Position numbers and translations under genes: made by a program. DNA of 64,000 bases from Eutreptiella sp. 'Long Island Sound 2002' (taxonomy: Eukaryota > Euglenozoa > Euglenophyceae > Eutreptiales > Eutreptiaceae): NCBI GenBank assembly GCA_964036045.1, contig OZ038388.1, forward strand, positions 37,806,947-37,870,946. The letters run 5' to 3'. Below the pieces are notes generated by a model. The model saw only the letters and a list, made by a program, of their open reading frames with translations. It was not told the origin of the DNA and ran no database searches. This document shows, one piece after another, positions 1 through 64,000 of the stretch; within the stretch, counting starts at the first letter, position 1, and each line of letters starts with the position of its first letter.

Positions 1-960
1 GCCAAAAGCTAACGCACTCCCCTGCCCACGAGGAAAAGCACGCGGGACAGGAGACACCACTACACTACACTCACTAACGCCAGCACCAGCCTTCGAAGGC
101 AGGGTGAGCACTCATCACTTGCACTCAGCCCCTGCCAGGCCTGCTGACACTAACCCCTACACACGCTACTGGGTGCTGCTGTCAATACGGTCTCAGGTCC
201 TAATGACCCTCCTGTGAAGAAGACAACAGAACACAGCGCTGCTAAGCAACTGTGGCCTAGCAGGGACGTCACAACACGTTTCCCTGCTACGGCTTGGAGG
301 GAAGGGGTGCTCTTGTTGCGTGCACAGCGCAGATGTCGATGGAGTCGAACTGCCCTCGCCACTCCTGGCTGACACACAGTCAATTGATTGTGTGATCAGC
401 GCCCCTGTTTTGCTGGGGCTGAAAAATGGGTAGCCGCCGAAGGCAGCTGCTGCGTGCACCAATCACCCTGAGCCTCTCCCACCTGTACAACAGAGGCAAA
501 TGAAGGGGTGTTTGCGGCTGAGGAACCAAGCCACACTCAACGTATTATACGCTTCTCAGTATGTCCTATAATACACTGTCCTTAAACACGCCCTGTCAAG
601 CGGGCAAGCGTCAAGAGACTCCTCAGGTTCTCTTAAAGAACGTACCGAGGAGCCCCTGGGTAACCTAAACAAGGTCTACCGTGCGCAATTTGCGTGGCCT
701 ACCCTTTAATGCATCATGTGCACGCAGGGAAGGGAGGCAGAACCATAATCACAATGACTCTACCAGCAGGTGACCTCCTCCTGGGCTAACCTACCTTACC
801 CAGCATGCATCGTGTGAATGCCAAGTGAAGCGAACACAAAACAACCCTATTGGGAGTTTTAAACAAGCCTAAGCGTTTTAAGCAACCCTACTTGGACGCT
901 ACGGCTACACACGAACAAACACTTTCTTTTTTTTAACCTGTGAAGAGAGAACAAGGAAGA
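1..960. repeat. Long direct repeat, copy 1 (class unknown, possibly an LTR)
   Basis: This stretch matches 3309-4215 in the same orientation, at roughly 80 percent by eye, with small indels. Both copies open with the same run beginning gccaaaagctaacgcactcc and share blocks such as the cactacactacactcactaacgcc stretch. The copy starts at the window edge, so its true left end is not visible. On the minus strand both copies hold a short open frame (150-383 here, 3508-3714 in the other) sharing STPSLQA, GKRV and SLLGHSCL. That may be chance conservation of a young repeat. The pair could be LTRs of an element inserted into element A, because copy 2 abuts the point where A's frame stops. No TSD can be tested here. 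Confidence 0.6.
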
Positions 961-3308
961 ATTAGGGTACAGGGAAAGCGTCACAGAATGCCTTGATTGG
1001 GCACATGCATCATGAGCACAGCGCATATTCTAACCCTACGTGCGCGCTACGCGCTCCATTCGCATCGCATACCTTTCATTCCTGTTTTGACCTGTGCAGA
1101 GCACGAGAGAGGAACACCCGAACCCCCAACGAACACAGCGTTGACAAGCCTAACGTTTTGACGAAGCAACCAACACGAACGCAATGCGTGGGTGTGAGAT
1201 GACACTGACATACCTGAGAGGTGGGTTGTTGACCTGCTCTGTGGTGTGGGTTGAATTTGAATACTTTTCTCTGAAGTTTATTGAAATTTTGATGCAACTG
1301 TGCAAAAACTTCCTTCAGAACTTTAAAAACTACGGCTCATACCTTCTTTTTCAAAAGCCGTTTACGCTGGCGCAACCTTGTTTTTGAAGTCCGCTTCCTT
1401 TGCGCTTGTCTGCAACTTTGAGTTATGTGTAAAAATGACGATTTCCCGTGTGGTTTCGACGATTTTTAACGATTTCACTTGCTAAATCGCAACCCTCTCC
1501 GCTAAACCGCAGGAATCACTCCCTGTTGGTTACATTTTCTATTTTTTCCAGCTCCTGGAGATTTGTGTCCTCCATTGGGAGTATTGCTCCGCCCTTGCCC
1601 TTGGTCAGGAGGTTTACTAAAACGCTGTTTAGACAGCGATAGCCGTCCGCATTAGAGCGTTCGACTGTACCCTAGTGGGCAAGCATATGTGATCTAGGGA
1701 GGGAGTCCTGGGTTCAAACCCCACTACCCCAAAACTTTTTCGCAACGTTTTCGTCGCACGCCGGCGACTTTTGAGGAATGCCCCATCAAAGGGACATCAT
1801 TCACGGTACATTACACTGTTTTTGGAGGGTACCTACAGTGTGATAGGCTTCTATGAACTGATGAGGCTGTTTTTGGTAAGTTTAATGCATTTTCTGAGGT
1901 AATTTTGGGAATATTTGAGCCTCTTTCCTTGGTCCTACTAGCTTAGCTAACTAGTACTCCAGGGGGGAGTAAGAAAAAGTCACTGCCATGTCTTTCTTGG
2001 AGGGCTTGATCCAGGCCAAGTCCCCCTTCAAACCCCTTTGTTGATGCTAAGACAAACCTAAATGTTTTTATCTCTCTTTGGATGCCTAAAGTACACTTTC
2101 TCAACGTTACTAGGGTTGTAACCCTAGCCCCCCATGAAGTTCACCCCTGCCACTCAACTGAGCGGAGGTGGCTTCCTTCATGGAGGATATACCGAAAGAA
2201 AAATAGGCATCTCATGCTTTAGGCCTTGGAGGTTAAGCCTAGTGGTCTCCCACCCCAAGACCCCTATACTCAATTGTTTCTACCACTTGTTGTGGTCCTA
2301 CTTTGTAACTGTTTCTGAATTCAGTTGCTTGGCCAAGTCATTTTCTGTCTGGTCCTGACATCTATGCCCCACATTTCTAACCAGCACCATTACACCCAAA
2401 GGAGTGCACATGAAGTGCCTAATGCTATCTTGGAGGCAGGTGTCAGACCAAATTTCATATAAAATTTTTTGTATTATCCATTTGTGATTGAATCTTTGTG
2501 TACAAACCTGCATTGTCTATCTGCAGCCCTTCTGTGTTACACTGGATTCCAAAACCAATCATTGATTCGATCCACATCCTGTTTTTGCTCTACTTGCTGC
2601 TTTGGTTTGGGTTGTACAAAACCTGCAGGATTTCATCAAAATATCTAGGGCATAAATCAAGGACATCTTTCTCCCTTCCTTACAGGGTTTACCATACCCC
2701 TAAGTGTGCTACGTATGTCTGTGTGTGTCTCATTTCTCTCCCCGGCGCGGCTCCCGGAGACTGGGCTTCGCTGACGTTGGACCGTTGGGTGCCAACATAC
2801 TTTTCTTTTTGACATGTTTCAGAAGGCGTAAAAAGACTCCATTGGAGTCTCAATCTTCATTTCTCCAGGTGCCCGCGGCGACGCTACCAGTGCCGGCGGT
2901 CGGTTGCTGTCCCTAACTAACGTGAAATGAAACACGAACCATGCTGATTGGGCCAAGATGACACGCGAAAAATTCGAATTTGAGTTTTGAATTGATTTCG
3001 ACAGTCTATGGCAGCGTTACTGCGCATCAACCCAGTTTCTTATAGTCAAGGTGCTCCTCAAATTGTCAAACTGAGGTTGTGGTTAAGTTGAGACACACAT
3101 TGAGACCCTCAACTTGTGTCTCAATGAGTTAGGGGATAATTGGACCTCATAAAATCCTAGGTATAATCAGGTACTATTACCACTCCTATGGCGCCCGATT
3201 TCTGTGCTGGCGCCTACCCTTGGGGGACGACGGCAAAAGCCCTACCTACTAGAGGGGAGGGGTGGCCAAGTGTGCTAAGGGCATACAAAATGCCCATTTT
3301 TGCTAAAG
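961..3308. other. Stretch without recognisable genes between the two direct repeats
   Basis: There are only short open frames on either strand, none with a recognisable motif and none longer than about 105 codons. Base composition is mixed, with T-rich runs. A 10-bp inverted repeat (ttgagacaca at 3088-3097 with tgtgtctcaa at 3115-3124) can form a hairpin with a 17-base loop. A short perfect palindrome, gactccattggagtc, lies near 2837-2851. If the flanking repeats are LTRs, this would be the internal part of a non-coding element, but no primer-binding site or polypurine tract stands out. Confidence 0.4.
1640..1734 (+). pseudogene. tRNA-like remnant with an RNA polymerase III B box
   Basis: The string ggttcaaaccc near 1711-1721 fits the polymerase III B-box consensus GGTTCRANYCC and is followed by cactacccc, like the 3' side of a tRNA acceptor stem. 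Upstream, tagccgtccgcattagagc resembles a D arm with A box, followed by gttcgactgta, which resembles an anticodon arm. The 5' acceptor strand does not pair well, and the distance between the D-like and T-like parts is too long for an ordinary tRNA. A decayed tRNA gene or the head of a tRNA-derived SINE both fit. Confidence 0.35.
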
Positions 3309-4215
3309 GCCAAAAGCTAACGCACTCCCCTGCCCGCGTGGAAAAGCACGCGGGACAGGAGACACCACTACACTACACTCACTAACGCCAGCACCGGCCT
3401 TCGAAGGCACGGTGAGCACTCAGCACTTGCATTCAACTCCTGCCAGGCCTGCTGACCCTAACACCTACACACGCTACTTGGAGTTGATGTCAAAGATGTC
3501 ACGGGTCCTACTGACCCTCCTGTGAGAAAGCAAGAGAACATAGCGCTACTAAGCAACTGTGGCCTAACAGGGACGCCATCACGCGTTTCCCTGTCAGGGC
3601 TTGGAGGGAAGGAGTGCTCATTATGCGTGCACAGCGTGTACGTCCATGAGGCCGGACTGCACTCGCCACTCCTGGCTGAGTTGCAGTTATTTGTTTATGT
3701 GATTCGAGCAGCATATTTTAGCGCTGCACTAAGAGACTGCACCAATCGCCCTTACCTTCCCACCTGTAAAGCAAAGGCAGATGGCCTGGGTTTGCGGCTG
3801 AGGAACCAAGACTACCTCCACGTATTATACGCTTCTCAGGTAGCCCTATAATACACTGTCCTCAAACCCAGGTGCAAGCAAGCAAGCTTAAGGAGCTCCA
3901 CCCGTTCTCTTATAGAACGTGGAGTGGAGCCCCTGGGTAGCCTAAACAAGAGTTTTACCGTGCGCAATACGCGTGGCCTACCCTTTGATGCGCCATATGC
4001 ATGCACAGGTTTGCACAATTTTTCCCATTCCTCTTTCTCTTACCTAATGTTACCCAACATAACCAATCAAAGCGTGACTTAACCAAGAGGTGAGCTCCTC
4101 CTGGGCTTACCTACCTTACTCACCACGCATCAGGTGAATGCCGAGGAAGACACGAGCGCAAAACAACCCTAAGCGCCTGAAAAAACCTGCGGCGAACTAT
4201 AAACAGCCCTAAACG
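3309..4215. repeat. Long direct repeat, copy 2
   Basis: This is the second copy of the repeat at 1-960, in the same orientation. Its right end coincides with the point, about 4215, where the reading frame of the old gypsy element A (minus strand) loses its expected continuation. The repeat was therefore probably inserted into A, or A was truncated against it. The segment around 4010-4080 differs from copy 1, so indels are present. There is no coding evidence beyond the short shared minus-strand frame at 3508-3714. Confidence 0.55.
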
Positions 4216-4478
4216 ATTCAGGTTAGTCCGATCCTGGTTAGCCAGAGACTGCTTGTGTTCCAACCATTCTCCCACAGGGCTCTTGAAGTCCTCAGGAAAG
4301 GGGGTTTTGAAGAACCAAGCAGGTCGTCCTCCATGGAACAGCTCGTGGGGGGTGAGACCCGTAGAAGAGCTCCGCTGTGAGTTCATGGTCAGCACTGCCA
4401 AGGGCACTAGGCGTACCCAGCCTTTGGAACGCTCCTGTTTCATCAGAATTCTTAAGTTTTGCCCCACCACACGATTCT
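4216..4478 (-). pseudogene. Element A fragment: post-catalytic part of gypsy integrase
   Basis: Read on the minus strand, this encodes about 88 residues continuing an integrase just after its catalytic core: RVVGQNLRILMKQ, then LAVLTMNSQRSSSTGLTPHE, the usual ALNSxxxxSTGxTPFE region of gypsy integrases. The upstream part of the same protein lies at 60617-62265. The split falls inside one codon run (arginine-asparagine at the join) and matches the insertion of element B. The frame is lost at about 4215, where the ~900-bp repeat begins, so the C-terminal third of the integrase is missing here. Confidence 0.85.
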
Positions 4479-4959
4479 TGTAACGGCAGCAGTGACAGCA
4501 CTCAATTTATACGTCAATGTGATCAGAATTTCAATGATTCTCAGATGTACATTAGTGCAGTAGATTTTCCGCTTCTTTTCATGTTTTCTGTTCGCCGCCA
4601 GATGTCGCCTGTGAGCGCGCGTGGAGTCGCATTTGTCTTTCATGATTTCCCAATCAGATTTATTTCAATTATTTCGAATGATTTCACTTTGAGTCATTAT
4701 GTGCGATGGTTGCACAATGAGATTCTATGTCTGCTCCATTTTTGTAGACCAGGTTTTCTGACTATTCATATTCCACCATGGAGTTCAATGGCCTCAAGAG
4801 TGCTTCGCACATGCCGCTCCCAGAGGCTGGATACCGGTCTGAAGAGGGTCAGTTGGGTTCGGAGATATCAGGGGCAGTGTCGGGCGTTACGACCCCTGAG
4901 GCATCAAGGCTACAGGCTTCGCAGTTACAAGAAAGATCCGCCACTATGCAGCGGTTACA
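4479..4959 (+). repeat. Element B 5' LTR (481 bp)
   Basis: It begins TGTAAC and ends GTTACA, a perfect 6-bp terminal inverted repeat of the TG...CA type. It matches 60149-60613 throughout, apart from scattered substitutions and 16 bases missing from the right copy. The left edge is fixed by loss of element A's frame at 4478 and the right edge by the primer-binding site at 4960. The Gag start codon at 4778 lies inside this LTR in a strong context (ccaccatgg). Confidence 0.95.
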
Positions 4960-4971
4960 TGGTAGCAGAGG
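4960..4971 (+). other. Element B primer-binding site (initiator-Met tRNA)
   Basis: The 12 bases tggtagcagagg directly follow the 5' LTR. They are the reverse complement of the 3' end CCTCTGCTACCA of the animal/yeast-type initiator methionine tRNA. The site is inside the open Gag frame and is read as Gly-Ser-Arg-Gly. Element C has the same site in the same frame. Confidence 0.93.
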
Positions 4972-7956
4972 AAATCATGACTCTGCTTCTGGAATCTCCA
5001 CGGACACCCTGAGATCACCGGACTTTAGCGGGGCTATCACTCGTCCTGGGTCACTTCGTGTTCCCCCTGAGGTTACATTCGTGGCTTCCCCCCAGCAGAC
5101 CGAGGATCAACCTTCAGAGTGTCCTTACTGTGGCCATAGACATTGGCCTGGAGTTCATACTTGTGCTGATTGTTGTATGAACGCCCCACCTAACCTTAAA
5201 CCCGGTCGAGAATCTCTCTCCTCAAGTGAATCTGGTTCCAACTCTCACGCTCTACCTGATCTTGAAGACAGCAGCAGCGAAGGAGAGCCGTCTAAGACTG
5301 GAATTGGTGAGTTTTCTGGTGAATACTGGGAAAACCATTTCCAGGAAATCTGGAATCAGGAATTCTTGCACCGCCAAAATTGGCTACTGGCGGAGGCAGG
5401 CTATCGAGGCCGTCTGAGGGACTGGTTCAGAGTGTCGTGCCAGTTCATCAGGGACAGTGGCCGTCTGCGATTCGACGCCACATTGCAGGAACAAGAGAAT
5501 TCGGAGGAGCTGATGGACCAGTTCGACCACCAGGCTGCCGTGATGGTTCAAATGGCCATCATTGCAGAGGAGAGACGCCAGAATGTGTATCAGCACGCTG
5601 GTCCGTCGGGCGTCTGGGGTCCAAACGACGAAGAGGTCGACGAAATGAGGTGTGATTCGACACATTCTCAGCTCTCCAGGGAGCAATTGTCCAAGCCTCC
5701 CAACTCTAACTCTAATGTTGATACTTGGGTTGATGAGGTAAGAAGCAAATGAAAGGGTACCAGATGCCAATCCTGTGGTGAGTGTGCCAAGGACTGCTCC
5801 TGTCGGCGCCAGATTTCGTCGCTGGAAGACAGGGTGAAGGAGCTGAAGACGGCTGCCAAGGAGAAAAAGCGGGATGACGACAGCAAGTGGAAGGAGATGG
5901 AGCAGAAGCTTGAAAAATTGACCAATCTGGTACAAAATCTGAGCACTACTGGGCTCACTGGACCAGCGCCTAAAATGGCAAGTCACCCAGCACGTACCTC
6001 CTCAGCTGCACTTGCATCCACGCCTTACAGCGTTCCACATTCTCCGGCACCCCCAGCTTCTACTGGCCCACTCCCAGCTTTTACTGGAAATTCTGGTGTT
6101 CCACTTACTGGATTTACAAGTCCTATTGGGTTTAATCTGGGTACAGAAGGAGGAGAGTCTTCGTCAGGAAGATCTGTACTGTCTGTAAGTACTGTTGGTG
6201 ATATTGATGGAAGAGCAAAGACCACCGTGAAAGAGAGATCAATGGCCTTGAAGAAGATGGACAAAGAAAAGAAAGAAACGAAGCCAAAATGAAGGAAAAA
6301 CAGAAGAAATTGAAGGAGATGAGGTATTATCAAGGACAATCAACGCCGTTTGTACAGCCTACTGTGGATCAGGCGTTGCTGGCGGCCGCAATTGCTCAAG
6401 CACAGGCAATGGGAGGCGCCGCCGTCAACCCAGTTTTTGTCAATCCTGTCGGCACATCCACAGGTTTCAACCTGAACCACCTGCTCAATCCTTTGCACAT
6501 GAGGCTTAGAGGTTCAGTAATGAAGCAGCCTAAGTTCTCAGGGCATCCAAATTATTGGGCTTCTTTCGAAAGACAAATCATGGTCTGGTTGCAGACGGAG
6601 AAACTCGACAAGGAACTCTGGATTCTCGGGTTGATGGACTGTTTGACTGGCAAACTCAGGGAAAGTACATATAATCTTTATGTGGAAAGGCAGAATCAAG
6701 GAGATCCCCTCACTTATGAAGAGCTGTGGCGAAGTCTCAAAAAGAAAGGCTCTCCACTCGCTGAGGATCATTACAGGAACTGCCTTGAGAACTTCAGGGC
6801 GATCAAGAAATTGTTTCTTGAAGAGATCCAAATAGCAAGGCAGGATTGGGAGTTTTTGGTGCAGGAGGCGGAGAACTCGGGAGAAGGCCTTTCTGAAGGC
6901 GAGATGAAGAAGATTCTCCTGAGCAAGGACACGCCGGAGACCAAGCAGAAGATCAGGGACTCCCAGGCGGACCAAAAAGTCCTGGGCAACTGGGTTGAAG
7001 TCCGAGGATTGCCGGAGACTATTGGAAAAATGGCAGTTCGTGAGTTGCTACACTCTATCAGTGCTACGGGATTGAAAGACATCACCATTCGTGAGGGCAT
7101 ATGGAGAGTTGGTTTCCATGATTCTGAACTGTCGGAGTTTTTCTGTAGCATGGTGGATGGAAAAGTGAAGTATAAGGGGACAGTTTTGAAGGTGCGGCCG
7201 TGGATCTTCTCGTAAAAATTCGAGCAGATCTGGGACCAACTTGAAAAGTATGCAAACTTAGAACGCCAGAAGTCACAGGATGCACAAGGCTTCGGAGGCA
7301 AGGTCAGTGCCGTTGGTTACAAGGGATGCTCCGTGTGCATTGCCCTTGGAAAGGAAGGTCGGGCGGCGACTCACACGACCGCAGATCACAGGTGGACGCC
7401 CTCAGATATCAAGACAATTCAGTCCAAAATGGATGGAAAGGGAAATTCTCCCAAAAGTCCCCAGCAGGATGGAGCACGAGATGTTGACCAAAATGGACGG
7501 GAAAGAGGTAAAGGGCAGTCCAAAGGACAGAACAGAGATTGGACACCAAAGGATTACTCGCAGAAGAACGGAGATCCAGGAGGCTCAAGAGAGAGCGGAG
7601 CTGGTGGAAAGTGTGGTGGAAAATCTGGCAAAAAGAGTGGAAAGGGACAAGGAAAGTCCGGGAATCAAGAGGATTCCAAGGTGAATGGAAACCCCCTGTA
7701 TACGGAGACGCCAACAAACAAGACCTTCGGCAGCAACAAGGATACTGGAGGTCGAGGCAAGGGCAGATCCAACGAATTCAACCCCAATTCCAACACCTCC
7801 AACAACAATGGCCAAGGAGGTAAGAAAGGTGGTGGTGGAAAGTCATTTGGTGGTCTTGGACGTGGAAAAGGAGTCAATGCCGTTGAAGCAGGAGAAGAAT
7901 GGGTTGGCGAAGGACAAGTACAGGACGTGCAGCCGAGCGTGGAAGAAGAATGGCAA

Positions 7957-7959
7957 TAG
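7957..7959 (+). promoter_or_regulatory. Element B gag/pol TAG, candidate readthrough stop
   Basis: Gag ends in TAG and the same frame stays open into pol with no frameshift. The following codons are gga agc caa, and element C has TAG then ggg agc cac. The downstream peptide begins Gly-Ser in both. This arrangement fits Gag-Pol made by stop-codon readthrough, as known for gammaretroviruses, rather than by the frameshift common in gypsy elements. The function is inferred. Confidence 0.6.
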
Positions 7960-10900
7960 GGAAGCCAACTGGATTCAATTCCCAACATTGGTGTTGAGTG
8001 GCAGGAGACAAAGCCCATCAGGGTAGTTGGGGCGGTGGATGGACGCTGCTGGGATCGGCTGGTGCGTTCCTCCGGCCTCCTCTACCCTGCCTGGGTCCTC
8101 AGCGCTGTCCGGCGGGGCAAGCAGCGCCAGTTTGTCTGCTGGATCCAGGTCAGGACGACAGATGGTAAGGTTAAACTTGCCAAATGTCTGATTGACAATG
8201 GTTCAGAGGTCAATCTGGTGAGGAGAGGCTTTCTGCAGGAGGACGAGGCGAGGATGTCCTCGACACCTGTCCAGCTGGAGGGAGTGAGCGGACATCGCCT
8301 TGAAGGTGGCGACAGAGAGGCAGAATTGGCGGTCAGATTGGTGAAACAATCTGTCTGGAGCGTGGAGGAGACGGTGACGGAGGAGTGGTTTTCTGGAAAA
8401 TTCTATGAAGCCACCATAAAGTATGATTTATTCTTGGGTCAACCATGGCTTCACGCTCACCGTGTGTCGCCCATGGGACACAGGACATGCTTCCTCCAGG
8501 ATCCGTCGACCAGCGACCCGTCCGACCTGTATTATCTGCACCCATACACCAAGAGTATACACCAATTCAAGGAGCGAAATAAGCTGCATATTCAGCGAGA
8601 TGGGCAGGAATGGACAGGGAATCAAGAAGAATTCGCCGAAGGAAAGGTGGAATCATTGAACTGCAAGAAGTGGAAGTCAGTCTGCTATCGTGTAGTCGAC
8701 AAATGGCGGGACATTCTGGTGGATTACTTCGAAAAGAACCACAATTTTCGTCCGCAAGTTGATGCCTTTGCAAACAACAGAAATAAAAGATTTCCAAAGT
8801 TCTACGACGATGCCCGGAGTGAGGACTGGTCTGAACCTTTATGGATCAATCCGCCCTTCGACGTTTTTCCTCGTGTGGTGCAGAAGCTGAAGCAATCCGG
8901 CGCAAAGGCGATTTTAATTGTCCCCAGCTGGCCAAAACAATCTTGGTTCAAGGACATTTTGGACATTTCAATCGACATTGTCGAGCTACGTCACAAGGGA
9001 GTGAAGCTGTATTGCGAAGACAATGGCAAGCCTTTGCCACAGCGTTCGTGGAGCACGTTGGCGTGCTTAGTTGACGGGAATCTGGGAGATTATTGGCGAG
9101 ATGACAGTGAAATGGGAACAAAAGAGGTAATTTCAAATTCCTCAGGAATCGACGAAATTGAGGTGGATCGAGACGATCGAGAGCGGAATCCCGACATATC
9201 GTCGCGGAAGGAGGGAAGGACAATCGACGTCCCTCAAGAGAACGCCTCCATCCATTCCAATTTGTCCCCATCAGATAAGAATCAAGCCAAAAATGTCAAG
9301 ATTTCAAGCAAGAATGACGACAAATTTCCAAGATTTTCACCTGAATTGACAGGAATGCAGCTGAATTCGTCGAACCATCCCTTCAAGACATTTATGGACG
9401 CCCTTAATTGGTGGGATCCCACGGAGGAGAGACCTCAGGTGAGCTTCCTCCGCCAACAATGCAACGAAGAAGTTTGGAATGAAGTGGCCAAGAATATGAG
9501 ACCACGACCAACAGTTCGCAAATTGGTGGACATAATGTCGGTGATTAAATGTGGGAATCAGGTCGACGGAGACAGGATAGCTGCAAGAAGGGATGCAGTG
9601 TTCGAAGACTATAAGGATGATGTGCTGAGTGGGAAGTTGTGGAAAAACCCCCCAATTTGATGTGAAAATCGGGAAGCCAAGATTGAGATAATCCAAGGCT
9701 CAAAGGTGCACAAACAACGTCCATTCTACCTCCACGGCACCAAAGCAGATGCCCTGCGAAAGATTATTGAGCGCAGTCTCTATGAGTTCGGTTGGTTGGA
9801 GGGCTGCATGAGTTCTGAGTGGTGTTCAGCACCATTTACTGTGCCAAAACCCCCACCTGCTGACCAATCCAGCATAGATGCTTGGCGCCTAGTGGTGGGT
9901 TACAGAGCTCTGAATGCCGCCACGGTACCTGACGCGCATCCCCTTCCTTTAATCGAGAAGGAGATCGCCGCAAGAGCCAAAGGTAAGCTCTTCACTGTGC
10001 TGGATTTGCGCCATGGCTTTCACCAAATGCCACTTCGAAAGGAGGATAGGCATTTAACGGCAATGTGCACGCCCTGTGGCACTGTCCAGTGGACTGTACT
10101 GCCGATGGGTCTGAAGAATGCGCCGTCGATGTTCCAGAAGATGATGGAGACTATTTCATTTCACAAGCACAAGTCTCTGGGATTACAAGAATTCTGCAGC
10201 ATCTACATTGACGACCTTCTGATTGCCACGCCATTGGGAAAAAACTTTGACGAGTGCCTGAAGTTGCACGAAGAACAAGTCCGCAAAGTTATCGAAGTCC
10301 TTCGACAAGAGAAGCTCGTGTGTGGACCCAAGAAGGGCAAAATGTTCCTCCAGAGCGTGGAATTTTGTGGCTCTGTCTTGGAAGCTGGGACAAGAAGACC
10401 GGCCCCAGGGAAAATGGCTGCCCTGCAGCTATGGGAAAGGCCTAAAACCATCACGCAGCTTCGTGCCCTTTTAGGTTGCTGCAATTATTACCAACAGTTC
10501 CTTCCCCTCTACGCCAAGTTCTCTGGTCCATTGACAGAATTACTCAAGGTTGGCAAAATAGAAGGAAAGAAGGGATCTCAAGTCAAGCTCAAGTGGACGC
10601 CAGAATGTGAAGAGGCCTTTACTGGTCTCAAGGAAGCACTGGTAAATGTGGTTACATTAAAGACTCCGTGGTTGGATGGAAGACCTTTTTGTATTCGTAC
10701 AGACGCCAGTCGTTACGCCATGGGTGCTACGATCAAACAAGTCGATGACGAAGGTCACCATCATCCTCTGGCTTTCTGGTCTCGCAAGCTTACAACAAGA
10801 CAGCGAAATTGGAGTCCCAGGAAACAAGAAGCCTACGCAATCCTTTGTGCCTTACGGCGTTATGAAGGTTTGATCTTGGGCCATCGCGTTGAGGTACTGA

Positions 10901-11155
10901 CTGACCCCAAGACACTGGAGAGCTCGAGGGCAGAACATGTGGACACCCCTGGTGGACCAGCTGGGAGGAGAGGCCGTTGGCATGAAACTCTCAGCAGATT
11001 TGACCTCCACGTGACTTACATTCCAGGGCGCTACAATACAGGGGCGGATGCCCTGAGTTGCTGGGCCTACCCAGCCTCAGAAGCTTACTCTGGAGTGATT
11101 TTTGATGGGACAGTGACGGATAAAGCCGAAGTGATCGAGTTTGATAAGAAGGAAC
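7960..11155 (+). pseudogene. pol: Element B pol, part 1: protease, MT-like domain, RT, RNase H
   Basis: The frame continues directly from gag. A retropepsin motif CLIDNGSEVNLV lies at about 8185-8220 with DNG in place of the usual DTG/DSG, and the flap-side LGQPWL follows. Next comes a methyltransferase-like domain (8695-9078) and a linker. Reverse transcriptase follows, with GWLEGCM, LDLRHGFHQMPL, MGLKNAPSMFQ and YIDD at 10204-10215. RNase H has TDASRYAMGA, EAYAI and a degenerate TDPKTLE where TDHxSLE is expected. A TGA at 9658-9660 interrupts the frame where element C has arginine. The frame is cut at 11155 by element D and resumes at 45518; joining across one TSD copy keeps it open. Confidence 0.9.
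8695..9078 (+). other. DIRS-type Dam-like methyltransferase domain in element B Pol
   Basis: About 128 residues lie between protease and reverse transcriptase. The order of motifs is VVDKWRD, VDAFANNRNKRF, LWINPPFDVFPRVVQKL (NPPF at 8848-8859), AILIVPSWPKQSWF and, at the end, PLPQRSWSTLACLVDG. The pattern D-[AL]-FA...R...F...W...NPPF...A-x-[IL]-[IL]-[VA]-P-x-W...W matches the domain that follows RNase H in DIRS retrotransposons, which is related to phage N6-adenine methyltransferases (DPPY/NPPF motif IV). Enzymatic activity is not shown. Elements C and D/E carry the same domain at the same place. Confidence 0.72.
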
Positions 11156-11659
11156 TGACGCGTTCCCGTGGGGGGCCGGCCACGGGACGCTGCGGGACAC
11201 GCGCAAGTGAGCAGGCAGGCAAAGCACTACGCTCACAGGGGCATCGATGCGCTCATGTCATGTGACAAAGCGTTTCAGGATCCTTGCCACTCTGCAACAA
11301 GGGAACGAAACTATGTACAGCAACACATCAGGACATGTACACATGGGGTTAAGACTGGACTGGGGTAAGGGCATCACAGGACAATAGACACTCTATCCTA
11401 ACTTGTATCCCAATCCCAGGTCCGATCCTCTCAGTGGCTGGTGGGGGCGGGGGCTCAAACACAACCCATGCCCTGCTCAGTCCGGACCCTGAAACCCTGC
11501 CAATGGGGGAGGTGTCCCGCCCAGCCACAGGCGAGTTCCTGGGAACCAAGGGGCTCCAAGGCCAACCGACAGTGGCTCCCTATGCTCCCTTAACGGCAGG
11601 TCCCAACTCCACTCTGAACGAGAGATATGGCCCCGCCATTATCACCGAGGAGTTGGTAG
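11156..11659 (-). repeat. Element D 3' LTR, outer fragment
   Basis: This is the first 504 bp (plus-strand order) of D's left LTR, from TGACGCG to the GTAG target duplicated by element E at 11656-11659. The rest of this LTR continues at 28893. It matches 42546-43049 in D's other LTR and also the start of E's LTRs. Confidence 0.95.
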
Positions 11660-14649
11660 TGACGCGTTCCCGTGGGGGGCCGGCCACGGGACGCTGCGCT
11701 GGACACGCGCAAGTGAGCAGGCAGGCAAAGCACTACGCTCACAGGGGCATCAATGCGCTCATGTCATGTGACAAAGCGTTTCAGGATCCTTGCCACTCTG
11801 CAACAAGGGAACGAAAGTATGTACAGCAACACATCAGGATATGTACACATGGGGTTAAGACTGGACTGGGGTAAGGGCATCACAGGACAATAGACACTCA
11901 GTCCTAACTCATATCCCAATCCCAGGTCCGACCCTCTCAGTGGCTGGTAGGGGCGGGGGCTCAAACACAACCCATGCCCTGCTCAGTCCGGACCCTGAAA
12001 CCCTGCCAATGGGGGAGGTGTCCCGCCCAGCCACAGGCGGGTTCCTGGGAACCAAGGGGCTCCAAGGCCAACCCACAGTGGCTCCCCATGCTCCCTTAAC
12101 GGCAGGTCCGAACTCCACTCTGAGCCAGAGATATGGCCCCGCCATTATCACCCAGGAGTTGGTAGCTGAAAATGGGCTGTTTCAGCCCAAAGTGGAATTA
12201 GCTCAAAAATCTCCAAAATTGACCTCTCGTCCGGACCCGCCAGAGGTATGGACGAGGCAACAGACCCTATGCCCTTCGAGTACGAACTCCCTGGAGCCCT
12301 CACCCAACCTGGTTCCCTCTGAGGTCCCGGCATCAGGGCAACACGGATGAGTCAAGTGGGGTCATGATGCCAAAATCACCAAAATTGGCGTCATTCCCAC
12401 GCGTGGCTCGCCCGGCCAAGGTAAGGCCAATGGCTCACAGGGTAGGAGGCAGGACCTAGGACTTATATCTGAGTGTACAACTTGGATTTAGGTCCGGTCT
12501 CCCTATGGGCTTAGAGAAATGGGGCCGCCAACTGACCACACGGAAGGGGGAAATTGGGGTCCCAAAATTGGGTCATTTTGGCTGCTTGAAATGAGCCAAA
12601 ATTCGGTGTGCTCCCAATAGTATATCTCCACGCCGGCTTGGAGATCGGATCCGCCATTCCATACGCGATGCACCGGGAGTCAAATGCAGACTCCCATGCC
12701 CTTGACTCCCAAAGATCTCCATGCTACTCGGCGTGGTGACGATCCCAATTGGGTCCACAAATGCAAAAATTGCAAACTTGCCCACACTCATTTTGGGCTA
12801 GCACCTTAACGAAGGTGGCTCCGCTTCGCCCACGTGGTGTGTGGACCATGGGGACCATTACCCATAACACCCATGTCATATATGGTCCATTGGTCCATGC
12901 GTCCGGCGTGCACGAGGGTTAGAACATAGTGCACGGCGGGCAGCGAAAGTAGAAAATTGCTCAAAATGGCCACAAATGTGCACACTCATGGTTGGGGCAA
13001 ATGAGGCACATGCCCGACTCGGACCGGAGTGTGCCATAGGATTGGTATCAAGTCCTATGTGTCCAACATATCTTTTGGGCGTCGCCCAACTCCTCCGGGT
13101 TTGGGAATGGCAGGGTCGCCAAGTGGGCCCATGATTTGGGATGGTCCCAAATCGCCAACATGGCGGCCACGGTATGCCAAGCTCAAGTGGAGTTATTCGC
13201 CGGGTCCAAGATATGTTGGGCACCGAAGTATGTACCCTCATATCATACTTGGGTCATGATATCAATTGAGCGCAACGTTGAAATACAAGGTCGCCACTTG
13301 ACATCATGACGGGCCAAAAACGGCAAAATTGGCACAAAGACACACAAAAGTGCATTGAAAGGTGCACAATTATATTATAATATCTTCGGCTTGGATCGTG
13401 CAATTAACTAATCCTTCTAAACATAATGTCTTGACACCAATGACCTTCCATCCCACATATGTGCTCCACTTGGGGCGCCTTGAAAGGTTGCGAGCGCTAC
13501 TTCCCAAGTGGGCACATGAAAATATGGAGAATTGCAAAACACACACCTTGCTCCCAACGCATCGCTTCGGGATCACCACACAAGCTTCCCTCCACGAAGG
13601 TTAGGCTTGCAATTGATCGTGGGGAGTATGGAGAAGGGGCTTGCACAATATGAGGTCCATTGGCGGGCTTGGCTTGGAGCGATGGACCCGCCAAATGGGC
13701 ACGCAACACAACACAAGGCACATACTCCATATTGCCCAAAAAGGTAGCTCCCCCCACGATATGTCATGCCCCTCCAAGGGCATAACTTTGTGTCAGTCGC
13801 TCATAGGAACTCAAGGAGAGTTCCTATGCAACACCAACACTTGCGCGCTACACTCGAAAGTTATCTTAACGCACGCAATGTCATGGCCAAAGAGTTATAA
13901 CGCAAACTCTACCCTCTTGACCATGATCCATTACACTAGCGCGCACGTGTGGAAACGCAAGGCATATGATGCTTTCTAAATTACGTCGGAAGTATTGTGA
14001 ATACATCCCACGTTTCCTTATTGTAATTCCTCGCAAGCAACACGAGATATGACCTTCACAAGTGGCCTCACGAATCAACTTTGTTTTGCCCATATCTTTA
14101 AGACAAATGGAGGGCAAGATAAAAGGAAAGTTGATTCGTGCATAGGGAAGCACGTAGGTCCACTCGAAAGAGGTCAAATCAAGTGCGGGGATGTCGAAGT
14201 CGAAAATCCGATTTCGACATCCTGAAAAATTCGGATTAAGGTTGCGAGTGTAAGATGTGAAAATTGCGGAAGCGTCCATGCAGTTCCTGAAGGCTTTGGA
14301 GCCTTCGTGACGGATTGCGTTAAAATTTCCATTATAAACAGTTAAACTGGCGGTTACGGTAAAGTCGCGATCCAACCGCCAGCAGTCAAAACAGTGAATA
14401 TCAGAACGGAAGCGTAAAACTTGACGGAAACAATATGAAAATAAAACCCTGTTGATTCCTGATGTTCTGATATACAAATCTCCGCTGGCGGTGCATCGGT
14501 TGCCGATGCGGGGCTTTACGGCACGGAACACGCTCCCGCCGGGCTCACACCGGGTGTCAACGGGCGTCTTCCCTTCCGTACATGGGGTTAGTGGACCGGA
14601 GACCGGTTGTATGCCGTAACCTAGCCATGGGGTTCCGGGTACCGCTTCA
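11660..14649 (-). repeat. Element E 3' LTR (2990 bp)
   Basis: It runs from TGACGCG to CGCTTCA on the plus strand, with TGA...TCA ends. It matches 25899-28888 base for base in length, and also D's LTRs. Its inner edge (14649) touches a polypurine tract on the minus strand, which sets the element's direction. It contains a minus-strand open frame of up to 272 codons (13881-14699) that recurs in all four LTR copies of the family. An inverted repeat, gatgtcgaa with tttcgacatc, lies near 14186-14222. Confidence 0.95.
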
Positions 14650-14660
14650 CCCCCCTCCTT
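14650..14660 (-). other. Element E polypurine tract
   Basis: The minus strand reads aaggagggggg immediately before the 3' LTR, which then begins TGAAGCGG. This is the expected plus-strand primer site of an LTR retrotransposon and confirms minus-strand orientation. Element D has the same tract at 31356-31366. Confidence 0.9.
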
Positions 14661-16143
14661 AGAGCAAACCCTGGGGGGGGCTCGATAACACCCAAGCATG
14701 GCAGCGGGTACCCAGGACCATCCCCTGAAGGGGGGGTGTCACATCCTCACTTCAGGCTGATTCTGGGTTAGGCTGTTCATTCCAACTCACAGTAAAACAG
14801 GTATGATGCTGTAGGTGTTAGTGATAAGAGGTACAGTATCAAGTATCAAGTCCCGGGTCCTGGCGGCGATTGTTCGGCATCCAAAGGACCCGTTAACCCA
14901 TACCAGGCGCACCGGGTGCCGGCTGCTGCGGTCACCACCACAGTAGTAGTGGCATACACGGCCAACATAGGCGACACACGACGACCGAGGTGGTCCCACA
15001 GATCGAGAGCGACCACAAAGATCCATCAGGCTACCCCAAGCTTCCCAAGGCCCGCCGACTGGGGAGAGTCCCCACGGGTCCTTCCTCGGGCGCACCATGT
15101 CCATATCCATACGACGCGAGTCCAGAGTGCCATAGTCGAACTCCTTAAGAACCCCAGATCTTAAGGGAGCTCCTCCTTAAGGGATCGGGCATCAAGGCCG
15201 TCTTTTCCCTCGCCCCATTACCACGAAGGCCATACATGAGGGAGTCCTCATGCAGTGTGGGCGGAGGCGTCGACTCCTCAAACCACCAGTTTCCCAGGCA
15301 GACTGACCGAGGTCAGGAGCACCGGAGGCCGCCGTCCGAATGCAAGTGCGTCTGCGAATCGGTAGGCTCACACTGGGACTGACAGTGGCGGACCGCTGGG
15401 AGTGTAGTCAGGCAACTGGGCTTCCCGCCTGGCGCCATCAGGATCTCCACACATCACAGCGAATAGGGCAACACGGTATCACGAGCACTCAAACAGTAGA
15501 ATCTGTAATCAAGTACTGGTCCAGGCTGGACCAGGCTGTAAGAACATGTACACGGCGACTCAAGGCGCCTCTGTATCCCGATTCGTGGTGAAAAACAGTC
15601 CATCCCTCAGCGATGGGCTGATGACACTTAACATACAGATGCACATATCCTGGAGGGCAGAAAAACAAGCAACAATCTGGGTAAATAGGCGTGTAAACAC
15701 GCTCTGGACAGAGCGCCAAACCACGCCACGGTCAGGATAAGGCAATGCAGGAGGGTGGACAGGAAAACGCCTGAGTTCAGGCCATATATGGTCTGCAGAC
15801 ACACGTCGACTGGTCTGGATTCCGCAAGTGCCATGGAACCAGACCACACACTCAAAAATCGCAATGCCGATGACAGCGGCATCCGTTGCGCAACGACGTA
15901 TGGGCTTCAAGGCCCCAAGAGCTCAGAAATATGAAGGTCAGTCGCCCTACCTGGTTTCCCAAGGATTCAGCAGGGGGGTGAGTGACGAATAGAAGAAGAG
16001 AGGGGCCATCCTCCTCTGGATACAGCAGGGGGGGGTATATGGCCACTCTGTCACCGAAAGATGGAAGAGAGCAAGCAAGTAAGGGACGATTCGTCGGCCT
16101 CACAAGCGCTCAAAACGCATCAGGGGAGAGCTCAGGGCGCTGA
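14661..16143 (-). other. Element E 3' internal region downstream of pol
   Basis: About 1.5 kb lies between the pol stop and the polypurine tract. It matches 31367-32848 in element D. It holds only short open frames on the minus strand (14787-15110, 107 codons, also present as 123 codons in D; 15560-15910, 116 codons, shortened to 80 in D). The frames show no signal peptide, membrane anchor or other recognisable motif, so there is no support for an envelope gene. It is best treated as a long 3' untranslated region. Confidence 0.6.
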
Positions 16144-19100
16144 TCAGGCACCCTTAGCTGCAATCGCCCGGGTGAGTGCTGCCAAGTCCGAAACGTGGAT
16201 CTTGGTCTTGTGCTTGCGGATGTACTCCATGAAGGGAGTATTGACCCGCGGCACGAACGAGGAGACGGGTTCCCAGGTGTCGTGGGACGGCCCATAGCCT
16301 CGCCAACGAACCTTGAACTCCAGACCTCCGGGTGCCGAGGCCTTCGGACGCTGCGCCAGGATCTTCTCGACTGTATAGTCGTCCTGCTCCGCATAGTCGT
16401 CGTCCGAATCAGCCTCATGTGCGGCATAGCTCAGGGACACATGCTGGCCACGGAGGTCGGGTTCCCGCACACAGAGTTGACTCTCGTGGCGCTCCCGGAA
16501 CTGTCCGTGACCGACCTTGATGCGGTAGGTGTCCTCACCAATCCTGCGCACCACCTCGCCGGGTGTGAACCAGGTTTTGGTGCGGTGGGTGCCCATGGGG
16601 CGGGGTCTCATCACCCACACCGGGTCTCCCACCCTGAACTTCTGCGCTGTCGAGCTCGGGGCGGACTTCTGACGCTCAGCATGCTCCTTCTCGAGCTGCT
16701 GGCGGATGTCCCGCGCCGTTTGCTCTTGCCGCGCGAAGAATTCCTTGGCATCCATAGCCATGCCATCACCAGACAAGGGAAGTCCCCTACCCAGGGGGTC
16801 CCTGCCGAACAGAATCTGGTAAGGGGACAAACCACCCGGTGTGGGGGTGTCATGATGGGCCTTCAGAGCAGGCCACATCTCCTCAAACCAGTTCCGACGT
16901 GGATTGGTGATGTGGATCTTGCGCAGCTTCTCGAACAGCTGCCGTCCAGCAACTTCAGCACGGCCGTTAGACCGGCTGAGATAGGCGACGCTCTTGGCAT
17001 GACGTATTCCCATGTGGGAACACATAGCCTTGAACCAGCCACCAGTAAACTGGGGCCCTCGGTCACTGCAAATGGTGCGGGGGATGTCAAAGACGGTCAG
17101 CCAATGACGAATGATCGTGACTGCCACTTCCTTGGCAAGCAACCCCTTTTTGCGTGCCGGAACGGCTACAACGTAGCCGCTGTGGCGGTCCACACAGAGA
17201 ACCACACAGTCAAAGGTCTCCTTGCCAATGTGCACTTCGGGCATGGAGAAGACGTCCATGGCCACGCTCTCCATGGGCTGGTCAGGAACCGGGGTCCATT
17301 GGGGTTCCCCCTTAACGTTCCGGTTGTCGGGATTGCAGGCCTGACAGACCGAGCAACCCTTCCTGACCTTCTTGATGGCGGTGTAGAGAACGATATGGTC
17401 GATCTCGAACCGACGCTGCATGTCAAGAGCTTGCTTCTTGACCCCTGGGTGCAGCATGTGGTGGTGCCAAGCCTCACACAGCTCGAGCACCCGGGACTCT
17501 GGTACTAGCAGCTTACCATTCCGGTAGAGCTTGCCATCCTCCTCAGTCAGCCCCTTTGGCCACTTCTGCCCGTCGTCAGGGTCGGTCACAGCCCTATACT
17601 CGGCCGCAAAGGCCTCAGACTTGGCGTAATCGTCGGTCCAGTCGTCCTGGAGGCAAGACTCCGGGAAGAGGGGCTTGTCGGACTCAGCTCCCTCAGGGGC
17701 GAGTACACTGACCGCTCTGCTCACCCTCGACGCGAAGGGGGGCATCCGCAGCCATGACGACGAAGCATTTTGCACCCTCCTCCTCCATCAGGCGCTCCAT
17801 TTCAATGATCCTCTTGGCTTCAGCGGTCTCAGCCTCATCGCCATGGGCAGAGATATCCTGCATGCCCTTGCTGGCGGGATAGGCCCACCTACTGAGACAG
17901 TCCGCCACGGTGTTATCCTTTCCAGGAATATAAACAACCGTAAGGTCGAACTTGGCCAAGGTCTCATGCCATCTTGCCCGTCGGGAGGCGGGACCTGAGG
18001 GAGTGTCCACGTGCTCCTTGTGCCACGACTGCAGACTCTGATGGTCGGTGCAGACGGTGACGGGATGGAGGGGTATGTACCCAGCCCATTTCCTGAGAGC
18101 CATGACGATGGCATACGCCTCCTTTTCACGGGGCGTCCACGTCCGTCTCTGGCCTTCCGCCAGGACTCGGCTCCAGAAGGCCACGGGCACGTGCCTCCCG
18201 TCGTCAAGCACTTGCTCCAACACAGCGCCAATGGCGTAGTCGGAAGCGTCGGTGCGCAGGACGAACCCTCGGTCGGGATCCACGAGGTGCAGACCCACTG
18301 CGGATAGCAGCGCCTGCTTCATCCCCTCAAAGGCACGGTCGGACTCAGGTGTCCAGACCAGAGCCTTCTTGGACCCCTTCTTGGTCTCCTCTCGGTTGCC
18401 CTTGAGCATGGCCGTCATGGGGGCTGCATACTCGGCATACATTTTGATATACCCCGAGTAGTAATTGCAGAACCCCAGATACGCCCGTAGCTCAGAGACC
18501 GTTTTGGGCTTTTCCCAGTGCTCAATCGCAGCCACCTTGCCAGGTATGGGCTATCGCTGCCCGTTCCCGACTACGTGGCCAGCGAAGACCACCTCGCTTA
18601 CCGCAATGGTGGCCTTGTCACTGCTGCCCGTGAGTTTGTGCCGAACCAGAAGGTCCAGCACTCGAGTGACGTCCCTCTCATGTGCCTCCAGGAGCTCCTC
18701 GTAGCTCATACTGGGGTCCCCGGACGCGATGATCACGTCGTCCACGAAGGGGTCCGCACAGTCACGCACCAGCTCAAGCAGGTTCTCCAGCATCCGCTGA
18801 AAAGCCGCATTGCCGTTGGTAACGCCCATGGGCATCACCTTCCACTGGAGAGGTCCAAGTGGGGTGCTCATGGCTGTGCAGGCACGGGACTCCTCGGCGA
18901 GAGGCATCTGATGATAACCATGTTTCAGGTCAATCACCGTGAAGATCCTCCGCCGGTGTTGCTTTTGCAGCATGTCCTGAATGAGGGGCAGCGTATAGCT
19001 GTCGTGCTGCGTTTGGGTGTTCAGGCCGCGGTAGTCGACCACGAGCCGCCACGCACCGGCAACCTTCTTGGGGACGACGAAGCACGGAGAGGCCCATTCG

Positions 19101-21127
19101 GAGTGGCACGGCTCAAGCCAGCCTCTCTGCATGAAGTCACGGAGGATCTTCTCCATGGCCTCCTTCCTCTCGCCCCTCAGGGCAAACTCCCGGTGCCGAT
19201 ACACACGGGGGTCCTGCTTGAGTCGTATCTTGGCCTCGCCATACGGTCCACGCACCAGTGGGGGAAACACAGGCTTACCGCTGAAGAAGGTATCACCATA
19301 TTTCTGCTTCAGCCTGGCCCTCAATGCCTGAATCTTGGGGCAATCATCGGACTCCGCCTTGGCTTTTCCAGGCACTTGGACCACGGAGCTTACTTGAGGG
19401 GTAGCGACCCCGCTCGCCTTCGGCTCAGGTGGTCTTCCCAGGTGGCCCAAAGGGCCATCTCTGGTCTTGCCTCGGAATAGATCGCCGTAGGTGGGTGGGT
19501 TACCCCCGATTGGCTCGTCCTGGCTGGATAGGTGGTCCAGCACCCTCTGCACGAAGGTGTTCCCGTCATAGGAACCAGAGACGATCGAGTCCACTTCCCA
19601 CCAGGCTCTGTCCTGGCCCTTGCCCTCACGCTGGTTTCCCCAGTCTTGAAAGGGCTGATCCATATACCCCTGAACCAGATCCCACTCCTCTTCAGTGAGG
19701 GGGTCTTCCGATTCGGATTCTTCGATGTCAACAGGGGGAACCGCAAAGCATTGCCTCCAAGGCTCCGCTACGATGCGGTTGACACACACGAAGTCCGTGG
19801 TGTCGGCCTGATCAAGGCCCCCATCCACATAGTGGAATTCCGTTGGCCATCTCTGGGGTGGCATGGGCTGTCCCTTAGCGTCCTGATAGACACTCTCGCC
19901 AGCCGGTAGGACGACCTTGTTTAAGGTCATGTTGGTCAATGAGGCTACCCAATGTCGGGTACTCTCCTCCTCGGTGCATCCCATAGGAACAACCAGCACT
20001 GCCTTGGAGCGGTCCTTGCGAATCTTCGCTGTCGCTCTTGGAATGTCCCAACGGGGGCAATGGATCCACATCAATCCCTGATGCGGACCCCAGTGCTTCT
20101 TCCACGCGGAGTCCTGTGCGCTCCAGTACTTCTCACACACCCGAAGATGGGCGGAGGTTCCTGAAGAGAACGCATCCAGGGCCAGATCCGAAGCTCCCAA
20201 GTGCGCGACAACTCGGCTCGCCACTTCCGGCCTTACGCCGTACTCCTGGTTTGCAGGACCAGTCGGCTCAGTGTCCAGCGCGGCCACTTCGAGCTGATTG
20301 CGTTCGGGGTGGATCCATTGGCATTCCACATGGTGCTCAGGTGACGAAAGCCACGAGAGCTGGTCGTCCTGGTACAGGGTCATGGAGGCCTGGGCTGGGA
20401 GGACACCAGAGTCCGTCTCCATCATGAAGTCGTACCCAACGATCATGTCCCAGTCCATCTCGGCCTCGTAGAAGCGACCGTGCAGGAGGATTTCCTTGCC
20501 GAGGTCCGGGCGACTCAGCTCACGATGGTTCACGAACTGCAGCCCGATGGCCGCTTCCTTCGTGCCTCCCACCATGTACTGGCCGTTCGCCACCTTCAGC
20601 CTGACAGGTTTCCGACTGTCGGTCAGACACTCTGGTGGAAGTAGGCCAGCCTTGACCAAGCTGACTTGAGCTCCCGTGTCGACCAACACGTCGAAAACCT
20701 TTTCCACTTCCCCGCATAAGGCACGGACCTTAAGATGCAACTGCCGCTCGCGACCGACACGGCGCACGGCGTGCAAACTCAGGATCTCCGGCCTTTCCAG
20801 AAGCTCAACAAGCGACTGGTGCAGGTCGTGGACAATGGGCTCAGGCTGCCCATCTGCAGCATCCAGCTGCGGTCCGGGTGATCCTCCGATACTCTCGGAT
20901 AGATCCTGTAGTACATCAAACACGTTCTTGGTCGCGAAGGACGGACGGGTGCAAGGGTTTGTGCCTTTACTTGCCCTCACCCCGCCTCCGCGACTGGGCG
21001 CCGGACCGGGCCTTCCGCCCGCGGTAGTCCCCTTGTGCTTATCGACTCCCGACTGGGATGGTTCGGCGCTTCCCACGTCACCATCCTGCGACCGCCCTAG
21101 CTGGGGCCCTTGGCTGCAGGGGCTCCG
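16144..21127 (-). pseudogene. pol: Element E pol (broken by one stop and one frameshift)
   Basis: The frame continues from gag after its TAG. In order: a linker, the retropepsin LVDTGAQVSLV (about 20654-20686), a degenerate methyltransferase-like domain (19829-20236), an acidic linker, and reverse transcriptase with LDLKHGYHQMPL-type motif and FVDD at 18737-18748 instead of YxDD. RNase H has RTDASDYAIGAV and TDHQSL. Integrase has an HHCC finger and a D, D-35-E triad (residues 174, 238 and 274 of the 3' reading frame). A chromodomain with YTVEKIL, FKVRWRGYG and DTWEPVSSF ends the protein. Lesions relative to element D are a TAG at 18551-18553 in place of lysine and one extra base near 17735 that shifts the frame between RNase H and integrase. 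Confidence 0.93.
19829..20236 (-). other. Degenerate methyltransferase-like domain in element E Pol
   Basis: This is the same position and motif order as in elements B and C: LALDAFSSG, a tryptophan-rich middle, GLMWIHCPRWDIPRATAKI, KAVLVVPMG and MPPQRWPTEFHYVDGG. The NPPF tetrad is replaced by HCPR, so the expected catalytic motif is gone while the fold-forming hydrophobic blocks remain. Element D has the same HCPR. A structural or binding role instead of catalysis is an inference. Confidence 0.6.
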
Positions 21128-21130
21128 CTA
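21128..21130 (-). promoter_or_regulatory. Element E gag/pol TAG, candidate readthrough stop
   Basis: TAG ends gag, and the same frame is open from the next codon (cgg agc ccc) into pol. Element D has the identical TAG at 37832-37834. TAG followed by CGG resembles a known class of readthrough context in which the stop is followed by CGG. Function is inferred from the arrangement. Confidence 0.6.
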
Positions 21131-24100
21131 GGGGGCGTCGGTTGTGGAAGAGGGGGTGTTCTCCTCGGCCTCAACGTCGTTGACGCCCTTCTTCCTCCTC
21201 TCACTACGAGTAGGCTTCTTGTCCTTGTCCTTGTTCTGGTTGTTCAGGTTGTTCTCCTTGTTCTTGTTGTCCGACCTGGGGACCCAGTTCCGCTTGATCT
21301 CCTGGATCTCCTTGGCCAATTCGGTCCCCACCGACGACATCAGCTTGGCCAGCTCGTCCTTGTCGACCTCCATTTTGGCTTCCCGGATACCCGCGGGCGC
21401 ACGCTTCTTCGACCCGTGCGCCTTCTTGTAAGCCTCCGTGTCGGTCTTGTGGACGGGGCATGTTCGGTGGTCATGGTTGAAGCCTCGCTTCCTCCCATAA
21501 CACACGAAACAGCCCTGAGGGTGAGCTCGTATGAACTCCCGAAAGGACAGCGGAGGGTCGCCAATGCGGCGAGGGTCCCTCTTCTCCTGCTTCATCCAAC
21601 CCTGCTGCAGGGGCTTCCAGTTTCCCGGTTTGCTCCCCGCGCTCAGGTTCCTGGCCACGAAGGCACAAACGGCCACTTCGGCGGGCTCATCGTCGTCGTC
21701 ATCGTCGACGAGAGTCTCATCGCCGCCGGCTCCCGCTGGGTCCATGGCATCTTCCCCGCCAGGTCCCTCGCCAACGTAGTTGACGTGGCGGTCGCCGGGC
21801 CTCAACCCGCGGGTGTGGTTGAGGTTTCGGTACTCCTTGAGTACTTCCTCGCCAACCCACTCCAGGATCTCGTCGCAGCTCATCCGCGCCGGGATGGGCT
21901 GCAGACAGATGGTCTGGCCGCTCAACTCACAATCGTCAAGGCGCCACATCGCGGTCTTCTCGCGATCGCCCGAGACGGTGATGAGAAGAGCGTTCCGCAG
22001 GGAGTGCCGTTTGACATCCCGGGCCACGTTCTTCTTCGCCCAAGCCACCACGTTCGCATGATACTCTTTGGGGAGCATCATCTTGACCGTGTGGTTGGAC
22101 TTGGCCCTCTTGGATTCCTCCTTGGTGACCCTCTTGATCCATGCTTCCGGCAGCATGGAGAGCAGGCGAGCCTGCTCGTCACCCTCGTTCCAATCCTCCA
22201 CGTTGCGGCGGAAGAGGGTGTATTTCCCTCGGAAGTCTCGCCAATCTCGTAGGCGGATCTCCCGTCCATCATGCTCAAGCTTGATGGACTTCCAGCGCTT
22301 GGCAGCCACCTGCGGAGCGTCCACCCGCTCCTGCTCGTTGAGCCACTTCTTGGCTTCCTTGAGGGTCTTGATTCTCCCCTCCTTGGTCGCCACGAAGTAT
22401 AGCTCTCCGAGCACTTCCGGCAGGCGGTACCTGAACCGTTTGAAGACATATCTCTCCTCATCCGCGGGAGGCAGGTCTTCAGTGACGGTCAGCCCCCAAT
22501 CGTCCAGCTTCTCCAAGAAGCGGTCGAGGTTGAGGGGGTTGCCATCGTACATGGGGGGCTCGATGTCCTTCAAGTCTTCCCACACGGCGGCATCCGCGGC
22601 CTTAGAGACCATGAATGCCGGCCGAGAGGTCGACCGAGGTTCCCATCGGCCTCGCCCACGGACTCCCACGGCCGCCACGTCCATCTCCTCCATGGAATCC
22701 CTGTGGCTACGCCGTGGTTCCTCCACGTACGCTGAACCAAAATGTTCACGCCGTACTCTTTCCATGTACGCATCCTCATCACGGCGCCGGCGGCTGAGTT
22801 CAGCGGCCTCCCGTCGTACACCACGCGGCGGGCTGATGTCGAACTCCTCCAGGTCCAGATCCAGGTTCTCACCCTCACCGACATCCCACTCCACGTCTCC
22901 TCTGGGGACCTCATCTCTGAGTCCACCATAACGTCCACCAGCCATTGGGATTGGCTCCGGGGCTGGTGCGGGGCGCCGGGGGCGTACCGGTGTCCGCGGT
23001 GGAGCACGGCGGTTGCGGTACTCCGCGCTGAGCCACTCATCACGCCAATCCTCACTGCCACTGCCGGGCGGCACGCGCTCGTTGCGGCGGCCCGCGCTGT
23101 GGTGAGAGGGGGCGGTGAGAGAGGGGGCACTGGCACTGGGGCGACTCCTGGGGGCTCCGCCGGGGGCGTGGGGTCTGCCTGGACCTGGTCCGGGTCCCCA
23201 GCCGTCGTCCGACGAGCCAGACTCCAGGGGTGGGTGGTCGCTGCCGACGCTCCCACGGGCTTCCAGCGCGTCCAGCCTCTGCTGCAGGCCGCTGACGACG
23301 TTGGTCAGCGACTTGGTCTCGGCCCTGGCGATGTCCAGCTCCTTCTGCGCGCGCGCGGCGACCCTGGAGATGCGAGCCATCTCGCCCTTGCCCGTGTCTA
23401 CCTCCAGTTCGAGCAACTGGACTCTCCTGCGGAGGTAGACAATCCACCGCCAGGTGGTATCCGGGTCGCCGTTCCCTGGTGGGTCGTCGGGGTCCCCAGG
23501 GGGTCCTCCAGGAGGGCCTCCGCCGGGTCTGCCCGGTCCAGGGGGTCCTCCCCCGCCCGGTGGTCCGCCTCCAGGGGGTCCACTCGGTGGGCGTTCTCCA
23601 GGGGGTCCTGATGGTCCTCCGCCAGGGGGTCCCGGTGGGTCTCCGCCGGGTCGCCCCGGTGGGTCCGAGGATGGGCGCTTCCTCGTGATGACGAAGTCCA
23701 TGTCGTCATCCTCGTCCATGTCGCCCCACCTGGGCGTCTCGGTCACGGAAGACTCCGAGCTCAGGTAGGGAGGAGGGAGATCCTCATCTTCACCTTCCGG
23801 TTCCATGGGGACGTCTCCGCCTCCTCCGCCCGTCCAAGCCACCACTTGGCGATGTCGGCGGCCTCGTTCATCCCCGTCACTGGCGGTGAAGAAGGGGTCA
23901 CTGTCGTGGGGGTGTCCACCCGCTGGCCTCCGCGGCCTCTCGGGGGTCTTCCCCTTGCCCTTCCTCCGTCGACGGGCGGTGGGGCCACTGCTCCCACTGC
24001 TGCCCGTGTCGGCCTCGTCCAGCGTCATCCCGGAGGAGGCGTCCCCTTCGAAAAGTTTACGAAGGGTCTCCACTCGTGATCCTCCCGGGGGAGTCTCGCG

Positions 24101-25450
24101 GCAGAGTTTGGCCTCTGCCTCCTCCATTGCGGCGGTGGTGGCTGCGGCAGCCCGCACTTCGGCTTCTTCCCGAGCACGAGCCGCCTCGGCTTCCCGGGCC
24201 TGCTGCAGCCGCGCCTTCTGCGCTTCCAACGCCGCCAGCTCCGCCTCCGTCTTGGCCTTCTCCTCAGCGACCTTCCGTCGCGCGGCCTCGATGGCTTCCT
24301 TCTTGGCGGCGTCCGCCTGAACCTTGGCCGTCGCTTCGGCGTGGGCCCTTTCCTCCGCCTCCTTCTTTGCCCTCTCTTGGGCAAGCGCCTCTTCCAGCGC
24401 CCTCACCTCGGCCTCCTTGCAGGCAATGGCCTCCTGCGTGAGGCGGGCTTCCTCGTCGGCTGCCGCCAACTCAACGTTGACCTGGGCAGTCGCTGCCCCA
24501 TGGGCGGCCACGGCCGTGAGTCCAGCCGCAATGGCCGCCACGCTCCGGGCGTGGATGGCCATGCCATGCGCCCACTCCGCAGCCTCCTCCTGGGCGATGC
24601 CGACGGCGCCCTCCACGGCAGCGTCGTGCTGCCTGGCCCGTTGCCGGACAACTCGAAGGTTGCAGGGCACCCCACAGACGCGCTCACAGGCGCGCGCCAC
24701 GTCCCTGTCGGGAGCGACGCTGCTGCTGGAGCTGGCCTGGTCGGCCGGCATCCTCCCGCGGTGGGCCGACTCCACGTCGCTGCTGGGGCCTGCTGGGGCC
24801 TGCTGGGGCCTCAGAAGCAGCGGACGGGGCTTGGCCCTGGTCTGCGTGGCGACTGCCATGAAGTCACCAAGGGTGGCGTGGCCGGGGTGGTGACCACCAT
24901 TGGCCCGTTGGGGACTGGGGGCTGGGGTTCCGCCCTTGGCGCCTTGGGCGGCTTCGGCGGCCAGGGACTCCTGGTACTCCCGCCACTTCTGGTCCTGCTT
25001 CTTGTCCCCGGCGGACCGCTTCTCCTTCGCCAGAGACGCGCTGCTGCTGCCCTGCAGCCTGCGCTCGCTCCCCGGCTCCGGGAACTTCCTCTCGATCATG
25101 TCCCACAGGGAGACATTGATCGAGGCGCCCGACGGGTAGGCGTTGGGGTCCTCGTCCTCCTCAATCCCGTCGGGGCGCAGCCCTTCGCCGGGCCTGTCCG
25201 GCCGGGTCCAGGTCCTCCAGCGCCTCTGCTGGTGGCGGTACTCGTACCCTTCCGCCCGCAGCCAGTCCTCCACGGCCTGCAGGCGGTCGGGGGCGATGTC
25301 CGTGCGGAGCTCGAAGCTCCGGGGCATGCCGCCTTCGCACTGGGGGTGGCTGTGGCGGTAGTGCTGGTCCCAAACCAACCCACGCAGTAGTTGCGCTGCA
25401 TGGGGGTGGGGCCGCGGCCACGTCCTACCCGCTTCTTGCCAATTCACCAT
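21128..25450 (-). CDS. gag: Element E gag, intact, 1440 residues
   Basis: This is a very large Gag. I take the ATG at 25450 in a good context (gctgccatgg); an upstream in-frame GTG at 25492 is less likely. Residues about 320-450 are an Ala/Glu/Lys-rich coiled coil. Residues about 580-670 are a Pro/Gly-rich low-complexity run. Residues about 950-1125 resemble the gypsy capsid domain (PPMYDGNPLNLDRFLEKL, then FRYRLPEVLGE). A zinc-finger-like CX2CX8HX4C lies at about 21458-21511, with a longer spacing than the usual CX2CX4HX4C knuckle. A Lys/Asn-rich tail precedes the TAG. The N-terminal half is not recognised. The reading frame is unbroken, unlike the copy in element D. Confidence 0.88.
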   Translation of the reverse strand: MVNWQEAGRTWPRPHPHAAQLLRGLVWDQHYRHSHPQCEGGMPRSFELRTDIAPDRLQAVEDWLRAEGYEYRHQQRRWRTWTRPDRPGEGLRPDGIEEDEDPNAYPSGASINVSLWDMIERKFPEPGSERRLQGSSSASLAKEKRSAGDKKQDQKWREYQESLAAEAAQGAKGGTPAPSPQRANGGHHPGHATLGDFMAVATQTRAKPRPLLLRPQQAPAGPSSDVESAHRGRMPADQASSSSSVAPDRDVARACERVCGVPCNLRVVRQRARQHDAAVEGAVGIAQEEAAEWAHGMAIHARSVAAIAAGLTAVAAHGAATAQVNVELAAADEEARLTQEAIACKEAEVRALEEALAQERAKKEAEERAHAEATAKVQADAAKKEAIEAARRKVAEEKAKTEAELAALEAQKARLQQAREAEAARAREEAEVRAAAATTAAMEEAEAKLCRETPPGGSRVETLRKLFEGDASSGMTLDEADTGSSGSSGPTARRRRKGKGKTPERPRRPAGGHPHDSDPFFTASDGDERGRRHRQVVAWTGGGGGDVPMEPEGEDEDLPPPYLSSESSVTETPRWGDMDEDDDMDFVITRKRPSSDPPGRPGGDPPGPPGGGPSGPPGERPPSGPPGGGPPGGGGPPGPGRPGGGPPGGPPGDPDDPPGNGDPDTTWRWIVYLRRRVQLLELEVDTGKGEMARISRVAARAQKELDIARAETKSLTNVVSGLQQRLDALEARGSVGSDHPPLESGSSDDGWGPGPGPGRPHAPGGAPRSRPSASAPSLTAPSHHSAGRRNERVPPGSGSEDWRDEWLSAEYRNRRAPPRTPVRPRRPAPAPEPIPMAGGRYGGLRDEVPRGDVEWDVGEGENLDLDLEEFDISPPRGVRREAAELSRRRRDEDAYMERVRREHFGSAYVEEPRRSHRDSMEEMDVAAVGVRGRGRWEPRSTSRPAFMVSKAADAAVWEDLKDIEPPMYDGNPLNLDRFLEKLDDWGLTVTEDLPPADEERYVFKRFRYRLPEVLGELYFVATKEGRIKTLKEAKKWLNEQERVDAPQVAAKRWKSIKLEHDGREIRLRDWRDFRGKYTLFRRNVEDWNEGDEQARLLSMLPEAWIKRVTKEESKRAKSNHTVKMMLPKEYHANVVAWAKKNVARDVKRHSLRNALLITVSGDREKTAMWRLDDCELSGQTICLQPIPARMSCDEILEWVGEEVLKEYRNLNHTRGLRPGDRHVNYVGEGPGGEDAMDPAGAGGDETLVDDDDDDEPAEVAVCAFVARNLSAGSKPGNWKPLQQGWMKQEKRDPRRIGDPPLSFREFIRAHPQGCFVCYGRKRGFNHDHRTCPVHKTDTEAYKKAHGSKKRAPAGIREAKMEVDKDELAKLMSSVGTELAKEIQEIKRNWVPRSDNKNKENNLNNQNKDKDKKPTRSERRKKGVNDVEAEENTPSSTTDAP

Positions 25451-25898
25451 GGCAGCGGGGGCGTAGTTGGTCTTGAGGTCCTTGGTGTGCACTCGTTCAA
25501 CTCAACGAACTGGTGGTGGTTGTTGAGGCGGGTGCTGCAGCACTGGATTGGGAGTGCGGCTGGTGCTGGTCAGCCGGTGGTTGTGGAGGTGGTTGACGCG
25601 GCCTTGCTGGTCGGCCGATGGGACTCCGGGTCGGCCGATGGGGCTGATGCAGGAGTCCTGGTCTGTGCACCTCTTTCACGGTCGCTGCGCGGTCAGGGCG
25701 ATGCTCTGGACGGCGCTGCGGGCTCCGTGACGAACTCGGCGCTGTCGCTGGGCGGCGCTGCGAGCCGCTGCGCTGCGCTGCGAGCTGCTGCGCTGCGCTG
25801 CGAGCTGTGAGCTGCGAGCTGCTGCGACGCGCTGCTCGGGGTTGGTGGCCCCGAGTGGCACGCGAGGGTTGGGTAACCCCGCGGCGGTGAAACGCTTT
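25451..25898 (-). other. Element E 5' leader with GC-rich short repeats
   Basis: About 450 bp lies between the 5' LTR and gag. Next to the LTR the minus strand reads aaagcgtttcaccgccgcgg, identical in element D, with no TGG-starting primer-binding site. From about 25740 to 25830 there is an array of gctgcg/gctgcgag units that is shorter in D (about 42405-42480). The leader probably holds the packaging signal, but that is an inference. Confidence 0.6.
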
Positions 25899-28888
25899 TG
25901 ACGCGTTCCCGTGGGGGGCCGGCCACGGGACGCTGCGGTGGACACGCGCAAGTGAGCAGGCAGGCAAAGCACTACGCTCACAGGGGCATCAATGCGCTCA
26001 TGTCATGTGACAAAGCGTTTCAGGATCCTTGCCACTCTGCAACAAGGGAACGAAAGTATGTACAGCAACACATCAGGATATGTACACATGGGGTTAAGAC
26101 TGGACTGGGGTAAGGGCATCACAGGACAATAGACACTCAGTCCTAACTCATATCCCAATCCCAGGTCCGACCCTCTCAGTGGCTGGTAGGGGCGGGGGCT
26201 CAAACACAACCCATGCCCTGCTCAGTCCGGACCCTGAAACCCTGCCAATGGGGGAGGTGTCCCGCCCAGCCACAGGCGGGTTCCTGGGAACCAAGGGGCT
26301 CCAAGGCCAACCCACAGTGGCTCCCCATGCTCCCTTAACGGCAGGTCCGAACTCCACTCTGAGCCAGAGATATGGCCCCGCCATTATCACCCAGGAGTTG
26401 GTAGCTGAAAATGGGCTGTTTCAGCCCAAAGTGGAATTAGCTCAAAAATCTCCAAAATTGACCTCTCGTCCGGACCCGCCAGAGGTAGGGACGAGGCAAC
26501 TGACCCCATGCCCTTCGAGTACGAACTCCCTGGAGCCCTCACCCAACCTGGTTCCCTCTGAAGTCCCGGCATCAGGGCAACACGGATGAGTCAAGTGGGG
26601 TCATGATGCCAAAATCACCAAAATTGGCGTCATTCCCACGCGTGGCTCGCCTGGCCAAGGTAAGGCCAATGGCTCACAGGGTAGGAGGCAGGACGTAGGA
26701 CTTATATCTGAGTGTACAACTTGGATTTAGGTCCGGTCTCCCTATGGGCTCAGAGAAATGGGGCCGCCAATTGACCACACGGAAGGGGGAAATTGGGGTC
26801 CCAAAATTGGGTCATTTTGGCTGCTTGAAATGAGCCAAAATTCGGTGTGCTCCCAATAGTATATCTCCACGCCGGCTTGAAGATCGGATCCGCCATTCCA
26901 TACGCGATCCACCGGGAGTCGAATGAAGACTCCCATGCCCTTGACTCCCAAAGATCTCCATGCTAAATGGCGTGGTGACGATCCCAACTGGGTCCACAAA
27001 TGCAAAAATGGCAAAATTGCCCACACTCATTTTGGGCTAGCACCTTAACGAAGGTGGCTCCGCTTCGCCCACGTGGTGTGTGGACCATGGGGACCATTAC
27101 CCATAACACCCATGTCATATATGGTCCATTGGTCCATGCGTCCGGCGTGCACGAGGGGTAGAACATAGTGCACGGCGGGCAGCGAAAGTAGAAAATTGCT
27201 CAAAATGGCCAAAAATGCGCACATCCATGGTTAGGGCAAATGAGGCACATGCCCGACTCGGACCGGAGTGTGCCATAGGATTGGTATCAAGTCCTATGTG
27301 TCCAACATATCTTTTGGGCGTCGCCCAACTCCTCCGGGTTTGGGAATGGCAGGGTCGCCAAGTGGGCCCATGATTTGGGATGGTCCCAAATCGCCAACAT
27401 GGCGGCCACGGTATGCCAAGCTCAAGAGGAGTTATTCGCCGGGTCCAAGATATGTTGGGCACCGAAGTATGTACCCTCATATCATACTTGAGTCATGATG
27501 TCAATTGAGCGCAACGTTGAAATACAAGGTCGCCACTTGACATCATGACGGGCCAAAAACGGCAAAATTGGCACAAAGACACACAAAAGTGCATTGAAAG
27601 GTGCACAATTATATTATAATATCTTCGGCTTGGATCGTGCAATTAACTAATCCTTCTAAACACAATGTCTTGACACCAATGACCTTCGATCCCACATATG
27701 TGCTCCACTTGGGGCGCCTTGAAAGGTTACGAGCGCTACTTCCCAAGTGGGCACATGAAAATATGGAGAATTGCAAAACACACACCTTGCTCCCAACGCA
27801 TCGCTTCGGGATCACCACACAAGCTTCCCTTCACGAAGGTTAGGCTTGCAATTGATCGTAGGGTGTATGGAGAAGGGGCTTGCACAATATGAGGTCCATT
27901 GGCGGGCTTGGCTTGGAGCGATGGACCCGCCAAATGGGCACGCAACACAACACAAGGCACATACTCCATATTGCCCAAAAAGGTAGCTCCCCCCACGATA
28001 TGTCATGCCCCTCCAAGGGCATAACTTTGTGTCAATCGCTCATAGGAACTCAAGGAGAGTTCCTATGCAACACCAACACTTGCGCGCTACACTCGAAAGT
28101 TATCTTAACGCACGCAATGTCATGGCCAAAGAGTTATAACGCAAACTCTACCCTCTTGACCATGATCCATTACACTAGCGCGCACGTGTGGAAACGCAAG
28201 GCATATGATGCTTCCTGAATTACTTCGGGAGTATTGTGAATACATCCCACGTTTCCTTATTGTAATTCCTCGCAAGCAACACGAGATATGACCTTCACAA
28301 GTGGCCTCACGAATCAACTTTGTTTTGCCCATATCTTTAAAACAAATGGAGGGCAAGAGAAAAGGAAAGTTGATTCGTGCATAGGGAAGCACGTAGGTCC
28401 ACTCGAAAGAGGTCAAATCAAGTGCGGGGATGTCGAAAGCGAAAATCCGATTTCGACATCCTGAAAAATTCGGATTAAGGTTGCGAGTGTAAGATGTGAA
28501 AATTGCGGAAGCGTCCATGCAGTTCCTGAAGGCTTTGGAGCCTTCGTGACGGATTGCGTTAAAATTTCCATTATAAACAGTTAAACTGGCGGTTACGGTA
28601 AAGTCGCGATCCAACCGCCAGCAGTCAAAACAGTGAATATCAGAACGGAAGCGTAAAACTTGACGGAAACAATATGAAAATAAAACCCTGTTGATTCCTG
28701 ATGTTCTGATATACAAATCTCCGCTGGCGGTGCATCGGTTGCCGATGCGGGGCTTTACGGCACGGAACATGCTCCCGCCGGGCTCACACCGGGTGTCAAC
28801 GGGCATCTCCCCTTCCGTACATGGGGTTAGTGGACCGGAGACCGGTTGTATGCCGTAACCTAGCCATGGGGTTCCGGGTACCGCTTCA
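25899..28888 (-). repeat. Element E 5' LTR (2990 bp)
   Basis: It matches 11660-14649 with the same length. Its right edge is followed by GTAG (28889-28892), the TSD, after which element D's LTR resumes at 28893. Being 5' on the minus strand it should hold the element's promoter, but I could not place a TATA box or start site with confidence. The internal minus-strand open frame is 228 codons here (28120-28806). Confidence 0.95.
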
Positions 28889-28892
28889 GTAG

Positions 28893-31355
28893 CTGAAAAT
28901 GGGCTGTTTCAGCCCAAACTGAAATTAACTCAAAAATCCCCAAAATTGACCCCTCGTCCGGACCCGCCAGAGGTAGGGACGAGGCAACTGACCCTATGCC
29001 CTTCGAGTACGAACTCCCTGGAGCCCTCACCCAACCTGGTTCCCTTTGAGGTCCCGGCATCAGGGCAACACGGATGAGTCAAGTGGGGTCATGATGCCAA
29101 AATGACCAAAGTTGGCGTCATTCCCACGCGCGGCTCGCTGGGCCAAGGTAAGGCCATTGGCTCACAGGGTAGGAGGCAGGACCTAGGACCTATATCTGAG
29201 TGTACAACTCGAATTTAGGTCCGGGCTTCTCGTGGGCATAGAGAAATGGGGCCGCCAATTGACCACACGGAAGGGGGAAATTGGGGTCCCAAAATGGGGT
29301 CATTTTGGCTGCTCGAAATGAACCAAAATTCGGGGTGCTCCCAATAGTATATCTCCACGCCGGCTTGGAGATCAGATCCGCCATTCCATACGCTATCCAC
29401 TGGGAGTCCAACTGAGGCTCCCATGCCCTTGGCTCTCAAAGATCTCCATGCCACTCGGCGTGGTGACGATCCCAATTGGGTCCACAAATGCCAAAATTGC
29501 AAACTTGCCCACACTCACTTTGGGCTAGCGCCTTAACGAAGGTGGCTCCGCTTCGCCCACGTGGTGTGTGGACCATGGGGACCATTACCCATAACACCCA
29601 TGTCATATACGGTCCATTGGTCCATCCGTCCGGCGTGCACGAGGGTTAGAACATAGTGCACGGCGGGCAGCAAAAGTGGAAAATTGCTCAAAATGGCCAG
29701 AAATGCGCACACTCATGGTTGGGGCAAATGGAGCACATGCCCGACTTGGACCGGAGTGTGCCATAAGATTGGTATCAAGTCATATGTGTCCAACATATCT
29801 TTTGGGCGTAGCCCAACTACTCCGGTTTTGGGAATGGCAGGGTCGCCAAGTGAGCCCATGATTTGGGATAGTCCCAAATCGCCAACATGGCAGCCACGGT
29901 ATGCCAAGCCTGAGAGGAGTTATTCGCCGGGTCCAAGATATGTTGGGCACCGAAGTATGTACCCTCATATCATACTTGGGTCATGATGTCAATTGAGCGC
30001 AACGTTGAGATACACGGTCGCCACTTGACATCATGACGAGCCAAAAACGGCAAAATTGGCACAAAGACACACAATAGTGCATTGAAAGGTGCACAATTAT
30101 ATTATAATATCTTCGGCTTGGATCGTGCAATCAACTAATCCTTCTAAACACAATGTCTTGACACCAATGACCTTCGATCCCACATATGTGCTCCACTTGG
30201 GGCGCCTTGAAAGGTTACGAGCGCTACTTCCCAAGTGGGCACATGGAAAAGTGGAAAATTGCAAAATACACACCTTGCTCCCAACGCATCGCTTCGGGAT
30301 CACCACACAAGCTTCCCTTCACGAAGGTTAGGCTTGCAATTGATCGTAGGGTGTATGGAGAAGGGGCTTGCACAATATGAGGTCCATTGGCGGGCTTGGC
30401 TTGGAGCGATGGACCCGCCAAATGGGCACGCAACACAACACAGGGCACATACTCCATATTGCCCAAAAAGGTAGCTCCCACCACGATATGTCATGCCCCT
30501 CCAAGGGCATAACTTTGTGTCAATCGCTCATAGGAACTCAAGGAGAGTTCCTATGCAACACCAACACTTGCGCGCTACACTCGAAAGTTATCTTAACGCA
30601 CGCAATGTCATGGCCAAAGAGTTATAACGCAAACTCTACCCTCTTGACCATGATCCATTACACTAGCGCGCACGTGTGGAAACGCAAGGCATATAAAGCT
30701 TCCTAAATTACGTCGGGAGTATTGTGAATACCTCCCACGTTTCCTTATTGTCATTCCTCGCAAGCGGCACGAGATATGACCCTTACAAGTGGCCTCACGA
30801 ATCAACTTTGTTTTGCCCATATCTCTGAGTCAAATGGAGGGCAAGATAAAAGGAAAGTTGATTCGTGCATGGGGAAGCACGTAGGTCCACTCGAAAGAGG
30901 TCAAATCAAGTGCGGGGATGTCGAAGTCGAAAATCCGATTTCGACATCCTGAAAAATTCGGATTAAGGTTGCGAGTGTAAGATGTGAAAATTGCGGAAGC
31001 GTCCATGCAGTTCCTGAAGGCTTTGGAGCCTTCGTGACGGATTGCGTTAAAATTTCCATTATAAACAGTTAAACTGGCGGTTACGGTAAAGTCGCGATCC
31101 AACCGCCAGCAGTCAAAACAGTGAATATCAGTACGGAAGCGTAAAACTTGACGGAAACAATATGAAAATAAAACCCTGTTGATTCCTGATGTTCTGATAT
31201 ACAAATCTCTGCTGGCGGTGCATTGGTTGCCGATGCGGGGCTTTACGGCACGGATCGGAGCGTCAACGGGCGTCTTTCCTTCCGTACATGGGGTTAGTGG
31301 ACCGGAGACCGGTTGTATGCCGTAACCTAGCCATAGGGTTCTGGGTACCGCTTCA
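28893..31355 (-). repeat. Element D 3' LTR, inner fragment
   Basis: This is the remaining 2463 bp of D's left LTR after element E. With 11156-11659 it totals 2967 bp, against 2968 for the other LTR. It ends CGCTTCA at 31355, directly followed by the polypurine tract. Compared with E's LTRs it lacks a short segment near 31255-31262, so D and E belong to slightly different subfamilies. Confidence 0.95.
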
Positions 31356-31366
31356 CCCCCCTCCTT
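31356..31366 (-). other. Element D polypurine tract
   Basis: The minus strand reads aaggagggggg directly before D's 3' LTR, identical to element E. Confidence 0.9.
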
Positions 31367-32848
31367 AGAGCGAACCCTGAGGGGGGCTCGATAACACCCA
31401 AGCATGGCAGCGGGTACCCAGGACCATCCCCTGAAGGGGGGGTGTCACATCCTCACTTCAGGCTGATTCTGGGTTAGGCTGCCCATTCCAACGCATAGTA
31501 AAACAGGTATGATGCTGTAGATGTTAGTAATAAGCGGTACAGTATCAAGTATCAAGCTCCGGGTCCTGGCGGCGATTGTTCGGCATCCAAAGGACCCGTT
31601 AACCCATACCAGGCGCACCGGGTGCCGGCTGCTACGGTCACCACCACAGTGGCAGTGGCATACACGGCCAACATAGGCGACACACGACGACCGAGGTGGT
31701 CCCACAGGTCGAGAGCGACCACAAAGATCCATCAGGCTACCCCAAGCTTCCCAAGGCCCGCCGACTGGGGAGAGTCCCCACGGGTCCTTCCTCGGGCGCA
31801 CCATGTCCATATCCATACGACGCGAGTCCAGAGTGCCATAGTCGAACTCCTTAAGAACCCCAGATCTTAAGGGAGCTCCTCCTTAAGGGATCGGGCATCA
31901 AGGCCGTCTTTTCCCCCGCCCTATTACCACGAAGGCCATACATGAGGGAGTCCTCATGCAGTGCGGGCGGAGGCGTCGACTCCTCAAACCACCAGTTTCC
32001 CAGGCAGACTGACCGAGGTCAGGAGCACCGGAGGCTGCCATCCGAATGCAAGTGCGTCTGCGAAACGGTAGGCTCACACTGGGACTGACAGTGGCGGACC
32101 GCTGGGAGTGTAGTCAGGCAACTGGGCTTCCCGCCTGGCGCCATCAGGATCTCCACATCACAGCGAATAGGGCAACACGGTATCACGGGAACTCAAACAG
32201 TAGAATATGTACTGAGGTACTGGTCCAGGCTGGACCATACGTAAAAACATGTAAACGGCGACTCAGGGCGCCTCTGTATCCCGATTCGTGGTGAAAAACA
32301 GTCCATCCCTCAGCGATGGGCTGATGACACTTAACATACAGATGCACATATCCTGGAGGGCAAAAAAACAAGCAATAATCTGGGTAAATAGGCGTGTAAA
32401 CACGCTCTGGACAGAGCGCCAAACCACGCCACGGTCGAGATAAGGCAATGCAGGAGGGTGGACGGGAAAACGCCTGAGTTCAGGCCATATATAGTCAGCT
32501 GACACACGTCGACTGGTCTGGATTCCGCAAGTGCCATGGAATTAGACCACACACCAAAAATTCGCAATGCCGATGACAGCGGCATCCGTTGCGCAACGTC
32601 GTACGGGCTTCAAGGCCCCAAGAGCTCAGAAAAATGAAGGTCAGTCGCCCTACCTGGTTTCCCAAGGATTCAGCAGGTGGGGAGTGACGAATAGAATTGG
32701 AAGAGAGGGGCCATCCTCCTCTGGATACAGCAGGGGGGGGTATATGGCCACTCTGTCACCGAAAGATGGAAGAGAGCAAGCAAGTAAGGGACGATTCGTC
32801 GGCCTCACAAGCGCTCAAAACGCATCAGGGGAGAGCTCAGGGCGCTGA
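31367..32848 (-). other. Element D 3' internal region downstream of pol
   Basis: It matches the same region of element E closely. It contains only short minus-strand frames (31445-31816, 32263-32505) without recognisable features, and is read as 3' untranslated sequence. Confidence 0.6.
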
Positions 32849-35800
32849 TCAGGCACCCCTGGCTGCAATCGCCCGGGTGAGTGCTGCCAAGTCTGAAACG
32901 TGGATCTTGGTCTTGTGCTTGCGGATGTACTCCATGAAGGGAGTATTGACCCGCGGCACGAACGAGGAGACGGGTTCCCAGGTATCGTGGGACGGCCCAT
33001 AGCCTCGCCAACGAACCTTGAACTCCAGACCTCCGGGTGCCGAGGCCTTCGGACGCTGAGCCAGGATCTTCTCGACAGTATAGTCGTCCTGCTCAGCATA
33101 GTCATCATCCGAATCAGCCTCATGCGCGGCATAGCTCAGGGACACATGTTGGCCACGGAGGTCGGGTTCCCGCACACGGAGTTGACTCTCGTGGCGCTCC
33201 CGGAACTGTCCGTGACCCACCTTGATGCGGTATGTGGCCTCACCAATCCTGCGGACCACCTCTCCGGGTGTGAACCAGGTTTTGGTGCGGTGGGTGCCCA
33301 TGGGGCGGGGTCTGATCACCCACACCGGGTCTCCCACCCTGAACTTCTGCGCTGTCGAGCTCGGGGCGGACTTCTGACGCTCAGCATGCTCCTTCTCGAG
33401 CTGCTGGCGGATGTCCCGCGCCGTTTGCTCTTGCCGCGCAAAGAATTCCTTGGCATCCATGGCCATGCCATCACCAGACAAGGGAAGTCCCCTACCCAGG
33501 GGGTCCCTGCCGAGCAGAATCTGGTGAGGGGACAAACCGCCCGGAGTGGGGGTGTCATGATGGGCCTTCAGAGCAGGCCACATCTCCTCAAACCAGTTCC
33601 GACGTGGATTGGTGATGTGGATCTTGCGCAGCTTCTCGAACAGCTGCTGTCCAGCCACTTCAGCACGGCCGTTAGACCGGCTGAGATAGGCGACGCTCTT
33701 GGCATGACGTATCCCCATCAGGGAACACATAGCCTTGAACCAGCCACCAGTAAACTGGGGCCCTCGGTCACTGCAAATGGTGCGGGGGATGTCAAAGACG
33801 GTCAGCCAATGACGAATCATCATGACTGCCACTTCCTTGGCAACCAACCCCTTTTTGCGTGCCGGAACGGCTACAACGTAGCCGCTGTGGCGGTCCACAC
33901 AGAGAACCACACAGTCAAAGGTCTCCTTGCCAATGTGCACTTCGGGCATGGAGAAGACGTCCATGGCCACGCTCTCCATGGGCTGGTCAGGAACCGGGGT
34001 CCATTGGGGTTCCCCCTTGACGTTCCGGTTATCGGGATTGCAGGCCTGACAGACCGAGCAACCCTTCCTGACCTTCTTGATGGCGGTGTAGAGAACGATA
34101 TGGTCGATCTCGAACCGACGCTGCATGTCAAGAGCTTGCTTCTTGACCCCTGGGTGCAGCATGTGGTGGTGCCAAGCTTCACACAGCTCGAGCACCCGGG
34201 ACTCTGGTACTAGCAGCTTACCATTCCGGTAGAGCTTGCCATCTTCCTCAGTCAGCCCCTTTGGCCACTTCTGCCCGTCGTCAGGGTCGGTCACAGCCCT
34301 ATAATCGGCCGCAAAGGCCTCAGACTGGGCGTAATCGTCGGTCCAGTCGTCCTGGAGGCAAGACTCCGGGAAGAGGTGCTTGTCGGACTCAGCCCCCTCA
34401 GGGGCGAGTACTCTGACCGCTCTGCTCACCCTCGTTGCGAGGGGGGCATCCGCAGCCATGACGACGAAGCATTTTGCACCCTCCTCCTCCATCAGGCGCT
34501 CCATCTCAATGATCCTCTTGGCTTCAGCGGTCTCAGCCTCATCGCCATGGGCAGAGATATCCTGCATGCCCTTGCTGGCGGGATAGGCCCACCTACTGAG
34601 ACAGTCCGCCACGGTGTTACCCTTTCCAGGAATATACACAACCGTGAGGTCGAACTTGGCCAAGGTCTCATGCCATCTTGCCCGTCGGGAGGCGGGACCT
34701 GAGGGGGTGTCCACGTGCTCCTTGTGCCACGACTGCAGACTCTGATGGTCGGTGCAGACGGTGATGGGATGGAGGGCTATGTACCCAGCCCATTTCCTGA
34801 GAGCCATGACGATGGCATACGCCTCCTTTATACGGGGCGTCCACGTCCGTCTCTGGCCTTCCGCCAGGACTCGGCTCCAGAAGGCCACGGGCACGTGCCT
34901 CCCGTCGTCAAGCACTTGCTCCGACACAGCGCCAATGGCGTAGTCGGAAGCGTCGGTGCGCAGGACGAACCCTCGGTCGGGATCCACGAGGTGCAGACCC
35001 ACTGCGGATAGCAGCGCCTGCTTCATCCCCTCAAAGGCACGGTCGGACTCAGCTGTCCAGACCAGAGCCTTCTTGGACCCCTTCTTGGTCTCCTCTCGGT
35101 TGCCCTTGAGCATGGTCGTCATGGGGGCTGCATACTCGGCATACATCTTGATATACCCCGAGTAGTAGTTGCAGAACCCCAGATACGCCCGTAGCTCAGA
35201 GACCGTTTTGGGCTTTTCCCAGTGCTCAATCGCAGCCACCTTGCCAGGTATGGGCTTTCGCTGCCCGTTCCCGACCACGTGGCCAGCGAAGACCACCTCG
35301 CTTACCGCAATGGTGGCCTTGTCACTGCTGCCCGTGAGTTTGTGCCGAACCAGAAGGTCCAGCACTCGAGTGACGTCCCTCTCGTGTGCCTCCAGCAGCT
35401 CCTCGTAGCTCATACTGGGGTCCCCGGACGCGATGATCACGTCGTCCACGAAGGGGTCCGCACAGTCACGCACCGGCTCAAGCAGGTTCTCCAGCATCCG
35501 CTGAAAGGCTGCATTGCCGTTGGTAACGCCCATGGGCATCACCTTCCACTGGAGAGGTCCAAGTGGAGTGCTCATGGCTGTGCAGGCACGGGACTCCTCG
35601 GCGAGAGGCATCTGATGATAACCATGTTTCAGGTCAATCACCGTGAAGATCCTCCGCCGGTGTTGTTTTTGCAGCATGTCCTCAATGAGGGGCAGCGTAT
35701 AGCTGTCGTGCTGCGTTTGGGCGTTCAGGCCGCGGTAGTCAACCACGAGCCGCCACTCACCGGCAACCTTCTTGGGGACGACGAAGCAGGGAGAGGCCCA

Positions 35801-37831
35801 CTCGGAGTGGCACGGCTCAAGCCAGCCTCTCTGGATGAAGTCACGGAGGATCTTCTCCATGGCCTCTTTCCTCTCGCCCCTCAGGGCAAACTCCCGGTGC
35901 CGATACACACGGGGGTCCTGCTTCAGTCGTATCTTGGCCTCGCCATACGGTCCACGCAACGGTGGGGGAAACACAGGCTTACCGCTGAAGAAGGTGTCAC
36001 CATACTTCTGCTTCAGCCTGGCCCTCAATGCCTGGATCTTGGGGCAGTCATCGGACTCCGCCTTGGCTTTTCCGGGCACTTGAACCACGGAGCTTACTTG
36101 AGGGGTAGCTACTCCGCTCGCTTTCGGCTCAGGTGGTCTTCCCAGGTGGCCCAAAGGGCCATCTCTGGTCTTGCCTCGGAATAGATCGCCGTAGGTGGGT
36201 GGGTTACCCCCGATTGGCTCGTCCTGGCTGGACAGGTGGTCCAGTACCCTCCTTACGAAGGTATCTCCATCATAGGAACCAGAGACGATCGAGTCCACTT
36301 CCCACCAGGCTTTGTCCTGGCCCTTGCCCTCACGCTGGTTTCCCCAGTCGTGAAAGGGCTGATCCATATACCCCTGAACCAGATCCCACTCCTCTTCAGT
36401 GAGGGGGTCTTCCGATTCCGATTCTTCGATGTCAACAGGGGGAACCGCAAAGCATTGCCTCCAAGGCTCCGCTATGATGCGGTTGACACACACGAAGTCC
36501 GTGGTGTCGGCCTGATCAAGGCCCCCATCCACATAGTGGAATTCCGTTGGCCATCTCTGGGGTGGCATGGGCTGTCCCTTAGCGTCCTGATAGACACTCT
36601 CTCCAGCCGGTAGGACGACCTTGTTCAAGGTCATGTTGGTCAATCAGGCTACCCAATGTCGGGTACTTTCCTCCTCGGTGCATCCCATAGGAACAACCAG
36701 CACTGCCTTGGAGCGGTCCTTGCGAATCTTCGCTATCGCTCTTGGAATGTCCCAACGGGGGCAATGGATCCACATCAATCCCTGATGCGGACCCCAGTGC
36801 TTCTTCCACGCGGAGTCCTGTGCGCTCCAGTACTTCTCACACACCCGAAGATGGGCGGAGGTTCCTGAAGAGAACGCATCCAGGGCCAGATCCGAAGCTC
36901 CCAAGTCCGCGACAACTCGGCTCGCCACTTCCGGCCTTACGCCGTACTCCTGGTTTGCAGGACCAGTTGGCTCAGTGTCCAGCGCGGCCACTTTGAGCTG
37001 ATTGCGTTCGGGGTGGATCCATTGGCATTCCACATGGTGCTCAGGTGACGAAAGCCACGAGAGCTGGTCGTCCTGGTACAGGGTCATGGAGGCCTGGGCC
37101 GGGAGAACGCCGGAGTCCGTCTCCATCATGAAGTTGTACCCAACGATCATGTCCCAGTCCATCTCGGCCTCGTAGAAGCGACCGTGCAGGAGGATTTCCT
37201 TGCCGAGGTCTGGGCGTCTCAGCTCACGATGGTTCACGAACTGCAGCCCGATGGCCGCTTCCTTCGTGCCTCCCACCATGTACTGGCCGTTCGCCACCTT
37301 CAGCCTGACAGGCTTCCGACTGTCGGTCAGACACTCTGGTGGAAGTAGGCCAGCCTTGACCAAGCTGACTTGAGCTCCCGTGTCGACCAACACGTCGAAA
37401 ACCTTTTCCACTCCCCCGCATAGGGCACAGACCTTAAGATGCAACTGCCGCTCGCGGCCGACACGGCGCACGGCGTGCAAACTCAGGATCTCTGGCCGTT
37501 CCAGAAGCTCCACAAGCGACTGGTGCAGGTCGTGGACAATCAGCTCAGGCTGCCCATCTGCAGCATCCAGCTGCGGTCCGGGTGATCCTCCGATACTCTC
37601 GGATAGATCCTGTAGTACATCAAACACATTCTTGGTCGCGAAGGACGGACGGGTGCAAGGGTTCGTGCCTTCACTTGCCCTCACCCCGCCTCCGCGACTG
37701 GGCGCCGGACCGGGCCTTCCGCCCGCGGCAGTCCCCTTGTGCTTATCGACTCCCGACTGGGATGGTTCGGTGCTTCCCACGTCACCATCCTGCGACCGCC
37801 CTAGCTGGGGCCCTTGGCTGCAGGGGCTCCG
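32849..37831 (-). pseudogene. pol: Element D pol (one nonsense codon)
   Basis: It shares the domain order of E pol: retropepsin with VDTGAQVSLV, methyltransferase-like domain with HCPR, reverse transcriptase with FVDD, RNase H, D,D35E integrase and C-terminal chromodomain. The only break in the frame is a TGA at 36644-36646 inside the methyltransferase-like domain, where E has serine. The frame then runs unbroken for 1264 codons to 32849. The frame is intact at both sites where E pol is broken. The frame joins gag through the TAG at 37832-37834. Confidence 0.93.
36524..36940 (-). other. Degenerate methyltransferase-like domain in element D Pol
   Basis: It is almost identical to the E domain, with WIHCPRWDIPRA in place of the NPPF region and the C-terminal RWPTEFHYVDGG block. 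It is interrupted by the TGA at 36644-36646. The loss of NPPF is shared with E and so predates both insertions. Confidence 0.58.
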
Positions 37832-40800
37832 CTAGGGGGCGTCGGTTGTGGAAGAGGGGGTGTTCTCCTCGGCCTCAACGTCGTTGACGCCCTTCTTCCT
37901 CCTCTCACTACGAGTAGGCTTCTTGTCCTTGTCCTTGTTCTGGTTGTTCTGGTTGTTCTCCTTGTTCTTGTTGTCCGACCTGGGGACCCAGTTCCTCTTG
38001 ATCTCCTGGATCTCCTTGGCCAACTCGGTCCCCTGCGACACCAGCTTGGAGAGCTCGTCCCTGTCCACCTCCACCTTGGCTTCCCAGATACCCGCGGGCG
38101 CACGCTTCTTCGACCCGTGCGCCTTCTTGTAAGCCTCCGTGTCGGCCTTGTGGACGGGGCATGTTCGGTGGTCATGGTTGAAGCCTCGCTTCCTCCCATA
38201 ACACACGAAACAGCCCTGAGGGTGAGCTCGTATGAACTCCCCAAAGGACAGCGGAGGGTCGCCAATGCGGCGAGGGTCCCTCTTCTCCTGCTTCCTCCAA
38301 CCCTGCTGCAGGGGCTTCCAGTTTCCCGGTTTGCTCCCCGAGCCCAGGTTCTTGGCCACGAAGGCACAAACGGCCACTTCGGCGGGCTCATCGTCGTCGT
38401 CATCGTCGACGAGAGTCTCATCGCCGCCGGCTCCCGCTGGGTCCATGGCAGCTTCCCCGCCAGGTCCCTCGCCAACGTAGTTGACGTCGCGGTCGCCGGG
38501 CCTCAACCCGCGGGTGTGGTGGAGGTTTCGGTACTCCTTGAGTACTTCCTCGCCAACCCACTCCAGGATCTCGTCGCAGCTCATCCGCGCCGGGATGGCC
38601 TGCAGACGGATGGTCTGGCCGCTCAACTCACACTCGTCAAGGCGCCACATCGCGGTCTTCTCGCGATCGCCCGAGACGGTCATGGGGAGAGCGTTCCGCA
38701 GGGAGTGCCGTTTGACATCCCGGGCCACGTTCTTCTTCGCCCAAGCCACCACGTTCGCATGATACTCTTTGGGGAGCATCATCTTGACCGTGTGGTTGGA
38801 CTTGGCCCTCTTGGATTCCTCCTTGGTGACCCTCTTGATCCATGCTTCCGGCAGCATGGAGAGCAGGCGAGCCTGCTCGTCACCCTCGTTCCAATCCTCC
38901 ACGTTGCGGCGGAAGAGGGTGTATTTCCCTCGGAAGTCACGCCAGTCCCGTAGGCGGAACTCCCGTCCATCATGCTCAAGCTTGATGGACTTCCAGCGCT
39001 TGGCAGCCACCTGCGGAGCGTCCACCCGCTCTTGCTCGTTGAGCCACTTCTTGGCTTCCTTGAGGGTCTTGATTTTCCCCTCCTTGGTCGCCATGAAGTA
39101 TGGCTCGCCGAGCACTTCCGGCAGGCGGTACCTGAACCGTTTGAAGACATATCTCTCCGCATCCGCGGGAGGCAGGTCTTCAGTGACGGTCAGCCCCCAA
39201 TCGTCCAGCTTCTCCAAGAAGCGGTCGAGGTTGAGGGGGTTGCCGTCGTACATGGGGGGCTTGATGTCCTTCAAGTCTTCCCACACGGCGGCGTCCGCGG
39301 CCTTAGAGACCATGAACGCCGGCCGCGAGGTCGACCGAGGTTCCCATCGGCCTCACCCACGGACTCCCACGGCCGCCACGTCCATCTCCTCCATGGAATC
39401 CCTGTGGCTACGCCGCGGTTCCTCCACGTACGCTGAACCAAAATGTTCACGCCGTACCGCTTCCATGTACGCATCCTCATCACGGCGCCGGCGGCTGAGT
39501 TCAGCGGCCTCCCGTCGTACACCGCGCGGCGGGCTGATGTTGAACTCCTCCAGGTCCAGATCCAGGTCTTCACCTTCACCGACATCCCATTCCACGTCTC
39601 CTCTGGGGACCTCGTCCCTGAGTCCACCATAACGTCCACCAGCCATTGGGATTGGCTCCAGGGCTGGTGCGGGGTGCCAGGGGCGTACCGGTGTCCGCGG
39701 TGGAGCACGGCGGTTGCGGTACTCCGCGCTGAGCCACTCATCACGCCAATCCTCACTGCCACTGCCGGGCGGCACGCGCTTGTTGCGGCGGCCCGCGCTG
39801 TGGTGAGAGGGGGCGGTGAGAGAGGGGGCACTGGCGCTGGGGCGACTCCTGGGGGCTCCGCCGGGGGCGTGGGGTCTGCCTGGACCTGGTCCGGGTCCCC
39901 AGCCGTCGTCCGACGAGCCCGACTCCAGGGGTGGGTGGTCGCTGCCGACGCTCCCACGGGCTTCCAGCGCGTCCAGCCTCTGCTGCAGGCCGCTGACGAC
40001 GTTGGTCAGCGACTTGGTCTCGGCCCTGGCGATGTCCAGCTCCTTCTGCGCGCGCGCGGCGACCCTGGAGATGCGAGCCATCTCGCCCTTGCCCGTGTCT
40101 ACCTCCAGTTCGAGCAACTGGACTCTCCTGCGGAGGTAGACAATCCACCGCCAGGTGGTGTCCGGGTCGCCGTTTACTGGTGGGTCGTCGGGGTCCCCAG
40201 GGGGTCCTCCAGGAGGGCCTCCGCCGGGTCCGCCCGGTCCAGGGGGTCCTCCCCCGCCCGGTGGTCCGCCTCCGGGGGGTCCACTCGGTGGGCGTCCTCC
40301 AGGGGGTCCTGATGGTCCTCCGCCAGGGGGTCCCGGTGGGTCTCCGCCGGGTCGCCTCGGTGGGTCCGAGGATGGGCGCTTCCTCGTGATGACGAAGTCC
40401 ATGTCGTCATCCTCGTCCATGTCGCCCCACCTGGGCGTCTCGGTCACGGAAGACTCCGAGCTCCGGTAGGGAGGAGGGAGATCCTCATCTCACCTTCCGG
40501 TTCCATGGGGACGTCTCCGCCTCCTCCGCCCGTCCAAGCCACCACTTGGCGATGTCGACGGCCTCGTTCATCCCCGTCACTGGCGGTGAAGAAGGGGTCA
40601 CTGTCGTGGGGGTGTCCAGCCGTTGGCCTCCGCGTCCTCTCGGGGGTCTTCCCCTTGCCCTTCCTCCGTCGATGGGCGGTGGTGCCACTGCTCCCACTGC
40701 TGCCCGTGTCCGCCTCATCCAGCGTCATCCTGGAGGAGGCGTCCCCTTCGAAAAGCTTTCGAAGGGTCTCCACTCGTGATCCTCCCGGGGGAGTCTCGCG

Positions 40801-42141
40801 GCGGAGTTTGGCCTCTGCCTCCTCCATTGCGGCGGCGGTGGCTGCGGCAGCTCGCGCTTCGGCTTCCTCCCGAGCACGAGCCGCCTCGGCTTCCCGGGCC
40901 TGCTGCAGCCGCGCCTTCTGCGCTTCCAACGCTGCCAGCTCCGCCTCCGTCTTGGCCTTCTCCTCAGCGACCTTCCGTCGCGCGGCCTCGATGGCTTCCT
41001 TCTTGGCGGCGTCCTCCTGGGCCTTAGCCGTTGCTTCGGCGTGGGCCCTTTCCTCCGCCTCCTTCTTTGCCCTCCCTTGGGCAAGCGCCTCTTCCAGCGC
41101 CTTCACCTCGGCCTCCTTGCAGGCAATGGCCTCCTGCGTCCGGCGGGCTTCCTTGTCGGTTGCCCTGATCCGAGCAGCCACTGCCTCATGGGCGGCCGCA
41201 GCCGTGAGACCGGCCGCGATGGCTGCCACTTTCGAGGCGTGGTAGTCCATGCCTCTGCCCCACTCGGTGGCCTCCTCATGGGCGATGCCGACGGCGCCCT
41301 CCACGGCAGCGTTCCGCTGCGTGGCCCGTTGCCGGGCAACCCGAAGGTTGCAGGGCACCCTACAGACGCGCTCACAGGCGCGCGCCACGTCCCTTTGGGC
41401 GGGAGCGGCGCTGCTGCTGGAGCTGGCCTGGTCGGCCGGCATCCTCCCGCGGTGGGCCGACTCCACGTCGCTGCTGGGGCCTGCTAGGGCCTGCTGGGGC
41501 CTCAGAAGCAGCCGACGGGGCTTGGCCTGGGTCTGCTTGGCGACTTCCATGAAGTCACCAAGGGTGGCGTGGCCGGGGTGATGACCACCATTGGCCCGTT
41601 GGGGACTGGGGGCTGGGGTTCCGCCCTTGGCGCCTTGGGCGGCTTCGGCGGCCAGGGACTCCTGGTACTCCCGCCACTTCCGCTCCCGCTTCCTGTCCCC
41701 GGCGGACCGCCTCTTCTTCCCCGGAGACGCGCTGCTGCTGCCCTGCAGCCTGCGCTCGCTCCCCGGTTCCGGGAAGCTCTTCTCGATCATGTCCCACAGG
41801 GAGACATTGATCGAGGCCCCCGACGGGTACTCGTTGGGGGTCTCGTCCTCCTCGATCCCGTCGGGGCGCAGCCCTTCGCCGGGCCTGTCCGGCCGGGTCC
41901 ACGTCCTCCAGCGCTTGCGGCGGAAGCGCCACTCGTAGCCTTCCGCCCGCAGCCACTCCTCCACTGCCCGCAGGCGGTCCTCCCCCATGTCCTCGCGGAG
42001 CTCGAAGCTCCCGGGCATGCCGCCTTCACACTGGGGGTGGCTGTGGCGGTAGTGCTGGTCCCAAACCAACCCACGCAGCAGGCGTGCCGCATGGGGGTGG
42101 GGCCGCGGCCACAACCTACCCGCTTCCTGCCAGTTTACCAT
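37832..42141 (-). pseudogene. gag: Element D gag (one frameshift, one nonsense codon)
   Basis: It is the homologue of E gag with the same start context (ATG at 42141) and regions: coiled coil, Pro/Gly-rich run, capsid-like domain, CX2CX8HX4C finger, Lys/Asn-rich tail and terminal TAG at 37832-37834. One T is missing near 40490 relative to E, changing the frame after the coiled-coil half. A TGA at 39353-39355 stands where E has an arginine codon (CGA to TGA, a typical C-to-T change). N-terminal residues around 60-90 differ clearly from E, so this region evolves fast. Confidence 0.9.
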
Positions 42142-42545
42142 GGCAGCGGGGGCGTAGTTGGTCTTGAGGTCCTTGGTGTGCACTCGTACAACTCAACGAA
42201 CTGGTGGTGGTTGTTGAGGCGGGTGCTGCAGCACTGGACTGGGCGTGCGGCTGGTGCTGGTCAGCCGGTGGTTGTGGAAGTGGTTGACGCGGCCTTGCTG
42301 GTCGGCCGATGGGTCTGGTCTGTCCACTTCCTTCACGGTCGCGGCGCGGTCAGGGCGATGCTCTGGACGGCGCTGCTGGCTCCGTGACGAACTCGGCGCT
42401 GTCGCTGGGTGGCGCTGCGAGCCGCTGCGCTGCGCTGCGAGCCGCTGCGCTGCGCTGCGAGCTGCGAGCTGCGCCGCGCTGCTCGGGGTTGGTGGCCCCG
42501 AGTGGCACGCGAGGGTTGGGTAACCCCGCGGCGGTGAAACGCTTT
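42142..42545 (-). other. Element D 5' leader
   Basis: This is about 400 bp between LTR and gag. The 30 bases next to the LTR are the same as in element E and lack a tRNA-like primer-binding site. The GC-rich gctgcg array is shorter here, and one segment present in E near 25620-25655 is missing. Confidence 0.6.
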
Positions 42546-45513
42546 TGACGCGTTCCCGTGGGGGGCCGGCCACGGGACGCTGCGGGACACGCGCAAGTTA
42601 GCAGGCAGGCAACGCACTACGCTCACAGGGGCATCAATGCGCTCATGTCATGTGACAAAGCGTTTCAGGATCCTTGCCACTCTGCAACAAGGGAACGAAA
42701 GTATGTACAGCAACACATCAGGACATGTACACATGGGGTTAAGACTGGACTGGGGTAAGGGCATCACAGGACAATAGACACTCTATCCTAACTTGTATCC
42801 CAATCCCAGGTCCGACCCTCTCAGTGGCTGGTGGGGGCGGGGGCTCAAACACAACCCATGCCCTGCTCAGTCCGGACCCTGAAACCCTGCCAATGGGGGA
42901 GGTGTCCCGCCCAGCCACAGGCGAGTTCCTGGGAACCAAGGTGCTCCAAGGCCAACCGACAGTGGCTCCCTATGCTGCCTTAACAGCAGGTCCCAACTCC
43001 CCTCTGAGCCAGAGATATGGCCCCGCCAATATCACCGAGGAGTTGGTAGCTGAAAATGGGCTGTCTCAGCCCAAACTGAAATTAACTCAAAAATCCCCAA
43101 AATTGACCCCTCGTTCGGACCCGCCAGGGGTAGGGACGAGGCAACTGACCCTATGCCCTTCGAGTACGAACTCCCTGGAGCCCTCACCCAACCTTGTTTC
43201 CTATTGAGGTCCCGGCATCAGGGCAACACGGATGAGTCAAGTGGGGTCATGATGCCAAAATCACCGAAATTGGCGTCATTCCCACGCGTGGCTCGCTCGG
43301 CCAAGGTAAGGCCATTGGCTCACAGGATAGGAGGCAGGACCTAGGACTTATATCTGAGTGTACAACTTGAATTTAGGTCCAGTCTCCCTATGGGCTTAGA
43401 GAAATGGGGCCGCCAATTGACCACACGGAAGGGGGAAATTGGGGTCCCAAAATGGGGAAATTTTGGCTGCTCGAAATGAACCAAAATTCGGTGTGCTCCC
43501 AATAGTATATCTCCACGCCGGCTTGGAGATCAGATCCGCCATTCCATACGCGATCCACCGGGAGTCCAATGCAGACTCCCATGCCCTTGACTCCCAAAGA
43601 TCTCCATGCTAAATGGCGTGGTGACGATCCCAATTGGGTCCACAAATGCCAAAATTGCAAACTTGCCCACACTCACTTTGGGCTAGCGCCTTAACGAAGG
43701 TGGCTCCGCTTCGCCCACGTGGTGTGTGGACCATGGGGACCATTACCCATAACACCCATGTCATATATGGTCCATTGGTCCATGCGTCCGGCGTGCACGA
43801 GGGTTAGAACATAGTGCACGGCGGGCAGCAAAAGTGGAAAATTGCTCAAAATGGCCAAAAATGCGCACACTCATGGTTGGGGCAAATGAGGCACATGCCC
43901 GACTTGGACCGGAGTGTGCCATAGGATTGGTATCAAGTCATATGTGTCCAACATATCTTTTGGGCGTTAGCCAACCCCTCCGGTTTTGGGAATGGCAGGG
44001 TCGCCAAGTGAGCCCATGATTTGGGTTAGTCCCAAATCGCCAACATGGCGGCCACGGTATGCCAAGCCTAAGAGGAGTTATTCGCCGGGTCAAAGATATG
44101 TTGGGCACTGAAGTATGTACCCTCATAACATACTTGGGTCATGATGTCAATTGAGCGCAACGTTGAGATACACGGTCGCCACTTGACATCATGACGAGCC
44201 AGAAACGGCAAAATTGGCACAAAGACACACAATAGTGCATTGAAAGGTGCACAATTATATTATAATATCTTCGGCTTGGATCGTGCAATCAACTAATCCT
44301 TCTAAACATAATGACCTGACACCAATGACCTTCGATCCCACATATGTGCTCCACTTGGGGCGCCTTGAAAGGTTACGAGCGCTACTTCCCAAGTGGGCAC
44401 ATGAAAATGTGGAAAATTGCAAAATACACACCTTGCTCCCAACGCATCGCTTCGGGATCACCACACAAGCTTCCCTTCACGAAGGTTAGGCTTGTAATTG
44501 ATCGTAGAGAGTATGGAGAAGGGGCTTGCACAATATGAGGTCCATTGGCGGCCTTGGCTTGGAGCGATGGACCCGCCAAATGGGCACGCAACACAACACA
44601 AGGCACATACTCCATATTGCCCAAAAAGGTAGCTCCCACCACGATATGTCATGCCCCTCCAAGGGCATAACTTTGTGTCAATCGCTCATAGGAACTCAAG
44701 AAGAGTTCCTATGCAACACCAACACTTGCGCGCTACACTCGAAAGTTATCCTAACGCACGCAATGTCATGGCCAAAGAGTTATAACGCAAACTCTACCCT
44801 CTTGACCATGATCCATTACACTAGCGCGCACGTGTGGAAACGCAAGGCATATAAAGCTTCCTAAATTACGTCGGGAGTATTGTAAATACCTCCCACGTTT
44901 CCTTATTGTCATTCCTCGCAAGCGGCACGAGATATGACCCTTACAAGTGGCCTCACGAATCAACTTTGTTTTGCCCATATCTCTGAGTCAAATGGAGGGC
45001 AAGATAAAAGGAAAGTTGATTCGTGCATAGGGAAGCACGTAGGTCCACTCGAAAGAGGTCAAATCAAGTGCGGGGATGTCGAAGTCGAAAATCCGATTTC
45101 GACATCCTGAAAAATTCGGATTAAGGTTGCGAGTGTAAGATGTGAAAATTGCGGAAGCGTCCTTGCAGTTCCTGAAGGCTTTGGAGCCTTCGTGACGGAT
45201 TGCGTTAAAATTTCCATTATAAACAGTTAAACTGGCGGTTACGGTAAAGTCGCGATCCAACCGCCAACAGTCAAAACAGTGAATATCAGTACGGAAGCGT
45301 AAAACTTGACGGAAACAATATGAAAATAAAACCCTGTTGATTCCTGATGTTCTGATATACAAATCTCCGCTGGCGGTGCATCGGTTGCCGATGCGGGGCT
45401 TTACGGCACGGATCGGAGCGTCAACGGGCGTCTTTCCTTCCGTACATGGGGTTAGTGGACCGGAGACCGGTTGTATGCCGTAACCTAGCCATAGGGTTCT
45501 GGGTACCGCTTCA
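42546..45513 (-). repeat. Element D 5' LTR (2968 bp)
   Basis: It is the full partner of the split left LTR. It ends CGCTTCA at 45513 and is followed by GAAC, the TSD, then element B's integrase-side coding sequence. It contains the family's minus-strand open frame (44988-45480 part, which runs by chance into B sequence to 45719). Confidence 0.95.
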
Positions 45514-45517
45514 GAAC

Positions 45518-47111
45518 AAGCACTGATCAAGAAACATTGTCTCCAATGTTCGATTAAGAATCGTATGAAGGTTGAATTGGTTAGATGCAAGGAGATTACC
45601 AAGGCAGATAAGATTGGAGGAGTTAACACTGACTCTGAGTCTTCGCTGCCACTCCTGAATGTGTTTCCAGTGACAAGATCCAAGGCGAAATCCACGCTCC
45701 CTCCACAACAAAAGGACAAGGAAGCTTCCTCCCTCTATGTGGATTGGACAAAGATGTACAAGGAGGACAGGTTCTTTGGGTCTGTATACCGCAAGTTGAA
45801 AGGGGACAAGCCTTACGACTCTGAAGAGAAATCTGATTTCAAGATCCAAGGCGACAAGTTATTTTGGCAAGGACGGATTTGTGTTCCTGATTGTCTAATT
45901 GACCAATATGTCAAACATTGGCATTGGAATGAGACATCCCACGGACAGTCCCGTGTTCTGGAGCAGGAGCTACGACACAGAGTGTACACACGGGACCTCA
46001 AGGGTGCCTGTGAGCGAGTTGCCAAAGGATGCAAGCAATGTCAGACGAACATCCCCAAGAATCAAAAGGCAGAAGGATTATTGAAGGGACTGCCAATTCC
46101 TGAGAGGTTGTTCGACAAGGTGACGGCAGATGTCTTCGAATTGGGACAAATCCAAGAGGAATGTCTCTACACGAGGTTTTGTTAATTCAAAACCGCCACA
46201 GTGGCTACATCCAGGTCCTCCCTTGCAACACGAAGCATCTCACCGCTGAAATGGCTGCCAAGTGGACTGCAAGTCAGTGGATGAGTAACTGGGATGTTCC
46301 CAGTGAAATTCTGACGGTCAGTGGGAAGGAGTTCATTGAGACTTGGTGGGAGAACATGTGTGGTCTATTGGGGGTTCATCATCTTCGTGCCCGAGTCTAC
46401 GACCATCGAGCCCTCCCTGCTGAACCCGCTGGAAGAATTCTTATCAACATTCTGAGAAAATTCCTGGCGACTGAAGAAGACTACAATTGGTTGGAGACAA
46501 TTTACTGTGTCTTGAGGAGATACCATCGGACCAAGAACTACACTGGAGTAAGTCCGCATGAGCTGGTTTTTGGTCGTGAGAAGATGGGTCCAGGACCAGT
46601 GATGTATCATCCAAGGCAGTGCTACGACGCCTCACAATGGTTTGAGAGGATCAAGGATTTAGAGTCCAAGCGGATTCAAGCCAAAGTGAAGAGTCAAGCA
46701 GATTGGTTGAAATTCAAAAATCAGTCGAGAACACAAGGAAAATCCTTCGAGAAAGGCCAGCAAGTTTGGCTTCGTAAGTCAGACGGGACCCTGAAGGATG
46801 ACAACAAGTTGTTACCTTTGTGGGAAGGCCCATTCCAAGTCACCAGCAGTTTCGAGTTGGAGAAGATCCTTGATTACAAGAAAAATGCTCGAAACAAGTG
46901 GTACTTTCTGTGCAGATGGAAAGGATTCGGTCCAGAAGAAGACAAATGGGAGCCAGCTTCAAGCTTTATCCATGGGTATACGGACACTTTCATCAAGTTC
47001 CTGAAGAAGCACCCTGAGATTGACCGTGAGCTCTCGCTGATCAAGGATTGTGTCACCAAGGAAGACTTACAAGCACAAGAAGAAGCTCCAATCGTGGCAG
47101 ATTCCATTTGA
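45518..47111 (+). pseudogene. pol: Element B pol, part 2: integrase and chromodomain
   Basis: It resumes the frame cut at 11155. It begins in the linker after RNase H (ALIKKHCLQCS) and contains the integrase zinc-binding region (HWHWNETSHG ... CKQCQ), the first catalytic Asp in VTADVFELG, and TVSGKEF where element C has TDSGKEY. The second catalytic Asp is therefore mutated to Val. The Glu is in AEPAGR. A small deletion and frame change near 46165-46185 splits the integrase. The chromodomain (ILDYK...WYFLCRWKGFG...DKWEPASSFIHGY) is at about 46865-47000, followed by a short acidic tail. Confidence 0.9.
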
Positions 47112-48203
47112 GACAAGATCTGATCAGAATTTAAATCGCCGAAACTTTCCAAAGGGTTTACGGTCTACATATACCCTTGGCATTGAGACGAAACAGTCCT
47201 GGCACATCGTCTATGTGGTTCGATGAACAGATGATGGGACATTCTGGGATCATCCTGGTCGTTCTGTCCATCATTCTCATCATGGTCATCATGTGAATCA
47301 TGTACTTCATTGTAGATGATTCCCATTGGAAGCTCCGAAAGGCCTTTATCGTCAACCACGACGACACTCTCGTGTTTTGTTATCGACTGTGCCCCTCTAC
47401 TCGCCTTGGGAAGGACTCGTTCGAGTTCGTGCTCATTTCAGAGATTCTGGCACATGACTAAGTCTGATGCAGTTCATGTGTTTGACGGATCTGCTGAGAA
47501 TGTTATTTCAATCAGCTCTTACATTGAGACTGTTGGTTTTTTTTCCAATCGACCGCTGTCAAAGGGCTTATAATCACCAAGTGAAGACGATGGTGTTCTT
47601 ACTTGTGTCGACTCGCTGCTTATCTGTCTGTGGATTGTGTTGGAATCCCCTCAGAATCAGCTCACATTTGGCAAATTCCTGGTACCGAGCATTGGATGCT
47701 TATACATTCTGGGACTACAATGAGTCAGTTACCCCTGGTGACTCGTACTGGATTCAACATGAAGCCCTGCAGACGATACTGACAGTGTGGGGTACACTCA
47801 CTGGGTTTTCTTGGCTATCATTACTTTTACATGATTGCATTTCCATCATGGGAATCATCATCATCATGAGGATTTGACCTGGATTGGTTATGAATGAGAA
47901 CTGGATTTCCGTTCAGCACCACACACAGTATCTATCGACAATGAATTGGACCTATATTGGCTTGCTGCAGACTTCGCCGTCTTCAATCCGTGTGCGATTC
48001 ACTGATTTTGGTCTCAATTCAGTCACATTCTGTCCCATAATCTGGCATCTGGTCTCATGACTGCAAATGACACCGACCAGTTTCATATATCTTGGACTCC
48101 ATGAAGGGATACCCTATTTTTTGGACGCTCGACGACATGGCGACACTCGTTTTCTGTTTTCTGGCAGTGGGATGTCAGATCCTGATTTCATCATGGATCA
48201 TGG
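47112..48203 (+). other. Element B 3' untranslated region, part 1
   Basis: This is about 1.1 kb between the pol stop and DNA transposon F. There is a 136-codon open frame at 47467-47877 with hydrophobic stretches, but no homologue at the matching place in element C and no recognisable domain, so I do not call it. Repeated atcat/catcat motifs are present. The 3' remainder is at 59877-60138. Confidence 0.6.
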
Positions 48204-48222
48204 CACAGTTGTCCTTAAGCTG

Positions 48223-48753
48223 TGAAAGTGCTGCCCTGGGTCGTTGTGGGTGCCGGAGGGCTCGGGGCCGGCAAGACCAGTGGGGCAGGCACGCGAGGAG
48301 TCTCCCTGGATGTTGTTATTGGGTGTAGAACCGGACACTCGGACACCAACGGAGGCGAGAGCAGCGACAACAGAAGCAAGGTCCATGCTGATTGTGGTCC
48401 GGCAGAAAATCCCAGTCTATGAAGAAAATTGAGGGGAATTATTCTAAATACATCTGAGTGTCCAAAACTGTCCGAATGAATTTAAATAATCCATTTATGT
48501 AAAATTGTCGCCCGATCTGGCCCGCGAGCGCGCGTCAGCGGCAAATGGCGATTCCAGCTAAAATAGCGGAATGCGGCGGATTTACGGGAAATGGACCGCG
48601 GAATCAAATCCGGCATATCAGAAATATATAGGAAATATCCTGTGACTGAGCTGCGAGGCGGCAATTCCGCCGAAGCAAAGAAAATGACCAAAATGTAGCC
48701 AATCTGGGCAGAATGTCTGAAAATCTGAGCAGATGGGGCTAGCTGCACTTACA
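48223..48753 (-). repeat. Element C 3' LTR (531 bp)
   Basis: It has TGAAAG...CTTACA ends on the plus strand and is identical to 58448-58978 except for two substitutions. It contains the same Gag start and first 55 codons as the 5' LTR, now leading into unrelated flanking sequence and a stop at 48198. Confidence 0.96.
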
Positions 48754-48763
48754 CTCCCCCTCC
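48754..48763 (-). other. Element C polypurine tract
   Basis: The minus strand reads ggagggggag directly before the 3' LTR. Position and composition are as expected for plus-strand priming. Confidence 0.9.
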
Positions 48764-50398
48764 AAAAACACACTGGGGTGTGTCGCTACGTCAACGAAGA
48801 ACGTAGTGCGGGTAAGTCCCAGAAAAACATAGAAATGTAGCCTCGATGGGGCGAAATCTGCTTGATCTGACCTGATTTGGGCTGAATTGGCACTGAATCA
48901 GGCTGGATGAACCTTAAATGAGACAGAATGAGAAGTGACGAACAGTCCTCCGTGCAGTAAAACATTAGGTCAAAGGCTAGAAAGCATGTAAACGTATCGA
49001 GAATCGATACCAAACCATGCATTGGTTGAGAATGAGGTAGATTATTGGTGGATTGAGTGGGGGGATCAAGAATTGGAGTGACATCTCAGCGCTCTGGCAC
49101 AGTTTCGCTGTCGCGGGCACGCTACGGTGTCCTCGCCGAACTCTACATCGTGTTATCCCGCTTTTGTCGTTCTGAAAACTGCAGCATGTGGCTCAGATTT
49201 GGCGCATCTGGTGGATGATCACAAGATTCAGCAAAAATGAGAATGAATTTGAGCAGAGATTGAGGGGATTAAGCAATCACAGAGAGGTTAAACAAATACA
49301 CATGTAGTCTACAGACCCTAAGTGAACCACCGAAGGTAGAGATGTTCTTCTGTTCACTTAGATCTAAACAGATCTTCGAGAAATGATGGGAGATGACAAG
49401 GAAATCAATCTAAATTGTCCTAACATGAGTAAATTCCCTGGGATGAAGGTGAAATGAAGCGGAATGTGTACAACTGAAACTACCAACACCTTCGTTTAGA
49501 CTAAAGTAAATATATATTGTCGTTTATTCAGCTCAATCGTGCTTTCCGGCACGTTGGTTCGCGAGCATCTAACAGATTCTATCAAAATGTGGATCATGTG
49601 ATGATGCATCATGATGGGACATGCTGGCCCTGGATCCTTGGCATGTAACGCGCCGAAGGTTCACTGATGGCGCTTTACTGACAGTATATAACTGAGAGAC
49701 ACCGAATTTACAGTGGCGGTGGTGTCAATCGACTTGGACAAGGCCAATCTTACGATGGAGTCCCACAAGACACTTGGATTCACCATTCTCGACAGTTTCA
49801 GGTCGGATTGAGCTCACATTGGCGTGTGCCAAAAATACAACGAAGCTTACGGACTTCAGAGGTTGCTGTTAGAAGTCCCTAGAGCTCCTAGATGAAGATT
49901 GTCTGAACAATTGACGTCTGGGTTTCGTACAACAGTGGCAGAATGATGGACAAACCTGAGAAATTCAAGGTAAATTTGAGGATCCTGGATCTGAATCTGG
50001 ACTTTGGCGTCAGCATCACAGCAAATGAAGGTGAGATCTGAGGTCCTGGTGTCGCCTCTAGGGCAGCCAGTATTACAGGGGTTGCCTGTAGGGGTGAATG
50101 TCGCTGGCCAGCGTTTTGATTATGTACATTTGCTTCCATCTGCACGAGTAGCCAAATCCCAAAGATGCACAGACCAACAGAGACAAGATTACCCCGAATC
50201 TGCCTGAATTAAGCCTGAGTTTGGTTTTTTCTGAACACGGCAGCACACTCCGTCAGCGTATCTACGCCTTGTCTGCCGAACGGAGACCAAAGAAAAGTTG
50301 ATTGACGTCAAATTATCAAACATTCGCAGTTCTCCACATCATGACATAAACAGAAAGAATGAACAGTGGATTGAGCAGAATGTGGTAGGATGGCTTCC
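48764..50398 (-). other. Element C 3' untranslated region
   Basis: About 1.6 kb lies between the pol stop and the polypurine tract, AT-richer than the coding part. No open frame with recognisable features is seen. It is comparable in place and size to element B's 3' untranslated region (about 1.35 kb without insertions), and both hold catcat/gatgatg runs. Confidence 0.65.
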
Positions 50399-53300
50399 TT
50401 AATTCGGCCAAGCTCGAATGCATGTGACCACCAACCTGTCTGGCCTGGCCCTCGTACGGCTTGGGCGCTGCAGATCAGCTGCCGAACTTGAAGCTTGGTC
50501 CTCATTTGGTTCCTGGGCTGGCCTGACCGCAGGAGGGGGGATCGACGGATCAGCCCTGGAATGTGGCTGCTGAGGGCCGTAAAAGGCTGGATCTCGATTC
50601 ACCACAGGTCGTTTTCCGTCGCTCTCCACTTGTCTGTCTGGTTTCGACAAACAATCTGTCAGGAGTACACCAATTTCGGGGTGCTTCTTCAAGAAGTCAA
50701 TGAACCCCTTGGTGTATCCATGGACAAAAGATTGGGCTGGTTCCCAGTTGTTGTGACTGGAATCAAAGCCCCTCCACTCACACAGAAATTCCCATTCGCC
50801 CTTGGCGTCACGTCTTGCTTCAACAATCCTCTTGAGTTCGTACTTTCCCCCTTCGATGACCCGATCGGACAAGTGTTTTGCAGTCCAAAAAAGGGGTTTA
50901 ACTCGATCCTTGGGGGAGGGGATCTCTCTCTTAAGGCGATCGCCCGAAACGTCAATTTCCCTGCTGACATCCACACGAATCCTCCACCTGTTCTCACCAA
51001 GACGTGCTGTAACAGCAAATGGCCCCTCCCACAAGGGAAGAAGCTCGTCATCTCCGTCCAGGGTGGTTTCGGATTTTCGAAGCCAAACTCGATCATCGAC
51101 TTCAAAATTGTGGGGGTTCTTTCGACCTTGATTTTGAACCCAAAGCCAGTCAGCTTGATGCTTCTCGATTAATTTCGACACAGATTTATCTGCTCGTTGG
51201 ACTTCGTCCAAAAACAGCGAAGCATCCTTACAGGGGCGAGGATTATTCAACGGCATGTTCCACCAACACTTCTTTCGTCCAAAGACAATTTCATTTGGAG
51301 AAAGGCCATGATACAAAGGTGTGTTGTGGTAACGGCGAAGCAATGCGAAGAGAACTTCCATCCAATGGAAATCCTTTTCACTCGCGAGCTCCTTACGAAG
51401 CATATTAATTATTGAGCGGCCGGCTCTTTCGCCAGGCAGCGCTCGATGCGAGTGGATTTCACACCTGAGGTGGTGGATTCCAAGGCGAGCACATAATTCT
51501 CTCCACCATTCGGAGGTGTACTCTTTGCCTGAGTCCGTAACCACCTCGGATGGGACGTCCCAACCTCCCATCCAGGTCTGCGCGCACCATTTGGCGGCAG
51601 CCTTGCCAGTCATCGACTCGATGTTGCAAGGCAACACCTGCATGTAGCCGGAATGACGGCACTGAATAAGGAGCACACCATTGACCTTTTTATTAGTCCA
51701 ATGGCACTCTTCGTCATCGAGTTCACCGAGATAGAAAAAATCACTGGTGACTCTGTTAAAGAGACGCTCCGGAATAGGATGAGGCCTCAGATGGCCGTGC
51801 TTCTTCGCGCTGGGGGGCGCCGAGACAGCACATTGGGCACATCCGGCTGCTACTTTCATGCAATGAGTGTAGAGCCTCGATCCAAACAACCTATGCTTAA
51901 TCATCGACCACAGTCGACGGCCATGTGCGTGGGGGGACTCCCATTTGTGCCACCAGTTTAACACTCGGGGGGCTAGGGCGTCTGGCACACACAATTTACC
52001 CTCCATCCACAGCTTCCCCCCATCCAACGAGTACTCAGCAAAAATCCCATCCCTGTGAGCATCTTTGGATTTGAGATTTCCAAAGACCTCTTTAAACATG
52101 GGATCCTGCAGGTAATCGGACGTCCAGTCACGGATGATCAGGGAATCCTTAGGCAGGGGTGGAGTTTTGGCCGGATCTCGACGCTTAATGCCCTCGATCA
52201 ACCGAAATCGACTTACTTGTCGGGTATAGTCAAACCGTTTCACACTCCCTGAGGAGGGATCGGTGACTTTTTCCACGACTTTCAGCGTTTTGGTGCAGAT
52301 CTCGTGAGCATGCGCCGGATCTGTGATGGCCGTGATGTCGTGACACGGCAATGCGTGCTGTTTAACAGCGCACTGCATGCATGCACGTCGAATGAGTTTC
52401 TTTTCTTCCTGATCCCATTCGATGATTACATGGCGGTCCTGCTCCGTACCATGGATGTTGGTACTTTGCAGCCCCTCTGAGGCGGGGTAAGCCCATCGGC
52501 TCAGAGCATCCGCTACCGTGTTATGTTTTCCAGGCAAATACGACACATGGAGGTCAAACAGAGAGAGAAATTCGTGCCATCTGGCCCGTCGACCAGCTGG
52601 GCTCGCGACAGTATCAATGTGTTCGGTGGCCCAATACTCCAGAGATCGATGATCCGTCAGGACCTCGACTCGATTGGTGCCAACCCACGATTGGTACTTT
52701 TTTAAAGCACAGATGATGGCATACGTTTCTTGCTCACGCGGCGACCATTGCATTTGGCGTGGAGCTAGCTTCCGAGACCAAAATGCAAGAGGGTAGTGAT
52801 CGCCGGTGGCTTCATCAACCTGTTCAAGGACAGCTCCGATCGCGTACCTAGATGCGTCGGTTCTAATGTAGAAGGGTCGGTCAAATTGGGGCACATGCAA
52901 CGTGGCGACTTCGCAGAGGGCTGCCTTCAAGTGATGGAAGGCCTCCTCGCACTCGTCAGTCCACTTGACACGAACCTTTGAACCTGCCTTGCCCGCATCT
53001 CTCCCTACCTTCAATAATTCAGTGAGGGGGGCAGCAAATTTGGCATAATTCGGCACAAAAGTGTGGTAAAAATTGCAACAACCCAGGAATCCTCTCAACT
53101 CCGTGATCGTCTCAGGGCGCTTCCACTTCTGAATAGCGACGAGCTTCCCTGGACTGGGTCGTCGAGTGCCATTCTCTAGGAGAGAACCACAAAATTCGAC
53201 TGATTTTAAAAAAAATTTTCCCTTCTTTGGCCCACAAATCAGCTATCAAGAATATCCAAAACTTGGTTCAGCTGCTTCTCATGTAGGGCCACCAGCTCGG

Positions 53301-55575
53301 CTTCGGTCAGTCCCTCCCCCTCCGTCGCGATGATTATGTCATCTATGTACACACTCACGAAGGCACGAAGCTCAGGATGGGTTGTGAACAGCACATCCTC
53401 CATCATTCTTTGAAAAAATGAGGGGGCGTTCTTCAATCCCATGGGCATGACGGTCCACTGGACTGGGCCACATGGCGTGCACATACAGGTAAGAGGTCTG
53501 CTGTCCTTCCTCAACGGCATTTGGTGAAAGCCGTGACGGAGATCCAGCACAGAGAACAAACGACCTCTTGCCCTCTTGGCGATTTCCTCCTCAATGAGGG
53601 GCAGGGGGTGTGAATCCGCCTTTGTTTCGGCGTTGAGATTGCGAAAATCAACCACCATTCGCCAACCATCAATGGTGTTCTGGTCTGCAGGCGGTGGCTT
53701 CGGGACTGTGAAGGGTGAACAGCACCATTCGCTGGTCATACAACCCTCAAGCCAACCAAATTCCCTGAGATTTCTCTCGATGATTTTTCTGAGAATCTCA
53801 TGTTTGTGTCCATGATTTTCATAAGGGCGCTGTTTTTTTGCCTTGTACCCTTCACGAAGCTCGATGAAGGCTTCACCGAACTGTCCACGGACAGGGGGGT
53901 CTTTGATCAACTTTCCTGAAAGGGTTGTATCCTTCCGTTCCTCAAAAATCTTTTCTCTTGACTTGGAACACAATTCAGTGTCCACCTGATCGCCAGGGAT
54001 TACTGTCGAAAAAACTTTGGCGACTTCTTCGGCTTTGGCAGGAAGGATCTTCTTACGGATGTCCCTAAACAGGTCCGTATCCACTGCCTCTTGAAGATAG
54101 GTGGGTCTTGTGTCGAAATCCCAGAGATTTTCTTCGTGATCCAGCTCCTCGAAAGGATCCATGAAAGCTTCCACAGGGGGTTTTTCTTAAAAAACTCTGA
54201 ATTTGCGGCGCGATTGGAGATTTTTCCTCGCCCGTGCACTGAAGATTCTTTTCGATGTCGCCCGTATTGGGGAAGAGGGAGACGAGGCGGATCCATTGGT
54301 CGTTGAATCACCTTGGGTATCTGACGAACAAAAATCAGAAAAAATAGATTCATCATCAGTACCACGCTCAACCTCAGATTCTGACCCAACACAAGAATCA
54401 GTACCAGAATCAGCAGAATTAGAGTCAGAAAGCTTTCCATCCACCAGGAATGCAAGCGAACTCCAGGACCGCTGTGGCAGGGGACCTGTGTCGTCCCTGG
54501 CATACAGCTTAATCTTCCTGGGAAGTTCGATGTAATCTACACAAATGTCCTGTAATTCCTGAAACCAAGGCTTGTCGTCCCACAAGGGCACAACTAAAAT
54601 TGCCTGGGTTTTATCTTGCTTGATTTTGTGGATGACCTGCTGGATTAAGTGAAACGGAGGATTAATCCACAACTTCTTGTCCCATTTGTGGGTCCAAGCG
54701 TCGCTGAAGTGCTTGTCAAAGCGCTTGTTCATACGGTTAGCAAAGGCATCATACTGGGGCCAAAAGGAATGATGTTCATGAAAGTATTCACAAATTGTAT
54801 CACGCCATTTGTCGACAACTCTGTAGGATGAAGAGTGCCAGCGCGAAGGGCGTCGTGGCTGGGAGTCCCTACGAAGACATTCTAACTCTTGGGAGTAATC
54901 GGCACTCCCATTCACCTCTGCAATGGTGACATCTTCACCAAATTTTGGTGTCACTTTTTGCTTCAAAAATTCTTCTGCACTTTTAAACCCTGCGTGCAAA
55001 AAACGAAATTCAGGACGCTCCAAGGGACCTGACTCCAGCAAAAAACAACGACGATGACCTACGGGCGCTACCCTGTTCTTGCGAAGCCAAGGATGCCCCA
55101 AATAAAGGTCATACTTTATGTCAGCACGATAGAAGTAGTCATCCTTAAGGACAACTTCTTCCACATTTTGCTCTTCCCAAAGGTCTTGAGCGACCAAATG
55201 GGTTGATATATAACAACCGCGTTGCCCACCTGCGAGAGAATGTCCAGAAACTCCCTCGAGGATAACAGGATGAGGCGACTCGAACACGCAGTCGTCGGGT
55301 AAGAATGCATTGGATTGGAGATTTACCTCTGATCCATTATCACACAAACAAGTGGCGAGGTGGAAATTTCCCTTGCAATCAGAGACCCACAGCTTTGTGA
55401 CAAACTGACGAGCCCTGTGCTTGGACTGTACACCAACCTCGTCCACTACAACAGAAGGATCCGCTGCCGGATCCAGGGGAGAGGAGACAAGCGACCCTAC
55501 ATCAAGTAATGGTCGATCAGGAATTTGGGGATCATGCCTGAAATCGCCTGGGGAGGGGCGATTTTCGTGGCTCCC
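50399..55575 (-). pseudogene. pol: Element C pol (one nonsense codon, one frameshift)
   Basis: It continues in frame from gag after the TAG. In order: retropepsin CLCDNGSEVNLQ (DNG variant, as in element B) with LGHPWL, the methyltransferase-like domain (54433-54816), a Ser/Asp/Glu-rich linker, and reverse transcriptase with LDLRHGFHQMPL and YIDD at 53338-53349. RNase H has RTDASRYAIGAV, TDHRSLEYW and NTVADALSRW. Integrase has a zinc finger ending CAQC, Asp in VTSDFFYLG, Asp in TDSGKEY and Glu in PGERAG, about 34 residues apart. The chromodomain WEFLCEWRGF...NNWEPAQSFVHGY and a proline-rich tail follow. TAA at 54187-54189 and a one-base frame loss near 53245 (between reverse transcriptase palm and thumb) disable it. 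Confidence 0.92.
54433..54816 (-). other. DIRS-type Dam-like methyltransferase domain in element C Pol
   Basis: It is collinear with the domain in element B: SSSYRVVDKWRD, YDAFANRMNKRFDKHF, LWINPPFHLIQQVIHKI (NPPF at 54652-54663), AILVVPLWDDKPWF, LPQRSWSSLAFLVDG. The motif set and spacing are conserved between B and C although surrounding sequence has diverged, which argues that the domain was under selection while these lineages were active. Activity is not shown. Confidence 0.72.
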
Positions 55576-55578
55576 CTA
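55576..55578 (-). promoter_or_regulatory. Element C gag/pol TAG, candidate readthrough stop
   Basis: Gag ends in TAG followed by ggg agc cac. The frame stays open for about 460 codons into protease and the MT-like domain. The same frame relation and similar downstream codons occur in element B (TAG gga agc caa). Confidence 0.6.
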
Positions 55579-58500
55579 GGCGTTCTGACCTCCAGCGGCT
55601 GCGTTAACATTGTGAACACAGCCTGTTTCGTCGATCCATTCATCTTGGAACGGATCATCCGCTGGATTCAGAGCATTTTCGACGTAATCTCGATCCGCAT
55701 CAGACACCTGGTCTGCACCTGAGACCTGATCCACACGATGGTTGCCCTTTCCTCGTCCACGGCCACGGCCGCCGGATGATGGGCCACCACCGTCGCCACG
55801 CCCTCTGCCCTTACCAGAGAAGGGGGTTCCCGAAGGATTTCCCTTACCTTTACCCTGTGATCCTGGAGCATTTCCTTTGTTTGTACCGGATTGAGGGGTT
55901 TGGCCTGGATTTCGATTTCCGCCTCCGGCGTTGACATTGGGACCTGTCTGGCCGTTTGGCTGTCCACCGGAGCCGGATGGAGTCCGATTCCCTTTGCCTT
56001 GGGACCCGCCAGGGCCTCCAGTATTTTTGTTCCCACCGGAGGGAGTCGAATTACCCTTTCCCCCCTTGGCACCATGCACCTGTCTGTCATTCCTGTCTGA
56101 ATTCTGAGGATTACTGACATTTTCACCAATCACCTTGTGATCGTAAGCAGACCATCGGTGATTAGCAGTGGAATGCGTCTTAGCTCGGTTCGTAGAACCT
56201 AAAAGAAGACAGATGCTACAATGATCCTGAACATTCCGGGTGTCATTCACCTTTTTGTTGCCCTTTTGGGCCCCATTTTGGGTGTTTTGCTGGGTATTCC
56301 TGTTTCCCCCAAGACCTTCATGGAAATTTTGATTGGCGGCGTCAGCGAGCCTCTCAACCTCTTCCCACAGTTCCTGCGGAGTGAACAAAAACACCCAGTT
56401 CCTGGCCTTCAGGCGATGGCCGTGAAAACTTACTCCCCTGTTGAGAACTTGGACAAACAAGTCCCGATCCTCGTGTTCATTGAACTTGATTTTCCACGTG
56501 TTTTCAGTGAATTTCACCTTGGTAAACGACGTGGGGGAGCACTTTTGAAGTGCCTCCCTGACTGTAAACCGGTTGGCCGAGGCGTCAAAGCCATCGATCT
56601 CCGCCCACCAGGTCTTGACCTTTTCTTCGGATTGTTTATTCCGAAGGGTGGCGGCGGTTTCAGAGGGGATCTTGTCAAAAATCAGATTTTTCAGCTCGGC
56701 ACTGGAAAATGTTTCGCCTGAATGTTCAGATTCTTCTACGAGATTCCAGAAGCGCTGTCTCTTGTCCTGCACCTCGTGCAAGATTAATCGAGAGAAGGAA
56801 GGAAAATTCTTCAACATCTGGTGGTAATGGTCCTCTGGCAGTCGAGATCCACGTACCTCCAACTGTTCCCACACCTCATCAAAGGTAAGGGGGGAACTTG
56901 AATCTTCACGATCACTCCAGGTCCTGAGCCAAGTGTTGGCCGGCGCTCCCTCAAGGCAGTCCAGGAGGGCCATCAGGAACTGATCATCCTGGAGCTTTTG
57001 AGTCTTAACCAACAGTTTAAATTCCCGTTGGAACTGAGGCCAACGTCTGGGGTTTCCATTATACTTCGGTTGCTTGGCAACCTGACGAAGTCGCAATGAA
57101 GTGGGATTTAGGAGTGAATCCAGCCCAACACCGGCCGTAATGGTAGACACCTTGGCGGCATCATTAGCCACACCAGCTCCGGCGAGGGTCTGGGCGAGCA
57201 ACAACTGGGCAATTGCATTGGAATCAACAGCAGGAAGGGTAGTACGGGAGGCAGTTCTTTTGGCATTCTGTACCTCAGTCCTAGCCTTCGCCGATCTACT
57301 CTGTGATCGAGAGATTGTAACCCTTTCCTTTAACTTAGTCCTGCTGATCCGTGCATCGGTGGTCTTAGAGTCCACCGAAGGAGCAATCGAAAAAATTTCT
57401 GTCGCCTCCTCCGACGGTTCTGTTGTCTGATCCACCGATGATGCGCCCTCAGACCTCATGTGGGTCTTGAAAAGATCTTTAATTCCCAGCGTCTGGATGA
57501 TGAGTTGCATTTGATCTTTGAGCAATTGGAGCTCAGTATCTCGCTGTAATCTGCAAGAGCAGTCGGCAGGACAGTACATACCGTGTCCTGAAGGACCTGA
57601 GCAGGCTGTCGGACCGCTAATCTCAGTGGTTCGCAGCCAGGAGTCCACTTGGGGAGCTCCTTCAGTCCTAATTTCCAGGCTTGCCTGCCTAGCTGCCTCT
57701 AAGATTCCTTCCTCAACCGCGGCGGCTAGATCGTCGCGGATGGAAACAGAGGGATGAGGGGCGGAGGGCCCGGCAACCGGTGCCTTGGTCTTCTCCTTCG
57801 GGAAGGGGCTTGCCTCCCAGATCTGCAAGAAAATGGCAAAAGATTCATCTTCTTGAGAACACCACCACATCCTGGTATTAATTTCTTCTTGAAGAAGGAA
57901 AAAATATTCAAATAAAAAATCAGAGGCGATTCTTTCTTGTCCTATCAGCTTAGACGTGGCTAATAGACACAGGGCCTCAAGCGCCTCAAGGTTACGGGCC
58001 ACTTCCGAAGACAAATGGTTGTCCCATTGTGCCCATGAGGCTGGTCGATTATAGGTTGGTACCTCACCTGGACCACCCATCTCAATGTCGTCAATGTCGG
58101 CATCGATGGTCACAAAATGTGAACATTGGTACGGAGAATTAGTACCTGCCAGGTCCGTAAGCTCCACCGGAGCGTTGCCATTAGCGTAAGCTGGGAGATT
58201 CCAGCTGCTTGATGGCCAATTTCGACTGGGATCTTGATTGTAATCTGGGCCTCCACAGCTGCTGATTTGTGTCCTTCTTGGGCAATTTGGGCTAGCGCAA
58301 GGCATTCCTCTCAAGGCCTCGTTCGCACAGCACCACGGGAGCGTGATCGTTACGTCTCCGGAGGTGGCGGAGTCTACGGGGACATACTGAGGGGCTAGCT
58401 GTGGTTGGGACACCAAAGGAACAACATTCAGGTAGCCTCTGCTACCATGAAAGTGCTGCCCTGGGTCGTTGTGGGTGCCGGAGGGCTCGGGGCCGGCAAG

Positions 58501-58611
58501 ACCAGTGGGGCAGGCACGCGAGGAGTCTCCCTGGATGTTGTTATTGGGTGTAGAACCGGACACTCGGACACCAACGGAGGCGAGAGCAGCGACAACAGAA
58601 GCAAGGTCCAT
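55576..58611 (-). CDS. gag: Element C gag, intact, 1011 residues
   Basis: The ATG at 58611 lies inside the 5' LTR. The frame crosses the LTR end and primer-binding site, giving His-Gly-Ser-Arg-Gly at residues 55-59, just as in element B (residues 61-65). Cysteine-rich clusters (YCPADCSC) are followed by a basic region and a capsid-like domain around VAKQPKYNGNPRRWPQFQRE. A CX2CX11HX4H finger starts at about residue 798, and a long Gly/Asn/Lys-rich tail typical of nucleic-acid binding ends the protein. The frame is unbroken. It aligns along its whole length with the broken gag of element B, which supports the LTR start as genuine. Confidence 0.9.
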   Translation of the reverse strand: MDLASVVAALASVGVRVSGSTPNNNIQGDSSRACPTGLAGPEPSGTHNDPGQHFHGSRGYLNVVPLVSQPQLAPQYVPVDSATSGDVTITLPWCCANEALRGMPCASPNCPRRTQISSCGGPDYNQDPSRNWPSSSWNLPAYANGNAPVELTDLAGTNSPYQCSHFVTIDADIDDIEMGGPGEVPTYNRPASWAQWDNHLSSEVARNLEALEALCLLATSKLIGQERIASDFLFEYFFLLQEEINTRMWWCSQEDESFAIFLQIWEASPFPKEKTKAPVAGPSAPHPSVSIRDDLAAAVEEGILEAARQASLEIRTEGAPQVDSWLRTTEISGPTACSGPSGHGMYCPADCSCRLQRDTELQLLKDQMQLIIQTLGIKDLFKTHMRSEGASSVDQTTEPSEEATEIFSIAPSVDSKTTDARISRTKLKERVTISRSQSRSAKARTEVQNAKRTASRTTLPAVDSNAIAQLLLAQTLAGAGVANDAAKVSTITAGVGLDSLLNPTSLRLRQVAKQPKYNGNPRRWPQFQREFKLLVKTQKLQDDQFLMALLDCLEGAPANTWLRTWSDREDSSSPLTFDEVWEQLEVRGSRLPEDHYHQMLKNFPSFSRLILHEVQDKRQRFWNLVEESEHSGETFSSAELKNLIFDKIPSETAATLRNKQSEEKVKTWWAEIDGFDASANRFTVREALQKCSPTSFTKVKFTENTWKIKFNEHEDRDLFVQVLNRGVSFHGHRLKARNWVFLFTPQELWEEVERLADAANQNFHEGLGGNRNTQQNTQNGAQKGNKKVNDTRNVQDHCSICLLLGSTNRAKTHSTANHRWSAYDHKVIGENVSNPQNSDRNDRQVHGAKGGKGNSTPSGGNKNTGGPGGSQGKGNRTPSGSGGQPNGQTGPNVNAGGGNRNPGQTPQSGTNKGNAPGSQGKGKGNPSGTPFSGKGRGRGDGGGPSSGGRGRGRGKGNHRVDQVSGADQVSDADRDYVENALNPADDPFQDEWIDETGCVHNVNAAAGGQNA
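58436..58447 (-). other. Element C primer-binding site (initiator-Met tRNA)
   Basis: The minus strand reads tggtagcagagg directly after the 5' LTR, a perfect 12-base complement to the 3' end of the animal/yeast-type initiator methionine tRNA, and one more base (c) follows. It is identical to element B's site and is translated within Gag. Confidence 0.94.
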
Positions 58612-58978
58612 GCTGATTGTGGTCCGGCAGAAAATCCCAGTCTATGAAGAAAATTGAGGGGAATTATTCTAAATACATCTGAGTGTCCAAAACTGTCCGA
58701 ATGAATTTAAATAATCCATTTATGTAAAATTGTCGGCCGATCTGGCCCGCGAGCGCGCGTCAGCGGCAAATGGCGATTCCAGCTAAAATAGCGGAATGCG
58801 GCGGATTTACGGGAAATGGACCGCGGAATCAAATCCGGCATATCAGAAATATATAGGAAATATCCTGTGACTGAGCTGCGAGGCGGCAATTCCGCCGAAG
58901 CAAAGAAAATGACCAAAATGTAGCCAATCTGGGCAGAATGTCTGAAAATCTGAGCAGATGGGGCTAGCCGCACTTACA
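58448..58978 (-). repeat. Element C 5' LTR (531 bp)
   Basis: It begins TGTAAG and ends TTTCA in element orientation. It holds the Gag ATG 164 bp before its inner end, so transcription must start upstream of 58611 if Gag is made from this start. An AT-rich run, atatataggaaatat, lies at about 58849-58863 and could be the core promoter. Confidence 0.95.
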
Positions 58979-59186
58979 AGCTGACCCTTCGTCACAAAAG
59001 TGATTTTACTGATCGTGCTGCCGCTTCCGCAGCTTCTGCCGCTTCTGCCAGCAGTTTCCGCAGCTTCCGCAGATTTTACGACGGCTTTTTAATAAGTTTA
59101 ATAAGTTACTTAGTTTAATAGCTAATAATGTTAGATCACTAATTACTAAAGCCGTCCAAATGCAAAATAATAAGGTGCAATCAGCA

Positions 59187-59830
59187 GTGAAATCAGCTTC
59201 CGTGTAGAGGTTTGGGTACTAGTGCAAAACCGCATTGAGAATGCTATGGGTTAACAATTGAACTTCGTTCCTTGCATACATGTGCCTTGGTGTCGTGCAT
59301 TCAACCAAACTACGTGTTTTTTGCGCAACAATCACTTATGCTTGGTTTTGGTAAGTGAAATCAGCTTCCGTCTAGAGGTTTGGGTACTAGGGTGCTCCCC
59401 GAAAGGTCAAAAACGCATTGAGAATGGTATGGGTAAATAATGATTGCAAGTTAGAAGGATAAAGGCATTCAGTGGAATCAGTGAAAAAGTTGTGAAAAAG
59501 AAGTGGAATCAGTGCAAGCAGTTAAAAAAGATGGGGTGCCCAGAGGTGCCGTCCCGGTTGTGCTAATGCGCATTTTGGCTGTGGGGAACACTTATACGAT
59601 AATGATTTATGTCCAAGGTGGCAAGTTAGAAGGAAGTGAAATCAGTGAAAAAAGTTCTGAAAAAGAAGTGGAATCAGTGAAAGCAGTGAAAAAAGATGGG
59701 GTGCCAAGAGGTGCCTTCCCGGCTGTGCTAATGCGCAATTTGGCTGTCGGGAACACTTATACAATAATAATTTATGTCCAAGGTGGCAAGTTAGAAGGAA
59801 GTGAAATCAGTCAAAATATTCTTAAAAAGA
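59187..59830. repeat. Imperfect tandem repeats inside element F
   Basis: A unit of about 165 bp beginning gaagtggaatcagtg is repeated at 59500 and 59665 with a partial third at 59829. Another block (gtgaaatcagcttccgt...gtttgggtactag) is repeated at 59187 and 59355, 168 bp apart. The repeats carry the subterminal agtgRaatcag motif. The open frame at 59503-59835 is only a translation of these repeats. Confidence 0.8.
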
Positions 59831-59876
59831 AGTGAAATCAGTTTTGTGACGAAGGGTCAGCTTAAGGACAACGGTG

Positions 59877-60138
59877 GGATCAGGATCATGCGTGTACATT
59901 CTTCACTCAGAATTTCAATTTTCGAGTTTTCGAGCTTGAACGAAGCTGTTTCTGTGTGCCCTAAGGTACCTATGCGTTTCATTCAAGTCGATGGCCATCG
60001 CGAAACACAGATCTCAGCACAACTTTGCTCAATTCAGCTCAATTTCTCGCATTTTGGCATATATTAGTCGGTTTTTGCTCACTTTTGCCATTTCTTTCAC
60101 TTCACTTGACCCAGTCTGACATACTAGCGTATGTTTTC
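59877..60138 (+). other. Element B 3' untranslated region, part 2
   Basis: This is the rest of B's 3' untranslated region between element F and the polypurine tract. There is no open frame of note. Confidence 0.7.
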
Positions 60139-60148
60139 GGAGAGGGGG
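60139..60148 (+). other. Element B polypurine tract
   Basis: The bases ggagaggggg lie directly before the 3' LTR on the plus strand, confirming B's orientation. Confidence 0.9.
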
Positions 60149-60613
60149 TTTTACGGCAGCAGTGACAGCACTCAATTTATACGTCAATGTGATCAAAATT
60201 TCAATGATTCTCAGATGTACATTAGTGCAGTAAATTTTCCGCTTGTTTTCGTGTTTTCCGTTCGCCGCCAGATGTCGCCTGTGAGCGCGCGTCGAGTCGC
60301 ATTTGTCTTTTGTGATTTCCCAATCGGATTTATTTAAATTATTTCAAATGATTTCACTTTGAGTCATTATGTGCGATGGATGCACAATGAGATTTTTGTA
60401 GACCAGGTTTTCTGACTATTCATATTCCACCATGGAGTTCAATGGGCTAACAAGTGCTTCGCATATGCCACTCCCAGAGGCTGGATATGGGTCTGAAGAG
60501 GGTCAGTTGGGTTGCAAGATATCAGGGGCAGTGTCGGGCGTTACGACCCCTGAAGCATCAAGGCTACAGGCTTCGCAGTTACAAGAAAGATCCGCCACTA
60601 TGCAGCGGTTACA
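60149..60613 (+). repeat. Element B 3' LTR (465 bp)
   Basis: It is the partner of 4479-4959. Its first bases are TTTTAC where the other copy has TGTAAC, so the terminal inverted repeat has decayed. Sixteen bases are missing near 60392. It ends GTTACA at 60613, then three bases aca, then element A resumes. Its copy of the Gag start (ATG at 60432) runs into A sequence and stops. Confidence 0.94.
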
Positions 60614-60616
60614 ACA

Positions 60617-62265
60617 GTTCTGTCTCTCACAAAGAGGGTTAGTCATGTGGGTATAGGGCACACCTGTGGTTACCTCCACGTTGAGGGCATTTAGCACTCG
60701 TTTGTACCACCCAGTGTCACTGCGGATGCGTACATCTTCATCAGAGTGCACCTGCTTAGGTGCCCCATAGGGTTCGAACCATTGTTCCACCAACATTTTC
60801 ACAGTCTGCTCATCTGTGATTTTCTTATTGCAAGGGAACACACGGGTGAAGCGAGATAGGCCACAGGTGACCACTAGGCAACTATCATAGCCGCTGAAGC
60901 GAGCTAGAGCGTGAATGAATTCCACATAGAGAAGAGAGTTAGCACAATAGGGTATGGGTAAGTTGGAAATCAGTCCCCTATCCCTACTGTCGCTCTGCTT
61001 GCTGGCGTGACAGCCACAAGCATCCACAATGGTCTGCATACGAGACCTCAGTTCAGTCAGGGTTAGACTAGAGTAGAAACACTCGCGGAAGAAATCCACT
61101 GAGCGATTAGCGCCAGTGTGACCAGAGCTGAGATGGGACCACTGTAGGCACCCATCAAGTCGGGCCTCAGGTACAACAATACGGTCCTCGTAGAAGAGGT
61201 ACTGGTTGTTTTTATACCACTGGTGCCCGTCAATGACACGGGGTTCGAGACCAGTGCTGAGGGTCTGGAGAATTTCTGTATACTCAGACTGATAGTCGGT
61301 TAGGCTCCAACCCTCCAGGATTCCAGCAGTGCGCATGGACGGGTCAAGCTGGACATCCATACGCGGGAAAGCCTCCTTGGCGAGCGCCTCAGAGCTCTCA
61401 CCTATAAGCGCATCGAAGTTATTGCGCGATATATAGTCACACAGTTCATTCTTTATACCGGGGATATGATGAACTGTCAGCCTGAACTGGCTCAGGTAAC
61501 TCCACCATCGCTTTAGTTTTGCCTTCTCTGGTGGAGGGCCTTTCTGAAAAGACTTCACAGGTTCCTGGTCACAGAGCCGGACAATAGGGTTAGATCCCAG
61601 GAGTCGGGATTGTTACGAAAGCACCAACATACCGGCCAGGAGTTCCTCGTCATAGGTGCTGTAATTGGAAAGCGCTTGGTTCCATTTCCAATTCCAGTGT
61701 CCCAGTGGCACCAGCCGCCACTCACTGGTAGGATGGTCATGTTTCAAGGAGCCATCACGGTTTAGTCCGCTAGTACGATAATGGCAGTGGGTTAGTTCAG
61801 CGGGGTTAAGCTCCTGCCATTGGTAGATCCTTGCACCCCCCCCTACATCGCTGGCATCAGTGATCAGGACTATCTCGGCCTTAGGGCGGGGTACTCCCAG
61901 GCAGTTGGAGGAGGCAATTTTCTTCTTCAACTCCTGGAAACACTCCTCCTCTCTGGCGGTCCACCTCCAGGGAGTCGTTTTCTTGATTAGGTCAGTGAGG
62001 GGGGCAGAGGAGTAGGTGAAATTGTGGATGTGACGCCTATAGAAGTTACAGGCGCCCACAAAACTCCTCAGGTCGTGTAGACCCTTCTTAGGGTCATCGC
62101 GAATCTGCATGTCCTGTAGGGTCTGCATCTTAGACGCGGCTGGTTTCCACCAGCCATACCCCACGTCGAAACCCAAATATTCCATCTCCTCTTTCATAAA
62201 CTCACATTTTTCGAGTTTGATTCGGAGATGGGTTTCTTGACAAACAATGAAAAAATTCACGGAGG
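60617..62265 (-). pseudogene. pol: Element A: RT thumb, RNase H and integrase of an old gypsy element
   Basis: Read from 62265 down, it starts at the end of the reverse transcriptase (CQETHLRIKLEKCEFMKEEMEYLGF). RNase H-like sequence follows (LITDASDVGGGARIYQW, then STYDEELLAGMLVL), then HHIPGIKNELCDYISRNNFD. The integrase zinc-binding region has LSSGHTGANRSVDFFRE...CGCHASKQ, and the core has VEFIHALARFSGYDSCLVV and HSDEDVRIRSDTGWY. The frame leaves off at PLCERQN, where element B is inserted, and continues at 4478. One TAA at 61613-61615 breaks it. It lacks everything before the reverse transcriptase palm, so it is truncated at about 62265. It is a different gypsy lineage from B-E, with no visible chromodomain or methyltransferase-like domain. 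Confidence 0.88.
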
Positions 62266-62580
62266 AGAAGGACATGGTCCTCTCCTGTATTGGTTGCCCA
62301 CCTCACTTTCTGAGTCTCTTTTTTTTTTCGATTGACCCTCAGAAATTTCTTGATGGATCCACCAGCAGTCCAGGCTGCTCGGTGATTAACGAAAATCCTT
62401 GGCTGTTCAAGTACAGGGCTGATCCCGTGGGGCCGTGGATTACCGTCAAAAGTCCCAAAGCCGCAATTTGGAGCCGAGGCAAGCGAAACAACCTTGCCGC
62501 CAATTTTATTTGCCTAGCGCAAAGCCGCAATCGTGAGCGCCGTCCTAGTTGCCTAGCTTCGCAAAGCTGTTTTCTTGGCA
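62266..62580. other. Junction and leader region without genes
   Basis: Element A coding ends abruptly at about 62265. A T-rich run lies near 62318-62329. The following 240 bp precede the plus-strand frame at 62581 and hold no recognisable motif. A promoter for that frame could be here but I see no clear TATA box. Confidence 0.4.
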
Positions 62581-63969
62581 ATGTCGCAAGTTGGGCCCAA
62601 GGAAATTTCTGCAAAGAACAAGACCGAAAGCAAACAGCTAAAGTCCGTGAAAAATTTCATTGCTCGAACTCAAGCTAAAGTGGACGCCAAACTGACTCAA
62701 AGTCGGCTTCTCCCTACGCTTTCGCCCGCCAAGCGCGAGAACGAACAATTTCACCCTTCACTCGACCTTTCCGCGTCACGTGAGGAAGGCACGTCATCCA
62801 AAGTTATTTCAGACGATCAACAACCCGAAGATGTCGCAAAAGAACTCTTTCCACTCGCCGAGACAGCGGCCGCCAAAGGAAAAGGAGCACAAGAACCACA
62901 ACATCAAGTCCAAGCGCCCGCACCGCCAACCAACTCCGAGAAGGTGCAAGACTCCGTGCCCAAAGGCACACACGAGAACACCGAAGGAAGCCATCCACGT
63001 GATGCCGAAGAGTTGAAACAACAAGAAGAATGTCGCGAAGACCCGTGTGGAGATTCGGCAATGAACAACAATGCCGTCCTCAACGACAACGCAAGGAGAA
63101 CCAATGAGGTTCAGCCCGACAACTCCCTCTTAACGCCACGTGAGGAACAATCTACGCCAAGCGCTATTCCGTCTCCCGAAGGAACACACGAAAAGGCCAA
63201 AGACGGAAAAGACCCTACTCCCGATGAAGCGGATGGTATTTCCGGAAAACCCTTCTTCAACCCTTCCCTTGCCCCGGATGGTGTCTTTGCAAAATTCTTG
63301 GTTAAACATAAAAGTGAGATCAACAAACACGATCAACAAGCACTATGGGGAGAAACGCACTCCCATGACACCTTAGGAATTGATACAAATCAACCCGTGT
63401 TGGAGAAGCACCACAAGCAAATCATCTACGACCAAGTACACCCAACAATAGACCTTTGCTCGAGCGACGGGTGCACCCTTTTCCATGACATTGATTGCTC
63501 CGGCAACAATGCCTACTCCACGATTGGACAGGACAATTTTAGGTACCTCAAAGACATCCTTCATCACCACCCAAAATTCTACATTTTTCCACACCCACAA
63601 GATTGCTACAACTCCAAATACAAATACGGCAACAACTTGACCGAGTAGGCCCATGCCATCAACGAAGCCTTGCAAGAAGCCTTTGATTCTGGTGTTGTGT
63701 ACGAAGGCTCCTTCATTCTCCCCGGAATGGAAGACAACCTTTCGGCGGAGACCCTCTGCATGAACCCCTTGAACCCCGGCATGATCTCCCTTGCCCCTTG
63801 GGTATGTGGAGTAGACCGGCTTTCGAATGCCAATACGTACAACCCCGTGCGGCTCCACTTGCTTGACTCTCCTCAATACCCATATTTCCACCTTCACCTC
63901 TCCACACGTCACAAGCACCACGCACACATCCGCTACGGTGACATCATGCACCCTCAGACTTCCCTATAA
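62581..63969 (+). pseudogene. Unrecognised 462-codon frame interrupted by one TAG
   Basis: I chose the ATG at 62581 (ggcaatgtc). The N-terminal 220 residues are hydrophilic, rich in Lys, Glu, Gln and Pro, and probably disordered. The C-terminal part looks folded, with His/Tyr/Asp-rich segments such as YDQVHPTIDLCSSDGCTLFHD and FYIFPHPQDCYNSKY. A single TAG at 63646-63648 splits it, and the same frame continues for 107 codons to a TAA at 63967-63969. No family is recognised. It could be a host gene remnant, a structural protein of a mobile element, or a gene with readthrough. Confidence 0.5.
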
Positions 63970-63974
63970 TGGGC

Positions 63975-63982
63975 TATAAATA
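63975..63982 (+). promoter_or_regulatory. Possible TATA box at the window edge
   Basis: The string tataaata lies just downstream of the unrecognised frame. It would serve a gene starting beyond the window. There is no other support. Confidence 0.2.
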
Positions 63983-64000
63983 AGGTAGATGGCACCGTCC

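What the first reader, a model, noticed from the sequence alone, without database searches (positions are those of the whole stretch)
7960..11155. Methyltransferase-like domain of DIRS type between protease and reverse transcriptase in Ty3/gypsy chromoviruses
Elements B (8695-9078), C (54433-54816) and D/E (36524-36940, 19829-20236) all carry an extra ~130-residue domain between retropepsin and reverse transcriptase. In B and C it shows VDAFAN-x-NKRF / DAFAN-x-MNKRF, WINPPF, AIL-[IV]-VP-x-W and a C-terminal LPQRSWS block. From established knowledge, this motif order belongs to the Dam-like methyltransferase domain that follows RNase H in DIRS retrotransposons, which use a tyrosine recombinase. 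Here it sits in integrase-bearing LTR elements and at a different position in Pol. To my knowledge this architecture is not standard for gypsy elements. Presence in three diverged lineages means it was kept over long element evolution.
Basis: partly seen in the sequence, partly recalled or inferred. Interest (0 to 1): 0.88.

Follow-up and report, generated by a model that had tools for sequence, protein, structure and literature searches.

The report
Dam-like methyltransferase domain in gypsy retrotransposons
Abundant jumping genes of the gypsy type in this large eukaryotic genome carry, between their protease and reverse transcriptase, a protein domain related to phage DNA-adenine methylases; it is kept by selection in the family tested best, so these elements may tag their own DNA copies.

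Summary
Four elements in the window (B, C, D, E) carry a ~135-145-residue domain between retropepsin-like and reverse-transcriptase regions. It belongs to the phage/DIRS Dam family: the B domain, scanned alone, passes the Pfam PF05869 cut-off. An HMM of 7 phage Dam proteins, run against 1,516 six-frame segments of the window, hit only segments of these four elements. A third gypsy-like lineage elsewhere in the genome passes the cut-off clearly. D and B have chromodomains. In 30 RT-selected B copies the domain is present in 30 and constrained (dN/dS 0.17, against 0.52 for the adjacent linker). B and C keep the catalytic NPPF motif; the third lineage has NAPF; D/E has HCPR, near-fixed in its family, so it is probably catalytically dead yet retained. 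'DIRS type' is not shown: no DIRS sequence could be compared, and the cited motifs align with phage Dam. Function (adenine methylation of element cDNA) is inferred. Ten searches of an open-licence library found no report of a Dam domain in a gypsy element, apart from one unspecific sentence. Verdict: real; a new variant of a known kind.

The parts
8104..8526 (+). element B retropepsin-like region (active site reads D-N-G)
   Evidence: motif reading only (family name recalled); no Pfam match; N in 30 of 30 copies's alignment
8662..9084 (+). element B Dam-like methyltransferase domain (D-A-F-A, N-P-P-F)
   Evidence: PF05869 E=1.2e-6, 28.7 bits, cut-off 28.1, when scanned alone; phrog_111 3.2e-7; TIGR01712 6.7e-5, below cut-off; phage-Dam HMM 4.2e-8
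9844..10371 (+). element B reverse transcriptase
   Evidence: PF00078 1.2e-26
10594..11001 (+). element B RNase H
   Evidence: PF17919 8.5e-26, PF17917 1.3e-24
45514..47342 (+). continuation of element B after the nested insertion: integrase H2C2 region (weak) and chromodomain (46851-46964)
   Evidence: 93.8-94.2% identical to a continuous B copy, L050; Chromo 7.8e-8 above cut-off, H2C2 0.0079 below cut-off
54427..54843 (-). element C Dam-like methyltransferase domain (N-P-P-F)
   Evidence: PF05869 1.7e-4, 21.7 bits, below cut-off; phrog_111 5.3e-4; no TIGR01712 match; phage-Dam HMM 1.1e-5
53239..54174 (-). element C reverse transcriptase reading frame
   Evidence: 65% identical to the B RT over 208 residues; not scanned with Pfam
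19814..20251 (-). element E Dam-like domain, catalytic motif replaced (H-C-P-R)
   Evidence: TIGR01712 8.7e-4, below cut-off; PF05869 0.066 with the whole ORF; phage-Dam HMM 0.0038
18572..19075 (-). element E reverse transcriptase
   Evidence: PF00078 7.8e-23
36518..36955 (-). element D Dam-like domain (H-C-P-R), one in-frame stop at 36644-36646
   Evidence: PF05869 0.016 with the whole ORF, below cut-off; phage-Dam HMM 3.9e-4
37250..37399 (-). element D retropepsin (D-T-G)
   Evidence: PF13975 0.0049 and RVP 0.017, both below cut-off
35276..35779 (-). element D reverse transcriptase
   Evidence: PF00078 2.8e-23
33701..34210 (-). element D integrase (H2C2 and rve core)
   Evidence: PF17921 9.6e-4, PF00665 7.4e-7, both below cut-off
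32972..33082 (-). element D chromodomain
   Evidence: PF00385 5.5e-9, 36.3 bits, above cut-off

Best explanation
The segment is a domain of the phage/DIRS Dam (DNA N6-adenine methyltransferase, PF05869) family, fused into Pol between protease and reverse transcriptase of Ty3/gypsy elements, chromodomain-bearing in B and D. Shown: homology, position, presence in at least three diverged lineages, purifying selection in B. Inferred: in B and C, which keep D-A-F-A and N-P-P-F, it is a working methyltransferase that travels in the particle with RT and methylates adenines in the element's newly made double-stranded cDNA, marking it for protection, nuclear handling or chromatin choice at the insertion site. 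In D/E (H-C-P-R), and perhaps in the N-A-P-F lineage, catalysis is lost or altered and the domain is kept for nucleic-acid binding or for folding and processing of Pol.
For: Pfam Dam over its cut-off for the B domain and in 93 of 93 reported genome matches, of which the 8 best, fetched as L001-L008, are the third lineage (the other 85 were not read except L055). phrog_111 and TIGR01712 matches. hhalign of B+C against 7 phage Dam proteins over 128 columns, P=96.5%, E=8.8e-10; L003+P0053 against phage Dam E=4.4e-9; E linked to L003 and to B/C. RT-selected B copies: domain present in 30 of 30; dN/dS 0.17 (bootstrap 0.12-0.23, 25 usable) against linker 0.52 (0.35-0.83, 23 usable) and RT 0.086 (30 usable, ascertained on RT). 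Of 150 scored B matches, 12 lie in open frames of 1,657-1,658 aa with no stop in the match, and a 13th has one. All 150 scored matches to the E domain are 99-100% identical to it, many in frames of 1,660-1,673 aa, so elements with the degenerate motif amplified successfully.
Against: The whole B ORF gives no Pfam match up to E=1, and neither the long B frame (L050) nor the long D-family frame (L052) gives a Dam match up to E=0.01; C, D and E are below Pfam's cut-off, and all TIGR01712 matches are far below that model's cut-off. E against phage Dam alone is weak (P=62%, E=7.6e-5). P0053 gives no Pfam match. No target sequence, methylation data or expression data. D-family selection rests on few changes: for the window pair, 3 silent and 2 replacement in the domain.
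Confidence: 0.6

Rival explanations
1. Throughout these lineages the domain is a pseudo-enzyme: a methyltransferase fold kept for binding nucleic acid or for scaffolding RT, with catalysis incidental or lost.
For: H-C-P-R is near-fixed in the D family (H 57, C 59, P 61 of 62 members aligned there and R 59 of 61, of 68 hits), and copies of this domain are abundant. In the third lineage N-A-P-F is kept: A in 7 of 8 copies, N, P and F in 8 of 8, and in a relative from a JGI source 49% identical. D-family domain dN/dS is 0.047 in 5 copies, 3 of them similarity-selected, and 0.19 in the window pair.
Against: B and C keep N-P-P-F; in RT-selected B copies N 28, P 29, P 26 and F 28 of 30. Loss of catalysis from the motif is inferred, not measured; one annotated phage Dam (X14) reads N-C-P-Y.
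Confidence: 0.3
2. The domain modifies RNA (genomic RNA or tRNA primer) rather than cDNA.
For: It lies next to RT; RNA targets were suggested for other retrotransposon methyltransferases (PMC5890265, passages); gypsy elements with an m6A RNA demethylase domain exist (PMC9289625, search listing and passages).
Against: Its relatives are phage DNA methyltransferases by annotation.
Confidence: 0.12
3. A plain linker or an unrelated domain with chance motif resemblance.
For: Whole-ORF Pfam scans of B show no Dam match; D/E scores are weak alone.
Against: Several independent profiles agree; the linker next to it has about three times the dN/dS in B.
Confidence: 0.03

Closest known systems
MT domain of DIRS1-like retrotransposons (PMC3266345 and PMC3783388, passages read)
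   Same: methyltransferase domain in a retrotransposon Pol; in PMC3783388 detected with PF05869
   Different: there it follows RNase H, with a tyrosine recombinase and no protease or DDE integrase; here it precedes RT in integrase-bearing elements, with chromodomains in B and D
Phage N-6-adenine methyltransferases (PF05869, TIGR01712, phrog_111)
   Same: colinear over ~128 columns including Dx[AF]A...NPP[YF] and the C-terminal block
   Different: 24-28% identity between B and the two phage proteins; stand-alone phage proteins; extra N-terminal parts in some
KnitGypsy-Dnmt3 of Klebsormidium nitens (PMC5890265, passages read)
   Same: gypsy element with a DNA methyltransferase in Pol under purifying selection
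   Different: cytosine Dnmt3; that paper calls adenine and cytosine enzymes structurally unrelated
Orchid Ty3/gypsy elements with an m6A RNA demethylase domain (PMC9289625, search listing and passages read)
   Same: acquired accessory domain touching adenine methylation
   Different: demethylase, not methyltransferase
Sola1 DNA transposon of Ectocarpus with a ParB-methyltransferase accessory protein (PMC12477816, passage read)
   Same: mobile element with a predicted N4-cytosine or N6-adenine methyltransferase
   Different: DNA transposon, separate gene

Membership tests
Dam / phage N6A methyltransferase (PF05869) | profile match above curated cut-off | tested here: met
   B domain scanned alone 28.7 vs 28.1 bits; third lineage L054 42.2 and L055 34.1 bits. 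C, D and E fall below, and long B and D frames show no Dam match
Dam / phage N6A methyltransferase (PF05869) | motif IV [DN]PP[YFW] and motif I acidic/aromatic block (motif names recalled) | tested here: met
   met in B and C (N-P-P-F, D-A-F-A); third lineage N-A-P-F departs at one residue
Dam / phage N6A methyltransferase (PF05869), element D/E | motif IV [DN]PP[YFW] | tested here: not met
   H-C-P-R in the D family: related by descent, not to be filed as an active enzyme
Dam / phage N6A methyltransferase (PF05869) | class I methyltransferase fold | not tested
   structure prediction busy, then switched off
Dam / phage N6A methyltransferase (PF05869) | adenine N6 methylation activity | not testable with these tools
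   needs protein or long-read methylation data
DIRS retrotransposons | MT after RNase H; tyrosine recombinase; no protease or DDE integrase | tested here: not met
   MT before RT; integrase and chromodomain matches present; no separate search for a tyrosine recombinase was made
DIRS retrotransposons | MT domain closer to DIRS MT than to phage Dam | not tested
   no DIRS sequence could be obtained
Ty3/gypsy chromovirus | RT-RNase H-integrase order with chromodomain | tested here: met
   D, a D-family copy L052 and B copy L050, B in the window; chromodomains above cut-off, integrase matches below cut-off; protease weak by Pfam in D/E and by motif only in B; no RT tree was made
Ty3/gypsy chromovirus, element C | integrase and chromodomain | not tested
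   C frame is broken after RT; only RT similarity to B was measured

The most novel reading that the evidence does not exclude
A Dam-type adenine methyltransferase was captured once by a gypsy ancestor, became a fixed part of Pol next to RT, and was then turned in at least one very successful lineage (H-C-P-R) and perhaps a second (N-A-P-F) into a non-catalytic module that RT or Pol needs, the enzymatic state surviving in B/C: a graded series from enzyme to pseudo-enzyme inside recently active retrotransposon families.
Probability: 0.35. Interest if true: 0.75.

Novelty: new variant of a known kind. Interest (0 to 1): 0.62.

Why it matters
The function of the DIRS methyltransferase domain was stated to be unknown in 2011 (PMC3266345, passage). 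Having the same kind of domain in LTR elements that integrate by a different enzyme separates the domain from the tyrosine-recombinase life cycle, and points to reverse transcription or cDNA handling, which the two kinds of element share. One genome holds versions with intact and with degenerate catalytic motif in abundant families, so the role of catalysis can be tested by comparing families.

Tried and rejected
Rejected: linker or chance. Not decided: single against multiple acquisition. The small tree groups the phage proteins (100) but leaves D/E against phage unresolved (53), so it neither shows nor excludes one origin; the ranking of lineages is only broadly alike for RT and domain: B-C is closest in both, but D is nearer to B/C in RT and the third lineage is nearer in the domain. 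PDB sequence search: one hit, cystalysin at E=0.15, irrelevant. Protein-level conservation in the D family (16 of 26 proteins of 700 aa or more covered the regions from protease-domain link to RT; 15 of them the protease) was domain 0.92, protease 0.89, linker 0.88, RT 0.87 identity to E; it is biased by selection on the domain, and frame-broken proteins lower the RT value, so I did not use it. Fifth gypsy fragment at 60503-62275: no methyltransferase domain found in the window or in L086 beyond it, but the element is broken, so this says little. Host: not identified. I suspected a dinoflagellate from the look of the RT (recall); the test, a spliced-leader pattern, did not complete. Copy numbers of family C in this assembly: search did not complete.

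Full report
What is there. The window lies in an unnamed 2.28-Gb assembly in 2,205 contigs. It holds nested LTR retrotransposons. Element B lies on the + strand; the part from 8140 to 11155 matches a continuous copy elsewhere (L050), then B is interrupted and resumes at 45514-47342, all at 94-96% identity. The ~34-kb interruption holds E (15048-20805 aligned) and D (31754-37509 aligned), both on the - strand and about 96% identical to a copy elsewhere (L052). Direct repeats spaced 14.2 kb around each fit their LTRs (inference). Element C lies on the - strand, with an identical 300-nt repeat at 48223 and 58448 that fits its LTRs (inference).

The domain. In each element a segment of ~135-145 residues lies after the retropepsin-like region and before RT. 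Scanned alone, the B segment matches Pfam Dam PF05869 at 1.2e-6 (28.7 bits, cut-off 28.1) and the C segment at 1.7e-4 (below cut-off). The D and E ORFs match at 0.016 and 0.066 (below cut-off). The whole B ORF gives no match, and the long B and D-family frames L050 and L052 give no Dam match up to E=0.01. PHROGs phrog_111 (DNA methyltransferase): B 3.2e-7, C 5.3e-4, third-lineage protein P0049 8.3e-11, none for E or P0053. NCBIfam TIGR01712 (phage N-6-adenine methyltransferase): B 6.7e-5, E 8.7e-4, P0049 2.4e-7, all far below that model's cut-off; no such match for C or P0053. tblastn of the B segment against phage records found 620 records up to E=10, 222 of them with one place covering at least 80% of the query; the best E-value among the 20 listed was 6e-4, and all 20 are annotated as methyltransferases or methylases. 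The same with a third-lineage segment found 1,065 records, 6 with such coverage; of 20 listed at even steps, 14 are annotated as methyltransferase or methylase, 3 as hypothetical and 3 have no annotation; best E 5e-5.

Independent checks. I fetched seven phage Dam genes and aligned them. hhalign against that profile: B+C 128 columns, P=96.5%, E=8.8e-10; third lineage plus P0053, E=4.4e-9 over 77 columns; E alone P=62%, E=7.6e-5, but E against the third lineage P=95.9% and against B+C P=96.5%. An HMM of the seven phage proteins against the window's 1,516 six-frame segments (25 residues or more) returned four segments up to E=100, one for each of B, C, D and E.

Host elements. The window's D shows RT, RNase H, integrase H2C2 and core (both below cut-off) and a chromodomain above cut-off; a D-family copy (L052) shows the same in one open stretch. 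E was not scanned beyond RT but aligns with that copy at 96%. B copy L050 has RT, RNase H, weak H2C2, weak integrase core, weak p58_C and a chromodomain above cut-off, and the window's 46161-47111 ORF has the chromodomain. A third lineage (L001-L008, L054, L055) has Dam over the cut-off with RT in one ORF (L054, L055), also RNase H in L055, and an H2C2 integrase zinc-binding match in the next ORF; no chromodomain was seen in what I scanned. For C only RT similarity was measured. B-C identities are RT 65%, domain 55%; B-D are 43% and 29%; B-third lineage 39% and 35%.

Abundance. Genome searches score only the best candidates: 150 of 150 scored matches for the B domain (20,169 first-look candidates), 150 of 150 for the E domain (31,028), 93 matches for PF05869 among 150 scored. 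Counts are lower bounds and first-look numbers are not copy numbers. In a 90%-clustered protein collection, D-family clusters hold up to 2,069 members; a cluster of 218 members (P0042) has a domain that differs from that of C at one residue. From their identities I infer that most hits are copies from this species or a close one; their organisms are not named. One, P0053, comes from a JGI source on a 2.7-kb contig, is 49% identical to the third-lineage domain and also reads N-A-P-F.

Selection. Copies chosen by the domain itself are biased, so I repeated the test on 30 copies chosen by RT (the 30 best of 150 scored, the window copy among them). The domain is present in 30 of 30, with 26 distinct protein forms. 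dN/dS: domain 0.17 (bootstrap 0.12-0.23; 25 of 30 usable, 5 dropped for stops or partial gaps), linker 0.52 (0.35-0.83; 23 of 30), RT 0.086 (0.06-0.13; 30 of 30, favoured by the selection). The domain-selected set, also 30 with the window copy, gave 0.24 (28 usable), linker 0.51 (25), PR 0.35 (20), RT 0.24 (12). Third lineage, 8 copies chosen by Dam score: domain 0.22, linker 0.61, RT 0.49, upstream 0.69. D family, the window pair and 3 copies chosen by similarity: domain 0.047, linker 0.097, RT 0.20; window pair alone: domain 0.19 on five changes, RT 0.18, linker 0.10. For D the whole protease-RT stretch is constrained and the domain does not stand out.

Catalytic motif. B and C read N-P-P-F; in the RT-selected B copies N 28, P 29, P 26, F 28 of 30. 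The third lineage reads N-A-P-F (A in 7 of 8). The D family reads H-C-P-R: among 68 hits, 62 align there, with H 57, C 59, P 61, and R 59 of 61. From general knowledge of amino-methyltransferases, replacing the acidic/amide residue and the aromatic residue should abolish catalysis; this is inference. One annotated phage Dam (X14) reads N-C-P-Y, so the second position may tolerate change.

How it most likely works. As part of Pol the domain would be packaged with RT. In B/C I think it most likely methylates adenines of the double-stranded cDNA before integration. What the mark does (protection, recognition, chromatin) is unknown; similar ideas were offered for cytosine enzymes in retrotransposons (PMC5890265, passages). 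In D/E the same fold is probably kept for binding or scaffolding. Shown: homology, position, constraint in B. Inferred: activity, substrate, benefit.

Literature. Ten searches of an open-licence library, and passages of nine papers, gave: Dam or MT domains reported in DIRS elements (PMC3783388, PMC3266345), cytosine Dnmt3 in a gypsy element (PMC5890265), an m6A demethylase in orchid gypsy elements (PMC9289625) and a ParB-methyltransferase protein in an Ectocarpus DNA transposon (PMC12477816). PMC12440569 had no mention of a methyltransferase. [quoted passage not shown] PMC11673190 lists MT in the legend of its architecture figure, without naming the element in that passage. I found no report of this architecture; most subscription papers, preprints and Repbase entries were not searched, so it may be catalogued elsewhere.

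Verdict. A real, conserved Dam-family domain in a place not described in what I could search; DIRS affinity untested; activity unproven; probably lost in the D/E family. New variant of a known kind.

Noticed in passing
window 7957-7959 (+), 55576-55578 (-), 21128-21130 (-): gag and pol of B, C and E share one frame and are separated by a single TAG (followed by GG in B and C); TAG in 29 of 30 B copies. This suggests Pol is made by stop-codon readthrough.
   Followed up: partly
window 8104-8526 (+) and the C protease region, about 54997-55389 (-): The retropepsin active site reads D-N-G in B and C (in 30 B copies: D 28, N 30, G 30) but D-T-G in D/E; retropepsins usually have DTG or DSG (recalled).
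   Followed up: partly
window 11156-45513: A ~34-kb nested insertion holding D and E interrupts element B; B resumes at 45514.
   Followed up: yes
window 60503-62275 (-): A fifth, broken gypsy element with RT end, RNase H and integrase core matches; no methyltransferase domain found.
   Followed up: partly
window 21110-25492 and 37814-42387: Long open frames on both strands of the GC-rich gag regions of E and D, + strand ORFs up to 380 aa opposite gag.
   Followed up: no
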